Of a DNA stretch of 64,000 nt, positions 1-64,000 are shown piece after piece (positions within the stretch are counted from its first letter, which is position 1; every line of letters starts with the position of its first letter). A program made the translations under genes and the position numbers. The notes under the pieces were generated by a model. It had not been told where the DNA came from. It saw nothing but the letters and a program-made list of their open reading frames with translations, and made no database searches. Origin of the DNA: Prevotella sp. (GTDB lineage: Bacteria; Bacteroidota; Bacteroidia; Bacteroidales; Bacteroidaceae); the NCBI GenBank assembly GCA_017458125.1, contig JAFTGB010000066.1:1-64000 (forward strand), given 5' to 3'.

Positions 1-24
1 ATTAAAACCAATAACCCATTGAAT

Positions 25-1779
25 ATGAAACGACTCTACACTTCCATCATCATCCTGCTGGCCTCCATGCCCATGTTGGCACAAGGTTGGCCTGAAAAGT
101 ATGACGGCATTATGCTGCAAGGCTTCTACTGGGACTCCTACACCGACACCAACTGGGCCAATCTGGAGTCACAGGCCGACGAGCTGTCGCAGTATTTCAG
201 TCTCATCTGGGTACCCAACTCAGCCTATGCCAACGATTTGAAGAACAACATGGGCTACCACCCCGTCTACTGGTTCGACCATAAGAGCGCTTTCGGCACC
301 GAGGCTCAGCTACGCTCCATGATACAGACCTTCAAGCAGAAGGGCACCGGCATCATCGAAGACGTGGTCATCAACCACCGCGCCAGCGTGGACGGCAACT
401 GGCTGAACTTCCCCGCAGAGACGTATAAGGGCGAAACCTATCAGCTGACGGCAGCCGACATCTGTCAGGATGACGAGTCGAAGAACAGCGGCTACAGCCC
501 CACGGGTGCCAAGGACACGGGGCGGGGATGGGGCGGCGCACGCGACCTGGACCACACCAGTGCCAACGTGCAGAAGAACGTCAACGCCTACTTGGACTTC
601 CTGCTCAACGACTTAGGCTACGTTGGTTTCCGTTACGACTTCGTGCTGGGCTATGCCCCTCGGTACATCGGGCAGTATAACCAGACGGCGAAGCCGCAGT
701 TCTCGGTGATGGAGTGCTGGGAGAAGTACAGCACCATCCTCACCTGGCTCAACGGCACCAAGGTGGATGGCGTCATCCAGAGCGCGGCTTTCGACTTCCC
801 TATGAAGACCAACATCAACGACGTGTTCTCGAACGCCTCCAACTGGAGCAAACTTAACAACGACGCACTGAGCACCAACGAGGAACTGGCACGCTATGCC
901 GTAACCTTTGTGGACAACCACGACACAGGACGGCAGGGTGAGAGTCCGCTATACGCCAACGTCGAGGCTGCCAACGCCTTCATTCTGACGCTGCCAGGCA
1001 CACCGTGCGTATGGCTGTCGCACTGGAAGACGTACAAGACGACCATCAAGAAGCTGATACTGACGCGCAAGGCTGCCGGTCTGAACAGTCAGAGCAGCAT
1101 TGTGACGAAGCAGGCTACGTCCAACGGCTACGTGCTCACCGTACAGGGCACCAAGGGCAACGTCATGCTACTGTTAGGCACCGCCACGGCTAACACCGAC
1201 GGCTACAAGCTGGCTGTCGAAGGCAGCAACTTCAAGATGTACGTCACCAACGGCGTTGACCTCTCAGCACTTGACAACATCAAGGACGACACTTTTACCA
1301 TCCCTGACTGCTGCGTGGTCGGCGAGGGCGAGGTGTGTGCTTTCTTCGAGGCTCCCGCCAGCTATACCGGCATCAAGTGCTGGGCGTGGGACTCCAAGAA
1401 CAACTACACAGGCGGCACATGGCCGGGACAGGCCTGTACCAAGGTGGGTACCAACAACGGCAACAACGTGTGGAAGTGGACATACACCGGAACGCTGACC
1501 ACCCTGCCCACGAACATCATCTTCAACGGGAGCTTCGGACAGACCAGCGACCTGGACTTCAAGAACGGCGGCTACTACAACGAAGCCGGAGCGTTACAGG
1601 GCACAGTGACAGGCATACAGCTGCCTACGGCCACCACAGGCGGTAACCGCCTGCTGAAGGTCTACACCATAGACGGCCACTTGCTGCGCATACTGCCGTC
1701 AGACACTACAGAAGCCGAAGCCCTGAACCAGCTGAAGCACGGCATCTACGTCATCAACGGGAAGAAAATAGTGAAGTAA
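25..1779 (+). CDS. Secreted GH13 alpha-amylase with CBM26-like module and type IX sorting tail (copy 1)
   Basis: Hydrolyses alpha-1,4 glucans such as starch. The ATG at 25 is preferred over an upstream TTG at 19 because it starts a clean signal peptide (MKRLYTSIIILLASMPMLAQG). The catalytic domain spans about residues 25-420, with GFRYDF (Asp205), VMECW (Glu230) and VDNHD (Asp300) as the GH13 triad. Residues of about 450-530 resemble a CBM26 starch-binding module (GGTWPGQ, IIFNGSFGQT, GGYYN). The last 50 residues end in GIYVINGKKIVK, typical of a type A type IX secretion C-terminal signal, which fits porU and porV nearby. The 3' end overlaps the convergent glycosyltransferase by 26 bp. In this copy the promoter lies outside the window. 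Confidence 0.9.
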   Translation: MKRLYTSIIILLASMPMLAQGWPEKYDGIMLQGFYWDSYTDTNWANLESQADELSQYFSLIWVPNSAYANDLKNNMGYHPVYWFDHKSAFGTEAQLRSMIQTFKQKGTGIIEDVVINHRASVDGNWLNFPAETYKGETYQLTAADICQDDESKNSGYSPTGAKDTGRGWGGARDLDHTSANVQKNVNAYLDFLLNDLGYVGFRYDFVLGYAPRYIGQYNQTAKPQFSVMECWEKYSTILTWLNGTKVDGVIQSAAFDFPMKTNINDVFSNASNWSKLNNDALSTNEELARYAVTFVDNHDTGRQGESPLYANVEAANAFILTLPGTPCVWLSHWKTYKTTIKKLILTRKAAGLNSQSSIVTKQATSNGYVLTVQGTKGNVMLLLGTATANTDGYKLAVEGSNFKMYVTNGVDLSALDNIKDDTFTIPDCCVVGEGEVCAFFEAPASYTGIKCWAWDSKNNYTGGTWPGQACTKVGTNNGNNVWKWTYTGTLTTLPTNIIFNGSFGQTSDLDFKNGGYYNEAGALQGTVTGIQLPTATTGGNRLLKVYTIDGHLLRILPSDTTEAEALNQLKHGIYVINGKKIVK

Positions 1780-2524
1780 GAACCGCCCTCACGACGAACC
1801 AGCAGTGCAGCAGCACGGTCTGCACCAGCCCGTAGTGACAGGACATGACGTGGAAACGCTCCCATAACGAGTCGCGGTGATGCTGCGTAGTGTCGCCACC
1901 CTCCTCGAAATCAGCAACAACAGCATGAGTATTGGCAAGAGGCAGGCCCAAGCGGTCTGCCTCTTTCATGATGCGGATACACCAGTCCACGTCGGCCGAG
2001 TGGCGGTAGCGCAGGTCGTAAGGCATCTTTTGTGCGATGTCAGTACGGGCGTAAAAGGCCTGATGACACACCAGCATACCCTTCTTAAACGACTTCCATG
2101 TGAGCACTTTGGGCGGCCGGTGGGTGCGCAGATGCAGGAAACGGCCGTCAGCGTCGGTAATGGCGGTGTCGCCATAGACGACGGCAGGCCGTCCATTGCC
2201 TATGGTCTTGACTACGGTCTCCAAGGTGTCGGCAGCGTGCAGGGTGTCGCCGGCATTCAGAAAGACGACATAGTCGCCCGTAGCCATGCGCAATCCCTTG
2301 TTCATAGCGTCGTAGAGTCCCTTGTCAGGCTCCGACTGAATGCTGACCTCGTAGGCGGCAGCCGCCTGATAACGTTGTGCAATGGCTACCGTGTCGTCGC
2401 TTGAAGCACCGTCCACGATGAGGTGTTCCAAGTGCTGGTAGCTCTGGCGCGCCACGCTGTCCAAGGTGCGCTGCAACGTACGGGCAGCGTTGTAGGTGAT
2501 GGTGACTATGGAAATGCAAATCAT
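1754..2524 (-). CDS. GT2 family glycosyltransferase, WcaE-like (copy 1)
   Basis: A 256-residue GT-A fold enzyme, probably adding a sugar to a surface polysaccharide. The N-terminus has ISIVTITYNAARTL and an SVARQSYQHLEHLIVDGAS segment typical of nucleotide-sugar binding. The acid motif is LNAGDTL near residue 90, and GLYDAMNKG is the conserved colanic-acid type segment. Its ATG overlaps the stop of the upstream GT4 gene (ATGA), so the two are translationally coupled. Its 3' end runs 26 bp into the amylase gene on the other strand. Acceptor and sugar cannot be told from sequence. Confidence 0.87.
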   Translation of the reverse strand: MICISIVTITYNAARTLQRTLDSVARQSYQHLEHLIVDGASSDDTVAIAQRYQAAAAYEVSIQSEPDKGLYDAMNKGLRMATGDYVVFLNAGDTLHAADTLETVVKTIGNGRPAVVYGDTAITDADGRFLHLRTHRPPKVLTWKSFKKGMLVCHQAFYARTDIAQKMPYDLRYRHSADVDWCIRIMKEADRLGLPLANTHAVVADFEEGGDTTQHHRDSLWERFHVMSCHYGLVQTVLLHCWFVVRAVLTSLFSSR

Positions 2525-3771
2525 AAGAGCTGGTTATAGATGTCGATGTATTGGCGGGCCACGCTCTGCTGCGAATAGCTGTGAGCGACCTTGTGCAGAC
2601 ACTGACGGCTGAGCGCAGCGCCATCGGCCTCGGCCAGGACGTAAAAGATGCCCCGCGCCAGGTCGGCAGACTGCTGGAAGTCGGCGACATAGCCGTTCTC
2701 CCGATGGTCTATCATCTCAGGAATGCCGCCCGTGCGGAAGCCCACACAAGGCACCCCGCAGGCCATGGCCTCCATCAGCGTGTTGGGCAGGTTGTCCTCT
2801 AACGAGGGCAGCACGAAGACATCGGCGGCATTATAGACTTGAACGATGCGCTTGGGGTCACTGACATAGCCTAAGGGATAGGCTGGCAGCGACAACTGCG
2901 AAGCGACCTCCTCGGCATGACCGCCTAAGATGGCTATGGCCGTCTGGCTGGCAAGGTCGGCGTGTTGCCTGGCCAGCAGGCGCACGGCGTCCACAAAGTA
3001 GCGCATGCCCTTGCGCGGGTCGGTGACGCGCTGCGATACAAAGAGGATGATGCGCTTGTCGGCGGGCAGACCGAGGGCCGACTTGGCCTGCCGCTTGTCT
3101 TGCGGACAGAACTGGCGGGTATCAATGGTGTTGGGAATGCTGACAACGGTCTGTCCCCGCAGCAGCGCACTCTTGCGGGCCTCGCCTGCCAACCACTGGC
3201 TACAGGCGACGTAGGCGACCCGGCGACCCTCCAGCATCTGCTGCTTCTGCCGCCACACACGGTTGGCCAATCCCTTAGGACTATGCCCCGGCAACAGCGG
3301 ACAGTTGCCGCACGCCTTATGGAACTGCTCACAGTCGCGGGCGTAGTGACAGATGGCCGTAGCTGGCCAGATGTCGTGCATGGTCCATACCACGGGTTTT
3401 CCACTGTCCAGTATCTTGCGGATGTTACGCAGCGAAAGCATGCCCTGATTGACCCAGTGCAGATGGATGACATCGGCCGACTGAAACTCCGGCAACTGCG
3501 TAATGTCGGTGCCACAGTTGGCTATATCAATCTCGAACAAATGCTTCCGACTGAGCCGCAGGTGGAACCAGATGACCAGCCGTTCCCACAGGAAGTGCCA
3601 CTGCAGACGCCATGACGGCGACAGACCGATGACGGTCAGCGCGTTGGTGTCCTTGTCGCGCACCAGCATCCGGGCTTTCACGCCGTTCCTGTTCAGGGCT
3701 TCCATCAGCCGGTTGGCGGCAACGGCTGCCCCACCCGTCCGCTCACTTGTGTTGACTATTAGTACCTTCAT
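2521..3771 (-). CDS. GT4 family glycosyltransferase (copy 1)
   Basis: A 416-residue GT-B enzyme. The N-terminal half opens with KVLIVNTSERTGGAAVAA and has HLHWVNQGMLS and WTMHDIWPATAICHY, as in colanic-acid type GT4 enzymes. A Cys-rich insertion (CEQFHKACGNCPLL) lies near residue 150. The C-terminal half has SIPNTIDT and the donor-binding EDNLPNTLMEAMACG motif with its EX7E acids. First gene of a two-gene operon with the GT2 gene. A TATCTTTG promoter element lies about 25 bp upstream (3797-3804). Role in extracellular or surface polysaccharide synthesis is inferred; only two enzymes of any such pathway are present here. Confidence 0.88.
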   Translation of the reverse strand: MKVLIVNTSERTGGAAVAANRLMEALNRNGVKARMLVRDKDTNALTVIGLSPSWRLQWHFLWERLVIWFHLRLSRKHLFEIDIANCGTDITQLPEFQSADVIHLHWVNQGMLSLRNIRKILDSGKPVVWTMHDIWPATAICHYARDCEQFHKACGNCPLLPGHSPKGLANRVWRQKQQMLEGRRVAYVACSQWLAGEARKSALLRGQTVVSIPNTIDTRQFCPQDKRQAKSALGLPADKRIILFVSQRVTDPRKGMRYFVDAVRLLARQHADLASQTAIAILGGHAEEVASQLSLPAYPLGYVSDPKRIVQVYNAADVFVLPSLEDNLPNTLMEAMACGVPCVGFRTGGIPEMIDHRENGYVADFQQSADLARGIFYVLAEADGAALSRQCLHKVAHSYSQQSVARQYIDIYNQLL

Positions 3772-3796
3772 GCCGATGAACTGTCGTAATATGCTG

Positions 3797-3804
3797 CAAA
3801 GATA
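3797..3804 (-). promoter_or_regulatory. -7 promoter element of the glycosyltransferase operon (copy 1)
   Basis: TATCTTTG on the minus strand matches the Bacteroidota TAnnTTTG element and sits 26 bp before the GT4 start codon. It lies downstream of the ncRNA terminator hairpin, so the operon has its own promoter. Confidence 0.7.
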
Positions 3805-3844
3805 CGGCTTTTTTCCGACAAAAACCTCAACAAAGGGGAAAAAA

Positions 3845-4159
3845 GAAAAACACCACGACTCATCGACGAGCGGTGGTGTTCAAAAAGCCTATGTTTAACT
3901 AAAAATCCTTTCAAAACAAATCCAGCCTTTCGACTGGGGGGACTGTCTTGCGACAGCGTATATATTCATTCATACTAACATTCATTTAAAAAAGAAAGTT
4001 ATGAGCGCCTCACGGCGACCACTGTTATCCTAACACATTTAAAACTTTCTTCTTACCAATAACTAAAAACCTAAAACTATAAATATTACTACTAACCTAA
4101 AACAATCTATTAACCATTTCTTCGACTTCACTTAGTCAAAGCGTCAACTTTTGTTTGAC
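3845..4159 (-). ncRNA. Candidate structured non-coding RNA, about 315 nt (copy 1)
   Basis: Mirror copy of 24421-24735; see that entry for the structure. This is the only content of the 513-bp gap between the GT4 gene and ispF. On the minus strand it starts just after TACCTTTG (4164-4171) and ends in a terminator hairpin followed by T-runs. Confidence 0.55.
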
Positions 4160-4284
4160 GATGCAAAGGTACGCACTTTTATCGTTTCGCACAATACCTT
4201 TAGCGGTTTTTTATCCGAAAAGGGCTTCGTTCTTGACTTAAATCAAGGGTTTGTTTGCGCACACAACACGAAATCTGCCTTTTT

Positions 4285-4761
4285 TCAGTCTTTTTCTAAC
4301 AGCACAACGGCGTAGGCTGATATACCCTCCTGCCTTCCGGTGAAGCCTAACTTCTCCGTAGTGGTGGCTTTGATGGAGATGTTGTCGGGATCGGTACCGA
4401 TGACGTTGGCCATGCACTGCTGCATCTGCGGTATGTGCGGGTTCATTTTTGGCCGCTCGGCACAGATGGTAGCGTCGATGTTGCCTAATCTGTAACCTTT
4501 GGCCGCCACAAGTTCCATGGTTTTCCGCAGGATAATCTTGCTGTCCATGTTCTCCGTCTCGGCTGATGTGTCAGGGAAATGGAAACCGATGTCGCGCATG
4601 TTGGCGGCGCCAAGTATGGCATCGCAGATGGCATGTATCAGCACGTCGGCATCGCTGTGCCCTAATAGCCCTAACTCGTGTTCTATCCGTATGCCGCCAA
4701 TCCACAGCGCGCGGCCCACCACCAACTGGTGGACGTCATAGCCCATTCCGACTCTGATCAT
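4285..4761 (-). CDS. ispF: 2-C-methyl-D-erythritol 2,4-cyclodiphosphate synthase (copy 1)
   Basis: Cyclises CDP-methylerythritol 2-phosphate to MEcPP in the non-mevalonate isoprenoid pathway. The start at MIRVGMGYDVHQL gives 158 residues, the normal family length; a longer frame upstream is encoded by repeat DNA and is rejected. Visible motifs are the metal ligands in GYDVHQ, LLGHSDADVLIHAICDA, the DIGFHFPDT loop, and IKATTTEKLGFTGRQEG near the C-terminus. It lies 109 bp downstream of porV, separated by a tandem/inverted repeat patch; the porU-porV-ispF order suggests read-through transcription. Confidence 0.95.
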   Translation of the reverse strand: MIRVGMGYDVHQLVVGRALWIGGIRIEHELGLLGHSDADVLIHAICDAILGAANMRDIGFHFPDTSAETENMDSKIILRKTMELVAAKGYRLGNIDATICAERPKMNPHIPQMQQCMANVIGTDPDNISIKATTTEKLGFTGRQEGISAYAVVLLEKD

Positions 4762-4790
4762 GATGCTTTTCTTATTTCTTTCAGTTGCGA

Positions 4791-4875
4791 GCGGTATCCC
4801 GGTATTCCGGTATTCCGTTATACCGACCCGGCATTCCGGCATTCCGGTATTCCGTTATCCCGCCATCCCGCTATT
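4791..4875. repeat. Tandem 'ccggtattcc'-type repeat between porV and ispF (copy 1)
   Basis: About eight degenerate copies of a 9-10 bp unit (ggtattccg, gcattccg, gttatcccg) fill the gap and begin right at the porV stop codon. The unit occurs in several near-identical versions, like other word-repeats in this window. No coding or promoter signal is seen. Confidence 0.8.
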
Positions 4876-6037
4876 TCCTAAATAAATCCTTAATACCGTC
4901 CATGTCGAAAGCCAGGGTGAAGCGCAGCGTCTGGTCGAGCGGGTTGCTGCGTGCCGTAGAGATGACGTAGCCCACGTCAAGCGAGAAGACACTCATGCGG
5001 AAACCGCCACCGACGGTGAAATATTTGCGGTTACCCTTGTTCTCACTCTCGTGGTGATAACCGGCACGCAGCGAGAACTGGTCGTGGTAGATGTATTCGG
5101 CACCGATGCTCCACTGTATCTCCTGCAGCTCCTCCTTGAAGCCGCCGGGAGCATCATGGAAACTCTTGAAGATGCCGGCAATGGAGCTGACGTCGTTATA
5201 TTCCTCAATGACGCGCTGCTCGTAGTCCTCCTTCGACTCGCCGTCGTTCTGTTTGGGCAGCGTGGGCACTAACAGCTTGTTGGCGTCAGCAGAGATGCTA
5301 AAGCGGTTGTACTCGTCGACGGGAACCATGAGGGCGGCACCCAGACGCAGGTTGGCAGGCAGGAAGTTGGAACGGTCGTCACCGAAGTAGGTGATTTTTG
5401 AGCCTACATTGGAGATGTTGAGTCCCAAGCCCAACTGGCACTCGCGCTGGCCGATGTTGATGTAGTTGTTGTAGTAGCAGGCCAGGTCAGCGGCAAAAGC
5501 CGATGCAGGCGACGCATCCTCGGTGTAGTCGTAGCGCAGGTCACTGTGCAGCCAGCGTATGGCGGCGGCAATGGAGAACTTCTCGCTGAGCATCAGCGAG
5601 GCACCGACGTCGATGGACATCTCGTAGGGCTTCACCGTCATGGCGTTCTCTTCCAACGACGTCATCACCTCGCCTAACGAGAAGTAGCGCAGCGAACCGC
5701 TCACCGCCGCATAGTCGCCTATGCGGTAGTAACCGGCCACGTAGGCCAGGTCGATGTCGTTCACCAACTGGCGCAGCCACGGCGTGTAGTTCAGCGCTAT
5801 GCCCGCGCGGCTGATGCAGAACGGGTACTTGGCCGGGTTCCAATACTGCGAGTTGACGTCAGGGTCGGTGGCCACGCCGACATCGCCCATACCGGCAGCC
5901 CTGGCGTCAGGGGCGATGGTCTGCGAGATGACGGCATGTTCAATGGGATTGAACTGGCTCTTCGTGTCCTGTGCCGACGCTGACAGGGCAATCGTCAGGC
6001 ACACTGCCGTAACTATTATCTTCACTTTTGTCTTCAT
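4871..6037 (-). CDS. porV: Type IX secretion outer-membrane shuttle protein PorV (copy 1)
   Basis: PorV (LptO) is an outer-membrane beta-barrel of the FadL-like family that carries type IX cargo from the translocon to the PorU sortase. The 388-residue product has a signal peptide ending in SASAQ, then the diagnostic segment AVISQTIAPDARAAGMGDVGVATDPDV followed by SQYWNPAKYPF. The rest alternates short beta strands and ends in an aromatic strand. It starts 4 bp after the porU stop codon, so the two are surely co-transcribed. Known family biology supports the role; the pairing with PorU makes the call firm. Confidence 0.93.
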   Translation of the reverse strand: MKTKVKIIVTAVCLTIALSASAQDTKSQFNPIEHAVISQTIAPDARAAGMGDVGVATDPDVNSQYWNPAKYPFCISRAGIALNYTPWLRQLVNDIDLAYVAGYYRIGDYAAVSGSLRYFSLGEVMTSLEENAMTVKPYEMSIDVGASLMLSEKFSIAAAIRWLHSDLRYDYTEDASPASAFAADLACYYNNYINIGQRECQLGLGLNISNVGSKITYFGDDRSNFLPANLRLGAALMVPVDEYNRFSISADANKLLVPTLPKQNDGESKEDYEQRVIEEYNDVSSIAGIFKSFHDAPGGFKEELQEIQWSIGAEYIYHDQFSLRAGYHHESENKGNRKYFTVGGGFRMSVFSLDVGYVISTARSNPLDQTLRFTLAFDMDGIKDLFRK

Positions 6038-6041
6038 TTGC

Positions 6042-9000
6042 TTATTGATGGGTTAATACTATCAGTTTCTTGGCTTTCGAGGCATAGCTGCTACCGTCGC
6101 TGCTGATGCGCAGGCGATAGAGGTAGACACCCGTCTGCAGGCGGCGACCGCCGTCGACGGTGAGGTCCCAGTCTACGGTGTAGGCATTGTCGGTAGACAC
6201 GCCCGCCTCGCTGTACGTCCACAGGTGGCGTCCGGAGATGTCGAACACGTCAAGCACGACGTCCATGCTGCTGCCCGTCCGGTCGTGCAGGATGCGGAAC
6301 GACGTGGACGTGGACGCCGGGTTGATGGTACACTCCACATCGAAGAACACCGGCTCCAGCCCCTTCACTACGTTGAACGTCAGCTCCGTCGTCGACGAGT
6401 TGTTCAGCACGTCCCACGCGCGGAACAGCAGTTTGTGCTCGCCGTACGTCAGCGTGGGGATGTTGTAGCCCACGGTACCGCTGGTGTAGCTGCCGAAGTC
6501 GTACTGGAAGTAGTCGTTCAGCGAGTAGGTCTGTGCCATCTCGCCGTCGATGATGAGCTGCAGGTCGTGGCCGATGCCGCTGCCCGTGCTGTTGATGCCG
6601 TCTTCGTCGCTCAGCTGGGCCACGAAGTAGGGGGTGGGATTGACGTTGCCGCCGTTGGCGAACGACGCGCTGTTCAGGTAGCAGTAGATGCTGGGGCCCA
6701 CTCCGGTGTTGCCGACGTCGCCGCTGCCGTTAAACACGAGCTGGTCGGTCAGTCCGTTGGCCTTCTGTGTCTTGTCGCCGTTGATGGCGTAAAGGTTGAT
6801 GAGCCCCGTAAGGTCGGAGTAGCTGATGTCCTTGGGGACGGCAAAGCTGAACTTGAACGTGCCGTCCTTCACCTGGTTGCTGCCGCTGAAGATGACGTTC
6901 AGGCGGTCGTAGTAGGTGAAGGCTCTGCTGGCTTCCGATGCGTCGTTGAGCTTGCAGGTGACCAGCTCGCTGGCATCACGGACGACAGCCGACAGGGTAC
7001 CGTCGAAGCCCGTGGCCGTCTGGCCGTCCGGGCTGGTGACGTGGCCGCTGACAGTGGCCGTGGAGCCGGCGCCTATCGTCAGCACCTTGCCTGCCGACAC
7101 GGGCACGTCGTTGATGGCATCCACCGTAATGCCCATGGTGGGCGCGGCCAGCCGCATGGCTGGGTCGCCTAACAGGCTGTACTGCAACTTGTTCAGTGTA
7201 CGGTCGGTGGAGTAGACCGGCATTCCATTGCTGTAGCCGGTGAAGATGCCCGTCTCTATCAGCTCGTTCTTGGCGCGGCGTGCAGCCTCGCCTATGGGCG
7301 TCACGCGCCCTTCGCTGTCCTTGGCTAAGACATGGCGGGTGAAAGCCAGGTTCATCAGCTTGTTATAGGTCTGGTAAACGGTACGGGTGGTACCGAAGAA
7401 GGCCACGGCACCGCCTCGCTTGTTGAGCATGGCCGTCTCGCCGATGTTGGCCTCCTGCCCGTCAAAGGGCATGATGTCGCACGACGCGGTAAGCCACAGC
7501 GGCAGGTTGGCCGACGTGTTCTCGAAGTCGGCGAGTCTCAGCACGTACTCATGCGATATGGCGTCGGCTCTTCCGTGGCCGGCGTAGTTCATCATCAGCG
7601 CACCCTGCTGCATCTGCTGCTTAATGAGCCGCGTCACGTCAGGGTAGGTATTGCCTGTCGACGTGCTGACGCGGGTGTACGCGTCCCACATGATGCGCTT
7701 CACCTGATAGGAGGGGTATAGCTGCTCCACCATCCTCGCCACCGTGTCGGCATCGGCCATGTGGGCGTTCTCGTTGCCGTCGTCGCCCATGAAGCAGAGC
7801 ACGTTCTGCCACGCGCCGGCATGGTCGTTGTTCACGTAGCTGACAATCTTGTCCACCACGATGGCGGCATCGTCGGCGGTACGCCCGGTGATGCGGCCTA
7901 CCGCCACGTCGGACTTGCCCACGCGCATGTCGCCGCCCTCGCCGTCGTCCAACAGTCCGAAGTAGTCGTCGCTGACGTAGCAGTCGGTGGCACTGTACGA
8001 GTTCTCGCTCTCGTAGCACAGCAGGAAGTCGTCGGGACTCTCGCCCGCCCACGCGCTGCTCAGCATGCGGTTGTCCCACGCGCCGTCGCCCATCAGCAGC
8101 AGGTAGCGCGGCATGTCGGCGTCGGTCTCGGCGCGGTCGTACAGCATCTTCATATAGCGGCGGTAGGCATTGGCGTCGGGCGTGCCGCTACTGAACTCGT
8201 TGAACAGCTCGTCGGCGGGCACGATGCGCACGCGAAGGCCGTCCTGCTGTTCGTGCAGGGTCTTCAGACGCTCAGCCTGTCCTAACAGTTTCTGGGTAGT
8301 GGGAATGATGATGACCATGTCGACGGCCGTGTCGGCGTGGTGGTCCTGGTTGGTGATGCCGTAGACGTATTCCGGCGTCGGGAACGTCGCCGTCAGGTCG
8401 GGGGCGCTGGCAGCCTCCACGCTGTGCAGCGCAATGTAGTCTAAGCGCAGCGTGCTGTTGGTGCCGCCGGTATGGGTGATGGTGACGGTGTTGGTGGGAT
8501 TCAGGACGACGTGGAAGGTGCGCTGACTGGTGCGCATCGACTCGTAGGTGCCTGACGGACTGATGCTGATGGTACCGGCCTTCTCGCCGTTGATGGTGAT
8601 GTCGGCGGTGGCGCTGTTGCCGTTGCCCGTCGTGTAGGCCGACAGGGCCACGGTCACGCGTCCCGACAGCGTGTTGGCATTGGCCGTCACCGTGTAGTCG
8701 CGGCTCGTGCCCACGGTGAACGGGCGGGCGTCGTACAGGTTGCGACCGCCGTGATACCACGCGTAGTCGTCCACTTCGTACAGCGTGTTGTAGTCGTCGG
8801 CCGTCGGGTAGCATGCGCTTAGGAACTGCTCTTCGCTGACGGTGGCGGGCGCGCCGTCGCTCTCGGTCAGGAAGTAGTAGCCGTAGGCGGAATAGGGGTT
8901 GCGAATGCGGTTGTCGCTGCTGTCCCACGTCATGGGACCGACGGCGTAGAACAGGCGGTGGTCGCCGACCTGACAGGTGGCTACCTCCTGCAGGTCGTCG

Positions 9001-9620
9001 GTGGCTGCCACGTAGTCGGCCGTCAGCAGTTCGGGCTGCAAGGCGCCGCCATAGCCGTAGAGCTTGACTTTCGACAGGTCGCTGAAGCCGGCCTGGCGCA
9101 CGAGTTCCTGCGTAAGCTGGTAGATGCCGCTCTGCGCCACGCGTATCTTCACCCAGCGGCCCGTGGCTAACACGGAGTGGGCGGCGTAGCGGTCGGCGGC
9201 GGCACGCGCACGCCGGGTCTGCCGGCGGCCGGTGGCTTCCACTTTCAGCATGAAGCTCACCAACTTCTGATACTGACCGTCGCGGTACACCAACGGCACA
9301 AACGACGTCACCAGCTCACCCTCCTTCCGGTCAACGCTGACCAACTGCGTAATCTCGGGCAGCGCGGGCAGCGCAGCGTCCGTAATGGACTGGTAGCGTC
9401 GCACGTCGCCCTCGCTCATGGGTATGAACTCGGGATAGGCTATGCTGACGCTATACACCGAGTCGGCATAGTGGCGCCCTAAGGGCAGCTTGCAGGTGAA
9501 CACGGGCAGCAACGAGTCTATCCTGACCTCGTCGGCGGTCAGGTTGAAGAACCGCTGCGCGCTGACCGTCACACTGGTCAGCAGCAGCATTACACCTATT
9601 ATTATATAACGTCGCGTCAC
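6042..9620 (-). CDS. porU: Type IX secretion C-terminal signal peptidase/sortase PorU (copy 1)
   Basis: A 1192-residue surface protease of the gingipain-like C25 family that removes the C-terminal signal of type IX cargo and links it to A-LPS. Starts with GTG overlapping the stop of the FAH gene; the signal peptide ends in TVSAQ. The catalytic pair is visible as His682 in NYAGHG and Cys714 in LTASCDIMP, a spacing like the known enzyme. The C-terminus (VFDISGRHLWTYSEAG, then GVYLYRLRISSDG and AKKLIVLTHQ) is itself a type A sorting-domain-like fold. Transcribed FAH-porU-porV, with ispF behind. Confidence 0.94.
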   Translation of the reverse strand: MTRRYIIIGVMLLLTSVTVSAQRFFNLTADEVRIDSLLPVFTCKLPLGRHYADSVYSVSIAYPEFIPMSEGDVRRYQSITDAALPALPEITQLVSVDRKEGELVTSFVPLVYRDGQYQKLVSFMLKVEATGRRQTRRARAAADRYAAHSVLATGRWVKIRVAQSGIYQLTQELVRQAGFSDLSKVKLYGYGGALQPELLTADYVAATDDLQEVATCQVGDHRLFYAVGPMTWDSSDNRIRNPYSAYGYYFLTESDGAPATVSEEQFLSACYPTADDYNTLYEVDDYAWYHGGRNLYDARPFTVGTSRDYTVTANANTLSGRVTVALSAYTTGNGNSATADITINGEKAGTISISPSGTYESMRTSQRTFHVVLNPTNTVTITHTGGTNSTLRLDYIALHSVEAASAPDLTATFPTPEYVYGITNQDHHADTAVDMVIIIPTTQKLLGQAERLKTLHEQQDGLRVRIVPADELFNEFSSGTPDANAYRRYMKMLYDRAETDADMPRYLLLMGDGAWDNRMLSSAWAGESPDDFLLCYESENSYSATDCYVSDDYFGLLDDGEGGDMRVGKSDVAVGRITGRTADDAAIVVDKIVSYVNNDHAGAWQNVLCFMGDDGNENAHMADADTVARMVEQLYPSYQVKRIMWDAYTRVSTSTGNTYPDVTRLIKQQMQQGALMMNYAGHGRADAISHEYVLRLADFENTSANLPLWLTASCDIMPFDGQEANIGETAMLNKRGGAVAFFGTTRTVYQTYNKLMNLAFTRHVLAKDSEGRVTPIGEAARRAKNELIETGIFTGYSNGMPVYSTDRTLNKLQYSLLGDPAMRLAAPTMGITVDAINDVPVSAGKVLTIGAGSTATVSGHVTSPDGQTATGFDGTLSAVVRDASELVTCKLNDASEASRAFTYYDRLNVIFSGSNQVKDGTFKFSFAVPKDISYSDLTGLINLYAINGDKTQKANGLTDQLVFNGSGDVGNTGVGPSIYCYLNSASFANGGNVNPTPYFVAQLSDEDGINSTGSGIGHDLQLIIDGEMAQTYSLNDYFQYDFGSYTSGTVGYNIPTLTYGEHKLLFRAWDVLNNSSTTELTFNVVKGLEPVFFDVECTINPASTSTSFRILHDRTGSSMDVVLDVFDISGRHLWTYSEAGVSTDNAYTVDWDLTVDGGRRLQTGVYLYRLRISSDGSSYASKAKKLIVLTHQ

Positions 9621-10234
9621 TTGCAGTTAAATTCCAATACTTTCCGTTCTTCCAACCACCCTTCCAAGTGGTCGTCGATGTGCACGGGACCTACGCCTGC
9701 CGGCGTTCCCGTATAGAGCAGGTCGCCCGTCTTCAGGGTGAAGAACTGCGATATGTAGGCTATCAGCTCGTCTATCTTGTAGAGCATGTCGCTCGTACGG
9801 CCTTCCTGCACCGTCCGCCCGTTGATGTCGAGATGGAAATGCAGGGCCTGCACGTCCAGCAGTTTCTCCTTCGCCACCCAGTCGCCTATGACGGCCGAAC
9901 CGTCGAAACCCTTGCACAGATCCCAGGGCAGTCCCTTCTGGCGGGCCTCGCGCTGCACGTCGCGCGCGGTGAAGTCGATGCCTACGGTCACGGCGTCGTA
10001 GTAGCGGTGGGCAAAGCGCGCGGGAATGCTCTTGCCCAAGCGGCTGATGCGCACCACCAACTCCGTCTCGTAGTCCACCTGCGCGCTCCAGTCGGGTATG
10101 AAGAACGGCTTGTGGTCCTTCAGCAACGCGGAGTCGGCTTTGGTGAAGATGACGGGCTTCTCCGGTTTATATAACGCACCATCCAGCTCTTTATTGTGCT
10201 GGATGTAGTTCATTCCTATGCCAAATATTTTCAT
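9617..10234 (-). CDS. FAH-family hydrolase, probable acylpyruvate hydrolase (copy 1)
   Basis: A 205-residue single-domain fumarylacetoacetate hydrolase-like protein, the length of FAHD1/acylpyruvase enzymes. Starts KIFGIGMNYIQHNKEL. Metal ligands are visible in VDYETELVVRI and GIDFTARD, and the C-terminal LLYTGTPAGVGPV is the conserved active-site loop. It probably cleaves or decarboxylates a small acylpyruvate or oxaloacetate; the substrate is not evident. First gene of the operon leading into porU (GTGA overlap), with a TAACTTTG promoter at 10255-10262. Confidence 0.87.
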   Translation of the reverse strand: MKIFGIGMNYIQHNKELDGALYKPEKPVIFTKADSALLKDHKPFFIPDWSAQVDYETELVVRISRLGKSIPARFAHRYYDAVTVGIDFTARDVQREARQKGLPWDLCKGFDGSAVIGDWVAKEKLLDVQALHFHLDINGRTVQEGRTSDMLYKIDELIAYISQFFTLKTGDLLYTGTPAGVGPVHIDDHLEGWLEERKVLEFNCK

Positions 10235-10254
10235 AATTTACGCCTTTAGTGGTG

Positions 10255-10281
10255 CAAAGTTACTATTTTTTAGTAAATTTG
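10255..10281. promoter_or_regulatory. Divergent promoter pair (copy 1)
   Basis: TAACTTTG on the minus strand (10255-10262) serves the FAH-porU-porV operon. TAAATTTG on the plus strand (10274-10281) serves the secreted YD-like gene, whose ATG follows only 9 bp later, implying a nearly leaderless message. The two -7 elements lie 11 bp apart back to back. Confidence 0.65.
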
Positions 10282-10289
10282 CAGCGCAA

Positions 10290-11270
10290 ATGAAGAAGTT
10301 TTTGACCATACTGCTGCTCGCGCTGGCGTGCGCCGCCCAGGCACAGACACCGGCCGACCCGCGCAGCATTGCCATGACGGGCGTGCCCATAGAAGGCCCC
10401 ATCGACAGCCTTGACGTGTCGCTGCGCGAGCACGGCTTCACCGCGTGGGGACAGTCCGACGACGGCGAGGACTACTACTACCGGGGACTGTTCTACGGCT
10501 TCCGCGCCAAGCTCATCGTCACCGTCGAACCGCAGACGCGCCTCGTACAGTCGGCATACGTCACCATAGGCCCGTACAGCACGCAGAAGATGTTGGACAA
10601 AAACCTCAACTACTTCCTCTACAAACTGCAGCACGACAACGGCGAGCTCACCCCAAGGGACGGCTCGTGGTTCTACATCGACGACTACGGCAGCATCAAG
10701 GTCTCCGTCGTCACCCTCGACAACGGAGCACACGAAATAGGTGTCCTCTACCTCAACACGGCACCCTACTACAAGGACGCACTCACCCGAGGACTGCACG
10801 GCAACGTGCAGGAGGTGGTCACTGAGAACGCACTCGCCGAGGAGCAGTTTCTGCACTTCCACAACAACGGACAGGTGGAGAACCTCGACCTCGTGGAGCG
10901 GCACTACGACCGCTACGGATACCTGCTGACGGCACGCATGAAGGAAAAGGAGGGGTACAGCAGCGTGCACTACACCTACGACGACAGCCGACGGCTCGTC
11001 CGACGCACGCTGCTCAACGAGCAGGCAGGCATCAGCTACACCAACGAGTACACCTACAACGACCTCGGCGAGCCGCTCACCGAGCAGCAGAAGGTGTTCG
11101 ACAAGAACAAAGAGTGCCTCATGACCATCAACATGCGGTACGACTACCTGACGCGCGACGACAACGGCAACTGGACCGGCAACTCGCTGACCTTCACCTA
11201 TTGGGAGAAAGGCACCAAAGCCCGCCAGTCCACCGTCCTCCAGAAGCGCACCCTCACCTACTGGGAATAG
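10290..11270 (+). CDS. Secreted protein with YD/RHS-like repeat strands, unknown function (copy 1)
   Basis: A 326-residue protein from the ATG at 10290, which opens a signal peptide (KKFLTILLLALACAAQAQ). A longer frame upstream crosses the promoter and is rejected. Residues from about 195 on carry a series of tyrosine-rich strands: DRYGYLLTARMKEKEG, VHYTYDDSRRL, NEYTYNDLGEPL, RYDYLTRDDNGNW. This resembles YD/RHS-like beta repeats found in many Bacteroidota periplasmic or surface proteins. No catalytic motif is recognised. Transcribed divergently from the FAH-porU operon. Confidence 0.75.
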   Translation: MKKFLTILLLALACAAQAQTPADPRSIAMTGVPIEGPIDSLDVSLREHGFTAWGQSDDGEDYYYRGLFYGFRAKLIVTVEPQTRLVQSAYVTIGPYSTQKMLDKNLNYFLYKLQHDNGELTPRDGSWFYIDDYGSIKVSVVTLDNGAHEIGVLYLNTAPYYKDALTRGLHGNVQEVVTENALAEEQFLHFHNNGQVENLDLVERHYDRYGYLLTARMKEKEGYSSVHYTYDDSRRLVRRTLLNEQAGISYTNEYTYNDLGEPLTEQQKVFDKNKECLMTINMRYDYLTRDDNGNWTGNSLTFTYWEKGTKARQSTVLQKRTLTYWE

Positions 11271-11578
11271 ACAACCGTCTTTCGCGCGCGTACATATAAT
11301 TATATTGCAGCCTTTTAAGAAGCAAGAAGCAAGAGGCAAGAAGCAAGAGAATACACTATTGGGTTCCTCATAGGGAGGGTTTACCAACATTTCTCTTGCT
11401 TCTTGCCTCTTGCTTCTTGCTTCTCTAAAACTCTACTCTTGACGTTTCAAGGGTATGAAAAAACTTCGTGTCTTTGTGTCTTTGTGTTCAGTTAAAAATA
11501 AATCCGCAGAATATTTAATGGAACACAAAGACACGAAGACACGAAGGGTTTTTTAGAGGCAAAATTGCTTCTTGCTTT
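11271..11578. repeat. Gene-free gap made of two palindromic repeat elements
   Basis: Contains the 33-bp word hairpin (11318-11350 with 11392-11424, 41-nt loop) built from 'gaagcaag' units, which ends the inverted-repeat arm, then a 26-bp arm inverted repeat (11464-11489 with 11521-11546, one mismatch) built from 'cttcgtgtctttgtgtc'. A further 'gaagcaa' unit sits at 11567-11577. No gene or promoter is recognised here. Confidence 0.85.
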
Positions 11579-12154
11579 TTACTCTTCTTCCGCGGCAGCT
11601 TCAGCGGCGGCAGCAGCCTTCTTGGCCTCGCGCTCGGCTTTGACGCGGATGTCGGTGCGGGTGTCCGTCATGTTGTCCTTGGTGGAGAGATACCACTGAC
11701 CGTCGCGGCGCACGGGGGCGAAGTAGAACGACGTCTTGTTGGGACGGGGGTCGCCATCCTCCTTCTCGAAGAGGGTGATGTCAATCTTGGCCTCGTTGTC
11801 GAAGTTGTTGACGAAGGTGATGCGGTCCAGCTCGTAGCGGGCCTTTCCGGCTATCATGCCGAGGGCCACGCCCTGGCGCTTCTTGGCTGCCGGGTTCAGT
11901 TCCACCACGCTGTCGCGTTTGACGAAGTAAATCATGTCGAGGGCAGCTTTGATGTCCTTGTTCTGCATGGCGTTGCAGAACTGTTCCACCAGCTCGCGCA
12001 CGCGCGTGGTGTCCTCTTTGGTGAACACAAACTGCGGTTCCAGTGCTGTTTCTGTTGCCGTCACGTCGTCCTTTTTGCTGGAGCACGACGAGCACGATGT
12101 CAGCGTCTGTCCGAGTACGAGGGCGGCAGCGGCGAATAAAAGTATTTTTTTCAT
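11579..12154 (-). CDS. Small lipoprotein, DUF4878-like, unknown function
   Basis: A 191-residue protein from the ATG at 12154 (MKKILLFAAAALVLGQTLTSC), with a lipobox cysteine followed by Ser/Cys/Lys/Asp. The middle part (VRELVEQFCNAMQNKDIKAALDMI, then FYFAPVRRDGQWYL) has the look of an NTF2-like/DUF4878 domain, a small cone fold seen in many Bacteroidota lipoproteins. The C-terminus is a Lys/Ala/Glu-rich helix. It follows the giant lipoprotein gene on the same strand after a hairpin, so it may be a downstream partner. Function unknown. Confidence 0.8.
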   Translation of the reverse strand: MKKILLFAAAALVLGQTLTSCSSCSSKKDDVTATETALEPQFVFTKEDTTRVRELVEQFCNAMQNKDIKAALDMIYFVKRDSVVELNPAAKKRQGVALGMIAGKARYELDRITFVNNFDNEAKIDITLFEKEDGDPRPNKTSFYFAPVRRDGQWYLSTKDNMTDTRTDIRVKAEREAKKAAAAAEAAAEEE

Positions 12155-12186
12155 TGTTGTATTTTTAGGGTGTTCTCTTTTCAAAC

Positions 12187-12219
12187 AGGAGGGGTGCCAA
12201 GCGTATTGACACCCCTCCT
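12187..12219 (-). terminator. Hairpin between the giant and small lipoprotein genes
   Basis: Perfect 10-bp stem (aggaggggtg with cacccctcct) and 13-nt loop, followed on the minus strand by a weak T-rich tract. It may stop or attenuate transcription between the two lipoprotein genes, or protect the 3' end of the upstream message. Confidence 0.5.
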
Positions 12220-12263
12220 TGCGTTATAATAGATCTCTTTGAAATCTATCAGAGAATAGATTA

Positions 12264-15200
12264 CTAGTTACCAACCGTCGGGTCGACAGTGATGACAGCC
12301 CAAGCGGTCTGCGTGTAGATGCGGAGGGCACCCCACGGATACTCTACTGCGATGGGTACGTAGATGTGGAACTGACTCACGACACCACCGTTGTTGGTGT
12401 AAGCCAGCACGTCGTCAGCCTTGAACGAAGCCACCTGACCAATAGTTCCAGCAACGCTGTAGCTGTCGTTAGCAGCGCTCTTCGGGATAATCTTCAGGTA
12501 CTGCGTGTCTCCGTTGGTCAGAGCCGGGATCTCCTCGATGCTGTAGAGCTTCTTGATGTCAGCAGCGTTGGTCAGCGTGGTACGCTTAGCAGGCTCCAGA
12601 TAAGCATCACTGCGAATCTCGTTACGACGTACGTAGAGGTTGGTGATGTTGTAGAAGCTGTAAGGTACGTTACCCTCGTCGAAGAATACGACATCCTTCT
12701 TACCGTAGGTCTTGCCGTCGAGACCAGTGCCAGAGACAGCCTTGTCGCCGAACTTCTGGGTCATCTTGTCCATGACAACAGCGTAGGTACGCCAGTCGCG
12801 GATGTAGAGGAGCTCCCAGATGTTGATGAACTCGGTCTTGTTCAGAGCGTCGGTCACCTTCTTCTCAGCAGGCCATACGTTGATCGGGCGCAGGAAGCGT
12901 ACGTTGAAGTAGTTCTTGCCAATCAGCGGAGCGTAGCAGTCGTTAGCCACCTTGATCTCGATGTAAGCAGCGAAGGTGCGCTTAGCGTGACCAGTCAGGT
13001 AGACATCCTTCTGGTACTTGCCAGTAGCGTCGTACATACCGATGAGGTTCAGAATGTCGGCAGCAGCACCGTTAACCACGTTGTTCTGGTCAGCAGTAGC
13101 GGTGTACGGGTCAACGATACCCTTAGACTTCTTAGAAGCGTTAGCCATACCGGCACCGTCGCGTCCTGCGTACTTGATGACACCGTCAGCAGAGATTTCG
13201 CAGATGAGCTCCTTATCGCTCATGCCGGCACTTGCATTCTTCTTAGCCCAGATCTCAGTATTATTGTTGTCGAGGTAGAGCTCGTAGGTGTTGCCGGAGA
13301 TACCGTCAACCTTCCATACGCCCTTCTTGTCAGCGTCGATGTCGACTGTGTTCTCACCCTTCTTCGGCAGACGGAACTGGAAGGTTACCTCGCCGAGGTA
13401 AGAGTCGTCAGCAGTGTAGAGCTTGTTGTCAGCACCCTTGCTCCAGAACTTGTCGAAGTGAGCAGCGTCGTAGATGAACGGAATGACCTTCTTGCCGAGC
13501 CAGTACTCCTTCAGATCCTTCTCGAACGAAGTGGTGGTCAGCGGAGCCTGAGCAACCTCAGCGGGAGTGGGAACGTTAGCGTACACCTCGATGGTGTCAG
13601 CCGTGTTGTCACGATAGCCCTGCTTGTAGTCATACCAGTGGTCGAGCACGCGGCGGTTGATGTCGCCGTAAGCGAAGTGAACCTTACCGACAGCGAGTAC
13701 GAGCTTCACCCAGATAGAGGTACCGTTAATCTTGTTGACGAAGCGAACAATGGTAGAGAGCTCCTTCTGGTTCAGACCCTTAGAAGCATAGGTAGCGTTG
13801 ACCACCTTAATCATGTTCTCGTAACCGTCCTGAGTCATGTTCGACTGACCGGCAATCGTGTTGTCGAACTGCCATACGAGCACGTTGGTGTTCTCGTCCC
13901 AGTTGTGACCGGTGGTCGAGTTGTCGTGCGGGGTGTACCATACGCGGCCGAACCAGTTGTTGTCAGCGGTCCAGGTCTTGTATGCGTCGTCGCCAGTGGG
14001 CAGATCTTCCTGGTCATCAACATCGTCCACATCCTGTGCGAGAGCGTACTCGCCGTCCTCGTTGATGTAGTAGCGGGCAGCCCACCACTTGTTGGCAGCA
14101 GCACCTGTGTACAGGTCACCAGCGGGGTCAGAGACACCAGCAGCAGCCGGGTTGATGTAAGGCATGTTCTCGTAACCGCCGGCAACCTCGAGGTAGTAGT
14201 TCTTCTCGAACTCCTGCTTCAGCATACCGTTGGTGCCGAGCTTAGCGAGGATGAGGTTCTCCATCTGCGACCATGTCACCTTGGCGCTGTCGCCGCAGTT
14301 CATGTAGATGTCGCTCAGGTTGATGGTGACGTTCATGTCAGCCGACTTCTGGTCGACGATGCGCAGCTTGATGTAACCGTAGCGGATGATGGCCTTAGCA
14401 CCTGTCTTAGCATCCGTGTAAACGAGGTCGACACGAACCAGCGGCTCACGGCCGACAACCTCACGGGTAGCGGTCTTGCCGGTGATGGTCTTACCGTCCT
14501 CCGTCACTGAACGGGGATAGAACACAGCGGGGTTGGCCTTGTCCTGCTCGATGTGGGCAGACTGGCTGGTGGTCTCCTCACCAGTGGTGTAGTTGACGAT
14601 GGTGTACTCGTAGTGCAGACCCAGCTGCTCCAACTGCTCGTCGGTCATGGTCTGACAAACACTGCTCTGTCCGTAGCGGGCGTAAGTCTGATAGTCGTAG
14701 TGAGTCTCAACGAACTCAGACAGGTCGATGCTGCCGTCGTATGCTACGCTGTGAGTAGCGGGCATGGGGATAGCACCGTAGCTGTCCTGGTCGTTAGCGC
14801 CGTCGTAACCGACAGACTCGTAGAGGTGACGCTCGCGAACCTTCCAATCGCAGTAGGAAAGTGTGCCGAAGTAAGTGTCCTGACCGTCAATCTTCTGCTC
14901 TGCGGCGTTGTCAGCCAGGGCCACGATGTTGATGAGGGCGGGAGTAACAACAGCATAGTCAGAGGTAACGATGGTGTCGCCGGAGCTCAGCTGAGCAGCG
15001 AGGAACGGCAGCGGAGTGGTGCCCCGTTCCAAATTTTCCCTGTCAAAGAAGATATCATAGCCTGTTCCATGTCCAGTATAGCCAAATCTCTGCAGTTGTC
15101 CCCAGAACGGCTCATAATCGAAAGTAAAGTCGTTAGGACCATCACCTGTTCTGTATATCACTTCAGTATCGGCACCGTATGCCCAGTTAACGAACAGACC

Positions 15201-16583
15201 GAACACATTCTCCTCATTTACGTCAAACGGAATGCTCAGGATGCCGTTCTCGTAGGTATTCAGACCGTCCTTCTTGAAGGTAGCCTCGCGCGGAGTTGCC
15301 TCGATGAAGTCAGAACCGTTACGGGTGTAGACCTCAGCGTCGTTCTCGAAGAAGTCAATCTTCATACCCTCCAGATTAGCGGTGGTCGGGTTGACGTGGT
15401 ACTTAGCCACAGCACCCGGACGCAGCATGGTCTCAAGCAGGATATCCTTTTCGTTCTTCTGAACGAAGTAGAAGTCGTTGTAGACCAAAGAGGCGGGACT
15501 CCACTTACGCTCCGGGTTATCCCAGATGTCCTTGGTCTCCGAGTTGTAGACCACAAACTTCTTGTCCTTGTCGTACACGTAGAAGCCCATGGGGTTCTGT
15601 ACGGTGACCTTCACCTCCTGGTTACCCAAGGTAGGATCGATGACAGTGTAGGTGAACTTGTAAGTCTCCTTGGTCTGCTCGAAGAGATAGACGGGAGCCA
15701 TGGGCACCTCGATGCCTTCGATACCCTCCCAGTAGAAGTCGGGCATCAGCACGAGAGAGGTGAGGCGCTTGTTGACGAAGACGTTCAGGATGTTAGCCTG
15801 GTCAGAGATCTTCTTGTTCAGCTCCTCGCTCAGCTTCTGCATGTCGGTCTTCAGGGTAGCGACATCCTTAGTGAGAGCGTCGTAGTTGGCGAGCTTCTCC
15901 TTCATCTCCTCGATGGCAGCGACCAGCTTCTTCACCTGCTCGGCATCGCCGGAGGCAGCAGCCACAGCGTCAATCTTCTCCTGCAGCTTCTTCTCCAGGT
16001 CTTCGAGAGCCTTCTGCTGGTCCTCGATGTTCTTCTGGACAGCCTCGATGGCAGCCTTGCGGTCGGCAGCCTCGTTTTCGACGGCGGCAGCAGCGTCGGC
16101 AGCGGCTTCATTGGCAGCGCCAATGGCACCCTGAGCCTCCTCGATGGCCTTCTTCAGCGGCTCGATGTCACCGGTGATGGTGGCATAGACGAGAGCCAGG
16201 TCAGCAATGTCGCCCTTGGTGGCGTACTGCTTCTGAGCCTCCTCGATGCTGGCCAGCTGAGTCTCCAGACCGGAAATCCTAGCCTCGTAGCCGTTGATTT
16301 TTGTCTCCAGAGCGGAAACAGCCGAAGCGTCAGCCTTCTTGTCGATGGCAGCCTGCAGGTTCTGCTGGGCTGTCGACAGCTGGCTCTTAACGGTGTTCAG
16401 CTCGGTTGTAAGGCTGGTCTGAAGCGACGTGATGTCGGACTTCAGCGATGACGACAGGTTGTCAATCTGCTTCTGCAGGTTGTTGATGTCGTCATCATAA
16501 TCCTTACAAGACGTGAACACACTCGTAGCAGCAGCGAACAGTGCTACCACGAGCAGCGAACTAAAAAACTTTGTTTTGTTCAT
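12264..16583 (-). CDS. Giant coiled-coil surface lipoprotein (CKDYDDD type, PL29-N-like)
   Basis: A 1439-residue lipoprotein; the signal ends in SVFTSC, followed by KDYDDDINNLQKQID, the start typical of a large Bacteroidota surface lipoprotein group often labelled PL29 N-terminal-like. Residues of about 30-290 are an uninterrupted coiled coil (heptads of Leu/Ile with Ala/Glu/Lys). The remaining 1100 residues are acidic, Tyr/Trp/Asn-rich and probably beta, as in surface-layer or adhesin-like proteins; no lyase motif is recognised. Strong codon preference (CGT/CGC Arg, TAC, GAC) suggests very high expression, except for a patch at 15030-15235. A TATATTTG promoter lies 100 bp upstream. It is the main content of the inverted-repeat spacer. 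Confidence 0.85.
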   Translation of the reverse strand: MNKTKFFSSLLVVALFAAATSVFTSCKDYDDDINNLQKQIDNLSSSLKSDITSLQTSLTTELNTVKSQLSTAQQNLQAAIDKKADASAVSALETKINGYEARISGLETQLASIEEAQKQYATKGDIADLALVYATITGDIEPLKKAIEEAQGAIGAANEAAADAAAAVENEAADRKAAIEAVQKNIEDQQKALEDLEKKLQEKIDAVAAASGDAEQVKKLVAAIEEMKEKLANYDALTKDVATLKTDMQKLSEELNKKISDQANILNVFVNKRLTSLVLMPDFYWEGIEGIEVPMAPVYLFEQTKETYKFTYTVIDPTLGNQEVKVTVQNPMGFYVYDKDKKFVVYNSETKDIWDNPERKWSPASLVYNDFYFVQKNEKDILLETMLRPGAVAKYHVNPTTANLEGMKIDFFENDAEVYTRNGSDFIEATPREATFKKDGLNTYENGILSIPFDVNEENVFGLFVNWAYGADTEVIYRTGDGPNDFTFDYEPFWGQLQRFGYTGHGTGYDIFFDRENLERGTTPLPFLAAQLSSGDTIVTSDYAVVTPALINIVALADNAAEQKIDGQDTYFGTLSYCDWKVRERHLYESVGYDGANDQDSYGAIPMPATHSVAYDGSIDLSEFVETHYDYQTYARYGQSSVCQTMTDEQLEQLGLHYEYTIVNYTTGEETTSQSAHIEQDKANPAVFYPRSVTEDGKTITGKTATREVVGREPLVRVDLVYTDAKTGAKAIIRYGYIKLRIVDQKSADMNVTINLSDIYMNCGDSAKVTWSQMENLILAKLGTNGMLKQEFEKNYYLEVAGGYENMPYINPAAAGVSDPAGDLYTGAAANKWWAARYYINEDGEYALAQDVDDVDDQEDLPTGDDAYKTWTADNNWFGRVWYTPHDNSTTGHNWDENTNVLVWQFDNTIAGQSNMTQDGYENMIKVVNATYASKGLNQKELSTIVRFVNKINGTSIWVKLVLAVGKVHFAYGDINRRVLDHWYDYKQGYRDNTADTIEVYANVPTPAEVAQAPLTTTSFEKDLKEYWLGKKVIPFIYDAAHFDKFWSKGADNKLYTADDSYLGEVTFQFRLPKKGENTVDIDADKKGVWKVDGISGNTYELYLDNNNTEIWAKKNASAGMSDKELICEISADGVIKYAGRDGAGMANASKKSKGIVDPYTATADQNNVVNGAAADILNLIGMYDATGKYQKDVYLTGHAKRTFAAYIEIKVANDCYAPLIGKNYFNVRFLRPINVWPAEKKVTDALNKTEFINIWELLYIRDWRTYAVVMDKMTQKFGDKAVSGTGLDGKTYGKKDVVFFDEGNVPYSFYNITNLYVRRNEIRSDAYLEPAKRTTLTNAADIKKLYSIEEIPALTNGDTQYLKIIPKSAANDSYSVAGTIGQVASFKADDVLAYTNNGGVVSQFHIYVPIAVEYPWGALRIYTQTAWAVITVDPTVGN

Positions 16584-17309
16584 ACGTTTGTTTAAATTTG
16601 ATTAATAAATAAAAGTGTTATTTGTTCTCTATTCTCTCACGTTCTTTCAACGCGTCTCCGGCCCGGAGTCACGTTTTTGGGTGCAAATATAGGCATTAAT
16701 TTGCTATTCTGCAAGGATTTTTGCACATTTTTTTGAAAAAGTGCCAAAAAAAATGTCTTTTATCAGCCGCAGGCCGTGTATTTAGGCGGTTTTTACTCTT
16801 CTTAGCTTTGTTTTACAGGAGTATTTTAGTATTTTTAAATATTTTAAAAACAAGTAATGATAAAAAACAACTTGGGACGAAATTATTTATGGAACACAAA
16901 GACACGAAGACACGAAGGATTTTTAGAAGCAAGAGGTTTTTTAGAAGCAAGAAGCACGGAGCCGTTATAGCTCCCCTCCTTGGAAAGGAGGGGCCGGGGG
17001 TGGTTGATGACTACAGCGAATTTGACACTGTCAACTGGCATAATCAACCACCCCTAACCCCTCCTTTCCAAGGAGGGGGACTGATTACCATTTTCCTCAT
17101 TCATCATTGCGCGGCAGCGCAACAACTTTTGAGAGGCAAGAAGCAAGAGTTTTTTAGAAGCAAGAAGCAAGAGGCAAGAAGCAAGAGAAATGTTGGTAAA
17201 CCCTCCCTATGAGGAACCCAATAGTGTATTCTCTTGCTTCTTGCCTCTTGCTTCTTGCTTCTTAAAAGGCTGCAATATAATTATATGTACGCGCGCGAAA
17301 GACGGTTGT
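16584..17309. repeat. 726-bp gene-free region rich in palindromic interspersed repeats
   Basis: Holds the giant lipoprotein promoter and leader (16584-16691), then AT-rich sequence. After that come a half copy of the 'gaacacaaagacacgaag' element (16892-16917), 'gaagcaag' words (16925-16955), and a long inverted repeat (about 16972-17007 with 17044-17080) built from 'ccctccttggaaaggaggg' and 'ggggtggttga'. More 'gaagcaag' words follow (17131-17155), then the 33-bp hairpin of the right arm (17156-17188 with 17230-17262). Frames across it translate only repeats. Confidence 0.8.
16684..16691 (-). promoter_or_regulatory. -7 promoter element of the giant lipoprotein gene
   Basis: TATATTTG on the minus strand, about 100 bp before the start codon. 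The leader contains a small GC hairpin (ctccg with cggag) that stands out in AT-rich DNA and could stabilise an abundant message. Confidence 0.65.
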
Positions 17310-18290
17310 CTATTCCCAGTAGGTGAGGGTGCGCTTCTGGAGGACGGTGGACTGGCGGGCTTTGGTGCCTTTCTCCCAATAGGTGAAGGTCAGCGAGTTG
17401 CCGGTCCAGTTGCCGTTGTCGTCGCGCGTCAGGTAGTCGTACCGCATGTTGATGGTCATGAGGCACTCTTTGTTCTTGTCGAACACCTTCTGCTGCTCGG
17501 TGAGCGGCTCGCCGAGGTCGTTGTAGGTGTACTCGTTGGTGTAGCTGATGCCTGCCTGCTCGTTGAGCAGCGTGCGTCGGACGAGCCGTCGGCTGTCGTC
17601 GTAGGTGTAGTGCACGCTGCTGTACCCCTCCTTTTCCTTCATGCGTGCCGTCAGCAGGTATCCGTAGCGGTCGTAGTGCCGCTCCACGAGGTCGAGGTTC
17701 TCCACCTGTCCGTTGTTGTGGAAGTGCAGAAACTGCTCCTCGGCGAGTGCGTTCTCAGTGACCACCTCCTGCACGTTGCCGTGCAGTCCTCGGGTGAGTG
17801 CGTCCTTGTAGTAGGGTGCCGTGTTGAGGTAGAGGACACCTATTTCGTGTGCTCCGTTGTCGAGGGTGACGACGGAGACCTTGATGCTGCCGTAGTCGTC
17901 GATGTAGAACCACGAGCCGTCCCTTGGGGTGAGCTCGCCGTTGTCGTGCTGCAGTTTGTAGAGGAAGTAGTTGAGGTTTTTGTCCAACATCTTCTGCGTG
18001 CTGTACGGGCCTATGGTGACGTATGCCGACTGTACGAGGCGCGTCTGCGGTTCGACGGTGACGATGAGCTTGGCGCGGAAGCCGTAGAACAGTCCCCGGT
18101 AGTAGTAGTCCTCGCCGTCGTCGGACTGTCCCCACGCGGTGAAGCCGTGCTCGCGCAGCGACACGTCAAGGCTGTCGATGGGGCCTTCTATGGGCACGCC
18201 CGTCATGGCAATGCTGCGCGGGTCGGCCGGTGTCTGTGCCTGGGCGGCGCACGCCAGCGCGAGCAGCAGTATGGTCAAAAACTTCTTCAT
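17310..18290 (-). CDS. Secreted YD/RHS-like protein (copy 2)
   Basis: Identical to the gene at 10290-11270. Its stop codon lies about 50 bp from the hairpin that ends the arm. Confidence 0.75.
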   Translation of the reverse strand: MKKFLTILLLALACAAQAQTPADPRSIAMTGVPIEGPIDSLDVSLREHGFTAWGQSDDGEDYYYRGLFYGFRAKLIVTVEPQTRLVQSAYVTIGPYSTQKMLDKNLNYFLYKLQHDNGELTPRDGSWFYIDDYGSIKVSVVTLDNGAHEIGVLYLNTAPYYKDALTRGLHGNVQEVVTENALAEEQFLHFHNNGQVENLDLVERHYDRYGYLLTARMKEKEGYSSVHYTYDDSRRLVRRTLLNEQAGISYTNEYTYNDLGEPLTEQQKVFDKNKECLMTINMRYDYLTRDDNGNWTGNSLTFTYWEKGTKARQSTVLQKRTLTYWE

Positions 18291-18298
18291 TTGCGCTG

Positions 18299-18325
18299 CA
18301 AATTTACTAAAAAATAGTAACTTTG
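18299..18325. promoter_or_regulatory. Divergent promoter pair (copy 2)
   Basis: TAACTTTG (plus strand, 18318-18325) for the FAH operon and TAAATTTG (minus strand, 18299-18306) for the YD-like gene, as in copy 1. Confidence 0.65.
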
Positions 18326-18345
18326 CACCACTAAAGGCGTAAATT

Positions 18346-18963
18346 ATGAAAATATTTGGCATAGGAATGAACTACATCCAGCACAATAAAGAGCTGGATG
18401 GTGCGTTATATAAACCGGAGAAGCCCGTCATCTTCACCAAAGCCGACTCCGCGTTGCTGAAGGACCACAAGCCGTTCTTCATACCCGACTGGAGCGCGCA
18501 GGTGGACTACGAGACGGAGTTGGTGGTGCGCATCAGCCGCTTGGGCAAGAGCATTCCCGCGCGCTTTGCCCACCGCTACTACGACGCCGTGACCGTAGGC
18601 ATCGACTTCACCGCGCGCGACGTGCAGCGCGAGGCCCGCCAGAAGGGACTGCCCTGGGATCTGTGCAAGGGTTTCGACGGTTCGGCCGTCATAGGCGACT
18701 GGGTGGCGAAGGAGAAACTGCTGGACGTGCAGGCCCTGCATTTCCATCTCGACATCAACGGGCGGACGGTGCAGGAAGGCCGTACGAGCGACATGCTCTA
18801 CAAGATAGACGAGCTGATAGCCTACATATCGCAGTTCTTCACCCTGAAGACGGGCGACCTGCTCTATACGGGAACGCCGGCAGGCGTAGGTCCCGTGCAC
18901 ATCGACGACCACTTGGAAGGGTGGTTGGAAGAACGGAAAGTATTGGAATTTAACTGCAAGTGA
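18346..18963 (+). CDS. FAH-family hydrolase (copy 2)
   Basis: Identical to 9617-10234. Overlaps the GTG start of porU by 4 bp. Confidence 0.87.
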   Translation: MKIFGIGMNYIQHNKELDGALYKPEKPVIFTKADSALLKDHKPFFIPDWSAQVDYETELVVRISRLGKSIPARFAHRYYDAVTVGIDFTARDVQREARQKGLPWDLCKGFDGSAVIGDWVAKEKLLDVQALHFHLDINGRTVQEGRTSDMLYKIDELIAYISQFFTLKTGDLLYTGTPAGVGPVHIDDHLEGWLEERKVLEFNCK

Positions 18964-21900
18964 CGCGACGTTATATAATAATAGGTGTAATGCTGCTGCT
19001 GACCAGTGTGACGGTCAGCGCGCAGCGGTTCTTCAACCTGACCGCCGACGAGGTCAGGATAGACTCGTTGCTGCCCGTGTTCACCTGCAAGCTGCCCTTA
19101 GGGCGCCACTATGCCGACTCGGTGTATAGCGTCAGCATAGCCTATCCCGAGTTCATACCCATGAGCGAGGGCGACGTGCGACGCTACCAGTCCATTACGG
19201 ACGCTGCGCTGCCCGCGCTGCCCGAGATTACGCAGTTGGTCAGCGTTGACCGGAAGGAGGGTGAGCTGGTGACGTCGTTTGTGCCGTTGGTGTACCGCGA
19301 CGGTCAGTATCAGAAGTTGGTGAGCTTCATGCTGAAAGTGGAAGCCACCGGCCGCCGGCAGACCCGGCGTGCGCGTGCCGCCGCCGACCGCTACGCCGCC
19401 CACTCCGTGTTAGCCACGGGCCGCTGGGTGAAGATACGCGTGGCGCAGAGCGGCATCTACCAGCTTACGCAGGAACTCGTGCGCCAGGCCGGCTTCAGCG
19501 ACCTGTCGAAAGTCAAGCTCTACGGCTATGGCGGCGCCTTGCAGCCCGAACTGCTGACGGCCGACTACGTGGCAGCCACCGACGACCTGCAGGAGGTAGC
19601 CACCTGTCAGGTCGGCGACCACCGCCTGTTCTACGCCGTCGGTCCCATGACGTGGGACAGCAGCGACAACCGCATTCGCAACCCCTATTCCGCCTACGGC
19701 TACTACTTCCTGACCGAGAGCGACGGCGCGCCCGCCACCGTCAGCGAAGAGCAGTTCCTAAGCGCATGCTACCCGACGGCCGACGACTACAACACGCTGT
19801 ACGAAGTGGACGACTACGCGTGGTATCACGGCGGTCGCAACCTGTACGACGCCCGCCCGTTCACCGTGGGCACGAGCCGCGACTACACGGTGACGGCCAA
19901 TGCCAACACGCTGTCGGGACGCGTGACCGTGGCCCTGTCGGCCTACACGACGGGCAACGGCAACAGCGCCACCGCCGACATCACCATCAACGGCGAGAAG
20001 GCCGGTACCATCAGCATCAGTCCGTCAGGCACCTACGAGTCGATGCGCACCAGTCAGCGCACCTTCCACGTCGTCCTGAATCCCACCAACACCGTCACCA
20101 TCACCCATACCGGCGGCACCAACAGCACGCTGCGCTTAGACTACATTGCGCTGCACAGCGTGGAGGCTGCCAGCGCCCCCGACCTGACGGCGACGTTCCC
20201 GACGCCGGAATACGTCTACGGCATCACCAACCAGGACCACCACGCCGACACGGCCGTCGACATGGTCATCATCATTCCCACTACCCAGAAACTGTTAGGA
20301 CAGGCTGAGCGTCTGAAGACCCTGCACGAACAGCAGGACGGCCTTCGCGTGCGCATCGTGCCCGCCGACGAGCTGTTCAACGAGTTCAGTAGCGGCACGC
20401 CCGACGCCAATGCCTACCGCCGCTATATGAAGATGCTGTACGACCGCGCCGAGACCGACGCCGACATGCCGCGCTACCTGCTGCTGATGGGCGACGGCGC
20501 GTGGGACAACCGCATGCTGAGCAGCGCGTGGGCGGGCGAGAGTCCCGACGACTTCCTGCTGTGCTACGAGAGCGAGAACTCGTACAGTGCCACCGACTGC
20601 TACGTCAGCGACGACTACTTCGGACTGTTGGACGACGGCGAGGGCGGCGACATGCGCGTGGGCAAGTCCGACGTGGCGGTAGGCCGCATCACCGGGCGTA
20701 CCGCCGACGATGCCGCCATCGTGGTGGACAAGATTGTCAGCTACGTGAACAACGACCATGCCGGCGCGTGGCAGAACGTGCTCTGCTTCATGGGCGACGA
20801 CGGCAACGAGAACGCCCACATGGCCGATGCCGACACGGTGGCGAGGATGGTGGAGCAGCTATACCCCTCCTATCAGGTGAAGCGCATCATGTGGGACGCG
20901 TACACCCGCGTCAGCACGTCGACAGGCAATACCTACCCTGACGTGACGCGGCTCATTAAGCAGCAGATGCAGCAGGGTGCGCTGATGATGAACTACGCCG
21001 GCCACGGAAGAGCCGACGCCATATCGCATGAGTACGTGCTGAGACTCGCCGACTTCGAGAACACGTCGGCCAACCTGCCGCTGTGGCTTACCGCGTCGTG
21101 CGACATCATGCCCTTTGACGGGCAGGAGGCCAACATCGGCGAGACGGCCATGCTCAACAAGCGAGGCGGTGCCGTGGCCTTCTTCGGTACCACCCGTACC
21201 GTTTACCAGACCTATAACAAGCTGATGAACCTGGCTTTCACCCGCCATGTCTTAGCCAAGGACAGCGAAGGGCGCGTGACGCCCATAGGCGAGGCTGCAC
21301 GCCGCGCCAAGAACGAGCTGATAGAGACGGGCATCTTCACCGGCTACAGCAATGGAATGCCGGTCTACTCCACCGACCGTACACTGAACAAGTTGCAGTA
21401 CAGCCTGTTAGGCGACCCAGCCATGCGGCTGGCCGCGCCCACCATGGGCATTACGGTGGATGCCATCAACGACGTGCCCGTGTCGGCAGGCAAGGTGCTG
21501 ACGATAGGCGCCGGCTCCACGGCCACTGTCAGCGGCCACGTCACCAGCCCGGACGGCCAGACGGCCACGGGCTTCGACGGTACCCTGTCGGCTGTCGTCC
21601 GTGATGCCAGCGAGCTGGTCACCTGCAAGCTCAACGACGCATCGGAAGCCAGCAGAGCCTTCACCTACTACGACCGCCTGAACGTCATCTTCAGCGGCAG
21701 CAACCAGGTGAAGGACGGCACGTTCAAGTTCAGCTTTGCCGTCCCCAAGGACATCAGCTACTCCGACCTTACGGGGCTCATCAACCTTTACGCCATCAAC
21801 GGCGACAAGACACAGAAGGCCAACGGACTGACCGACCAGCTCGTGTTTAACGGCAGCGGCGACGTCGGCAACACCGGAGTGGGCCCCAGCATCTACTGCT

Positions 21901-22538
21901 ACCTGAACAGCGCGTCGTTCGCCAACGGCGGCAACGTCAATCCCACCCCCTACTTCGTGGCCCAGCTGAGCGACGAAGACGGCATCAACAGCACGGGCAG
22001 CGGCATCGGCCACGACCTGCAGCTCATCATCGACGGCGAGATGGCACAGACCTACTCGCTGAACGACTACTTCCAGTACGACTTCGGCAGCTACACCAGC
22101 GGTACCGTGGGCTACAACATCCCCACGCTGACGTACGGCGAGCACAAACTGCTGTTCCGCGCGTGGGACGTGCTGAACAACTCGTCGACGACGGAGCTGA
22201 CGTTCAACGTAGTGAAGGGGCTGGAGCCGGTGTTCTTCGATGTGGAGTGTACCATCAACCCGGCGTCCACGTCCACGTCGTTCCGCATCCTGCACGACCG
22301 GACGGGCAGCAGCATGGACGTCGTGCTTGACGTGTTCGACATCTCCGGACGCCACCTGTGGACGTACAGCGAGGCGGGCGTGTCTACCGACAATGCCTAC
22401 ACCGTAGACTGGGACCTCACCGTCGACGGCGGTCGCCGCCTGCAGACGGGTGTCTACCTCTATCGCCTGCGCATCAGCAGCGACGGTAGCAGCTATGCCT
22501 CGAAAGCCAAGAAACTGATAGTATTAACCCATCAATAA
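18960..22538 (+). CDS. porU: Type IX sortase PorU (copy 2)
   Basis: Identical to 6042-9620. On this strand the catalytic His682 codon is at 21003 and the Cys714 codon at 21099. A second intact porU would be redundant in a normal genome, which bears on whether the duplication is real. Confidence 0.93.
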   Translation: MTRRYIIIGVMLLLTSVTVSAQRFFNLTADEVRIDSLLPVFTCKLPLGRHYADSVYSVSIAYPEFIPMSEGDVRRYQSITDAALPALPEITQLVSVDRKEGELVTSFVPLVYRDGQYQKLVSFMLKVEATGRRQTRRARAAADRYAAHSVLATGRWVKIRVAQSGIYQLTQELVRQAGFSDLSKVKLYGYGGALQPELLTADYVAATDDLQEVATCQVGDHRLFYAVGPMTWDSSDNRIRNPYSAYGYYFLTESDGAPATVSEEQFLSACYPTADDYNTLYEVDDYAWYHGGRNLYDARPFTVGTSRDYTVTANANTLSGRVTVALSAYTTGNGNSATADITINGEKAGTISISPSGTYESMRTSQRTFHVVLNPTNTVTITHTGGTNSTLRLDYIALHSVEAASAPDLTATFPTPEYVYGITNQDHHADTAVDMVIIIPTTQKLLGQAERLKTLHEQQDGLRVRIVPADELFNEFSSGTPDANAYRRYMKMLYDRAETDADMPRYLLLMGDGAWDNRMLSSAWAGESPDDFLLCYESENSYSATDCYVSDDYFGLLDDGEGGDMRVGKSDVAVGRITGRTADDAAIVVDKIVSYVNNDHAGAWQNVLCFMGDDGNENAHMADADTVARMVEQLYPSYQVKRIMWDAYTRVSTSTGNTYPDVTRLIKQQMQQGALMMNYAGHGRADAISHEYVLRLADFENTSANLPLWLTASCDIMPFDGQEANIGETAMLNKRGGAVAFFGTTRTVYQTYNKLMNLAFTRHVLAKDSEGRVTPIGEAARRAKNELIETGIFTGYSNGMPVYSTDRTLNKLQYSLLGDPAMRLAAPTMGITVDAINDVPVSAGKVLTIGAGSTATVSGHVTSPDGQTATGFDGTLSAVVRDASELVTCKLNDASEASRAFTYYDRLNVIFSGSNQVKDGTFKFSFAVPKDISYSDLTGLINLYAINGDKTQKANGLTDQLVFNGSGDVGNTGVGPSIYCYLNSASFANGGNVNPTPYFVAQLSDEDGINSTGSGIGHDLQLIIDGEMAQTYSLNDYFQYDFGSYTSGTVGYNIPTLTYGEHKLLFRAWDVLNNSSTTELTFNVVKGLEPVFFDVECTINPASTSTSFRILHDRTGSSMDVVLDVFDISGRHLWTYSEAGVSTDNAYTVDWDLTVDGGRRLQTGVYLYRLRISSDGSSYASKAKKLIVLTHQ

Positions 22539-22542
22539 GCAA

Positions 22543-23709
22543 ATGAAGACAAAAGTGAAGATAATAGTTACGGCAGTGTGCCTGACGATTGCCCTGTCAG
22601 CGTCGGCACAGGACACGAAGAGCCAGTTCAATCCCATTGAACATGCCGTCATCTCGCAGACCATCGCCCCTGACGCCAGGGCTGCCGGTATGGGCGATGT
22701 CGGCGTGGCCACCGACCCTGACGTCAACTCGCAGTATTGGAACCCGGCCAAGTACCCGTTCTGCATCAGCCGCGCGGGCATAGCGCTGAACTACACGCCG
22801 TGGCTGCGCCAGTTGGTGAACGACATCGACCTGGCCTACGTGGCCGGTTACTACCGCATAGGCGACTATGCGGCGGTGAGCGGTTCGCTGCGCTACTTCT
22901 CGTTAGGCGAGGTGATGACGTCGTTGGAAGAGAACGCCATGACGGTGAAGCCCTACGAGATGTCCATCGACGTCGGTGCCTCGCTGATGCTCAGCGAGAA
23001 GTTCTCCATTGCCGCCGCCATACGCTGGCTGCACAGTGACCTGCGCTACGACTACACCGAGGATGCGTCGCCTGCATCGGCTTTTGCCGCTGACCTGGCC
23101 TGCTACTACAACAACTACATCAACATCGGCCAGCGCGAGTGCCAGTTGGGCTTGGGACTCAACATCTCCAATGTAGGCTCAAAAATCACCTACTTCGGTG
23201 ACGACCGTTCCAACTTCCTGCCTGCCAACCTGCGTCTGGGTGCCGCCCTCATGGTTCCCGTCGACGAGTACAACCGCTTTAGCATCTCTGCTGACGCCAA
23301 CAAGCTGTTAGTGCCCACGCTGCCCAAACAGAACGACGGCGAGTCGAAGGAGGACTACGAGCAGCGCGTCATTGAGGAATATAACGACGTCAGCTCCATT
23401 GCCGGCATCTTCAAGAGTTTCCATGATGCTCCCGGCGGCTTCAAGGAGGAGCTGCAGGAGATACAGTGGAGCATCGGTGCCGAATACATCTACCACGACC
23501 AGTTCTCGCTGCGTGCCGGTTATCACCACGAGAGTGAGAACAAGGGTAACCGCAAATATTTCACCGTCGGTGGCGGTTTCCGCATGAGTGTCTTCTCGCT
23601 TGACGTGGGCTACGTCATCTCTACGGCACGCAGCAACCCGCTCGACCAGACGCTGCGCTTCACCCTGGCTTTCGACATGGACGGTATTAAGGATTTATTT
23701 AGGAAATAG
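22543..23709 (+). CDS. porV: Type IX shuttle protein PorV (copy 2)
   Basis: Identical to 4871-6037 and placed 4 bp behind porU, as in the other arm. Confidence 0.92.
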   Translation: MKTKVKIIVTAVCLTIALSASAQDTKSQFNPIEHAVISQTIAPDARAAGMGDVGVATDPDVNSQYWNPAKYPFCISRAGIALNYTPWLRQLVNDIDLAYVAGYYRIGDYAAVSGSLRYFSLGEVMTSLEENAMTVKPYEMSIDVGASLMLSEKFSIAAAIRWLHSDLRYDYTEDASPASAFAADLACYYNNYINIGQRECQLGLGLNISNVGSKITYFGDDRSNFLPANLRLGAALMVPVDEYNRFSISADANKLLVPTLPKQNDGESKEDYEQRVIEEYNDVSSIAGIFKSFHDAPGGFKEELQEIQWSIGAEYIYHDQFSLRAGYHHESENKGNRKYFTVGGGFRMSVFSLDVGYVISTARSNPLDQTLRFTLAFDMDGIKDLFRK

Positions 23710-23789
23710 CGGGATGGCGGGATAACGGAATACCGGAATGCCGGAATGCCGGGTCGGTATAACGGAATACCGGAATACCGGGATACCGC
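23705..23789. repeat. Tandem 'ggaataccgg'-type repeat (copy 2)
   Basis: Mirror of 4791-4875. Read on this strand it is a run of ataccgg/aatgccgg units starting at the porV stop codon. Confidence 0.8.
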
Positions 23790-23818
23790 TCGCAACTGAA
23801 AGAAATAAGAAAAGCATC

Positions 23819-24295
23819 ATGATCAGAGTCGGAATGGGCTATGACGTCCACCAGTTGGTGGTGGGCCGCGCGCTGTGGATTGGCGGCATACGGATAGAAC
23901 ACGAGTTAGGGCTATTAGGGCACAGCGATGCCGACGTGCTGATACATGCCATCTGCGATGCCATACTTGGCGCCGCCAACATGCGCGACATCGGTTTCCA
24001 TTTCCCTGACACATCAGCCGAGACGGAGAACATGGACAGCAAGATTATCCTGCGGAAAACCATGGAACTTGTGGCGGCCAAAGGTTACAGATTAGGCAAC
24101 ATCGACGCTACCATCTGTGCCGAGCGGCCAAAAATGAACCCGCACATACCGCAGATGCAGCAGTGCATGGCCAACGTCATCGGTACCGATCCCGACAACA
24201 TCTCCATCAAAGCCACCACTACGGAGAAGTTAGGCTTCACCGGAAGGCAGGAGGGTATATCAGCCTACGCCGTTGTGCTGTTAGAAAAAGACTGA
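23819..24295 (+). CDS. ispF: 2-C-methyl-D-erythritol 2,4-cyclodiphosphate synthase (copy 2)
   Basis: Identical to 4285-4761. Essential genes such as ispF are rarely duplicated in bacteria. Confidence 0.95.
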   Translation: MIRVGMGYDVHQLVVGRALWIGGIRIEHELGLLGHSDADVLIHAICDAILGAANMRDIGFHFPDTSAETENMDSKIILRKTMELVAAKGYRLGNIDATICAERPKMNPHIPQMQQCMANVIGTDPDNISIKATTTEKLGFTGRQEGISAYAVVLLEKD

Positions 24296-24385
24296 AAAAA
24301 GGCAGATTTCGTGTTGTGTGCGCAAACAAACCCTTGATTTAAGTCAAGAACGAAGCCCTTTTCGGATAAAAAACCGCTAAAGGTA

Positions 24386-24416
24386 TTGTGCGAAACGATA
24401 AAAGTGCGTACCTTTG
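24386..24416 (+). promoter_or_regulatory. Promoter of the candidate ncRNA
   Basis: TTG at 24386-24388, 20 bp, then TACCTTTG at 24409-24416: a full match to the Bacteroidota housekeeping promoter. No ORF of useful length follows for 390 bp, so the transcript is probably non-coding. The mirror site is 4164-4194. Confidence 0.75.
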
Positions 24417-24420
24417 CATC

Positions 24421-24735
24421 GTCAAACAAAAGTTGACGCTTTGACTAAGTGAAGTCGAAGAAATGGTTAATAGATTGTTTTAGGTTAGTAGTAATATTTA
24501 TAGTTTTAGGTTTTTAGTTATTGGTAAGAAGAAAGTTTTAAATGTGTTAGGATAACAGTGGTCGCCGTGAGGCGCTCATAACTTTCTTTTTTAAATGAAT
24601 GTTAGTATGAATGAATATATACGCTGTCGCAAGACAGTCCCCCCAGTCGAAAGGCTGGATTTGTTTTGAAAGGATTTTTAGTTAAACATAGGCTTTTTGA
24701 ACACCACCGCTCGTCGATGAGTCGTGGTGTTTTTC
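24421..24735 (+). ncRNA. Candidate structured non-coding RNA with GNRA hairpins (copy 2)
   Basis: The 5' end has two small hairpins (24421-24437, gtcaa with ttgac; 24439-24460, ctttgac with gtcgaag). A longer stem joins about 24529-24537 (aagaaagtt) to 24581-24589 (aactttctt) and encloses CGCC-GTGA-GGCG (24563-24574). Then follow CTGTC-GCAA-GACAG (24624-24637) and CCAGTC-GAAA-GGCTGG (24643-24658), and finally a terminator. All three apical loops are GNRA tetraloops. It has its own promoter, its own terminator, AT-rich linkers and no credible reading frame. I cannot match it to 6S, SRP, tmRNA or RNase P RNA from memory; Bacteroidales RNA families in Rfam are the first comparison. Confidence 0.55.
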
Positions 24736-24740
24736 TTTTT
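24700..24740 (+). terminator. Rho-independent terminator of the ncRNA
   Basis: acaccac (24701-24707) pairs with gtggtgt (24724-24730), with an inner ctc/gag pairing, followed by TTTTCTTTTTT. It ends before the separate TATCTTTG promoter (24776-24783) of the glycosyltransferase operon. Mirror at 3840-3880 on the minus strand. Confidence 0.75.
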
Positions 24741-24775
24741 TCCCCTTTGTTGAGGTTTTTGTCGGAAAAAAGCCG

Positions 24776-24783
24776 TATCTTTG
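24776..24783 (+). promoter_or_regulatory. -7 element of the glycosyltransferase operon (copy 2)
   Basis: TATCTTTG, 26 bp before the GT4 ATG at 24809. Confidence 0.7.
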
Positions 24784-24808
24784 CAGCATATTACGACAGT
24801 TCATCGGC

Positions 24809-26059
24809 ATGAAGGTACTAATAGTCAACACAAGTGAGCGGACGGGTGGGGCAGCCGTTGCCGCCAACCGGCTGATGGAAGCCCTGAACAGGAACGGCGT
24901 GAAAGCCCGGATGCTGGTGCGCGACAAGGACACCAACGCGCTGACCGTCATCGGTCTGTCGCCGTCATGGCGTCTGCAGTGGCACTTCCTGTGGGAACGG
25001 CTGGTCATCTGGTTCCACCTGCGGCTCAGTCGGAAGCATTTGTTCGAGATTGATATAGCCAACTGTGGCACCGACATTACGCAGTTGCCGGAGTTTCAGT
25101 CGGCCGATGTCATCCATCTGCACTGGGTCAATCAGGGCATGCTTTCGCTGCGTAACATCCGCAAGATACTGGACAGTGGAAAACCCGTGGTATGGACCAT
25201 GCACGACATCTGGCCAGCTACGGCCATCTGTCACTACGCCCGCGACTGTGAGCAGTTCCATAAGGCGTGCGGCAACTGTCCGCTGTTGCCGGGGCATAGT
25301 CCTAAGGGATTGGCCAACCGTGTGTGGCGGCAGAAGCAGCAGATGCTGGAGGGTCGCCGGGTCGCCTACGTCGCCTGTAGCCAGTGGTTGGCAGGCGAGG
25401 CCCGCAAGAGTGCGCTGCTGCGGGGACAGACCGTTGTCAGCATTCCCAACACCATTGATACCCGCCAGTTCTGTCCGCAAGACAAGCGGCAGGCCAAGTC
25501 GGCCCTCGGTCTGCCCGCCGACAAGCGCATCATCCTCTTTGTATCGCAGCGCGTCACCGACCCGCGCAAGGGCATGCGCTACTTTGTGGACGCCGTGCGC
25601 CTGCTGGCCAGGCAACACGCCGACCTTGCCAGCCAGACGGCCATAGCCATCTTAGGCGGTCATGCCGAGGAGGTCGCTTCGCAGTTGTCGCTGCCAGCCT
25701 ATCCCTTAGGCTATGTCAGTGACCCCAAGCGCATCGTTCAAGTCTATAATGCCGCCGATGTCTTCGTGCTGCCCTCGTTAGAGGACAACCTGCCCAACAC
25801 GCTGATGGAGGCCATGGCCTGCGGGGTGCCTTGTGTGGGCTTCCGCACGGGCGGCATTCCTGAGATGATAGACCATCGGGAGAACGGCTATGTCGCCGAC
25901 TTCCAGCAGTCTGCCGACCTGGCGCGGGGCATCTTTTACGTCCTGGCCGAGGCCGATGGCGCTGCGCTCAGCCGTCAGTGTCTGCACAAGGTCGCTCACA
26001 GCTATTCGCAGCAGAGCGTGGCCCGCCAATACATCGACATCTATAACCAGCTCTTATGA
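24809..26059 (+). CDS. GT4 family glycosyltransferase (copy 2)
   Basis: Identical to 2521-3771; overlaps the GT2 start as ATGA. Confidence 0.88.
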   Translation: MKVLIVNTSERTGGAAVAANRLMEALNRNGVKARMLVRDKDTNALTVIGLSPSWRLQWHFLWERLVIWFHLRLSRKHLFEIDIANCGTDITQLPEFQSADVIHLHWVNQGMLSLRNIRKILDSGKPVVWTMHDIWPATAICHYARDCEQFHKACGNCPLLPGHSPKGLANRVWRQKQQMLEGRRVAYVACSQWLAGEARKSALLRGQTVVSIPNTIDTRQFCPQDKRQAKSALGLPADKRIILFVSQRVTDPRKGMRYFVDAVRLLARQHADLASQTAIAILGGHAEEVASQLSLPAYPLGYVSDPKRIVQVYNAADVFVLPSLEDNLPNTLMEAMACGVPCVGFRTGGIPEMIDHRENGYVADFQQSADLARGIFYVLAEADGAALSRQCLHKVAHSYSQQSVARQYIDIYNQLL

Positions 26060-26826
26060 TTTGCATTTCCATAGTCACCATCACCTACAACGCTGCCCGT
26101 ACGTTGCAGCGCACCTTGGACAGCGTGGCGCGCCAGAGCTACCAGCACTTGGAACACCTCATCGTGGACGGTGCTTCAAGCGACGACACGGTAGCCATTG
26201 CACAACGTTATCAGGCGGCTGCCGCCTACGAGGTCAGCATTCAGTCGGAGCCTGACAAGGGACTCTACGACGCTATGAACAAGGGATTGCGCATGGCTAC
26301 GGGCGACTATGTCGTCTTTCTGAATGCCGGCGACACCCTGCACGCTGCCGACACCTTGGAGACCGTAGTCAAGACCATAGGCAATGGACGGCCTGCCGTC
26401 GTCTATGGCGACACCGCCATTACCGACGCTGACGGCCGTTTCCTGCATCTGCGCACCCACCGGCCGCCCAAAGTGCTCACATGGAAGTCGTTTAAGAAGG
26501 GTATGCTGGTGTGTCATCAGGCCTTTTACGCCCGTACTGACATCGCACAAAAGATGCCTTACGACCTGCGCTACCGCCACTCGGCCGACGTGGACTGGTG
26601 TATCCGCATCATGAAAGAGGCAGACCGCTTGGGCCTGCCTCTTGCCAATACTCATGCTGTTGTTGCTGATTTCGAGGAGGGTGGCGACACTACGCAGCAT
26701 CACCGCGACTCGTTATGGGAGCGTTTCCACGTCATGTCCTGTCACTACGGGCTGGTGCAGACCGTGCTGCTGCACTGCTGGTTCGTCGTGAGGGCGGTTC
26801 TTACTTCACTATTTTCTTCCCGTTGA
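26056..26826 (+). CDS. GT2 family glycosyltransferase, WcaE-like (copy 2)
   Basis: Identical to 1754-2524, again overlapping the convergent amylase gene by 26 bp. Confidence 0.87.
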   Translation: MICISIVTITYNAARTLQRTLDSVARQSYQHLEHLIVDGASSDDTVAIAQRYQAAAAYEVSIQSEPDKGLYDAMNKGLRMATGDYVVFLNAGDTLHAADTLETVVKTIGNGRPAVVYGDTAITDADGRFLHLRTHRPPKVLTWKSFKKGMLVCHQAFYARTDIAQKMPYDLRYRHSADVDWCIRIMKEADRLGLPLANTHAVVADFEEGGDTTQHHRDSLWERFHVMSCHYGLVQTVLLHCWFVVRAVLTSLFSSR

Positions 26827-28555
26827 TGACGTAGATGCCGTGCTTCAGCTGGTTCAGGGCTTCGGCTTCTGTAGTGTCTGACGGCAGTATGCGCAGCAAG
26901 TGGCCGTCTATGGTGTAGACCTTCAGCAGGCGGTTACCGCCTGTGGTGGCCGTAGGCAGCTGTATGCCTGTCACTGTGCCCTGTAACGCTCCGGCTTCGT
27001 TGTAGTAGCCGCCGTTCTTGAAGTCCAGGTCGCTGGTCTGTCCGAAGCTCCCGTTGAAGATGATGTTCGTGGGCAGGGTGGTCAGCGTTCCGGTGTATGT
27101 CCACTTCCACACGTTGTTGCCGTTGTTGGTACCCACCTTGGTACAGGCCTGTCCCGGCCATGTGCCGCCTGTGTAGTTGTTCTTGGAGTCCCACGCCCAG
27201 CACTTGATGCCGGTATAGCTGGCGGGAGCCTCGAAGAAAGCACACACCTCGCCCTCGCCGACCACGCAGCAGTCAGGGATGGTAAAAGTGTCGTCCTTGA
27301 TGTTGTCAAGTGCTGAGAGGTCAACGCCGTTGGTGACGTACATCTTGAAGTTGCTGCCTTCGACAGCCAGCTTGTAGCCGTCGGTGTTAGCCGTGGCGGT
27401 GCCTAACAGTAGCATGACGTTGCCCTTGGTGCCCTGTACGGTGAGCACGTAGCCGTTGGACGTAGCCTGCTTCGTCACAATGCTGCTCTGACTGTTCAGA
27501 CCGGCAGCCTTGCGCGTCAGTATCAGCTTCTTGATGGTCGTCTTGTACGTCTTCCAGTGCGACAGCCATACGCACGGTGTGCCTGGCAGCGTCAGAATGA
27601 AGGCGTTGGCAGCCTCGACGTTGGCGTATAGCGGACTCTCACCCTGCCGTCCTGTGTCGTGGTTGTCCACAAAGGTTACGGCATAGCGTGCCAGTTCCTC
27701 GTTGGTGCTCAGTGCGTCGTTGTTAAGTTTGCTCCAGTTGGAGGCGTTCGAGAACACGTCGTTGATGTTGGTCTTCATAGGGAAGTCGAAAGCCGCGCTC
27801 TGGATGACGCCATCCACCTTGGTGCCGTTGAGCCAGGTGAGGATGGTGCTGTACTTCTCCCAGCACTCCATCACCGAGAACTGCGGCTTCGCCGTCTGGT
27901 TATACTGCCCGATGTACCGAGGGGCATAGCCCAGCACGAAGTCGTAACGGAAACCAACGTAGCCTAAGTCGTTGAGCAGGAAGTCCAAGTAGGCGTTGAC
28001 GTTCTTCTGCACGTTGGCACTGGTGTGGTCCAGGTCGCGTGCGCCGCCCCATCCCCGCCCCGTGTCCTTGGCACCCGTGGGGCTGTAGCCGCTGTTCTTC
28101 GACTCGTCATCCTGACAGATGTCGGCTGCCGTCAGCTGATAGGTTTCGCCCTTATACGTCTCTGCGGGGAAGTTCAGCCAGTTGCCGTCCACGCTGGCGC
28201 GGTGGTTGATGACCACGTCTTCGATGATGCCGGTGCCCTTCTGCTTGAAGGTCTGTATCATGGAGCGTAGCTGAGCCTCGGTGCCGAAAGCGCTCTTATG
28301 GTCGAACCAGTAGACGGGGTGGTAGCCCATGTTGTTCTTCAAATCGTTGGCATAGGCTGAGTTGGGTACCCAGATGAGACTGAAATACTGCGACAGCTCG
28401 TCGGCCTGTGACTCCAGATTGGCCCAGTTGGTGTCGGTGTAGGAGTCCCAGTAGAAGCCTTGCAGCATAATGCCGTCATACTTTTCAGGCCAACCTTGTG
28501 CCAACATGGGCATGGAGGCCAGCAGGATGATGATGGAAGTGTAGAGTCGTTTCAT
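26801..28555 (-). CDS. Secreted GH13 alpha-amylase with type IX sorting tail (copy 2)
   Basis: Identical to 25-1779. In this copy the upstream region is visible: TAACTTTG at 28584-28591 (minus strand) lies about 29 bp before the ATG and just beyond the visible edge of the inverted repeat. Confidence 0.9.
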   Translation of the reverse strand: MKRLYTSIIILLASMPMLAQGWPEKYDGIMLQGFYWDSYTDTNWANLESQADELSQYFSLIWVPNSAYANDLKNNMGYHPVYWFDHKSAFGTEAQLRSMIQTFKQKGTGIIEDVVINHRASVDGNWLNFPAETYKGETYQLTAADICQDDESKNSGYSPTGAKDTGRGWGGARDLDHTSANVQKNVNAYLDFLLNDLGYVGFRYDFVLGYAPRYIGQYNQTAKPQFSVMECWEKYSTILTWLNGTKVDGVIQSAAFDFPMKTNINDVFSNASNWSKLNNDALSTNEELARYAVTFVDNHDTGRQGESPLYANVEAANAFILTLPGTPCVWLSHWKTYKTTIKKLILTRKAAGLNSQSSIVTKQATSNGYVLTVQGTKGNVMLLLGTATANTDGYKLAVEGSNFKMYVTNGVDLSALDNIKDDTFTIPDCCVVGEGEVCAFFEAPASYTGIKCWAWDSKNNYTGGTWPGQACTKVGTNNGNNVWKWTYTGTLTTLPTNIIFNGSFGQTSDLDFKNGGYYNEAGALQGTVTGIQLPTATTGGNRLLKVYTIDGHLLRILPSDTTEAEALNQLKHGIYVINGKKIVK

Positions 28556-28583
28556 ATTCAATGGGTTATTGGTTTTAATGGTG

Positions 28584-28591
28584 CAAAGTTA
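28584..28591 (-). promoter_or_regulatory. -7 promoter element of the amylase gene
   Basis: TAACTTTG on the minus strand. It is followed away from the gene by a low-complexity word patch (28598-28630, gaaaaatgaaaattgaaaat type), which separates the amylase from the 3' end of the comF operon. Confidence 0.65.
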
Positions 28592-28661
28592 GTGATAAAT
28601 TGAAAAATGAAAATTGAAAATGGGAAATTAATACAACATCAATAGTGCAATCGGTTGCATT

Positions 28662-29366
28662 TCAAGTCTTGGTGAAGCCAAGGGTGACGATGCTGAGACG
28701 GATGCCGGCAATGCCTTTCAGCGCTTCGGTACAGGCCAGCAGGGTGGCTCCGGTGGTGCAGATGTCGTCGACCAGCAGTACATGCCTGCCCTGTAACTGA
28801 CTGCTGTCGCGCAACTCGAAGAGGTCGGCCACGTTCTCCTGCCGTTCGCGTCGGCTCAGTTGTGTCTGGCTCTGGCGGAAGTGCTTGCGGCGTAAGGCTT
28901 TGGTGATGACGGGCAGTCCTGTGATGTCGCTGATGCCGCGTGCCAATGCTTCGCTCTGGTTGTAGCCACGTTGGCGCATCCGTTTGGGCGACAGCGGCAC
29001 AGGCAGCAGGACGTCAATGCCGTCGAAGTATCTGGCCATCTGCATCTCGTTGGCCAGCAACCGTCCCATATCCTCGGCAATGTCGGGACGGTCGTGGTAT
29101 TTCATGTCGTACACTACCTGCGCCATCTCAGCGTGTGGTTCGTAGTAGAGCAGGGCGGCTGCCCGCTCAATGGGTGCCAGATGCCAGAACAGTTGCGCCA
29201 TCATGTTGTCGGAAGGTGTGAACTGGTAGGCAGTCCGTGGCAGGTGCAGCAGGCAGCTTGTGCACAGGCTTCGCTCCGTCAGTGCCAGTCGTCCGCCACA
29301 CACCACGCATCGGCGCGGTGAGATAAAGTCCAGCAGTCTGCCCCACCAATTACTCATCTCCATCAT
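28662..29366 (-). CDS. comF: ComF-family phosphoribosyltransferase
   Basis: A 234-residue protein of the ComF/GntX group, linked to DNA uptake in competent bacteria, though its biochemical role is unclear in Bacteroidota. The N-terminus has a zinc-ribbon type pair of cysteine motifs (RRCVVCGG and LCTSCLL). The C-terminal half is a type I PRTase with the PRPP loop VLLVDDICTTGAT. The conserved LLPVPLSPKRMRQRGYNQSEALA lies in between. The start overlaps recX by 17 bp; other in-frame ATGs lie 3 and 9 bp further in. Last gene of a four-gene operon. Confidence 0.9.
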   Translation of the reverse strand: MMEMSNWWGRLLDFISPRRCVVCGGRLALTERSLCTSCLLHLPRTAYQFTPSDNMMAQLFWHLAPIERAAALLYYEPHAEMAQVVYDMKYHDRPDIAEDMGRLLANEMQMARYFDGIDVLLPVPLSPKRMRQRGYNQSEALARGISDITGLPVITKALRRKHFRQSQTQLSRRERQENVADLFELRDSSQLQGRHVLLVDDICTTGATLLACTEALKGIAGIRLSIVTLGFTKT

Positions 29367-29820
29367 TTACCTCTATACACTGTCGAATCAGGTCATAGGT
29401 GAAGCCACGACTCAGCGCGAAGCGTAGCAGTTTCTGGTTAAGCTCATAGTTGTTGGCGGCTTTCGTCGTCCGCCGCTTCTGTTGCAGCAGAGGGCGCAGC
29501 GCGTTCAGGTACTCCTCGTCATTCACCTCGTCTAATACGCGTTGGCTGATGTCGTCGGCAATGTGTTTCTGCCATAGTGCCTGTTCCACCTTACGGCGGC
29601 CCCACCTGTTGTAGCGCACCTTGTCATTGACGAAAGCACGGGCGTAGCGCTCGTCGTCGACAAAACGCTCCTTTGTCAGCCGCTGCATGACGCGGGCCTG
29701 AGCTGCGTCGTCCAGTTGCCAGCGGCGCATCTTTTCCAGCATCTCCCATTGGCAGTGCTCGCTTTGTGCGCAGAGGGCAGCCAGTGTCAGGTAGGCTTCC
29801 TGTTCGGTCTTCTGTTTCAT
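29350..29820 (-). CDS. recX: Regulatory protein RecX
   Basis: A 156-residue, all-helical protein that in other bacteria binds RecA filaments and limits recombination. The three-helix repeats are visible, e.g. RYARAFVNDKVRYNRWGRRKVEQALWQKHI, with the typical FVDDERYA segment. It starts at an ATG overlapping the prmC stop (ATGA) and ends inside the start of comF. No recA lies in the window. Bacteroidota RecX proteins are of this size. Confidence 0.88.
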   Translation of the reverse strand: MKQKTEQEAYLTLAALCAQSEHCQWEMLEKMRRWQLDDAAQARVMQRLTKERFVDDERYARAFVNDKVRYNRWGRRKVEQALWQKHIADDISQRVLDEVNDEEYLNALRPLLQQKRRTTKAANNYELNQKLLRFALSRGFTYDLIRQCIEVNDGDE

Positions 29821-30635
29821 CGTCTTGCTCTTATCATTCGTTGCTTGCCGTACTGGTCTTCCTTGATTTCGATGTCGTGGTACGACATCGTACGCAACAG
29901 CTGTTGCAGTTCGTCGGCAAAGAGGGGATTGATTTCAAAGTAGAGCCTGCCGTCGCTCCGTAGTGCTTGCAGTCCGTAGCGGGCTATGGCACGGTAGAAC
30001 AGCAGTGGGTCGTCGTCAGGCACGAAGAGTGCCGTGTGTGGCTCGTAGTTCAGCACGTTGGCTTCCATGCGCGCGCGCTCCTTATTTATTATATAAGGAG
30101 GGTTGCTGACTATGATAGAGAGGTTTGAAGTTAGAGAAGAGGGGGCTAAGGCGTCCTGTTTGTGGAAGTCTATGGTGACACCGTTCAGTCTGGCATTCTC
30201 CTTAGCCACTTGAAGGGCTTCCTCGGAGATGTCCCATGCTGTCACCTTGGCCTCAGGCAGTTCTGCCGCTATGGTAATGGCTATACATCCGCTGCCTGTG
30301 CCTATGTCGAGGATGGAGTCTTCACCTCTAACCTCTTCTATCACCCACCGGCACAGTTCCTCCGTCTCAGGACGGGGAATGAGCACGGCAGGTGTCACTT
30401 TGAATGTACGTCCGCAGAAGTCAGCTTGTCCTAAGACGTATTGTATAGGTTCTTGTCGCTCTATGCGTGCGGTCAGCTGTTCCAGCTCGTCCTGCGGTAC
30501 CGTGACGTCGCGCCCCATCAGCAGGTCGCTCAGCGACAGGCCGTAGTGCACCTCATATAGCATGCGGGCTAAGGCTTTCGCCTCGCCCGCATCATAAACC
30601 TTCGATAGCCGATGCCACAGTTCCTGGTAGTTCAT
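29817..30635 (-). CDS. prmC: Peptide chain release factor N5-glutamine methyltransferase
   Basis: Methylates the GGQ glutamine of release factors RF1 and RF2 using SAM, improving termination. Of 272 residues; the N-terminal helical domain is followed by the SAM-binding motif DIGTGSGCIAITIA and the catalytic NPPY motif (IVSNPPYI) that binds the glutamine side chain. Length is normal. Its start overlaps the stop of the upstream lipoprotein gene by 4 bp and its stop overlaps recX, so all four genes look co-transcribed. Confidence 0.95.
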   Translation of the reverse strand: MNYQELWHRLSKVYDAGEAKALARMLYEVHYGLSLSDLLMGRDVTVPQDELEQLTARIERQEPIQYVLGQADFCGRTFKVTPAVLIPRPETEELCRWVIEEVRGEDSILDIGTGSGCIAITIAAELPEAKVTAWDISEEALQVAKENARLNGVTIDFHKQDALAPSSLTSNLSIIVSNPPYIINKERARMEANVLNYEPHTALFVPDDDPLLFYRAIARYGLQALRSDGRLYFEINPLFADELQQLLRTMSYHDIEIKEDQYGKQRMIRARR

Positions 30636-31915
30636 TTGCTTTGGGCTATCTCGGCTACGTTCTTCAGCATGTCAGGAACATCGACACCCAGCATTTCCAG
30701 CAGGTAGGTCAGCGTGTAATCCTGGCTACCCAGCAAGTCAGAGCGTACCATAATGGTGGGATAGAAGCGTTTCGTGGCTGTGTCGTACTGCGTGTCCATG
30801 AAGATAGTGCCTATCGGCGTGTCCCCCAGCGTCATAGTCAGCGTGATGTTGTTGTTGAAATCGCTAATCAGGCTGTTGCATTCCGCTTCTTCCGTGGTAC
30901 CTTCTTTCATGCAATTGGAAATCTTGATGCCATTGACTACGAGGTAGTTCACGTTCTTTACCGCTCCGTTCAGGTTGAGCAGTCCGTCAAGTGCCTTGAC
31001 GGTGAAGTCGGCTTTCACCTCGACATCGTGCGAGAGCAGCTTCTTAATGTCGGCATCGTCTTCCAGTTTGACCGACATCGTCAGCAGTGCGCCCTCTATG
31101 CCAGCCTTGCTATACACCATATCTACCGTACGCTCGTGTGTGCTGACCTTGTCGTAGGTCAGGCTAACCTCGAAGTCGTCATAGAACAGCTGGCCTGTAT
31201 AGAAGTTGTCTTTGATAAGGATAGGGAGCCATACTGGCCGGTTGTTCTCTGAACTCGACAGTATTTTTAGCACCTGTATGCCGTCCTTGTAGATAAACAG
31301 TTCGCTGGCTTTTGATACGACTATCTTGGTTTTAAAGCCACGGAACTGAACGGTGATGTTCTTGTCCATGACACCTTTTACGGTGTATTGGGCTCCGTTA
31401 CGTGCCGAGTAGTTGACCTCGCCCTTCTTTGTCGTGTTCAGACCAAACCATGAGGAACTGCTCTCGCCCTGTTCGCCCAGGGTGACTGAGATGTCCCATG
31501 CTAACTGCAGTGCCTCGTTGAAAGCCTGGAACGAGAACCTGCGTCCCAGCGTCACCGAAGGCATTGACCTTCTGGTGTTCACGTCCCCTTGGAGTATTGT
31601 CAGCAGTCTTTTCAGTTTGTTTTCAAACTCGATGGCTGTATTGTCGCTGTCTCCACGGGTAAACGCTTGCGCATTTGCATTTATAGAGGGTACGGTCTCG
31701 GCCAGCGGCTCAAGGGTCGAGAAGTCCAGACCGGCCATGTTCTCGTTCAGGTCGATAGCTGCATTGGCCAAGGGAGTCGCCGTCTCCGTCACGTCTTTCT
31801 CGTTGCTGACAGTGATGCTGGCTGCGTTCTCGTCGTCAGAGCTGCAACCTGTCATGAACAGCATGCCTGCCGTCAGCGATAGAATGAGGAAAAAGGAATA
31901 GAATCTTTTTGTCAT
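30632..31915 (-). CDS. Uncharacterised lipoprotein with beta-rich body
   Basis: A 427-residue protein with a lipoprotein signal (LTAGMLFMTGC) and an SSDDE export-like tail after the cysteine. The body has repeated beta-strand segments (ITVQFRGFKTKIVV, LIKDNFYTGQLFYDDFEVSLTYDK) and ends in a helix. I do not recognise a characterised family; DUF-type Bacteroidota lipoproteins with similar N-termini exist. First gene of the operon with prmC, recX and comF, with which it has no evident functional tie. A TACCTTTG promoter lies 34 bp upstream. Confidence 0.8.
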   Translation of the reverse strand: MTKRFYSFFLILSLTAGMLFMTGCSSDDENAASITVSNEKDVTETATPLANAAIDLNENMAGLDFSTLEPLAETVPSINANAQAFTRGDSDNTAIEFENKLKRLLTILQGDVNTRRSMPSVTLGRRFSFQAFNEALQLAWDISVTLGEQGESSSSWFGLNTTKKGEVNYSARNGAQYTVKGVMDKNITVQFRGFKTKIVVSKASELFIYKDGIQVLKILSSSENNRPVWLPILIKDNFYTGQLFYDDFEVSLTYDKVSTHERTVDMVYSKAGIEGALLTMSVKLEDDADIKKLLSHDVEVKADFTVKALDGLLNLNGAVKNVNYLVVNGIKISNCMKEGTTEEAECNSLISDFNNNITLTMTLGDTPIGTIFMDTQYDTATKRFYPTIMVRSDLLGSQDYTLTYLLEMLGVDVPDMLKNVAEIAQSK

Positions 31916-31948
31916 CGTTGCTTTCTTAGCGTGTTAGTGGAATGGCAG

Positions 31949-32017
31949 CAAAGGTACTAATTACTCTCCAAAAATCCAAATAATTCTTGTTTTTTTGAAC
32001 GCTTCTTCGTACCTTTG
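31949..32017. promoter_or_regulatory. Divergent promoters of the lipoprotein-prmC operon and ribD
   Basis: TACCTTTG on the minus strand (31949-31956) and on the plus strand (32010-32017). The plus element ends only 4 bp before the ribD ATG at 32022, so ribD mRNA is predicted to be leaderless. No FMN riboswitch is present. Confidence 0.7.
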
Positions 32018-32021
32018 CACT

Positions 32022-32981
32022 ATGAACATCGACGAAGTCTACATGCGACGCTGCCTGCAACTGGCGGCAAACGGAATACAGGGAGCACGGCCGAACCCGA
32101 TGGTGGGAGCAGTCATCGTGGCTGGTGGGCGCATCATCGGCGAGGGCTATCATGTGCGCTATGGCGAGGGTCATGCTGAGGTGAATGCCTTTGCCAGTGT
32201 GAAGACTGAGGATGAATGTCTGCTTGGCGCTTCTACCATTTATGTGTCGTTAGAGCCGTGTGCGCACTATGGCAAGACTCCGCCCTGTGCCGAGCTCATC
32301 ATCAGGAAAGGGGTGCGTCGTGTCGTCGTAGGTTGTATAGACCCTTTTGCCAAGGTTCAGGGGCGTGGTATCGGGATGCTTCGCGATGCTGGCATTGAGG
32401 TCACCGTAGGTGTGCTGGAGCAGGAGTGTCAGTGGCTGAACCGCCGCTTCTTCACTTACCATTCCAAGCAGCGTCCTTACATCATTCTGAAGTGGGCGCA
32501 GACGGCCAACGGTTTCATTGATGACAACGGCCATGCACTGCTTATCAGCAACGAGCAGACGCTGATGCGTTCGCATCAGCTGCGCGCAGAGGAGGATGCC
32601 ATACTGGTAGGACATACCACTTACCACCGTGAGCATCCAAAGCTGAACGTGCGTCACTGGCACGGTCCCGACCCCATGCGCATCGTGCTGACGCATGACC
32701 GTCCGTTGCAGCAACGGATGGATGACCTCTACCAGCACGGCGTGCAGTCGCTCATTGTAGAGGGTGGCCGTCAGACCCTTGAGGCTTTCATAGGGGGTGG
32801 CTTGTGGGACGAGATACGCGTAGAGACTAATCATCGGTTGACAGTCACCGATGGCACGCGTGCACCGCAGTTGCCTGCGGAAGTTCAGCTATATAATATG
32901 ATGGGATATGGGGATAACACCCTTGCTACTTACGTCCGAAGTCGGCAGGCACCTCGCCCCACTTCTGCGTCTCCCACTTAA
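32022..32981 (+). CDS. ribD: Bifunctional riboflavin deaminase/reductase RibD
   Basis: Catalyses two riboflavin steps: deamination of the pyrimidine intermediate and NADPH reduction of its ribose. The N-terminal zinc deaminase shows PNPMVGAVIV, the GHAEVNA zinc/proton-shuttle motif and EPCAHYGKTPPC. The C-terminal reductase starts at RPYIILKWAQTANG and carries LIVEGGRQTLEAF. The ATG at 32022 is chosen because an upstream alternative would include the promoter. The final residues (SRQAPRPTSASPT) look unrelated to the family and lie in a 56-bp overlap with the convergent rnhA. Confidence 0.94.
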   Translation: MNIDEVYMRRCLQLAANGIQGARPNPMVGAVIVAGGRIIGEGYHVRYGEGHAEVNAFASVKTEDECLLGASTIYVSLEPCAHYGKTPPCAELIIRKGVRRVVVGCIDPFAKVQGRGIGMLRDAGIEVTVGVLEQECQWLNRRFFTYHSKQRPYIILKWAQTANGFIDDNGHALLISNEQTLMRSHQLRAEEDAILVGHTTYHREHPKLNVRHWHGPDPMRIVLTHDRPLQQRMDDLYQHGVQSLIVEGGRQTLEAFIGGGLWDEIRVETNHRLTVTDGTRAPQLPAEVQLYNMMGYGDNTLATYVRSRQAPRPTSASPT

Positions 32982-33390
32982 TGATAGGGTTGCGCCATGT
33001 GTGTGTCTGCAGCCACCGTTCGGCACGAAAGATAATCTGATAGAGCGGCTCCGTCTCAGGAGTACGCTCTAATTTTGTTTTGCACTTACGCTTGTTGACC
33101 CACAAAATGGCATTGTAGGAGTCGGAGTAGATGGTCTTGTCTTTCAGTCCTTTCTGCTGCATTAAGGCCAAGGCATGGACTATAGCCAGAAACTCACCGA
33201 TATTGTTGGTTCCTTTCATGGGACCAAAGTGGAACACGCGTGCACCTGTCTGCAAGTCGATGGCTTGATACTCCATCGGTCCCGGATTGCCAGAGCAGGC
33301 AGCATCCACAGCCCACGCGTCTGCCCTTACCTCATTGGGCAAGGGCAGGACGGTGTCGTGTCTGTAATCGGGAGGGTTTAAAACTTTCAA
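32926..33390 (-). CDS. rnhA: Ribonuclease HI
   Basis: Degrades the RNA strand of RNA-DNA hybrids. Of 154 residues; acid residues are visible in WAVDAACSGNPGP, NIGEFLAIVHAL, IYSDSYNAI and near the C-terminus (PADFGRK). No ATG is available: the frame opens with TTG at 33390 and is closed by an upstream stop. The DNA between it and argS (33391-33411) is a low-complexity 'ttgaaagattgaagaa' word, so the true start is TTG or the original 5' end was replaced by repeat DNA. It lacks the viroplasmin-like N-terminal domain of many RNase HI proteins. Confidence 0.85.
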   Translation of the reverse strand: MKVLNPPDYRHDTVLPLPNEVRADAWAVDAACSGNPGPMEYQAIDLQTGARVFHFGPMKGTNNIGEFLAIVHALALMQQKGLKDKTIYSDSYNAILWVNKRKCKTKLERTPETEPLYQIIFRAERWLQTHTWRNPIIKWETQKWGEVPADFGRK

Positions 33391-33411
33391 TTCTTCAATC
33401 TTTCAATTCTT

Positions 33412-35193
33412 TTACATGCGTTCAGGCACTTCGATGCCTAACAGGGACATACCGTTCTTCAGAATCTTGGCCACGTTGCGGGCAATGATGAGGCGAGTCT
33501 CGCGTTTCTGCATGTCAGGTTCATTGAGGATGCTGTAGTCGTGGTAGAACTGGTTGAACACCTTCGTCAGCTCATAGCAGTAGTTGGCGATGCCAGAGGG
33601 TGAATAGTCCTTGCCGGCCTGCTGGACGGCAGCACCATACTCAGACATCTTCTGGATGAGCTCGACTTCTTTTTCAGCGAGGGCAATGGTTGGCAGAGTC
33701 TTACCTTCAGGTGCCTTTGTGACCTTACGAAGGATGGAACGGATACGGGCATAGGTGTACTGTATGAAGGGACCGGTGTTGCCGTTGAAGTCGATGGACT
33801 CCTCAGGGTTGAAGAGCATGTTCTTGCGGGCGTCGACCTTCAGTATGAAGTATTTCAGGGCTCCCATGCCTACGATGCGGGCAATGTCTTGACGCTCTTC
33901 CTCAGTCATGTCGTCGAACTTGCCTAACTCCATGGACGTCTTGTAGGCGTCGCTGACCATCAGTTCCATAAGGTCGTCGGCATCGACCACAGTGCCCTCG
34001 CGACTCTTCATCTTGCCGTTGGGCAGCTCTACCATGCCGTAGGAGAAGTGCGTCAGCTCTTTGCCCCACTTGAAGCCCAGACGGTCCAGCAGGATGCTGA
34101 GCACTTGGAAGTGGTAGTTCTGCTCGTTGCCCACGACATAAATCATCTTGTCGATAGGGTAGTCCTCATAACGCATCTCGGCTGTGCCGATGTCCTGTGT
34201 CATGTAGACCGAGGTGCCGTCGGAACGCAGCAGCAGTTTCTGGTCCAGCCCTTCGTTGGTGAGGTCGGCCCATACGCTGCCGTCGTCGTGACGCTCGAAG
34301 AGACCTTTCGCCAGTCCCTCCTCGACTTTGGCCTTACCCTTCAGGTAGGTCTGCGACTCGTAGTATATCTTGTCGAACGATACACCCATCTTTCGGTAGG
34401 TCTCGTCGAAACCGGCATAGACCCAGGAGTTCATTTTCTCCCATAAGGCGCGTACCTCAGCGTCGCCCTGCTCCCACTTGACGAGCATGGCGTGAGCCTC
34501 CTTGATGAGCGGTGCTTCCTGCTTGGCCTGCTCCTCGTCCATGCCTTGGGCCATGAGTTGCTTGACCTCTTCGCGATAGTGTTTGTCGAAGGCTACATAA
34601 TAGTCGCCAATAAGGTGGTCGCCCTTCTTACCGCTGGACTCCGGTGTCTCGCCGTTGCCCCACTTCTGCCAGGCCAGCATGGACTTGCAGATGTGGATGC
34701 CTCGGTCGTTGACGATATTGGTCTTGACCACGCGGTAGCCGTTGGCTTGCATAATCTGGGCCAACGACCAACCTAACAGGTTGTTGCGTACATGACCAAG
34801 ATGCAGGGGCTTGTTGGTGTTGGGACTGCTGTACTCAATCATGACAAGTGCTGATTGCTCGTCAGCAGCTTTTTCGCCGTAGTGGGGGGTAGCGTCGATG
34901 TTGGCCAACAACTGGAGCCAGGCCTCGTCGCTGATGGTGAGGTTCAGGAATCCCTTCACCACATTGAAGCGGCTGACAGCCTTGCAGTGGTCGACCATGT
35001 ACTGACCAAGCTCCTGTCCTGTCTGCTCAGGGTTTTTGCGGGCCATTTTGACGAAGGGGAAAACGACGAGGGTCAGGTTGCCCTCAAACTCGCTGCGTGT
35101 CTTCTGCAGCTGAACCATCTTCTCGGGCACCTCCTGCCCATATAATTCCTTGACGGCCTGCCTTGCTGCCGCCATGAGTTGTTGTTCTATCAT
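33412..35193 (-). CDS. argS: Arginine-tRNA ligase
   Basis: Charges tRNA-Arg. About 593 residues, class Ia. The N-terminal additional domain is followed by SSPNTNKPLHLGHVRNN (HIGH motif) and later KMKSREGTVVD in place of KMSKS, as in most ArgRS. The C-terminal anticodon-binding helical domain ends in MSLLGIEVPERM. There are two adjacent ATGs (35196 and 35193). The TACCTTTG promoter (35220-35227) is only about 24 bp upstream. The leader side carries a 'gtgaaaagtgaagagtgaaa' word patch (about 35235-35270). rnhA follows 21 bp downstream. Confidence 0.96.
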   Translation of the reverse strand: MIEQQLMAAARQAVKELYGQEVPEKMVQLQKTRSEFEGNLTLVVFPFVKMARKNPEQTGQELGQYMVDHCKAVSRFNVVKGFLNLTISDEAWLQLLANIDATPHYGEKAADEQSALVMIEYSSPNTNKPLHLGHVRNNLLGWSLAQIMQANGYRVVKTNIVNDRGIHICKSMLAWQKWGNGETPESSGKKGDHLIGDYYVAFDKHYREEVKQLMAQGMDEEQAKQEAPLIKEAHAMLVKWEQGDAEVRALWEKMNSWVYAGFDETYRKMGVSFDKIYYESQTYLKGKAKVEEGLAKGLFERHDDGSVWADLTNEGLDQKLLLRSDGTSVYMTQDIGTAEMRYEDYPIDKMIYVVGNEQNYHFQVLSILLDRLGFKWGKELTHFSYGMVELPNGKMKSREGTVVDADDLMELMVSDAYKTSMELGKFDDMTEEERQDIARIVGMGALKYFILKVDARKNMLFNPEESIDFNGNTGPFIQYTYARIRSILRKVTKAPEGKTLPTIALAEKEVELIQKMSEYGAAVQQAGKDYSPSGIANYCYELTKVFNQFYHDYSILNEPDMQKRETRLIIARNVAKILKNGMSLLGIEVPERM

Positions 35194-35219
35194 CATACTC
35201 TCTTAACGTTAAGTGGCTG

Positions 35220-35270
35220 CAAAGGTACACAAAAAAGTGAAAAGTGAAGAGTGAAAAGTGAAAAATTTGC
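35220..35270 (-). promoter_or_regulatory. argS promoter with adjacent word repeat
   Basis: TACCTTTG on the minus strand at 35220-35227. Immediately upstream lies a patch of aaaagtgaa/gaagtgaa words, the same word family found at the pnuT/thiN junction 750 bp away. Confidence 0.65.
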
Positions 35271-35344
35271 TGCCGCTCAGGCATTACTCTCGTTTTCGCC
35301 TGCTTATTACCTTTTAAGTAACTAATCTTATCTTATATATATAT

Positions 35345-35971
35345 TTATCCTCTATCTCCGTCTTTATCTTCATAGGTCTGGTAGACCATGTAGTAGCCGT
35401 CGGCATGGAGGGTGAAGCGGTCGGTGAGGGCTTGGTTGAGAGTGCCCTGCCATAGTTCGCGGTAGGCATAGGAGTCCCATTTCAGTCCGTCCGACGTAAT
35501 GGCTGTGCAGCCGAAGTTGAAGATGCTGACCTGCTGGCCAGGCTGTGACTGAAATGTATGATTGCCTTGGGCGGGGGTGAAGTATCCGTAGTCGGTGAAG
35601 ATGATGCCCTCGATGCCCATGTCACGGTAGTAGCGCATCAGCAGCGAGATGTTGCCTAAGGTATGGTCTTCGCGCTTGCCGGTAGTCCCGATGTAGGCTA
35701 TGCGGTGCCAGCCACGGCTGAGACAGTAGCGGGTGGCCTTGGTCAGGTCGTTGTCTTCCTGTTCGGTCATCTGGATGAGACGGTCGCGAAACGCTTCTGG
35801 CGCGGAGTCGCCGTCGCCAATGACGACTTCTGCCTGCGGGCAGTGGATGACGGCGCCGTCGCAGGCCACCACGTGGCAGGCATTGCGCAGGATGCCCAGC
35901 GGCACTTCGTGTTTAGGGAAAGTGCCATTGGCTACGATGACGGTACCAAATGCGGTAGCAAATTCTCTCAT
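35345..35971 (-). CDS. thiN: Thiamine pyrophosphokinase
   Basis: Converts thiamine plus ATP to TPP, the last salvage step. From the ATG at 35971 it has 208 residues. ANGTFPKHEVPL, VVACDGAV, VVIGDGDSAP and QEDNDLTKATRYCLSRGW are the conserved substrate/metal segments, and IGTTGKREDHTLGNISLLMRY is a family signature. An alternative GTG start at 36004 overlaps the pnuT stop as GTGA, but its 11 extra codons are encoded by a 'gaagagtgaa' word. Third gene of the TPP-riboswitch-controlled thiamine operon. Confidence 0.92.
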   Translation of the reverse strand: MREFATAFGTVIVANGTFPKHEVPLGILRNACHVVACDGAVIHCPQAEVVIGDGDSAPEAFRDRLIQMTEQEDNDLTKATRYCLSRGWHRIAYIGTTGKREDHTLGNISLLMRYYRDMGIEGIIFTDYGYFTPAQGNHTFQSQPGQQVSIFNFGCTAITSDGLKWDSYAYRELWQGTLNQALTDRFTLHADGYYMVYQTYEDKDGDRG

Positions 35972-36000
35972 AGAGAGTGTGGCGTTGCATTCTTCACTCT

Positions 36001-36579
36001 TCACTTTTCACTCTTCATCATTTGTTTCCACTTGAAATAGCCTGCTATGGCGATGGCGACATAGAGACCGTAGAGGCCTGCCTTGAAGGGGATGCCCTTC
36101 TGCACATAGAGTATGCAGCAAACGATGTCGACTACAATCCAGAACCACCACTGTTCAATGTACTTGCGAGCCAATGCCCACAGTCCGACGAACGAGAGGG
36201 CATTGGTGAACGAGTCGAGCACGGGAACGGTGGAGTTGGTCCAGGTGACTAATATATAATAGGTGGCGGCCCAGGCGATAAAGAAAAACAAAACAGTGGG
36301 CAGGTAGAGGTGAAGCGGCAAGTGGGTGATAGGCAGTTCCTGTTTCTCGCCCTTGCCCCATCTCCATGTAATATATCCATAGATGGCTGCTATGGTGTAG
36401 TAGCAGGCCATGCCTGCATCGCCATAGAGACCGTGGCTCCAGTAGAGGTAGATATCCAATGCTGGCATGATGATGCCCACCACCCACAGAGCAATATGAG
36501 CACGATACTCCAGCCAGATGTATATCAGGCCGAGTATCGTGGTCAGTATGTCAAGCCAATACGCTGCCAGAAAGTCCAT
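36001..36579 (-). CDS. pnuT: PnuC-type thiamine transporter (PnuT)
   Basis: An inner-membrane carrier of 192 residues with seven or so membrane segments. PnuC features are visible in WLEYRAHIALWVVGIIMPALDIYLYW and FVGLWALARKYIEQWWFWIVVD. PnuC proteins move nicotinamide riboside, but a copy sitting between a TPP-controlled TonB receptor and thiamine pyrophosphokinase is the known Bacteroidota thiamine uptake arrangement, so thiamine is the likely substrate (inference from context). The last five residues and the stop codon are supplied by a low-complexity repeat word. Confidence 0.9.
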   Translation of the reverse strand: MDFLAAYWLDILTTILGLIYIWLEYRAHIALWVVGIIMPALDIYLYWSHGLYGDAGMACYYTIAAIYGYITWRWGKGEKQELPITHLPLHLYLPTVLFFFIAWAATYYILVTWTNSTVPVLDSFTNALSFVGLWALARKYIEQWWFWIVVDIVCCILYVQKGIPFKAGLYGLYVAIAIAGYFKWKQMMKSEK

Positions 36580-36584
36580 AGCAC

Positions 36585-38876
36585 TTAGAAGTTAACCGAC
36601 AGGTGTGCCATGAAGTTGAACGGTGCTGAGGGTGCGAAGCCAGCATTGTACTGGTCGTGGGTTTCCCAGCCAGTGGCTACCACCTTGCCGTTCTCCTTGG
36701 TGAAGGCAGGGGCGGCCCAGCCGTTGTTGTCGAACTTAGCCGAGAAGAGGTTGTAGAGCGTCACGCCGACGGTGGCATCCTTCAGTCCGAACTTAGGCAG
36801 ACGGAAGTTGTACGACAGGTCGAGGTTCGTGGTGAAGTGTCCGTCCAGCATCATGCTGACATCTACAGGCTTGTCGTTGTCGTCAAGTGTCTGGTAGCTC
36901 TTCATACCTGTGTTGGTCAGGTACTGGTCGCTGATGTAGCGGCTCTGCACCGAGGCCTTGAAACCACAGTATCTGAAGGTCAGGATGTTGTTCAGCAGGA
37001 AGTCGGGCGAGAAGGCCAAGGGCTGGTTGCCTAAGTTGGCCACCGTGCCGTCGGTCAGATTGACTGTGATGTCCTTGACGCGGTTCTTCGACCATGTGGC
37101 GTTGATGTCCCAGCGGAACCAGTCTACGGGTTTCCATGCTGCCTCTAACTCAATGCCGAGTCGGTAGCTCTTAGGCATGTTGCGGGTGATGGCCTCACCA
37201 ATCTTGTCTATCTCGCCCGTCAGCACAAACTGGTCCTTGTAGTCCATCCAATAGAGGTTGGCGCCAGCCGAGAAACGTTCCGACTGGAACTTGTAGCCGG
37301 CCTCCAGGTCGTTCAGGCGTTCCGTCTTCGGACGTTCCAGACCGGCATTGTTGTTGTTCTCGAAGTTGTTGCGGGTCGGCTCCTTGTGTGCGATGGCATA
37401 CGAGGCATACACCTTATGGTTCGGCGTGATGTCGTAGTTCAGTCCGAACTTGGGGTTAAAGAAGTCGTACGACTCCTTGATGTCGTAGACGATGCGCTTT
37501 TCCGTATCCCAGTCAATCTCGTCCGTCGGACCGTTCATCTTGATGCCGATGTGGCGGTACTGCAAGTCGAGGAAGGCATTTAGACCCGGCAGCAAGTCGT
37601 AGGTCGCCTTGCCGTAGATGTTGAAGTCGGTTTTCTTCGTGTTGTTATCGTAGTAGCGGTGGTCGGGGAAGAGCTCGTCGACGGGCTTCTTGACCCAGGG
37701 GGTGAGTCCGTAGTGGTCGCCGTCGTACTTGTTCCAGCCTCCCCCGAAGATAGCCGTCAGGTTCTGCTTGTTGTCGTAGGTCAGCGAGGCTACAGCACCA
37801 TAGAAGTCGTTGTCCATCGTCTTCCTGCGCACCAGGTCGCTCTCGGCCCAGGTCTTCTGGTTGTCCAGATCGTACTCGAAGAGCGTGCGGCTCGTCTTAT
37901 ACTCATTATAATAGCCGTGTCCCTTTGTATAGTGCAGGGCGGCATTCAGCTTCAATTCGTTGCTGATGTTCTGGTTCCAGATGAGTTGGTAGTTCTGCTG
38001 ATGGTAGTTGTCGGTCTGGTCGTCGTAGTAGTGGCGGTTACCCTGCTCGTCCCAGTATTCACCGCACGAGTTGTAAGTGCGTCCGTAGAGCGACTGCTCA
38101 TACTTTGAGGTGTAGTTCCAGGCGTGGTAGGTCTCCTCAATACCGTTGAAGGTAATGAATTTCATTACCGTATTGTCGCCAAACCAGCCAGCCTGCAGGA
38201 AGTAGCTGTTCAATTTGGTAGAGGCACGGTCCAGATACCCCTTAGACCCGATGTCCGACAGTCGGCCCTGCAGTCCCCAATGCTCTTTAAGCAGACCGGT
38301 GCTGAAGCGTACCGTCTCCTTATGCGAATAGTAGGAGCCGGCACTCAGGTCGACACCCACATAGGGATTGATACCGATGTTCTCGGTCAGCATGTTAATG
38401 GTGGCACCGAAGGCACCGGCACCGTTGGTCGACGTGCCCACACCGCGCTGAATCTGCATCGACTGCACCGAGGAGGCAAAGTCGCCCATGTTGACCCAGT
38501 AGAGTCCGGCACTCTCAGCGTCGTTCATTGGGATGCCGTTGGCGGTGATGTTGATGCGGGTGGGGTCTGTACCACGTACACGGATGCTGGTATATCCGAT
38601 ACCGTTACCTGCATCGCTGGTTGTCGTCACTGATGGGGTCAGCGACAGCAGGTAGGGGATGTCTTGTCCGTGGTTGACAGCTTTCAGCTCTTCTTTCCCC
38701 ACATTGGTGAAGGCCATGGGCGTCTTCTTCGTAGCACGTACGGCAGTTACCTGCACCTCTTCCAGGTCTACACTCTTCAGCGTGTCAGCATCAGCCGCAC
38801 GCTGTTCTTTCACTCCTGCTGCATTCCCTGCCACAGCGGTGGCAAGCCATGCGAGGGTCATCATCAGTTTTTGCAT
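36585..38876 (-). CDS. TonB-dependent receptor for thiamine
   Basis: A 763-residue outer-membrane gated channel. The signal peptide is followed by a TonB-box-like segment (LEEVQVTAVRA near residue 40), then the plug domain (IRVRGTDPTRINITANGIPMNDAES, GAGAFGATINMLT) and a 22-strand barrel ending in a C-terminal Phe (FMAHLSVNF). No N-terminal carboxypeptidase-like domain is seen. The substrate is inferred from the TPP riboswitch directly upstream and from pnuT and thiN downstream. The pnuT gene starts 5 bp after its stop codon. Confidence 0.92.
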   Translation of the reverse strand: MQKLMMTLAWLATAVAGNAAGVKEQRAADADTLKSVDLEEVQVTAVRATKKTPMAFTNVGKEELKAVNHGQDIPYLLSLTPSVTTTSDAGNGIGYTSIRVRGTDPTRINITANGIPMNDAESAGLYWVNMGDFASSVQSMQIQRGVGTSTNGAGAFGATINMLTENIGINPYVGVDLSAGSYYSHKETVRFSTGLLKEHWGLQGRLSDIGSKGYLDRASTKLNSYFLQAGWFGDNTVMKFITFNGIEETYHAWNYTSKYEQSLYGRTYNSCGEYWDEQGNRHYYDDQTDNYHQQNYQLIWNQNISNELKLNAALHYTKGHGYYNEYKTSRTLFEYDLDNQKTWAESDLVRRKTMDNDFYGAVASLTYDNKQNLTAIFGGGWNKYDGDHYGLTPWVKKPVDELFPDHRYYDNNTKKTDFNIYGKATYDLLPGLNAFLDLQYRHIGIKMNGPTDEIDWDTEKRIVYDIKESYDFFNPKFGLNYDITPNHKVYASYAIAHKEPTRNNFENNNNAGLERPKTERLNDLEAGYKFQSERFSAGANLYWMDYKDQFVLTGEIDKIGEAITRNMPKSYRLGIELEAAWKPVDWFRWDINATWSKNRVKDITVNLTDGTVANLGNQPLAFSPDFLLNNILTFRYCGFKASVQSRYISDQYLTNTGMKSYQTLDDNDKPVDVSMMLDGHFTTNLDLSYNFRLPKFGLKDATVGVTLYNLFSAKFDNNGWAAPAFTKENGKVVATGWETHDQYNAGFAPSAPFNFMAHLSVNF

Positions 38877-38880
38877 TTTT

Positions 38881-38908
38881 CCTTATTTAGATAAATGAAT
38901 AAATAAGG
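38881..38908 (-). promoter_or_regulatory. Start-codon-proximal hairpin of the thiamine receptor mRNA
   Basis: ccttattta pairs with taaataagg (9-bp stem, 10-nt loop) on the minus-strand message. The 3' arm includes the purine AAGG just before the ATG at 38876. It could serve as the expression switch of the riboswitch by hiding the initiation region. Confidence 0.6.
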
Positions 38909-38929
38909 GGATTTCGATTCTTCCTTACT

Positions 38930-39010
38930 CTGTCATCCCTACGTCGGCATTACCCGTATCAGGTTCAGAAGGGTATCATCTCAGCCCGCAACAGCGAGCA
39001 CCCCTTGACG
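38930..39010 (-). promoter_or_regulatory. TPP riboswitch
   Basis: The minus strand carries the full thi-box: ggggtgc, then gcgggCTGAGATgatacccttctGAACCTGATacGGGTAATGCCgacgtAGGGATGA in order (38932-39005). The CTGAGA and ACCTGAT...TAATGCC cores are intact. The TACCTTTG promoter lies upstream at 39033-39040. It controls the TonB receptor-pnuT-thiN operon: TPP binding should switch it off. Confidence 0.95.
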
Positions 39011-39105
39011 AGCACTTTGCTCAAATCGGGCGCAAAGGTACGACAAAAAATTAAAATTAAGGCATAAAAGATGAAAAAGAAGCATGTCAGTCCCCTTTTT
39101 CACAA

Positions 39106-39121
39106 TAAATTTGTAATTTTG
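39106..39121 (+). promoter_or_regulatory. Overlapping -7 elements of the thioesterase gene
   Basis: TAAATTTG (39106-39113) and TAATTTTG (39114-39121) lie directly in tandem, 25 bp before the ATG at 39146. Confidence 0.55.
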
Positions 39122-39145
39122 CGCACCAAACACAACATCGTAACT

Positions 39146-39553
39146 ATGACACTGAAGGATTTTTTCAAGAAAGACCGGTTTGCGGCACTTGCTGGTGTGG
39201 AACTGTTAGAAGTAAAGGAAGGCTATGCGAAAGCCCGCATGCTGGTGACACCCGAACACTTGAATGGTGGCGGCGTCTGTCAGGGGGGAGCATTGTTTAC
39301 ATTGGCCGACCTGGCCTGTGCCGCTGCTGTCAACAGTCACCTGATACTTACGCTTGGCACTTCTGCCAATATCACCTTTGTGGCTAACGTCAGCGAAGGC
39401 TACGTCTTTGCTGAAGCCCGCGAACTGGTAGACCATCCCAAGATGCCTTACTGTGAGGTTCGTGTGACGGACGAGACAGACCGCCTTTTGGCTGTCTTTA
39501 CCTCCAGTTGTTACCGTAAAAAAGGGGCGGTCATTGATGCTGACCGCCCCTGA
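39146..39553 (+). CDS. PaaI-type hotdog thioesterase
   Basis: A 135-residue acyl-CoA thioesterase of the hotdog fold. The signature HLNGGGVCQGGALFTLADLACAAA matches the PaaI group, which releases phenylacetyl-CoA derivatives to recycle CoA. Its neighbours on the other strand include two phenylacetate-CoA ligases, which supports an aryl-CoA substrate. The ATG at 39146 is chosen because it follows the promoter at a normal distance. The last codons (GAVIDADRP) lie inside the terminator hairpin of the convergent operon. Confidence 0.88.
   Translation: MTLKDFFKKDRFAALAGVELLEVKEGYAKARMLVTPEHLNGGGVCQGGALFTLADLACAAAVNSHLILTLGTSANITFVANVSEGYVFAEARELVDHPKMPYCEVRVTDETDRLLAVFTSSCYRKKGAVIDADRP
39518..39550 (-). 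terminator. Terminator of the aryl-acid operon, embedded in the thioesterase 3' end
   Basis: ggggcggtca pairs with tgaccgcccc (10-bp perfect stem, 7-nt loop), followed on the minus strand by TTTTTT. It lies just beyond the ACT gene stop and inside the thioesterase coding region. Confidence 0.8.
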
Positions 39554-39559
39554 TGACGC

Positions 39560-39988
39560 TTATACGAGCTTCGACAGGTCGGGTTCTTCAATGTAACGCA
39601 GCTTGTTGTCAATGATGACTTTCTCAGCCTCATTGGCGTTTTCTGTGCGGAACACCATGATGCCCTTGCCGCGAAGCAGGAAGGTATACATGTAGGCGAT
39701 GGAGATGCCTGCCTTCGAGAACGTCTCGACAGCATCGGCGCAGCGTCCAGGCTCGTCGTCGAGTTCAAGGGCGAAGACGTTGCTCTGGGCAACGGCTACT
39801 CCGCCTTTCTTCAGCTCCTCGTAGGCACGTTGTGGTTCTGAACAGATGAGACGGTAAATGCCGTACTCAGCAGTGTCTGCTATGGTGGAGGCCACAATCT
39901 GAATCTGGGCCTGCTTGAGAATCTGTAGCACTTTGATGAGCGTGCCCGAACGGTTCTCAATGAAAATGGAAAGTTGATTGATAGTCAT
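39560..39988 (-). CDS. Tandem ACT domain protein
   Basis: A 142-residue protein with two ACT domains (TINQLSIFIENRSGTLIKVLQIL and NVFALELDDEPGRCADAVETF), a fold that binds amino acids. Stand-alone tandem ACT proteins are often found beside phenylacetate-CoA ligase and indolepyruvate oxidoreductase genes in anaerobes, probably as sensors of aromatic amino acids. Last gene of the operon; the gap to the ligase gene (39989-40045) is filled with 'actattta' words. Confidence 0.88.
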   Translation of the reverse strand: MTINQLSIFIENRSGTLIKVLQILKQAQIQIVASTIADTAEYGIYRLICSEPQRAYEELKKGGVAVAQSNVFALELDDEPGRCADAVETFSKAGISIAYMYTFLLRGKGIMVFRTENANEAEKVIIDNKLRYIEEPDLSKLV

Positions 39989-40045
39989 AATGGTAATTTA
40001 CTATTTGACGATTTACTATTTACTATTTTTTACGATTCTTCAATT

Positions 40046-41356
40046 CTACTGATAAACCTTTCGCTTGTCGACCACACGTACTGCTTTGCCTTCGCTGACA
40101 GGCAAGGTTCCCTTTGGCACAATGCGGATGCGCGGCTTCAGCAATATCTCATCGCCCACTCGGTGACGGATCTCTTTGGCCAGGTTCTCAATCAGCGAGT
40201 AGTTGTCGGTAGGCTCAGCCAGTTCTACTTCGATAATCATCTGGTCGTTATTGTCTTCGGTGACGAGCGTGATGAGGTAGTTGTTGCCCAGTTCGGGGAA
40301 CTGCATGAGAATCTTCTCAACCTGAATGGGGAAGATGTTGACACCGCGCAGCACAATCATGTCGTCGGAACGGCCGCGCATGCGGTCCAGTCGCACATGG
40401 TTGCGCCCACAAGGGCATGTACGGCCTAAGACACGCGTGAGGTCACGGGTGCGATAGCGCAGCAGGGGCATAGCTTCGCGGCAGAGCGAGGTGAGCACCA
40501 GCTCGCCAATCTCGCCGTCGGGTACAGGCTCCAGCGTCTCAGGGTCTACAATCTCTACGATGTAGTAGTCCTCCCAGAAGTGCAGGCCGTTCTGCTCGGG
40601 GCACTCAAAGCCGACGCCCGGTCCGCACATCTCCGACATGCCGAACGAGTTGTAAGCCTTGACGCCCATCATCTGCTCTATGCGCTGGCGCTGCTCTTCA
40701 GAGTGCGGTTCGGCACCGATGGCCAGAACCTTCAGTTTGGTGTCGCGCCGTGGGTCTACACCCTCCTGCTGCATCACCTCATAGAGTCGGGTGACGTACG
40801 AAGGAATGGCGTGGATGGCCGTAGTGCCGAAGTCCTTGATGAACTTAATCTGGCGTAGCGAGTTGCCGGCAGCGGCAGGAATGGTGAGCATGCCCAGTCG
40901 CTCAGCGCCATACTGGAAGCCCAGACCGCCTGTGAACATGCCGTAGCCCGACGAGTTCTGAAACACGTCGTCAGGGCGCAGACCTACCATCCACAGGTTG
41001 CGGGCTACCTGGTTGGCCCATTCGTTCAGGTCCTTCTGTGTGTGCAGGATGACGGTGGGGTTTCCTGTGGTTCCGCTGGACGAGTGCAGACGCACGCAGT
41101 CCTTCAGGGGTACGCACGACATGCCGAAGGGATAGGTGTCGCGCAAGTCCTGCTTTGTGGTGAAGGGAATCTTGCGAACGTCATCCAATGTCTTGATGTC
41201 ATCAGGCGTGATGCCTGCTTCTTTGAACTTTTTCTGATAGAACTCGTTTTGCATGCAGTGGCGCACAGTCTTTTGCAGACGCTCCAGCTGAAGCGCCTCA
41301 ATCTGCTCGCGACTCATGGTCTCGAATTCAGGATTAAAATAATTAGATTGTTGCAT
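40046..41356 (-). CDS. paaK: Phenylacetate-CoA ligase (paralogue 2)
   Basis: An ANL-superfamily AMP-forming ligase of 436 residues that activates phenylacetate or related arylacetates to CoA thioesters. The adenylation motif LHSSSGTTGNPTVILHT is present, with YNSFGMSEMCGPG, LRYRTRDLTRVLG and the C-terminal GRSDDMIVLRGVNIFP hinge. A CPCGR zinc-type cysteine pair lies near residue 315. It follows the first ligase by 9 bp. The two paralogues share organisation but differ clearly in sequence, so they probably have different aryl substrates. Confidence 0.93.
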   Translation of the reverse strand: MQQSNYFNPEFETMSREQIEALQLERLQKTVRHCMQNEFYQKKFKEAGITPDDIKTLDDVRKIPFTTKQDLRDTYPFGMSCVPLKDCVRLHSSSGTTGNPTVILHTQKDLNEWANQVARNLWMVGLRPDDVFQNSSGYGMFTGGLGFQYGAERLGMLTIPAAAGNSLRQIKFIKDFGTTAIHAIPSYVTRLYEVMQQEGVDPRRDTKLKVLAIGAEPHSEEQRQRIEQMMGVKAYNSFGMSEMCGPGVGFECPEQNGLHFWEDYYIVEIVDPETLEPVPDGEIGELVLTSLCREAMPLLRYRTRDLTRVLGRTCPCGRNHVRLDRMRGRSDDMIVLRGVNIFPIQVEKILMQFPELGNNYLITLVTEDNNDQMIIEVELAEPTDNYSLIENLAKEIRHRVGDEILLKPRIRIVPKGTLPVSEGKAVRVVDKRKVYQ

Positions 41357-41365
41357 GATGGTTAT

Positions 41366-42673
41366 TTATAGTTTGCGATTGTCTATCACATGTGCGCTCT
41401 TGCCTTGGCTACGCTCGATGGTGTTAGGAGCCTTGAGCTGAACCTTGGCCGAGATGCTGAGCACGCTCTTGAGCTTGTTGCTGAGCTTCTTCTCCAGAGA
41501 GGCGACGGCAGCGGGCGTATCGAAGATGCCCGTGAAGTGCTCCTGACGAATTTCCACCTGTACCTGTAGCGTGTCGAGGTTGTTGACACGGTCGACGATG
41601 AGCATATAGCGCGGGGCAAACTCGGGCATCGACAGTACGACGCTCTCCACCTGCGAGGGGAACACGTTGATACCGCGGATGATGAGCATGTCGTCCGAAC
41701 GGCCCTCGATGCGTCCCATGCGTACAGAGGTTCGCCCGCAGTCGCACTGTCCGTCCATGAGCGAGCACAGGTCGCGAGTGCGATAGCGCAGCACGGGCAT
41801 GCCCTCCTTGGTCAATGTCGTAAAGACCAGTTCACCCGTTTGTCCGTAGGGCAGGGGTTCCAGTGTGGTGGGGTTGATGATTTCGGGATAGAAGTGGTCT
41901 TCGCAGATGTGGCTGCCGTGCTGCATCTTGCACTCGTAGCTCACTGAGGGGCCCATCACTTCGGATAGTCCGTAGAGGTTGTAGCCCTTCAGTCCCAGTC
42001 GCTCCTCAATCTCCTTGCGCATGTTTTCCGTCCAAGGCTCAGCACCGAAGGCACCCACACGCAGCTTGATCTGGTCTTTCGAGATACCCATCTTGTCCAT
42101 GGTCTCTGCCAGATAAAGGGCATAGCTGGGTGTGCAGGCAATACCCGTCACGCCCAGGTCGCGGATGAGCTTCAGGTGCTTCTCCGTATTACCCGTCGAG
42201 GCAGGCACTACCGAGGCTCCCAAATGCTCTACACCGTAGTGGGCACCTAAGCCGCCCGTGAACAGGCCATAGCCGTAAGACACCGAGAAGATGTCGTCGC
42301 GGGTGACGCCGTAGGCCGTCAGACAGCGTGCCATGCACTCGCTCCACACGCCAATGTCCTTACGGGTATAGCCCACGATGGTAGGGTTGCCCGTGGTACC
42401 GCTGGAGGCATGGATGCGGATAATCTCGCTCTGCGGAGCAGCCTGCAGGCCGAAGGGATAGTTGTCGCGCAGGTCCTTCTTCGTAGTGAAAGGTAGCTTC
42501 TTGATGTCCTCGATGGTCTTTATGTCATCAGGACGGATGTCCAGCTCCTGCATTTTGTTACGGTAGAACGGTACGTGGTGGTACACATACTCTACAATCC
42601 TGTGAAGTCTCTTACCTTGCAGCGCGCTCATTTCGTCGCGGCTCATGCATTCTTTATTGGGATTCCAAATCAT
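41366..42673 (-). CDS. paaK: Phenylacetate-CoA ligase (paralogue 1)
   Basis: 435 residues. Motifs: IHASSGTTGNPTIVGYTRKD, LYGLSEVMGPSVSYE, LRYRTRDLCSLMDGQCDCGR and GRSDDMLIIRGINVFP. Same family as the next gene. The paired ligases beside indolepyruvate oxidoreductase suggest that phenyl-, hydroxyphenyl- and indoleacetate are handled. The gap to the symporter gene (42674-42716) carries 'tatttaaggatttacgatttt' words. Confidence 0.93.
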   Translation of the reverse strand: MIWNPNKECMSRDEMSALQGKRLHRIVEYVYHHVPFYRNKMQELDIRPDDIKTIEDIKKLPFTTKKDLRDNYPFGLQAAPQSEIIRIHASSGTTGNPTIVGYTRKDIGVWSECMARCLTAYGVTRDDIFSVSYGYGLFTGGLGAHYGVEHLGASVVPASTGNTEKHLKLIRDLGVTGIACTPSYALYLAETMDKMGISKDQIKLRVGAFGAEPWTENMRKEIEERLGLKGYNLYGLSEVMGPSVSYECKMQHGSHICEDHFYPEIINPTTLEPLPYGQTGELVFTTLTKEGMPVLRYRTRDLCSLMDGQCDCGRTSVRMGRIEGRSDDMLIIRGINVFPSQVESVVLSMPEFAPRYMLIVDRVNNLDTLQVQVEIRQEHFTGIFDTPAAVASLEKKLSNKLKSVLSISAKVQLKAPNTIERSQGKSAHVIDNRKL

Positions 42674-42716
42674 CTTGTTTATTTTCTATTTAAGGATTTA
42701 CGATTTTCTGTTTATT

Positions 42717-44240
42717 TTATTGATAGCATTCAAATATCTTGCTAACGGTCTGGTTGTTCATCTTCTTAGTGAAGAGGCTGACAGCCCATACCACGGGGAA
42801 GCCGCCAACCATGGCTATGGCACCGCAGTTGATGGGGTTGATAGGGTTGCCCGCCAGCATGTTGACCACCGTGATGCCCACACCCCAGATGAAGCAGGCC
42901 CAGACCGAGGCGGTGGTGACGCCGCGCCAGTAAAGTCCCAGCATGAAGGGAGCAAGGAAGGCTCCTGCCAGTGCACCCCACGAGATGCCCATGAGCTGTG
43001 CGATGAATGTGGGCGGGTTAAGGGCGATGAGCAGTGATATGGCGATGAAGAACATGATGAGCACGCGCATCACCACCACCTTGCGGCGTTCAATTTTCTC
43101 TGACACGATGTCGTCGATGGTGCCTTCCTCCACCTCGCCGGGCAGCGATTTCTTGTCGCGATAGATGAGGTCGAGGGTCATCGTGCTCGACGATGTCAGC
43201 ACCAGCGATGCCAGTGTCGACATAGATGCCGACAGCACCAGCAGCACCACGAGGGCGATGAGGATGTCGGGCAGTGTCACCAGCATCGACGGCACAATGC
43301 TGTCGAAGGCCAGCTTGCCGTTGGGCAGCAGGGGCGGTGTGCCGTACAGTCGGCCGAAGCCTCCCAGAAAGTAGCAGCCGCCAGCCACGATGAGGGCGAA
43401 GATGGTAGAGATGACGGTGCCGCGGCGTATGGCGCTCTCGTCCGTTATAGAGTAGAACTTACCCACCATCTGGGGCAGCCCCCATGTGCCTAACGAGGTT
43501 AGGATGACGACACCTAACAGGTTCCACGGGTCAGGACCGAACCATGAGGCGAATCCACCGTTGACCGTCGGGTCGGTGTCTGAGGGCAACTGCGCCAACT
43601 TGTCTACGGCAGCCGTCAGTCCGCCCTGTGCGTTGAGCACAGCTACGATGACGGCCACGATGCCGAAGAGCATGATGATGCCTTGTATGAAGTCGTTCAT
43701 GGCCGTGGCTTTATATCCGCCGAGGATGACGTAGATGGCCGTCAGTATGGCCATGATGATGACACAATACTCGTAAGGAATGCCAAAGCCCATCTCGAAG
43801 AGTGTGGAGATGCCCTTGTAGACACCGGCAGTGTAGGGGATGAGGAATACGAAGGCAATGATGCTGGCTGCTACGCGCAGTCCTTGGTCGTTGAAGCGCG
43901 TGCCAAAGAAGTCTGGCATGGTGCGGCTCTCTATGTGCTGCGTCATCAGTTTGGTGCGGCGGCCTAACACTATCCAGGCCAGCAGCGAGCCGATGATGGC
44001 GTTGCCAATGCCAATCCATGTAGACGACAAGCCGTACTTCCAGCCGAACTGTCCGGCATAGCCTACGAAGACCACTGCCGAGAAGTAGCTGGTGCCGTAT
44101 GCGAAGGCCGTCAGCCACGGGCCTACCGAGCGTCCGCCCAGCACAAAACCGTCTACGCTGGCAGCCTGTTTGCGGCTGTAGATGCCTACGCCAAGCATGA
44201 CGGCAAAGAATATGATTGTTAAAAGTATCTTGATAACCAT
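42717..44240 (-). CDS. Sodium:solute symporter (SSS family)
   Basis: A 507-residue inner-membrane carrier with about 13 helices. SSS hallmarks are visible: VDGFVLGGRSVGPWLTAFAYGTSYFSAVVFVGYAGQFG in the first core helices and ILGGYKATAMNDFIQGIIML, the family signature. The genes around it (aryl-CoA ligases, IOR, porin) make an aromatic or other organic acid a reasonable substrate, but SSS carriers are diverse (sugars, proline, pantothenate). The gap to the porin gene holds 'tactatttacgatttactattt' words. Confidence 0.87.
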   Translation of the reverse strand: MVIKILLTIIFFAVMLGVGIYSRKQAASVDGFVLGGRSVGPWLTAFAYGTSYFSAVVFVGYAGQFGWKYGLSSTWIGIGNAIIGSLLAWIVLGRRTKLMTQHIESRTMPDFFGTRFNDQGLRVAASIIAFVFLIPYTAGVYKGISTLFEMGFGIPYEYCVIIMAILTAIYVILGGYKATAMNDFIQGIIMLFGIVAVIVAVLNAQGGLTAAVDKLAQLPSDTDPTVNGGFASWFGPDPWNLLGVVILTSLGTWGLPQMVGKFYSITDESAIRRGTVISTIFALIVAGGCYFLGGFGRLYGTPPLLPNGKLAFDSIVPSMLVTLPDILIALVVLLVLSASMSTLASLVLTSSSTMTLDLIYRDKKSLPGEVEEGTIDDIVSEKIERRKVVVMRVLIMFFIAISLLIALNPPTFIAQLMGISWGALAGAFLAPFMLGLYWRGVTTASVWACFIWGVGITVVNMLAGNPINPINCGAIAMVGGFPVVWAVSLFTKKMNNQTVSKIFECYQ

Positions 44241-44285
44241 CTTGGTGATTTGCTATTTTAGTATTTACTATTTACGATTTACTAT

Positions 44286-45371
44286 TTATTTCTTTTTGCC
44301 TGTGTAGTCTAATCGAATTTGCATCTGTGCCATGATAGCGTGGTTGGCACCGTGCTGGAACTGGCCCCCTTGGGTGTATGCACTCTTGTAGACATACTGC
44401 ACCTGGAAGCGGCATTTCTTGTAGAACCACCACTGCACGCCTGCTATGACTTTGTGCTGGTCCATGCCCAGCGAGGTGTTGAAGTTGAAGAAGTCGTAGC
44501 TGCCCACCAGGTCGACACCCTTGCCTATGGGCACGTTGCCCGTTACGTATGCACCGCGGCTGGTAGCGTCGCCGTCCTTACCCTCCAAGTATTCACCGTG
44601 CACGTTGAACCGTGGCGACTTGTAGTCGAAGCCCACCGTCCAGCGGTTGCGTTTGTAGTTGTCGCCCTCCTTGATGTCAGGGTTGTAGAGCGACTCCTTG
44701 ATGGCATGGCCGCGGCCTATCTGTCCTGTAGCCACCAAGTTGAGTCCCTTTACGGGCCGGTACTCTATACGGCCGATGAAGTCCTTCTCCTTGTTGCCGT
44801 CCTTTTTGTTGATGCCCTGTCCGTTCATCACCTGTGCCTCGTAGCGCAGCTTGCCGTCGTTGGTCTCGCCGAAGACGGCCAGTCCCAGGTCACGACCGTA
44901 CTGCACGCCCATCAGCGGGTCGCTGCCGCAGCCCGTGAGGAAGGTGACAGCCTCCGAGTAGACGTCGATGGCCTCCATGGATGTCGGCGACAGGGGGTTC
45001 TCTACTGACACTCCGTTCTTGAACTGTCCCAGACGGACGGTCAGTGCCTTGTTGTTGGTCAGTCGGTAGTCAGTGTAATACTCCTGCACGGCGCTGGAAA
45101 AGTCGTGCATAAACAGGAACGACCAGCGGTCGGTAATCTGGGCATTAACCCAGAAGAGGACGCGTTTCAGCTCGAAAGTGCCTTTGTCCTCACCGCCCTG
45201 GTGCGTGTAGTTGAAGCCGCCCTGTGCATAGCCATGCAGCTGGACGCGCTCTGTGACGTCTTTCAGCCAGTCAGTGTTGCCGGCTGACTCCGATTGTCCC
45301 ATGGCAGCGGTACTGCTGAACACGGCCATCAGTGTGGCCAGTGTCCCTTGAACGAAATGTTTTCTTTTCAT
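44286..45371 (-). CDS. Outer-membrane porin, OprP/OprO-like
   Basis: A 361-residue beta-barrel from the ATG at 45371 (signal KRKHFVQGTLATLMAVFSSTAAMGQ). An 18-residue longer frame overlaps the aminotransferase and is rejected. The barrel has alternating aromatic strands (YAQGGFNYTHQGG, FELKRVLFWVNAQITDRWSFLFMHDF) and ends with RLDYTGKKK. The family forms anion-selective porins, often for phosphate or polyanions. Placed between the aminotransferase and the symporter, it probably admits the operon's carboxylate substrate. Confidence 0.82.
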   Translation of the reverse strand: MKRKHFVQGTLATLMAVFSSTAAMGQSESAGNTDWLKDVTERVQLHGYAQGGFNYTHQGGEDKGTFELKRVLFWVNAQITDRWSFLFMHDFSSAVQEYYTDYRLTNNKALTVRLGQFKNGVSVENPLSPTSMEAIDVYSEAVTFLTGCGSDPLMGVQYGRDLGLAVFGETNDGKLRYEAQVMNGQGINKKDGNKEKDFIGRIEYRPVKGLNLVATGQIGRGHAIKESLYNPDIKEGDNYKRNRWTVGFDYKSPRFNVHGEYLEGKDGDATSRGAYVTGNVPIGKGVDLVGSYDFFNFNTSLGMDQHKVIAGVQWWFYKKCRFQVQYVYKSAYTQGGQFQHGANHAIMAQMQIRLDYTGKKK

Positions 45372-45405
45372 GTTGTCTTGGTTTTGTTTAAGTGTTAGTG
45401 TATAT

Positions 45406-46716
45406 TTATTTGTTGTTTTCTTCAAAAACAGCCATGCGCTCTTCCAGCTGCTCGTACTGGTGATTTTCTATAAACGAGGTACACACGCGCAAGCCTTCCT
45501 GATGCGAGCCTGTGGTGATGAGGCAGATGGCCGAGACGCCATAGTACATCAGTTCGCGGGCCAGTTCACCACTCGTCATCTGCTTGTAGCCGATGGTGAA
45601 GTAGAAGCCGTCGGCAATGGGCTGGTCGAGGTCGCGATCGTAGACGATGTGGAAGCCGTGACGCAGGAAAATGTCCTTCAGCTTGCGGGCACGGTCGCCA
45701 TACACCTTCACATCGCTGCGGAAGTCGTAGGTCCCGTCGCAGGCAGCGCGCAGCATGGCCGCCATGGCATACTGTGCAGAATGACTGGTACCGCTGCTGA
45801 GGGCATAGAGCATGCGTGTGGAGAACACCAGTCCGAAGGGCAGACCCTCGTAGCGTGCTGAGAGGTCGTCGTAGTGGCGGTGGAACAGTTTGTTGCTGAT
45901 GCACGTCACGCCGATGCGCTCGCCGGCATAGCTGAAAGCCTTGCTGCCGCTGATGAGCAGGATGTAGTTGTCCGTATAGTGAGCCACGGTGGGCTGGTAG
46001 GGTGGCTCGAAGGGTTTCGACAGGTCTTTACGGAAGTCCATGGCGAAGTAGGCCAAATCCTCCATGACTATGGCGTCGTACTTCGTGGCCAGTTCGCCGA
46101 TGGTCTTCAGTTCCTCCTCCGTCATGCATATCCATGCCGGATTGTTGGGGTTGGAGTAGACGATGGCGCAGATGTTTCCCACCTTCAGGTACCCTTCCAG
46201 CTTTTGGCGCAGCTTTTCGCCACGGTAGTCGTAGACGTCGAAAGTCTCGTATTTTACGCCCTGCACTTGCAGCTGCATCTTCTGGACGGGGAAACCCGGG
46301 TCGATGAACAGCACCGTGTCCTTCGCCCTGTTAGCCTGCGAACAGGTAAGGAACGAGGCGAAGGTGCCCTGCATGCTGCCGCTGACGGGTACGCAGCCCT
46401 CCGGGGCGATGTCGACATTGATAAAAGCCTTGACGAACCGCGAGGCCTGGCACTTCAGTTCCGGGTAGCCCTGAATGTCGGGATAGCTGTGGGCGATGCC
46501 TTCCTGGAGTGCTTTCACCTGTGCGTCTACGCCCACCTGTGCGGCAGGCAGTCCGGGGATGCCCATCTCCATCTTGATGAACTCCACGCCGCTTTCCTTC
46601 TCGGCCATGGCAGCTACCTGCTTCACCTCGCGGATGGTGGCTTTGGCGAAGTCCTGAATGCCCAACTGGGCAATCAGTCTGTCTACGATGTCTTTCTTTA
46701 TGGGAGTCTGTTTCAT
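45406..46716 (-). CDS. Class I/II pyridoxal-phosphate aminotransferase
   Basis: A 436-residue fold-type I enzyme. The PLP lysine lies in ISGSKAFSYAGERIG; NPNNPAWICMTEEEL and IVMEDLAYF are the cofactor-binding segments. It probably interconverts aromatic amino acids and their 2-oxoacids, feeding or draining the indolepyruvate oxidoreductase encoded just upstream. Its start overlaps the iorB stop (ATGA), a strong sign of joint translation. The exact amino acid cannot be read from the sequence. Confidence 0.9.
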   Translation of the reverse strand: MKQTPIKKDIVDRLIAQLGIQDFAKATIREVKQVAAMAEKESGVEFIKMEMGIPGLPAAQVGVDAQVKALQEGIAHSYPDIQGYPELKCQASRFVKAFINVDIAPEGCVPVSGSMQGTFASFLTCSQANRAKDTVLFIDPGFPVQKMQLQVQGVKYETFDVYDYRGEKLRQKLEGYLKVGNICAIVYSNPNNPAWICMTEEELKTIGELATKYDAIVMEDLAYFAMDFRKDLSKPFEPPYQPTVAHYTDNYILLISGSKAFSYAGERIGVTCISNKLFHRHYDDLSARYEGLPFGLVFSTRMLYALSSGTSHSAQYAMAAMLRAACDGTYDFRSDVKVYGDRARKLKDIFLRHGFHIVYDRDLDQPIADGFYFTIGYKQMTSGELARELMYYGVSAICLITTGSHQEGLRVCTSFIENHQYEQLEERMAVFEENNK

Positions 46717-47285
46717 CGCTGGGCCTCCTTGCCTATGGCTAATGCTTTGATGTTGGCCTCGACGATGGCGTCGCCCTTGCGGCCGAAGACACGGCGGATG
46801 GCGTCCTCTAACTTTTCGTACTCGATGCCTAAGGCTTTCTGTGCGGCACCTAAGAGGATGACGTTGGCCGAGCGGGGCACTCCGGCATCCTTGGCCTTTT
46901 GCTCAATGTCGAGCATGATGACGTTGGGCAACTTTCCGAGGTCGCCTTTGATGACTTCGATGTCAGGGTAGTTGGGAATGTTGACGAAGGGAGTCGATGA
47001 GGTGATGATCCAGCCGTCCTTCTTCAGGTAAGGCAGGTAGCGCAGGGCCTCCATGGGTTCCATGGAGATGATGACGTCGGCAGCCCCCTTGGCAATGAGG
47101 TCGCTGGCAATGGGTTCTGACGATATGCGCAGGTTCGACTGTACGTCGCCGCCCCGTTGGCTCATGCCGTGCACCTCGGCCTGCTTGATGTATAGGTTCT
47201 CGTTCATGGCTGCTTCGCCTATGATGGTAGCGATAGAGAGGATACCTTGTCCGCCCACGCCACAGAGGATGATATCTGTTTTCAT
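46713..47285 (-). CDS. iorB: Indolepyruvate:ferredoxin oxidoreductase, beta subunit
   Basis: A 190-residue gamma-type subunit of 2-oxoacid:ferredoxin oxidoreductases. Opens with DIILCGVGGQGILSIATIIGEAA, the family signature, and has EVHGMSQRGGDVQSNLRIS. With IorA it interconverts aryl pyruvates, CoA and oxidised ferredoxin with aryl-acetyl-CoA, CO2 and reduced ferredoxin. Overlaps iorA upstream by 4 bp and the aminotransferase downstream by 4 bp. Confidence 0.94.
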   Translation of the reverse strand: MKTDIILCGVGGQGILSIATIIGEAAMNENLYIKQAEVHGMSQRGGDVQSNLRISSEPIASDLIAKGAADVIISMEPMEALRYLPYLKKDGWIITSSTPFVNIPNYPDIEVIKGDLGKLPNVIMLDIEQKAKDAGVPRSANVILLGAAQKALGIEYEKLEDAIRRVFGRKGDAIVEANIKALAIGKEAQR

Positions 47286-48880
47286 TTTGCTTTCTTCTGC
47301 TTAAGGTGTCTTTGTAATGTCTGCATGCACTCACGGCGGGGAATAATGACGGAAGTGCCGTGGTAGTTGATTTCGTCGCGGATGGCCTGTGTAATCTCCG
47401 GCATGTTCTTGGGCAGGGGAACCACCACTTTCAGGTGCTCTTCGCTGAGCCCTAAGCCGCGGCAGATGGCCTCGAACTTGTTGGTACCGGCCGAGTCCTG
47501 TCCGCCGGTCATGCCCGTGGTCAGGTTGTCAGAGATGATGACGGTGATGTCGGCGTTCTCGTTGATGGCATCCAAGAGTCCTGTCATGCCGCTATGGGTG
47601 AACGTGGAGTCGCCAATGATGGCCACGGCAGGCCACTGACCGGCGTCGGCAGCGCCTTTGGCCATGGTGATGGAGGCACCCATGTCGACGCACGAGTGTA
47701 TGGCGTGGAACGGCGGCAGGAAGCCCAATGTGTAGCATCCGATGTCGCCGAAGACGCGCGGATTGTCGTATTCGCGCAGCACCTCGTTCAGGGCGGCATA
47801 GACGTCGCGGTGTCCGCAGCCCTGACACAGTGCGGGGGGACGTGGGGCTACGTCGGCGCATGGGTCGAAGCACTGGTCTGTCTCCATGTCCAATGCCTTC
47901 TTGACAATGTCGGGGTTCAGCTCGCCCGTGCGGGGCAGCGTGCCGTCCAGCTTGCCATGAACAGTCTTCAGGTCAGCCACGCCGCGTACCATGTCCTCGA
48001 TGAAGGGCTGGCCCTCCTCGACGATAAGTACCTGCTGGCACTCGTCCATCAGGCGGCGTACTAACTGTTTGGGCAGCGGGTACTGCGAAATCTTCAGGAT
48101 GGGGTAGGGTGAACCCTTGGGGAAGCACTCGCTGACGTAGTTGTAGCCGATGCCACTGGCCAGTATGCCTAACGACTTGTCTTCACCATCCTTATATATA
48201 TTATAAGGTGAAGCGGCGGCGTCCTGCTCCAACTGGGCTTGCTGAGCCGTCACGACGTCGTTGCGACGGCGGGCGTTGGCCGGCAGCAGCACCCAGTTCT
48301 TGGCCTCGGCGTTGTAGTTCAGGTCGTTCTGCTGACGTGGAACGTCAGCGCACTGAACGACGGCGCGGCTATGGGCCATGCGTGTGGTGACGCGCATCAG
48401 CACGGGCAGCTTGATGCGCTCCGAGTAGTCGAAGGCCACGCTCATCATGTCGTAGGCCTCCTGCTGGTTAGAGGGCTCGAAGGTGGGGATGAGTGCGAAC
48501 TTGCCGTAGAAGCGCGAGTCCTGCTCGTCCTGCGATGAGTGCATGGAGGGGTCGTCGGCCACGAGCACGATGACACCGCCGTTGACTCCCGTCATGCCGC
48601 TGTTGACAAACGGGTCGGCGCAGACGTTCAGTCCTACGTGTTTCATGCACACCAGTGCGCGCTTGCCCATGAACGACATGCCCAGAGCAGCCTCCATGGC
48701 CGTCTTCTCGTTGGTCGACCAGCGGCTGTGTATGCTGCGCTCGCGTGCCAGCTGGTTGCCCTGTATGAACTCAGTGATTTCGGTTGACGGCGTGCCGGGA
48801 TAGGCATACACACCGCTTAGCCCGGCATGGATGGCACCTAACGCTATGGCCTCGTCGCCCAGTAACAGTTTCTTTGTCAT
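47282..48880 (-). CDS. iorA: Indolepyruvate:ferredoxin oxidoreductase, alpha subunit (no ferredoxin tail)
   Basis: A 532-residue TPP-dependent catalytic subunit. The N-terminal pyrimidine-binding half has AYPGTPSTEI and HVGLNVCADPFVNSGMTGVNGG; the TPP half has ALCQGCGHRDVYAAL and GDIGCYTLGFLPPF, with GDSTFTHSGMTGL. The classic archaeal enzyme carries a C-terminal ferredoxin domain with two four-cysteine clusters; here the protein stops at LQRHLKQKKAK with no CxxCxxC motif. First gene of the eight-gene aryl-acid operon, with TACATTTG at 48919-48926 as promoter. Confidence 0.94.
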   Translation of the reverse strand: MTKKLLLGDEAIALGAIHAGLSGVYAYPGTPSTEITEFIQGNQLARERSIHSRWSTNEKTAMEAALGMSFMGKRALVCMKHVGLNVCADPFVNSGMTGVNGGVIVLVADDPSMHSSQDEQDSRFYGKFALIPTFEPSNQQEAYDMMSVAFDYSERIKLPVLMRVTTRMAHSRAVVQCADVPRQQNDLNYNAEAKNWVLLPANARRRNDVVTAQQAQLEQDAAASPYNIYKDGEDKSLGILASGIGYNYVSECFPKGSPYPILKISQYPLPKQLVRRLMDECQQVLIVEEGQPFIEDMVRGVADLKTVHGKLDGTLPRTGELNPDIVKKALDMETDQCFDPCADVAPRPPALCQGCGHRDVYAALNEVLREYDNPRVFGDIGCYTLGFLPPFHAIHSCVDMGASITMAKGAADAGQWPAVAIIGDSTFTHSGMTGLLDAINENADITVIISDNLTTGMTGGQDSAGTNKFEAICRGLGLSEEHLKVVVPLPKNMPEITQAIRDEINYHGTSVIIPRRECMQTLQRHLKQKKAK

Positions 48881-48918
48881 ATTTTGTCTTTTTGTTAGTT
48901 TTTAACCCTAATGGATTG

Positions 48919-49051
48919 CAAATGTACGGCTTTTTATCCAATCTGGCAAATATATGACGAGAAAATTACGTATTCTCTTTCATGCCACCTCAGTTGATTT
49001 TGCTTTTCCTGCAAATTATTTTGGCATTTAGCGCACTTCTTTGTACCTTTG
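48919..49051. promoter_or_regulatory. Divergent promoters of the iorA operon and pyrE
   Basis: TACATTTG on the minus strand (48919-48926, 39 bp before the iorA ATG) and TACCTTTG on the plus strand (49044-49051, 31 bp before the pyrE ATG). Confidence 0.65.
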
Positions 49052-49081
49052 CGGGCAAAATAATTTAACGAGAGATATATT

Positions 49082-49714
49082 ATGAATACAATCAAGCACC
49101 TTTTTGCACAGAAGCTGATGGACATTCAGGCCATCAAGCTGCAGCCCAGCGAGCCCTTCACGTGGGCCTCTGGTTGGAAGTCGCCTATTTACACTGACAA
49201 CCGCAAAACGTTAGGATACCCGCAGGTCCGCTCGTTTGTCAAGTTGGAACTCTGTCATCTCATACAGGAGCAGTTCCCCGAGACTGAGGCTGTGGCTGGC
49301 GTGGCTACGGGCGCCATTGCTCAGGGTGCGCTGGTTGCCGAAGAGTTAGGGCTGCCCTACGCCTACGTGCGTCCGAAGCCGAAGGACCACGGCATGGGCA
49401 ACCAGGTGGAGGGCGAACTGAAGAAGGGTGCCAAGGTCATTGTCGTTGAAGACCTCATCTCTACCGGCGGCTCGTCGCTGAAGGCCGTTGCCGCCCTGCG
49501 CGCCTATGGTGTCGAGGTCATTGGCATGGTGGCGTCGTTCACCTACGGCTTCCCCGTGGCTGAAGAGGCCTTCCGCGAGGCTGGTGTGCGCTTGGTGACG
49601 CTGAGCGACTATCAGGCTGTGGTCGAGCAGGCTGCACAGACGGGCTACATCAAGGACGACGAGAAAGCCGTGCTTGCCGAGTGGCGCAAGGATCCAAGTA
49701 CGTGGGGGGTATAG
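49082..49714 (+). CDS. pyrE: Orotate phosphoribosyltransferase
   Basis: Adds ribose-5-phosphate from PRPP to orotate in pyrimidine synthesis. A 210-residue type I PRTase with the PRPP loop VIVVEDLISTGGSS and YVRPKPKDHGMGNQVEG. Length is normal. Followed after 3 bp by an SRPBCC-domain gene, and co-transcribed with it. Confidence 0.95.
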   Translation: MNTIKHLFAQKLMDIQAIKLQPSEPFTWASGWKSPIYTDNRKTLGYPQVRSFVKLELCHLIQEQFPETEAVAGVATGAIAQGALVAEELGLPYAYVRPKPKDHGMGNQVEGELKKGAKVIVVEDLISTGGSSLKAVAALRAYGVEVIGMVASFTYGFPVAEEAFREAGVRLVTLSDYQAVVEQAAQTGYIKDDEKAVLAEWRKDPSTWGV

Positions 49715-49717
49715 GCT

Positions 49718-50131
49718 ATGACAAAGTTTGAGAGTAGCGTAAAGCAGATACCGTATCCCGTAGAGGATGTGTATCGTAATATCAGTGACCTCAGCAACTT
49801 GGAGCGTGTGCGTGACCGCGTGCCTGAGGATAAGTTGAACAGTTTCTCCTTTGACCAAGACTCTGTCAGCGTCAATGTGTCGCCTGTTGGCGATTTGAAG
49901 CTGCGTATCATTGAGCGCGAGGAGAACAAGTGTGTGAAATTCGAGACCGAACAGTCGCCGTTGCCCTTCAACCTGTGGGTTCAGGTGCTGCCTGTCAGTG
50001 CCACGGAGAGCAAGATGAAGGTCACCGTCAAGGCCGATATTCCCTTCATGCTTAAAGGCATGGTGGCAGGTCCTTTGCAGGACGGTGTCGAGAAGATTGC
50101 CGATGCCTTGTCGCAGATACCGTATGTATAA
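49718..50131 (+). CDS. SRPBCC (START/Bet v1-like) family protein
   Basis: A 137-residue small ligand-binding fold (polyketide cyclase/dehydrase-like) with a helix-grip pattern: EDVYRNISDLSNLERVRDRVPE at the start, paired beta strands in the middle and a long C-terminal helix (GVEKIADALSQIPYV). Found next to pyrE in related genomes by my recollection, but its ligand is unknown. Confidence 0.8.
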   Translation: MTKFESSVKQIPYPVEDVYRNISDLSNLERVRDRVPEDKLNSFSFDQDSVSVNVSPVGDLKLRIIEREENKCVKFETEQSPLPFNLWVQVLPVSATESKMKVTVKADIPFMLKGMVAGPLQDGVEKIADALSQIPYV

Positions 50132-50134
50132 CCA

Positions 50135-50244
50135 GTTCATAGTTCATAGTTCATCATTCATAGTTGGGCTTGCGCGCTTTTTTCTGTGAACTGTAACTGT
50201 GGATTGTAACTATGAACTATGAACTATGAGCAATGAACAATGAA
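50135..50244. repeat. Inverted word repeat before argH
   Basis: gttcatagttcatagttcat words (50135-50166) face aactatgaactatgaactatg words (50208-50244) around a 41-nt loop. The right arm contains the argH start codon at 50240. Confidence 0.85.
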
Positions 50245-51577
50245 TAAACTTTGGGAGAAGAATTTTGAGGTGAACGCAGAGATTGAGCGTTTCACCGTAG
50301 GCCGGGACAGAGAGATGGACCTCTATCTGGCCCGTTACGACGTGCTGGGCTCCATGGCTCACATCACCATGCTGGAAAGCATAGGCCTGATAGGCAAGGA
50401 CGAGCTGCCCCTGCTGCTCGACGAGCTGAAGAACATCTATCAGGTGTGCGAGCGCGGCGAGTTCCGCATCGAGGATGGCGTCGAGGACGTGCATTCGCAG
50501 GTGGAGCTGATGCTTACGCGCCGTCTGGGCGACATGGGCAAGAAGATACACTCCGGCCGCTCGCGTAACGACCAGGTGCTGGTGGACCTGAAGCTCTTTA
50601 CGCGCCACGAACTGATGGAGGTGGCCGAGGGTGTCAAGGTGCTTTTTGACGAGCTTATCCAGAAGAGCGAGCAGTACAAGGACGTCCTTATGCCGGGCTA
50701 CACCCATCTGCAGGTGGCCATGCCCAGCAGCTTCGGCCTGTGGTTCGGAGCATACGCCGAGAGTCTCACTGACGACATGCTGTTCCTGCAGGCCGCCTAC
50801 CGCATGACCAACCGCAACCCCTTGGGGTCGGCGGCGGGTTATGGCAGCTCCTTCCCCCTGAACCGTCAGATGACGACCGACCTTTTGGGCTTCGACTCCA
50901 TGGACTACAACGTGGTGTACGCCCAGATGGGTCGCGGCAAGATGGAGCGAAACGTAGGCTTCGCCCTGGCTTCCATCGCCGGCACGCTGGCCAAGCTGGC
51001 CTTCGACGCCTGCCTGTTCAACTCGCAGAACTTCTCGTTTGTCCGTCTGCCCAAGGAGTGTACTACTGGCAGCAGCATCATGCCGCACAAGAAGAACCCC
51101 GACGTCTTTGAGCTGATACGTGCCAAGTCGAACAAGCTGCAGGCCCTGCCTCAGCAGGTGACGCTCATCATGAACAACCTGCCCGTGGGCTACTTCCGCG
51201 ACCTGCAGATTATCAAGGAGGTGTTCCTGCCTGCCTTCGGCGAGCTGAAGGACTGCCTCTCCATGTGCGCGTACATTATTAATAAGATAGAGGTACGCAA
51301 GGACATCCTCGACAATCCGATGTACGACCCTATGTTCTCCGTCGAGACCGTGAACCGCTTAGCTGCCGAGGGCATGCCCTTCCGCGACGCTTACCGTCAG
51401 GTAGGTCTGGCCATAGAGGCCGGCACCTTCCGTCCAGACAAGGACATCCACCACACCCATGAAGGCTCCATTGGCAACCTGTGTAACGACCGCATACAGG
51501 CGCTGATGCAGCACACGCTGGACGGTTTCTCCTTCGACCGCGTGCTGAATGCCGAGAAACAACTGCTGCAACGATGA
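50240..51577 (+). CDS. argH: Argininosuccinate lyase
   Basis: Splits argininosuccinate to arginine and fumarate. 445 residues; the superfamily signature GSSIMPHKKNPD is present, along with EDVHSQVE, GRSRNDQVLVDL and HLQVAMP. The ATG at 50240 gives MNKLWEKNFEV, a normal N-terminus, although the codon lies in the repeat arm. The stop overlaps the start of the following lipoprotein (ATGA). Confidence 0.96.
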   Translation: MNKLWEKNFEVNAEIERFTVGRDREMDLYLARYDVLGSMAHITMLESIGLIGKDELPLLLDELKNIYQVCERGEFRIEDGVEDVHSQVELMLTRRLGDMGKKIHSGRSRNDQVLVDLKLFTRHELMEVAEGVKVLFDELIQKSEQYKDVLMPGYTHLQVAMPSSFGLWFGAYAESLTDDMLFLQAAYRMTNRNPLGSAAGYGSSFPLNRQMTTDLLGFDSMDYNVVYAQMGRGKMERNVGFALASIAGTLAKLAFDACLFNSQNFSFVRLPKECTTGSSIMPHKKNPDVFELIRAKSNKLQALPQQVTLIMNNLPVGYFRDLQIIKEVFLPAFGELKDCLSMCAYIINKIEVRKDILDNPMYDPMFSVETVNRLAAEGMPFRDAYRQVGLAIEAGTFRPDKDIHHTHEGSIGNLCNDRIQALMQHTLDGFSFDRVLNAEKQLLQR

Positions 51578-52149
51578 GAAAGGCTGCACGTCTACTGCTC
51601 GCCGCATGCTGTATGCTGCTGTCAGCCTGTCAGGCTGAGGGCGAGTTCTCGACATGGCCGTGCCGCTTCGGCTACGACAACGGCTTGCACTTGGATGCTA
51701 CGCTGGCCTCGGCCATGGAGTATAACTCGCGCGGCGTCTTCTGCAAGATATGGGAGTCGGCGTCGGGTGGCGTGGCGTTCATCAATTTCCAGAACAACCA
51801 CGGCATGACGTCGTCCAAGGAAGAGACGGCCATGGAGCGGCAGGCCAGCTACGTCTTAGGGCTCAACAACGGCATCATTGTGGGCTTCCCCTCGCTTGCC
51901 GACGGCTTCGTGGCCTACGACGCCCAGTGTCCCAACTGCGTGCGTGCCTCGGACAACTACGTCAACCCCAAGTTCCCTGTCACCATGACCTCTACCGGCA
52001 TCGCCACCTGTCAGAAGTGCGGCCGTAAGTACGACCTCAACAACGGCGGCATCATCCAGAACGGCGAAAAGGGCGATGTGGGCTTAGAGAAGTATCTGGC
52101 CTCCACCACCGGTCCCCAGGGCTATATCGCGGTGGGCACCAAGCGTTAA
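51574..52149 (+). CDS. Lipoprotein with Rieske-like two-cysteine-pair domain
   Basis: A 191-residue lipoprotein (signal LLLAACCMLLSAC). The C-terminal half has CPNC (near residue 125) and CQKCGRKYDLNNGG (near residue 150), followed by GPQGYIAVG, the layout of a Rieske fold. Rieske 2Fe-2S proteins use CxH...CxxH; here both histidines are cysteine, so a rubredoxin-like iron or zinc site is more likely. It is coupled to argH by a 4-bp overlap, with no evident shared role. Confidence 0.75.
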   Translation: MRKAARLLLAACCMLLSACQAEGEFSTWPCRFGYDNGLHLDATLASAMEYNSRGVFCKIWESASGGVAFINFQNNHGMTSSKEETAMERQASYVLGLNNGIIVGFPSLADGFVAYDAQCPNCVRASDNYVNPKFPVTMTSTGIATCQKCGRKYDLNNGGIIQNGEKGDVGLEKYLASTTGPQGYIAVGTKR

Positions 52150-52156
52150 GGAAGGT

Positions 52157-52267
52157 CTAAAGAAGGTTATGCTGTTGCAGCCATGCCTTGCCGCTCGGCG
52201 TAAGGCAGAAGAGCAAGAACAGTATACATGGAACACCATAAACCAGAAAAATCAGATACATTCCCAT
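52157..52267 (-). CDS. Very small membrane protein
   Basis: 36 residues with one hydrophobic segment (YLIFLVYGVPCILFLLFCL) and a polar tail (TPSGKAWLQQHNLL). It follows the small membrane protein gene by 2 bp on the same strand, so it is probably a real partner gene. Function unknown. Confidence 0.6.
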   Translation of the reverse strand: MGMYLIFLVYGVPCILFLLFCLTPSGKAWLQQHNLL

Positions 52268-52269
52268 AA

Positions 52270-52559
52270 TCAAACCTCTTTTTTGCGCTTCTTGTTTGTT
52301 AATACTAATCCTGCTATGAGCGTCGAGACGGCCACGATAGTTCCTAACACATAGATGAGAGAACTGTCTGACACGTCCTTGAAAAGCGAAGAGATAACAA
52401 CGACTGTTGCCACATATTTGGAGATGTCGAGAAAATACTTTCCAAGATTCTCCAGCCAAGTGTTTTCCATTTCCGCCTTCTGCTCTGCTGTCGGAACAGC
52501 CTGCTCCTGCCTGTTTGGCTGTGGTCTTTGTGACTTGTTTTTTCGCGTCTGACACTCAT
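52270..52559 (-). pseudogene. DUF6722-like small membrane protein with a frameshift in an A-tract
   Basis: The body MENTWLENLGKYFLDIS plus two membrane helices and a KKRKK tail (ATG at 52470) is a typical DUF6722-like protein. The frame remains open upstream and reads NKSQRPQPNRQEQAVPTAEQKAE, which looks like its natural N-terminus but has no start. The only promoter-proximal ATG (52559, MSVRREK) is in another frame; one extra A in the A6 run near 52540 would join them. This is a sequencing error, phase variation or decay. The downstream ATG may still give a 66-residue product. Confidence 0.6.
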
Positions 52560-52589
52560 AAGTCTCGCTTATATTGCATGTTTGCGTTG

Positions 52590-52632
52590 CAAAGATAGGT
52601 AATTAATCCCATTTCTCCAAACCTTTGGAGAA
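52590..52632 (-). promoter_or_regulatory. Promoter and palindromic operator of the small membrane genes
   Basis: TATCTTTG on the minus strand (52590-52597). Immediately upstream lies the perfect palindrome ttctccaaa-cc-tttggagaa (52613-52632), placed where the -33 element would be, so it could be a repressor site. Confidence 0.5.
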
Positions 52633-52750
52633 AAATAAGCGCTTGTTAGTTATTCCATAAAAGAATTTTCCCTTCATTCTTGAGCTTGTCTGCGTTCCTC
52701 GCCACATGGTTTCTTGGCCGACTGGATGCCATTTTATTGCTGGCGATTTT

Positions 52751-52873
52751 ACGTTTTCCCGAGATTGGTATTATTTTTTCCCGAGATTGCAACCCTTTTT
52801 TCCCGAGATTTAAGGTAACAATCTCGGGAAAAAAGGGTTGCAATCTCGGGAAAACGTGATTTGCTTCTCGGGT
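52751..52873. repeat. 35-bp-stem inverted repeat with repeated 'cccgagatt' units
   Basis: 52776-52810 pairs perfectly with 52820-52854 (9-nt loop). Each arm carries two ttttcccgagatt units; a third left unit lies at 52751-52766 and a partial right unit near 52866. The 496-bp gap 52471-52966 holds the frameshifted N-terminus, the operator, AT-rich DNA without a gene (52633-52750), this repeat and the HU promoter (TATATTTG, 52926-52933). Confidence 0.85.
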
Positions 52874-52966
52874 TAATTAAACTTAAATGTGCATACTTTT
52901 CGGTACCACGAATGCTGTTTTGACGTATATTTGCAGAAAGAAACCGACACTAACACTGAAGCAGAT

Positions 52967-53428
52967 ATGGAGAACAAGAAAGGAAGCATCATGTTTTACG
53001 CGGTCAACGACCAGCGTACTACGGCCATCAAGAAGGGATACTCGCTGCGTCCGTACCGGCTCCCGACCATCGACGCCCGCGAGCTTTCCATGCATGTGGA
53101 GATGGACTCGAAGATAGACCATGCCCGCGTGGAGTACATCATGGCATCGGTGGTCAAGCAGGTCAAGGAGATGGTGCTCAACGGGCACAAGGTGGAACTG
53201 GGCGACCTCGGCGTCATAGGGCTGTCGTGCCAAGGGACGGGCAGCGAGCGGAAGGAGGACGTGACGGTGAAGAACAACGTGAAGGCCGTGAAGTTCACGT
53301 TCCGTCCCTCGGTTTACTTAAAGGACAAGATGAAGCAGGTAGAGATGACGCGCGTGGAGCCTGAGGCCGTCAGTGGCCGTCAGCTCGACGCGAACGGGGC
53401 AGTGCTGATAACGGACAAGGAGGGCTGA
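52967..53428 (+). CDS. HU-like DNA-binding protein, Bacteroidales type
   Basis: A 153-residue protein of the long HU-related group common in Bacteroidales. ARVEYIMASVVKQVKEMVLNGHKVELGDLGVIGLSCQGTGSE matches the HU helix-strand core, followed by VKFTFRPSVYLKDKMK; the C-terminus is extended. The ATG at 52967 is chosen because it follows the TATATTTG promoter by about 33 bp. A related gene follows after 2 bp. Confidence 0.85.
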   Translation: MENKKGSIMFYAVNDQRTTAIKKGYSLRPYRLPTIDARELSMHVEMDSKIDHARVEYIMASVVKQVKEMVLNGHKVELGDLGVIGLSCQGTGSERKEDVTVKNNVKAVKFTFRPSVYLKDKMKQVEMTRVEPEAVSGRQLDANGAVLITDKEG

Positions 53429-53430
53429 CT

Positions 53431-53814
53431 ATGGGAACGATACTGCTGAAAAAATACCAGTTCAAGGGTGCTAACGCGCAGAGCGAGGGACTGTGGTACC
53501 CCAGGGTGGACCACTACAGCACCATCGGCACCGACGAGTTGTGCCAGCTGGCGTCCAACGATTCGCATGTGGAGCGCACTGAAGTGAAGTACGTCATCAA
53601 CGCCATTGTCAAGCAGATAGTCGAGCTGGTGCTGATGGGACACACCATTGTGATACCCGAGTTGGGCACCCTCTCCGTCAGTGCCGACGGCATCACCGTC
53701 GACGACTGGGACGACGTGAACTGCCAGCACATGATAAAACAGCTGAAGCTGAACCTGCGCGTCACCCCGGAAATCCGTCAGGCGCTGAAGTCGATAAGCA
53801 TGCGCATCAGGTAG
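53431..53814 (+). CDS. Second HU-like DNA-binding protein
   Basis: 127 residues with the same plan: VKYVINAIVKQIVELVLMGHTIVIPELGTLSVSADG, then IKQLKLNLRVTPEIRQALKSI. It is clearly related to the preceding gene but diverged. The pair may form a heterodimer (inference). It lies about 100 bp before tRNA-Leu. Confidence 0.83.
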   Translation: MGTILLKKYQFKGANAQSEGLWYPRVDHYSTIGTDELCQLASNDSHVERTEVKYVINAIVKQIVELVLMGHTIVIPELGTLSVSADGITVDDWDDVNCQHMIKQLKLNLRVTPEIRQALKSISMRIR

Positions 53815-53893
53815 TGCCGCGGTGCTTGGCGGTGCCATTCGGTGGCAAAATAAAAAAATACTGAAAATTTTTGGTTTTTTCTCTGAATTGCAC

Positions 53894-53901
53894 TACCTTT
53901 G
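53894..53901 (+). promoter_or_regulatory. -7 promoter element of tRNA-Leu
   Basis: TACCTTTG, 14 bp before the tRNA 5' end. Confidence 0.7.
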
Positions 53902-53915
53902 CAGTCGCTAATCTT

Positions 53916-53999
53916 GCCGCGATGGTGGAATGGTAGACACGAGGGACTTAAAATCCCTTGGCCATAACGGCTGTGCGGGTTCGAGTCCCGCTCGCGGCA
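53916..53999 (+). tRNA. tRNA-Leu (anticodon TAA)
   Basis: Acceptor stem gccgcga with tcgcggc, anticodon stem aggga with tccct and loop cttaaaa, a long variable arm typical of leucine tRNA, and a T-arm with gttcgag. CCA is not encoded. The arms fold cleanly. Confidence 0.95.
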
Positions 54000-54048
54000 C
54001 AGATTGTTTTTCCCACCTCAGAGGTATGTGCGGGCAAGCCCCGTGACG

Positions 54049-54056
54049 TACCTTTG
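54049..54056 (+). promoter_or_regulatory. -7 promoter element of the TPR lipoprotein operon
   Basis: TACCTTTG, 37 bp before the ATG at 54094. Confidence 0.65.
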
Positions 54057-54093
54057 TGTCATTAAATGCAACATCATCAAATAAACATACGCA

Positions 54094-55773
54094 ATGAAGA
54101 CAAAAGGACTGATTATGGCAGTAGCAGCAGCGCTGCTGACCTCGTGCTCAGGCAAGCTGGGCAACCTGTCGAGTGACTATTTCAAGGTGAATCCCAAACC
54201 CTTAGAGGCAGAAGCCGGTCAGGTGACGGCCACCATCAGCGGCACGTTCCCCGAGAAGTATATGAACAAGAAGGCCGTGCTGCGGGTGACTCCCGAGCTG
54301 CGCTTCAAGAAGAACGGCGTGATGCAGAGCGTGCAGGGACAGTCGGCCCAGTTCCAGGGCGAGAAGGTGCTGGGCAACAACCAGACCATCTCCTACAAAC
54401 TGGGCGGCCACTACACGATGAAGACCACCTTCGACTACGTTCCCGAGATGCAGAAGAGCGAGCTCTACCTGACGTTCAACGGCACGATAGGCAAGAAGCA
54501 GGTGACGGTACCGGCCGTCAAGGTGGCTGACGGCGTCATCGCCACCAGCGAGTTGTACCGCAAGACGCTGCTACAGTCGCAGGGCAGCGTGGCCCAGGAC
54601 AGCTTCCAGCGCATTGTGGCCCAGAAGCAGGAGGCCAACATCAAGTTCCTCATCCAGCAGGCCGAGCTGCGCAAGAGCGAGCTGAAGAACGGCTCCGTGC
54701 AGGAGTTCGTCAACCTGCTGAAGCGCATCAGCGCCGACCGTCAGGGCCTGAACCTGAACAACGTGGAAGTGTCGGCCTATGCTTCGCCCGACGGTGGCTA
54801 CCAGCTGAACGAGCGTCTGGCCAACCAGCGCCAGCAGAACGCTGAGAGCTACGTGAAGCAGCAGATGAAGCAGGCCAGTCTGACGCAGCCCGTCGAGGCT
54901 AACTACACGGCACAGGACTGGGAGGGCTTCCAGCAGATGGTAGCCGCCTCGAACATCCAGGACAAGGATGTCATCCTGCGCGTGCTGTCGCTCTACAAGG
55001 ACCCCCAGGAGCGTGAGCAGCAGATTAAGAACATGAGCGCCGGTTTCCGCGAGCTGGCAGACTACATTTTGCCTGAGTTGCGCCGTGCCCGCCTGACCAT
55101 CAACTACGAGACCGTGGGCCGCGACGACCAGCAGATCAAGGACCAGCTGAAGGCCGACCCCACCAAGCTCGACATCGAGGAGATGCTGTATGCCGCCACG
55201 CTGACTGACGACAATGTCGAGAAGGAGAGCATCTACAAGCAGACGGCCAAGCTGTGGGACCGCGACGCCCGCGCCGTGAACAACCTGGCCATGCTGGCCT
55301 GGCAGCGCGGCGACTACGAGGAAGCCCAGAACCTGCTGTATAAGGCACAGGCCATCAACCCCAACTGCCCCGAGGTGAGCGCCAACTTAGGCATGCTGGC
55401 CCTGCAGCAGGGCGACGTCGCACAGGCCGAGAGCCTCATTGGCAAGGCTGCCAACGCCTACGGACTGGCTGAGGTGTTGGGTAACCTGCACCTGGCTCAG
55501 GGCAACTATGCACTGGCTGCACAGGACCTGGAGAACACCATCTCCAACAGTGCCGGACTGGCTCAGCTGCTCACCAAGGACTACCAGAAGGCTGCCCAGA
55601 CGCTGAAGGCCGTTAAGAACGGCGACGGCATCACCGACTACCTGCAGGCCATCATCTGCGCCCGTCAGGGCAACGAGGGCATGGCCGGCTACTTCCTGCG
55701 TCAGGCTGTCGAGAAAGACCCCTCGCTGGCTGCCTATTCTGCCAACGACCTGGAGCTGAGGAAGGTGAAGTAA
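54094..55773 (+). CDS. TPR lipoprotein with OmpA-like segment
   Basis: 559 residues. Lipoprotein signal (MAVAAALLTSC), then a beta domain (FKVNPKPLEAEAGQVTATISGTFPEKY). A segment near residue 230 (VEVSAYASPDGGYQLNERLANQRQQNAESYV) resembles the OmpA peptidoglycan-binding core. The C-terminal 250 residues are TPR-like helix pairs (NNLAMLAWQRGDYEEAQNLLYKAQAINPN). Probably an envelope scaffold; the exact role is unknown. The thioredoxin-like lipoprotein follows after a repeat-rich gap. Confidence 0.82.
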   Translation: MKTKGLIMAVAAALLTSCSGKLGNLSSDYFKVNPKPLEAEAGQVTATISGTFPEKYMNKKAVLRVTPELRFKKNGVMQSVQGQSAQFQGEKVLGNNQTISYKLGGHYTMKTTFDYVPEMQKSELYLTFNGTIGKKQVTVPAVKVADGVIATSELYRKTLLQSQGSVAQDSFQRIVAQKQEANIKFLIQQAELRKSELKNGSVQEFVNLLKRISADRQGLNLNNVEVSAYASPDGGYQLNERLANQRQQNAESYVKQQMKQASLTQPVEANYTAQDWEGFQQMVAASNIQDKDVILRVLSLYKDPQEREQQIKNMSAGFRELADYILPELRRARLTINYETVGRDDQQIKDQLKADPTKLDIEEMLYAATLTDDNVEKESIYKQTAKLWDRDARAVNNLAMLAWQRGDYEEAQNLLYKAQAINPNCPEVSANLGMLALQQGDVAQAESLIGKAANAYGLAEVLGNLHLAQGNYALAAQDLENTISNSAGLAQLLTKDYQKAAQTLKAVKNGDGITDYLQAIICARQGNEGMAGYFLRQAVEKDPSLAAYSANDLELRKVK

Positions 55774-55774
55774 A

Positions 55775-55936
55775 AAAAAAATAAGAAATAAGAAATAAAA
55801 ATTAGGCATTAAGAAATAAAAAGGCAATGGACATCAGACGGATTGCAGACGGACTGAGGACTGCGGTAGGACTACTGCCTCGCCATTTTTGTTTCTTAAT
55901 GCCCAATTTTTATTTCTTATTTTTTATTTCTTATTT
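55775..55936. repeat. Inverted A/T word repeat that runs into a coding region
   Basis: ataagaaataagaaataaaaa words with 'ttaggcatt' (55775-55824) face the inverted words gtttcttaatgccc and tttttatttcttatt (55882-55936). The right arm encodes the first part of the next lipoprotein. Confidence 0.85.
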
Positions 55937-56900
55937 ACTCACCAGTTGTGGTGTTGACAGCGACCGCTTCCGCTTTGAAGGACGGTTGCGCAACATGAAT
56001 CAGGGAGAGTTCTGGGTTTACAGTGCCGACGGTGCCATGGAAGGCATCGACACCATCCCCGTGCGCGAGGGACGCTTCGAGTATGAGACGGAGCTGCGTG
56101 TGCCGACGACGTTCATCGTCATCTTCCCCAACTACTCCGAACAGCCCGTCTTTGCAGAACCCGGCGAGGTGGTAACACTCAAGGGCGACGCCTCGCACCT
56201 GAAGGAGATGACCATAAAAGGTACCGACGACAACGAGGCCATGACCAACCTGCGCATGGAGCTGAACAGGCTGATGCCGCCGGAGATACCGAAAGCCGTG
56301 GAGACGTTCATCAGGGAGCATCCTCAGTCGCGTGTCAGCAACTACCTGTTGCAACGCTACTTCGTGGAAGACGCCGCTGCCGACTATAAGAAAGCCTATG
56401 AGCTGGCCACGCTGCTGCAGAAGGCGCAGCCCGACAACGGACAGGTGGCCAACTGGAAGAAGGTGCTGGAACATCTGAAGAACGGCACCCGCAACAGCAA
56501 GCTCCCCGCGTTTCAGGCTACGGACGTAAAAGGACGCACGGTGACGCAGAACGACCTGAAGGCGCAGGCCAACGTGGTGATGCTGTGGGCAACGTGGAAC
56601 TACCATAGCGTGGACATGCACCGCAGGGTGCAGCGGCTGAAGGACACTTACGCCGGCAAGTTGGGCGTGGTGAGCATCAGCGTGGACGGCGACACAAAGG
56701 AGGTGAAGCGCCGCGTCACCCGTGACTCGCTGACGTGGAAGACGGTGTGCGACGGCCGCATGTGGCTTTCGCCCTTGGTGTCGCAGTTCGGGTTTACCGA
56801 CGTGCCGTCCAACCTGTTGGTCAACGACAAGGGCATTATCATAGAGCGCAACCTGTCGCCCCAGAAATTGGAGGAGAAAATCAGACAGATGCTGAAATAG
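55899..56900 (+). CDS. DUF4369/thioredoxin-like lipoprotein lacking the CXXC motif
   Basis: From the ATG at 55899, 333 residues. The lipobox YLLTSC comes after only 16 residues, encoded by repeat DNA. An alternative ATG at 55827 adds 24 residues with Arg near the start, which would suit a signal peptide better. Residues of about 20-130 look like DUF4369 (GRLRNMNQGEFWVYSADGAMEG), and the C-terminal half is TlpA/AhpC-like (LKAQANVVMLWATWNYHSVDM, VVSISVDGDTKEVK, LVNDKGIII). Where TlpA has WCGPC this has WNYHS, so no dithiol chemistry is expected. Confidence 0.8.
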   Translation: MPNFYFLFFISYLLTSCGVDSDRFRFEGRLRNMNQGEFWVYSADGAMEGIDTIPVREGRFEYETELRVPTTFIVIFPNYSEQPVFAEPGEVVTLKGDASHLKEMTIKGTDDNEAMTNLRMELNRLMPPEIPKAVETFIREHPQSRVSNYLLQRYFVEDAAADYKKAYELATLLQKAQPDNGQVANWKKVLEHLKNGTRNSKLPAFQATDVKGRTVTQNDLKAQANVVMLWATWNYHSVDMHRRVQRLKDTYAGKLGVVSISVDGDTKEVKRRVTRDSLTWKTVCDGRMWLSPLVSQFGFTDVPSNLLVNDKGIIIERNLSPQKLEEKIRQMLK

Positions 56901-56933
56901 CACATACTTATTAACAACCATTTATTACCCATA

Positions 56934-59051
56934 ATGAAACGAGGACTTATCATTGCACTGAAATGGATTGGCGGGCTGTTGCTCACCGTTGTTCTCCTGC
57001 TGGCAGCAGCCGTGGGCGTGTTCAACAGCGGCTACTTCCAGGATTGGGTGCTGCAGAAGACCGTTGTGCTGCTGCAGGACAAGTTGCAGACGCGCGTCAC
57101 CGTCGACGAGCTGCGCATCGACTTGGTAGGGCTGGACGCTCACCTGTACGGCTTAGAGGTGGAAGACCGCCAGCAGCGCAAGATGCTGCGCCTCGATGAG
57201 TTGCGGGCCGACGTGGTGCTGTGGCAGCTGATGCAGCACCGCGTCAAAATAGCCGAGGCCACATGCCGAGGACTGGAAGCCACCCTCGTCCAGCCGCAGG
57301 ACACGGCCGCCAACTTCCAGTTCATCGTCGACGCCTTCAAACGCGACCGCCAGCATACGGACACCGTGCCCAAGAAGCAGAAGATGAACATCTCGTTCGA
57401 CGTGGACAAAGTGGAACTGGAGTCCATCAAGTTCAGCTACAACGACGCTAAGGCCGAGCTGGCCCGCCTTATATATAAGAAAGGTGTAAACGACCGTCAG
57501 GTGGCCGAGCTGCTGAACCTGCGCATGCAGTGGATACACCAGAGCAAGAAGCACGGCCCGATACTCAACAAGCTGCGCGTGGGCGTGCTGGACATGGTCG
57601 ACATGCAGCGTTACATACAGCTGAGTATTGACAGTCTGTGCTACTTCACCGACAACCATAAAGACCGCAAGAACGTGGGCAAGCCCAAGCGCGGAGCCTT
57701 CGATGCCGGCCATTTCGACGTGGTGGCCAAGTTAGGCGCGCGCGTGGAACACCTGTCAAAAGACAGCGTGGTGGCTGCCATCACCAACTGCCAGGCCACG
57801 GACCGTGGCTCGGGGCTGAACTTAACGACGCTGACCTGCAGGCTGACCGCCAACAAGCGGACGCTCAACCTGAAGAACATGACGGTGGGCATGGCGCACA
57901 CCAAGCTGAAAATAGCCGATGCCGTGGTGCAGTTGCCCAGCAAGAAGGAGGGCAGAACCATGGCGTACCATACGTCATTGATTACCGGCACGACGCAGTT
58001 GCGCGACATCTCGAAACCCTTCGCCCCGGTGTTAGGGAAGTTCACGCTGCCCCTGCAGCTGCAGACCAGGATGAGCGGCGAGGCTGACGCCATGCACTTC
58101 CGCGACGTCATGGTCAAGACCGCCGACGGTAAATTCAAGGTGACGGCAAAGGGCGGCATCACGGGACTGAAGGACAAGTACCAGTTGCACGTCCATTTCG
58201 ACATCAACAAGATGGTGGCCGTCGGTGACTCCAAGCAGCGCATCATCAACCAGTTCCAGGTCAAGAAGTTCATGATGAAGCAGCTGGACAACCTCGGACG
58301 GATAGAGTACACGGGCCACTTCGACGTGCTGTATAAGAGAGAACAGTTTGCCGGCACGCTGCGGACAGGCGTGGGCAGCATCATATTCAACTTCGCTTTG
58401 GACGAGAAGAACAAGTACGTGTTCGGAAAGGCACGCACCGACTCGCTGGAGCTGGGCAAGGCCATGGACATGCCCGGCATCGGCAAGACGGCCTGCGAGG
58501 CAGAGTTCAAGTTCGACATCTCGAAACCCCGTACTGCTCTCATGCGCAGGAAGAAAGGCGGCAAACTGCCCATCGGCGAGGTCAAAGCCCATGTCACGGA
58601 GGCCCGTTACAAGTTCATCAAGGTCAGGAATATTGGCGTCTCCATGGTGAGCGACGGTGCCGTGGCCGAGGGCGACCTGAGTGCTCCCGGTAAGTTAGTC
58701 GACCTGAGCTGCACCTTCTCGTTCACCAATACCAACGAGATGAAGAAGATGAAGGTCAAGCCCCGTGTCAAGTTTAACCTCTTCCGCAAGTCCACGGATG
58801 AGGAGAAGGAGCGCAAACGGCAGCTGAAAGAGCAGAAGAAGGAGGAGCGCCGTAAACAGAAGGCCGAGGCCGAGAAGGTGAAGGAAGCCGAAAAGGCCGC
58901 CAAGAAGGCTGAGAAAGAAGCCCGCAAGGCTGCCAAGGAAGCTGAGAAAGCCAAGAAGAAAGCCGCCAAAGAAGCCGAGAAAGCCGCCCGCAAGGCTGCC
59001 AAGGAAGCCGAGAAAGCCGCCAAGAAGGCCGCTAAGGAAGCCGCGTCCTAA
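56934..59051 (+). CDS. AsmA-like envelope protein with Lys/Ala-rich tail
   Basis: 705 residues. An N-terminal membrane anchor (ALKWIGGLLLTVVLLLAAAVGVF), then the AsmA-type start VLQKTVVLLQDKLQTRVTVDELRIDLVGLDAHLYGLEVED. The family forms long beta-groove proteins thought to affect lipid transport between membranes. The last 85 or so residues (from EEKERKRQLK) are an unbroken Lys/Ala/Glu helix of repeated AAKEAEKA and ARKAAKEAEKA units, resembling histone H1 or TolA tails. It starts 33 bp after the thioredoxin-like gene. Confidence 0.82.
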   Translation: MKRGLIIALKWIGGLLLTVVLLLAAAVGVFNSGYFQDWVLQKTVVLLQDKLQTRVTVDELRIDLVGLDAHLYGLEVEDRQQRKMLRLDELRADVVLWQLMQHRVKIAEATCRGLEATLVQPQDTAANFQFIVDAFKRDRQHTDTVPKKQKMNISFDVDKVELESIKFSYNDAKAELARLIYKKGVNDRQVAELLNLRMQWIHQSKKHGPILNKLRVGVLDMVDMQRYIQLSIDSLCYFTDNHKDRKNVGKPKRGAFDAGHFDVVAKLGARVEHLSKDSVVAAITNCQATDRGSGLNLTTLTCRLTANKRTLNLKNMTVGMAHTKLKIADAVVQLPSKKEGRTMAYHTSLITGTTQLRDISKPFAPVLGKFTLPLQLQTRMSGEADAMHFRDVMVKTADGKFKVTAKGGITGLKDKYQLHVHFDINKMVAVGDSKQRIINQFQVKKFMMKQLDNLGRIEYTGHFDVLYKREQFAGTLRTGVGSIIFNFALDEKNKYVFGKARTDSLELGKAMDMPGIGKTACEAEFKFDISKPRTALMRRKKGGKLPIGEVKAHVTEARYKFIKVRNIGVSMVSDGAVAEGDLSAPGKLVDLSCTFSFTNTNEMKKMKVKPRVKFNLFRKSTDEEKERKRQLKEQKKEERRKQKAEAEKVKEAEKAAKKAEKEARKAAKEAEKAKKKAAKEAEKAARKAAKEAEKAAKKAAKEAAS

Positions 59052-59106
59052 ATATTAATCAAATTTAAAACGTGGCGGAAAACTGCGGTATTTGGAATTA
59101 TTTTGT

Positions 59107-59114
59107 TATCTTTG
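59107..59114 (+). promoter_or_regulatory. -7 promoter element of the SDR gene
   Basis: TATCTTTG, 57 bp before the ATG at 59172. Confidence 0.65.
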
Positions 59115-59171
59115 CAGTCACGATACATACTAAAGCTAATCTATTTTAATGACCGACTAAAAATAACAGTT

Positions 59172-59972
59172 ATGGCAAATCCATTTTCATTAGAGGGCAA
59201 AAACGCCTGGATTACCGGTGCCAGCTATGGTATTGGTTTTAACATTGCCAAGGCTTTCGTAGCCGCTGGCATCAAGAACATCATCTTCAACGACATCAAC
59301 GAGGCCGCTCTGGAGCGTGGTCTGGCTAACTACAAGGAGGCCGGCATCGAGAACGTCAAGGGCTACGTCTGCGACGTCACCGACGAAGTGGCCGTGAAGG
59401 CCCTGGTGGAGAAGATTCACCAGGAGGTGGGTCAGATAGACATCCTGGTCAACAATGCCGGCATCATCAAGCGCATCCCCATGCACGAGATGAAGCGTCA
59501 GGAGTTCCAGCAGGTCATCGACATCGACCTCGTGGGTCCGTTCATCGTCAGCTCGGCCGTTATTCCCGAGATGATGGAGCGTCGCGAGGGTAAGATCATC
59601 AACATCTGCTCCATGATGTCGGAGTTAGGTCGTGAGACCGTCAGCGCATACGCTGCCGCCAAGGGTGGACTGAAGATGCTGACCCGCAACATCTGCTCGG
59701 AGTACGGTGAGTACAACATCCAGTGCAACGGCATAGGCCCGGGCTACATCGCCACGCCGCAGACCGCTCCCCTGCGGGAGCGTCAGCCGGACGGCAGCCG
59801 TCATCCCTTCGACTCGTTCATCTGCGCCAAGACTCCCGCCGGACGCTGGCTGGAGCCCGAAGAGCTGGGTGGCCCCGCAGTGTTCTTGGCCTCTCATGCC
59901 TCCGATGCCGTCAACGGTCACGTGCTCTACGTCGACGGTGGCATCCTGGCCTACATCGGCAAGCAGCCCTGA
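59172..59972 (+). CDS. SDR oxidoreductase, probable gluconate 5-dehydrogenase
   Basis: A 266-residue short-chain dehydrogenase. Cofactor motif GASYGIG with the NNAG motif; catalytic Ser in NICSMMSELG and YAAAK. The GPGYIATPQTAPLRE and VNGHVLYVDGGILAYIG segments match the Ga5DH/KduD group, which interconverts gluconate and 5-ketogluconate or related keto-uronates. No other uronate genes are nearby, so the substrate is a guess. The ATG at 59172 is preferred over a longer frame that would include the promoter. Confidence 0.88.
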   Translation: MANPFSLEGKNAWITGASYGIGFNIAKAFVAAGIKNIIFNDINEAALERGLANYKEAGIENVKGYVCDVTDEVAVKALVEKIHQEVGQIDILVNNAGIIKRIPMHEMKRQEFQQVIDIDLVGPFIVSSAVIPEMMERREGKIINICSMMSELGRETVSAYAAAKGGLKMLTRNICSEYGEYNIQCNGIGPGYIATPQTAPLRERQPDGSRHPFDSFICAKTPAGRWLEPEELGGPAVFLASHASDAVNGHVLYVDGGILAYIGKQP

Positions 59973-60005
59973 TGCGTCGTTGCCTTCCGGCATGGCAGAA
60001 AGAAA

Positions 60006-60037
60006 AAGAGGATGCGCTCGTTGGAGTGCATCCTCTT
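60006..60037. terminator. Bidirectional terminator between SDR and HU genes
   Basis: aagaggatgc pairs with gcatcctctt (10 bp, 12-nt loop) between two convergent genes, with A-rich DNA on the left and T-rich DNA further right. Confidence 0.7.
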
Positions 60038-60058
60038 GGTGTAAATAAATTTACAAAA

Positions 60059-60334
60059 TTACTTGTTGACTGCCTCAGCGAGCTCGGCACCGGCCTTGAA
60101 CTTGGCAACCTTCTTAGCAGCAATCTGAATCTTCTGCTTGGTGGCGGGGTTAATACCTTCACGGGCGGGCTTCTCTGCAACGGCGAACGTACCAAAGCCT
60201 ACAAGCTGAACCTTGTCACCCTTAACGAGGGCATCCTTAATAGCTGCTACTGCGGCGTCAAGAGCCTTCTTGGCGTCAACTTTTGTCAGTTCAGCACCTG
60301 CTGCAATCTGATCAATCAATTCTGTCTTGTTCAT
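60059..60334 (-). CDS. hup: HU family DNA-binding protein
   Basis: A 91-residue nucleoid protein. NKTELIDQIAAGAELTKVDAKKALDAAVAAI is the dimer core; VQLVGFGTFAVAEKPAREGINPATKQKIQIAAKKVAKFKAGAEL is the beta-arm region that bends DNA. Complete and conserved, unlike the two long HU-like proteins earlier. TATATTTG at 60387-60394 is the promoter. Confidence 0.96.
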   Translation of the reverse strand: MNKTELIDQIAAGAELTKVDAKKALDAAVAAIKDALVKGDKVQLVGFGTFAVAEKPAREGINPATKQKIQIAAKKVAKFKAGAELAEAVNK

Positions 60335-60386
60335 AATTAAGTTGATTTAAAATGATTTATATAAAAAATTAAGTTGTTTTCTTGCG

Positions 60387-60507
60387 CAAATATAGGTTAA
60401 AGAATTTAGAAAACAAACAAAAAACTGAAAAAAATGACTTTTTTGATGAAAAAAAGTGCGTAAAGACCTGTTTTTGTGCTTAAAAACATATATTTTTTGT
60501 AATTTTG
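60387..60507. promoter_or_regulatory. Divergent promoters of HU and rhomboid genes
   Basis: TATATTTG on the minus strand (60387-60394) for HU and TAATTTTG on the plus strand (60500-60507) for the rhomboid gene. No other feature is seen in the 237-bp gap. Confidence 0.6.
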
Positions 60508-60571
60508 CGCTCGATTTGTGTGAGTAAAGAACACGAAAGAAAGTAAACCGACAATAGCTTATAAAGACAAG

Positions 60572-61492
60572 ATGAACAATATTCCCACAATGACCAAGAA
60601 CCTGCTCATGGTCAACTTCTTGGCGTTTGTCGCCACATGGGTGCTGGAGCGCAGCGGCATCGACCTGACGTCGCTCTTTGGTCTGCACTTCTTCATGGCC
60701 AGCGACTTCCGTATCTATCAGTTTGTCACCTACATGTTTCTGCATGGCGGACTGACGCACATTTTCTTTAATATGTTCGCATTGTGGATGTTCGGCAGTG
60801 TGATTGAGCGCGTGTGGGGACCGAAGAAATTCCTTTTTTATTACATTTGCTGCGGCATCGGCGCCGGTTTCGCACAGGAGTTGGTACAGTATGCCAACTT
60901 TATCATTAACGACATGGCGGCCTACCAGTACGTCGATGCCGGCGGCGTGAGGATGCCGGTCAACGCATACATCAACCTGTGGACCACCATCGGAGCATCT
61001 GGTGCCGTCTATGCCATCCTGCTGGCTTTCGGCATGATATTCCCCAACGAGCGGCTGTTCATTATTCCCTTCCCCTTCCCCATCAAGGCCAAGTGGTTAG
61101 TGGTTGGCTACATTGCCATTGAACTGTTCTCGGCCATGAGCAGTCCGGGCGACGGCGTGGCCCACATGGCTCACCTGGGCGGCATGCTGTTTGGTTTCCT
61201 GCTGATACGCTATTGGCAGAAACATCCTGACTCCAGCCAGCGTTTCGGACGGAGTAGGGGACAGGAGTTCTTCGACCGCATGAAGCAGAAGTACGATGCC
61301 CGTCAGGACACCCGCATGCATGCGGAGTATCATGGCGACCCTCGCCGCGAGAGCGACGAGGAGTATAATGCCCGCAAGCGTAAGAACCAGGAGGAGATAG
61401 ATGCCATTTTGGACAAGATACGCAAGAGCGGTTACGACAGTCTGACGAAGGAGGAAAAAAAGAAATTGTTTGACCAAAGCCGTGAGTCGTGA
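60572..61492 (+). CDS. Rhomboid family intramembrane serine protease
   Basis: 306 residues with six or seven membrane helices. The catalytic serine is in TTIGASGAVYA and the histidine in GVAHMAHLGGMLFGFLLI; HGGLTHIFFNMFALWMFG carries the oxyanion histidine and asparagine. A soluble, charged C-terminal tail of about 85 residues (RSRGQEFFDRMKQKYDARQD onward) extends beyond the usual fold, as in many Bacteroidota rhomboids. Its stop overlaps the next gene (GTGA). Confidence 0.92.
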   Translation: MNNIPTMTKNLLMVNFLAFVATWVLERSGIDLTSLFGLHFFMASDFRIYQFVTYMFLHGGLTHIFFNMFALWMFGSVIERVWGPKKFLFYYICCGIGAGFAQELVQYANFIINDMAAYQYVDAGGVRMPVNAYINLWTTIGASGAVYAILLAFGMIFPNERLFIIPFPFPIKAKWLVVGYIAIELFSAMSSPGDGVAHMAHLGGMLFGFLLIRYWQKHPDSSQRFGRSRGQEFFDRMKQKYDARQDTRMHAEYHGDPRRESDEEYNARKRKNQEEIDAILDKIRKSGYDSLTKEEKKKLFDQSRES

Positions 61493-62586
61493 TAAAGCGT
61501 CTGAAGACATTCATAACCCAGCTGGTGGCCGGTGCTAATGTCGTCACTGTCGTACTGATGGTGCTGGTGGGGTTCAGCGACCGCGTCAACCCCACGGAGC
61601 ACCCGTTGCTGTCCACGTTCGGCATGGCTTTTCCCGTCCTGCTGCTGCTCAACATGCTGTTCCTCTTCTTTTGGCTGCTGTTCAGCTGGCGCAAGGCGTG
61701 GATACCCATTGCGGGCTTCCTGTTCGCGTACGTACCTATCACTATCTACCTGCCGCTCAACCTGTCGGAGAGCGTGCCCGACGGCGCCATCAAGCTGCTG
61801 TCGTACAATGTCTGCTCCTACGGCGGCAACTTCAAGTACGAGAACGGCTTCAAGACGGTCTGCGACTATATCGCCTCCGAGGCTCCCGACATTGTCTGCG
61901 TTCAGGAGGACGTGGACACCTGGCGCCACTACACGTTCCGCGAGTATGAGAAGATAGGGCTTACGTACAACGACACGGTAGAGATTGTCAACACACGGAA
62001 GAGCCAGAACAGCATAGGCATCCATACGCGCTTCCCCATCGTGCGTCGCGACCGCATAGCATACACCTCGGAAGTCAACGGCAGCGCGGCGTGGTGGCTC
62101 AAGGTGGGCGACGACACGCTCATCGTTGTCAACAACCATTTCGAGAGCTGTCACCTGAACCCCAGAGACCGCCAGCAGTACCGCCAGATTATCAGGGGCG
62201 AGCTGTCGGGCGACTCCGCCCGTGCTGAGTCGAAGCTGCTGCTGGTGAAGTTGGCCGAGGCCAACGCCAAGCGCGCCCCGCAGATACGGGCGGTGCTCGA
62301 CTACGTGCAGGCACATAAGGGCTATCCCGTGCTGGTCTGCGGCGACTTCAACGACTCGCCCATCTCCTATTCGCGCCACGCCATGGCTCAGCAGCTGACC
62401 GACTGCTACGTAGCCACCGGTCGCGGCGTTGGTTTGTCATATAATCAGAAAGCTTTTTCACTGCGTATTGACCACCTTTTCTGCAGTCAGGACGTGCAAC
62501 CTTACAACTGCAAGATAAACGGCGAAATGGACGCCAGCGACCACAATCCGCTCGTTTGTTGGCTGAAAATCAGGCCAAAACCGTAA
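61489..62586 (+). CDS. Endonuclease/exonuclease/phosphatase family membrane protein
   Basis: 365 residues from a GTG overlapping the rhomboid stop. Two N-terminal membrane segments, then a metal-dependent EEP domain: LLSYNVCSY, IVCVQEDVD, VVNNHFESCHLN, VLVCGDFNDSP and SDHNPLVCW are the catalytic set. The substrate is unknown (nucleic acid or phospholipid). Paired with rhomboid genes in related genomes by my recollection; co-transcription is clear here. Confidence 0.88.
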   Translation: MIKRLKTFITQLVAGANVVTVVLMVLVGFSDRVNPTEHPLLSTFGMAFPVLLLLNMLFLFFWLLFSWRKAWIPIAGFLFAYVPITIYLPLNLSESVPDGAIKLLSYNVCSYGGNFKYENGFKTVCDYIASEAPDIVCVQEDVDTWRHYTFREYEKIGLTYNDTVEIVNTRKSQNSIGIHTRFPIVRRDRIAYTSEVNGSAAWWLKVGDDTLIVVNNHFESCHLNPRDRQQYRQIIRGELSGDSARAESKLLLVKLAEANAKRAPQIRAVLDYVQAHKGYPVLVCGDFNDSPISYSRHAMAQQLTDCYVATGRGVGLSYNQKAFSLRIDHLFCSQDVQPYNCKINGEMDASDHNPLVCWLKIRPKP

Positions 62587-62635
62587 AAAAAGCATGAAAA
62601 TTGCCGATAAATTTCGGTAAATCAGGAAAAAAGCG

Positions 62636-62643
62636 TATATTTG
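62636..62643 (+). promoter_or_regulatory. -7 promoter element of secDF
   Basis: TATATTTG, 46 bp before the ATG at 62690. Confidence 0.65.
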
Positions 62644-62689
62644 CAGGCTTAAAAAGCGAAATCATAAATTAAATTATAAAAATAGCACA

Positions 62690-64000
62690 ATGCAAAACAA
62701 AGGAATTGTAAAATTTGTCGCAATCGTTCTGATACTCGTTTGCTGCTTCTACCTTTCCTTCTCGTTCGTGACGCGCCACTACGAAAGTAAGGCTGCTGCC
62801 ATGAGTGAGGAGGCAGGACAGGAGTATCTCGACTCTATCATGAACGAGAAAGTGTACTGCGGAATCTACTCGTTCAAGCAGTGCCGCGAGATGGAGATTG
62901 GCCTGGGTCTTGACCTGAAGGGCGGTATGAACGTTATTCTTGAAGTGTCGGTCCCCGACGTCATCGATGTGCTGGCCGACCACAAGAGCGATGCCACCTA
63001 CCGCAAGTCGATGGAGGAGGCCAAGAAGGAAGAGGAGACCAGTCAGGACGACTTTATCTCCCTGTTCATCAAGTATTGGAAACAGAACGCCAACGGTCGC
63101 CCCTTGGCAGCCATCTTTGCCACTCAGCAGATGAAGGGCAAGGTGAGCACGTCGTCGACCGACGCCGAGGTGGAGCGCGCACTGCGTGCCGAGGTGCAGT
63201 CGGCTGTCGACAACTCGTTCAACGTGGTTCGCAACCGTATTGATAAGTTCGGCGTCGTTCAGCCGAACATCCAGAAGCTGGAAGGCCAGTCGGGCCGCAT
63301 CATGGTGGAGATGCCTGGCGTGAAGGAGCCTGAGCGCGTGCGCAAGCTGCTGCAAGGCTCTGCCAACCTTGAGTTCTGGGAGACCTACAATTCACAGGAG
63401 ATTTATCCGCTGCTGGCTCAGCTGAACCAGAAGTATGCTGCCATGGGTGGCAATGCTGCCGCCGCAGCAGACACCACTGCCGCTGCTGCGGACACCACAG
63501 CCGTGGCTGCCGTGGCTACTGATTCCGTCGCCAGCAAGTCGGCCAACGAGCTGGCTGCCAAGCTGGCCAAGAAGGACAGCCAGGTGAAGGACGCCAAGGC
63601 CAAGGCTGAGGCTCTGAAGCTGAACCCGCTGTTCGCCGTCTTCCAGCCCATTCCCCAGGGTCTGGCCATCGTCGGCTATGCCAACGCCCGCGATACTGCT
63701 GACGTCAACAAGGTCATCTATAGCGACATCGCTGCCCAGGTGCTGCCTGCCGAGTGCAAGCTGCGCTGGGGTGCCAAGCCCGAGGACTTCGGTGGCGAGA
63801 GCACCCGTGGCGACGTCTTCGCCCTGTATGCTCTGAAGATTACCGAGCCTAACGGCCGCGCTCCGTTAGAGGGTGACGTCATCACCAGCTCGAAAGACGA
63901 CTTCGACCAGATGGGTCATCCCTCGGTGTCCATGCAGATGAACTCCGACGGTGCCCGCCGCTGGAGCCAGATTACGAAGCAGAACATCGGCCGTGGCGTA
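62690..64000 (+). CDS. secDF: Protein translocase subunit SecDF, partial at 3' end
   Basis: Drives the late steps of Sec export using the proton motive force. The visible 437 residues are the SecD half: an N-terminal membrane helix (VKFVAIVLILVCCFYLSFSFV), the signature GLGLDLKGGMNVILEV, the P1 domain (VVRNRIDKFGVVQPNIQ, RIMVEMPGV), and STRGDVFALYALK. An Ala/Thr/Asp-rich insertion (about residues 245-305) interrupts P1, as known in Bacteroidota. The gene runs off the right edge of the window. Confidence 0.95.
   Translation, partial: MQNKGIVKFVAIVLILVCCFYLSFSFVTRHYESKAAAMSEEAGQEYLDSIMNEKVYCGIYSFKQCREMEIGLGLDLKGGMNVILEVSVPDVIDVLADHKSDATYRKSMEEAKKEEETSQDDFISLFIKYWKQNANGRPLAAIFATQQMKGKVSTSSTDAEVERALRAEVQSAVDNSFNVVRNRIDKFGVVQPNIQKLEGQSGRIMVEMPGVKEPERVRKLLQGSANLEFWETYNSQEIYPLLAQLNQKYAAMGGNAAAAADTTAAAADTTAVAAVATDSVASKSANELAAKLAKKDSQVKDAKAKAEALKLNPLFAVFQPIPQGLAIVGYANARDTADVNKVIYSDIAAQVLPAECKLRWGAKPEDFGGESTRGDVFALYALKITEPNGRAPLEGDVITSSKDDFDQMGHPSVSMQMNSDGARRWSQITKQNIGRGV

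Follow-up and report, generated by a model that had tools for sequence, protein, structure and literature searches.

Which function is served by the non-coding stretch in Prevotella sp. that is flanked on one side by an ispF-type gene (YgbB) and on the other by a gene for a glycosyltransferase, and that was originally predicted to specify a structured RNA outside the known families? Many microbial communities of the gut and the rumen are dominated by Prevotella and Segatella, and to our knowledge little is known about post-transcriptional control in these bacteria. We analysed the locus within a window of 64,000 nucleotides (the whole stretch of DNA under study) and compared it with its counterparts in related genomes and on viral contigs.

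Gene layout and predicted RNA

The features of the locus are collected in Table 1. The promoter of the original prediction is indeed present, with TTG at 24386-24388, a spacer of 20 bp and TACCTTTG at 24409-24416, and so are the strong terminator and the hairpins capped by GTGA, GCAA and GAAA. The predicted fold consists of two 5' hairpins, the central GTGA-capped hairpin, the GCAA and GAAA hairpins and the terminator. The calculated energy of the 323-nt stretch is -83.3 kcal/mol, against -68.3 kcal/mol (sd 4.6) for 100 shuffled versions, none of which reaches the stability of the real sequence (z -3.2).

Table 1. Features of the sRNA locus and its upstream region (window coordinates)
Feature	Position	Strand	Basis
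Palindrome TTGTGTGCGCAAACAA, second conserved upstream site	24314..24329		Sequence reading
Crp/Fnr-type box TTGATTTAAGTCAA	24334..24347		TTGAN6TCAA pattern, fixed position across loci
Bacteroidota-type promoter, TTG-N20-TACCTTTG	24386..24416	+	Sequence reading
Predicted sRNA, about 310-320 nt	24418..24740	+	Fold z -3.2; matches in relatives
Ultraconserved single-stranded seed module, ~60 nt, U-rich	24465..24527	+	28-ortholog alignment; SusC pairing
Central hairpin domain: outer GAAAGTT/AACTTTC stem and inner GTGA-capped hairpin	24531..24586	+	Covariation (inner), invariance (outer)
GCAA-capped hairpin, lineage-specific	24623..24638	+	Double changes in close orthologs
GAAA-capped hairpin, lineage-specific	24643..24658	+	Double changes in close orthologs
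Conserved 3' motif GGATTTTTAGTTAAACATAGGC	24672..24693	+	Near-invariant in 28 orthologs
Intrinsic terminator: covarying stem and T tract	24700..24740	+	Fold and covariation
Identical mirror copy within 11.4-kb inverted repeat	3840..4194	-	Self-comparison of contig

The RNA was claimed to be unassigned, and the Rfam scans agree with this. At gathering thresholds the whole window yielded only TPP and tRNA matches, both away from the sRNA locus; at the locus itself neither 6S, nor Bacteroidales-1, nor any other Rfam family exceeded its threshold, and a permissive scan of the locus gave seven sub-threshold matches, the best with an E-value of 0.39. The TPP riboswitch (RF00059, 63.6 bits) is located at 38919-39015 on the minus strand. 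Because the locus is conserved and its stems covary (see below), the data support a structured non-coding RNA gene that has its own promoter and terminator and falls outside the Rfam families.

The mirrored copy of the unit, also part of the original prediction, exists in the contig. It belongs to an inverted repeat of 11,434 bp (1-11434 versus 17146-28579) with arms that are 100% identical. Since the outer arm starts exactly at base 1 of the contig, the repeat is probably an assembly fold-back, duplicating every gene inside it.

Conservation across relatives

Within Prevotella sensu lato the predicted sRNA gene is conserved and in some genomes occurs in several copies. In a search of 100 genomes (E 0.001) some match was found in 55 of the 60 genomes of the same genus, the own genome included, and in none of the 40 genomes of other genera; in two of the 55 (G025 and G051) the matches are confined to the 3' part. 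Similarly, an exact pattern of the seed was present in 13 of 301 genomes of the family, namely in 13 of the 22 that belong to the own genus (own genome included) and in 0 of the 279 from other genera. At least 118 host stretches in the named collection gave a match, and the titles among the matches listed comprise Prevotella, Segatella (copri, baroniae, albensis), Hallella, Xylanibacter, Leyella, Hoylesella and unclassified Bacteroidales. Five genomes that were searched for the core contained six, five, four, two and one matches, respectively. An ispF gene and/or a glycosyltransferase gene was found within 2.5 kb in 91 of the 118 loci among the matches listed, and both were near in 34 of these 118, many of the flanks being short.

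We aligned 28 of the 45 core-bearing loci of the genus, picked for part of the 3' motif (the 17 outside the alignment are L018, L019, L023, L038, L046 and twelve loci that gave no match to this motif). The most conserved part is the seed module (24465-24527) and not the GNRA hairpins. The part that is invariant in the 28 orthologs corresponds to the U-rich module AATAGATTGTTTAGGTTAGTAG...TTTAGGTTTTTAGTTATT, which is AU-rich and lies outside the predicted consensus helices. The consensus structure comprises the GTGA hairpin of the central domain together with the terminator, and it does show covariation: at least one double change was observed for 17 of its 21 pairs, including 5 of the 7 pairs of the inner GTGA hairpin. 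The outer GAAAGTT/AACTTTC stem showed no variation in seven close orthologs.

Complementarity to SusC start regions

A first, looser ranking of genes by hybrid energy did not separate SusC genes from other genes (Mann-Whitney p 0.14) and, being uninformative, was replaced by ungapped stacking energies between the core and the start regions (-70 to +20), evaluated against 300 dinucleotide-shuffled cores. Start codons were simple first-ATG calls and part of each genome was sampled. A SusC gene was considered promoter-bearing when a promoter was present within 100 nt of it. The SusC set of the own genome comprised 19 genes (18 over the family cut-off and one split gene), with 15 weaker TonB-type matches left out.

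The core pairs better than its shuffles with the start regions of promoter-bearing SusC genes in the own genome (n=11, z -4.15, reached by 0 of 300 shuffles), in G035 (n=10, z -3.6, 1 of 300) and in G055 (n=4, z -2.68, 3 of 300), and the signal was weakest of the four genomes in G016 (n=8, z -1.73, 14 of 300). SusC genes lacking a promoter in front gave no signal in the own genome, G035 and G055 (z +1.2, -0.94 and +0.32, respectively) and a weak one in G016 (z -1.69). There was no signal for other promoter-proximal genes either (z +1.07 in the own genome, -0.44 in G035, -0.09 in G055 and +1.58 in G016), of which 60 out of 107 were used in the own genome and all of the 40, 21 and 55 in the other three. 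Rank 1 among 481 genes was taken by a SusC gene that can form an uninterrupted duplex of 20 bp, G-U pairs included, at -24 to -5.

The signal was located by sliding a window along the RNA, using 33 pooled SusC start regions with six shuffles each and 66 sampled other genes as a control. The main SusC signal was found at 24458-24505 (z -3.2 to -5.6), followed by a window with z -1.8 and by windows at 24498-24529 with z -3.0 and -2.5; the 66 other genes gave no pairing signal across this stretch. The main pairing stretch as a whole (24458-24521) coincides with the peak of conservation. Beyond the module, a second and lesser SusC signal is seen at 24586-24617 (z -3.5 and -4.5), no such signal was found for the 3' motif GGATTTTTAGTTAAACATAGGC, and in a few windows pairing with SusC is poorer than with the shuffles (z up to +3.9).

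The RNA thus evolves most slowly in a single-stranded part whose sequence is complementary to the start regions of SusC genes, a finding suggestive of antisense pairing. We consider it probable that this sRNA of Prevotella sensu lato acts in trans, by base pairing, to block SusC translation. The open U-rich module would bind the mRNAs of SusC-type outer-membrane transporters, which import sugars, at the leader and the start codon. This pairing, mainly with mRNAs of genes directly preceded by a promoter, would block their translation, while the hairpins and the terminator would serve to protect and to end the RNA.

The upstream control region

We also found a Crp/Fnr-type box upstream of the promoter, and its position is fixed. 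The upstream set among the matches listed contained 130 stretches (118 host and 12 viral, partly the same loci as those of the 45-locus genus set). Of the host loci in this set, 109 had sufficient sequence upstream and 108 of these a -7 box; in 105 of the 108, which are the scorable ones, TTGAN6TCAA occurred at -81 to -83 relative to the end of the -7 box, against a background of 68 in 31375 windows of 30 nt from the same loci, true sites included. In the 45 genus loci the box starts at -80 to -83 in 40 cases and is missing from the fixed position in L039, L042, L043, L046 and L047. The second palindrome, TGTNNNCGNNNACA, lies no further than 150 nt upstream in 94 of the 108 scorable host loci among the matches listed, mostly at -100 to -104 and in some loci at -34 or -26.

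The box TTGATTTAAGTCAA resembles the consensus sequences quoted for FNR (TTGATnnnnATCAA) and HcpR (TTGACnnnnGTCAA) in PMC1274295. Cur/BT4338 was rejected as the regulator, as the consensus quoted for it (wwwTATGTTnTAnAACATAwww; PMC6989115, PMC3878776) differs from the box. For the second palindrome an SOS site was considered and rejected, as its sequence does not agree with the Bacteroidetes SOS motifs given in PMC8565304. In the own draft genome a single protein, L091, matched HTH_Crp_2 over the cut-off; this relative of PDB 1zyb is only a candidate for the regulator. Transcription of the sRNA would be controlled by a Crp/Fnr-family regulator at the fixed box, together with the second palindromic site. 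A Crp/Fnr-type box (TTGATTTATGTCAA) is also located just downstream of the promoter of the SusC gene at 21914 on contig G000:C86, so that the same regulator may in addition control a SusC target directly.

Comparison with FopS, GibS and other sRNAs

In Bacteroides thetaiotaomicron the FopS sRNAs repress susC translation with a 5' seed and are antagonised by the RRM protein RbpB (PMC11697453). The Prevotella sRNA shares several traits with FopS (Rfam RF04319, paralogous sRNAs of Bacteroides): an AU-rich seed, a sigma-ABfr-type promoter, paralogous copies, occurrence on viral contigs and, found here in silico, pairing with the start regions of susC homologs. In contrast to FopS, which measures 65-70 nt, it has a predicted length of about 310-320 nt from promoter to terminator, its seed is longer and different, and it is preceded by the fixed Crp/Fnr box. 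Moreover, whereas FopS is antagonised by an RRM protein, RRM_1 proteins were found in only three of 100 genomes of the genus that carries the Prevotella sRNA.

The RF04319 model had no match in the window, nor in three host and two viral loci of the Prevotella type (L200, L035, L036, L292 and L320), and in the controls it recovered the FopS sRNAs on two IMG/VR contigs (L344, 82.3 bits; L347, 73.6 bits). Similarity to the FopS R1' seed was scored for 14 host loci: three loci of the window type scored 12, which is not significant (reached by 180-207 of 500 shuffles), ten others scored a marginal 15-16 (2-29 of 500) and L047 scored 10 (366 of 500). FopS-type seeds pair poorly with the SusC leaders of Prevotella (z below -1 in 4 of 17).

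The enterobacterial sRNAs MicA and OmrA/B likewise repress outer-membrane proteins (porins) at the start region; they belong to another phylum and have other co-factors, and no kinship is claimed. GibS of B. thetaiotaomicron resembles the Prevotella sRNA in having a long single-stranded seed that pairs with translation initiation regions, but differs from it, as far as described in PMC7366714, in its length (145 nt), its promoter motif (PM2), its targets and the location of its seed at the extreme 5' end. Among the top-ranked titles on sRNAs of Prevotella and Segatella and on phage sRNAs and SusC, a survey with most subscription papers outside its scope, the element is undescribed.

Copies of the module on viral contigs

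The seed module, or parts of it, occurs on many IMG/VR contigs (L281-L343), often with an ORF before it and an intrinsic terminator directly after it. The exact seed pattern was found in 12 viral contig stretches, and two part-patterns and a FopS pattern bring the number of viral sites to 81, of which 74 are distinct; a 71-nt query had no match in the GenBank phage collection. A terminator follows the element in 54 of the 71 cases with enough sequence (36 of 53 of the Prevotella type and 18 of 18 of the FopS type), compared with 20 of 400 random places. The terminator finder was strict and misses hairpins that are visible by eye (L283, L300, L316), and some of its matches look like chance (L310, L332, L335). 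Five of eight large proteins encoded at seven viral loci match phage portal, terminase or tape-measure families and three match nothing; among four proteins encoded ahead of the element, two gave matches to phage families whose function is unknown.

The presence of the module on viral contigs, often just before a terminator, suggests phage mimics. Our tentative proposal is that minimal mimics are widespread in phages whose hosts are probably of the Prevotella type; they would consist of the SusC-silencing seed of the host and an intrinsic terminator placed after phage genes, and would shut down SusC-type outer-membrane proteins during infection, for instance to exclude competing phages that need these proteins. 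It is likewise conceivable that the viral module is not an sRNA at all, and is instead a cis-acting element, either of the 3'-UTR or linked to the terminator, or an attachment site. This reading is in line with the position of the Prevotella-type elements, 39 of 56 of which lie within 160 nt after the stop of an ORF (489 of 2000 random places do), and with the lack of a recognisable host-type promoter in most cases: 9 of the 10 exact-pattern matches with enough upstream sequence have no -7 box, and the sole match that has one is without a Crp/Fnr box. However, the ORFs that precede the Prevotella-type elements fall into many unrelated groups. In addition, the FopS-like 5' word GTTTTTCAT (at most one mismatch), which is complementary to ATGAAAAAC, is present within 80 nt upstream of 16 of the 53 Prevotella-type elements, compared with 52 of 2000 random windows and with just 1 of 45 host loci in which it lies upstream of the seed. 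Finally, the 45 nt before the type-A elements, a flank outside the search pattern, pair with SusC leaders (z below -1) in 14 of 21 cases against 7 of 21 in the control.

If these proposals are true, the conserved sRNA silences SusC in Prevotella with no need for the RRM protein known from Bacteroides, it is set by a Crp/Fnr-type switch at a fixed position and phages have copied its seed, and nutrient choice, metabolic/redox sensing and phage biology would be joined in one circuit.

Alternative readings of the host RNA

An sRNA of Segatella copri, SrcF, was reportedly described by El Mouali et al. in 2024. That our locus is SrcF or a direct ortholog of it is possible, if somewhat doubtful, and would be compatible with the silencing of SusC. 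According to a review (PMC11814227), deletion of SrcF disturbs the expression of nutrient-uptake genes, including PULs, and the family of seed-module sRNAs is present in S. copri iA622 (L200). Nevertheless, it is host and theme that connect the two, SrcF being compared here by its description and not by its sequence.

CsrB acts as a sponge for CsrA, and the UUAG-rich module could in a similar way be mainly a landing pad for a protein. UUAG and UUUAG words are indeed repeated inside the ultraconserved stretch, and for Bacteroides sRNAs binding of RbpB to single-stranded parts has been described (PMC11697453). We nevertheless set a sponge for an RRM protein aside as the main reading because RRM_1 is rare in the genus and was not found in the own draft genome, which is 88% complete; the specific pairing of the module with SusC start regions also speaks against a protein sponge, a reading that we regard as unlikely.

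Least probable is a structural RNA in which GNRA hairpins dock to give a compact tertiary fold, as had been put forward originally: the GTGA, GCAA and GAAA loops and the covarying stems (double changes in 5 of 6 pairs of the GCAA hairpin and in 2 of 6 of the GAAA hairpin among seven close orthologs) would fit it, but of the 28 orthologs 16 wholly lack the GCAA stretch and 11 the GAAA stretch, the slowest-evolving part is the single-stranded, AU-rich module, and Rfam gave no match. The GNRA loops are confirmed as such but do not hold the key to function, and the preferred reading remains an sRNA that silences SusC through its seed. Its gene also has a C25-family peptidase (18960-22538) and PorV (22543-23709), related to type IX secretion, as neighbours in the window.
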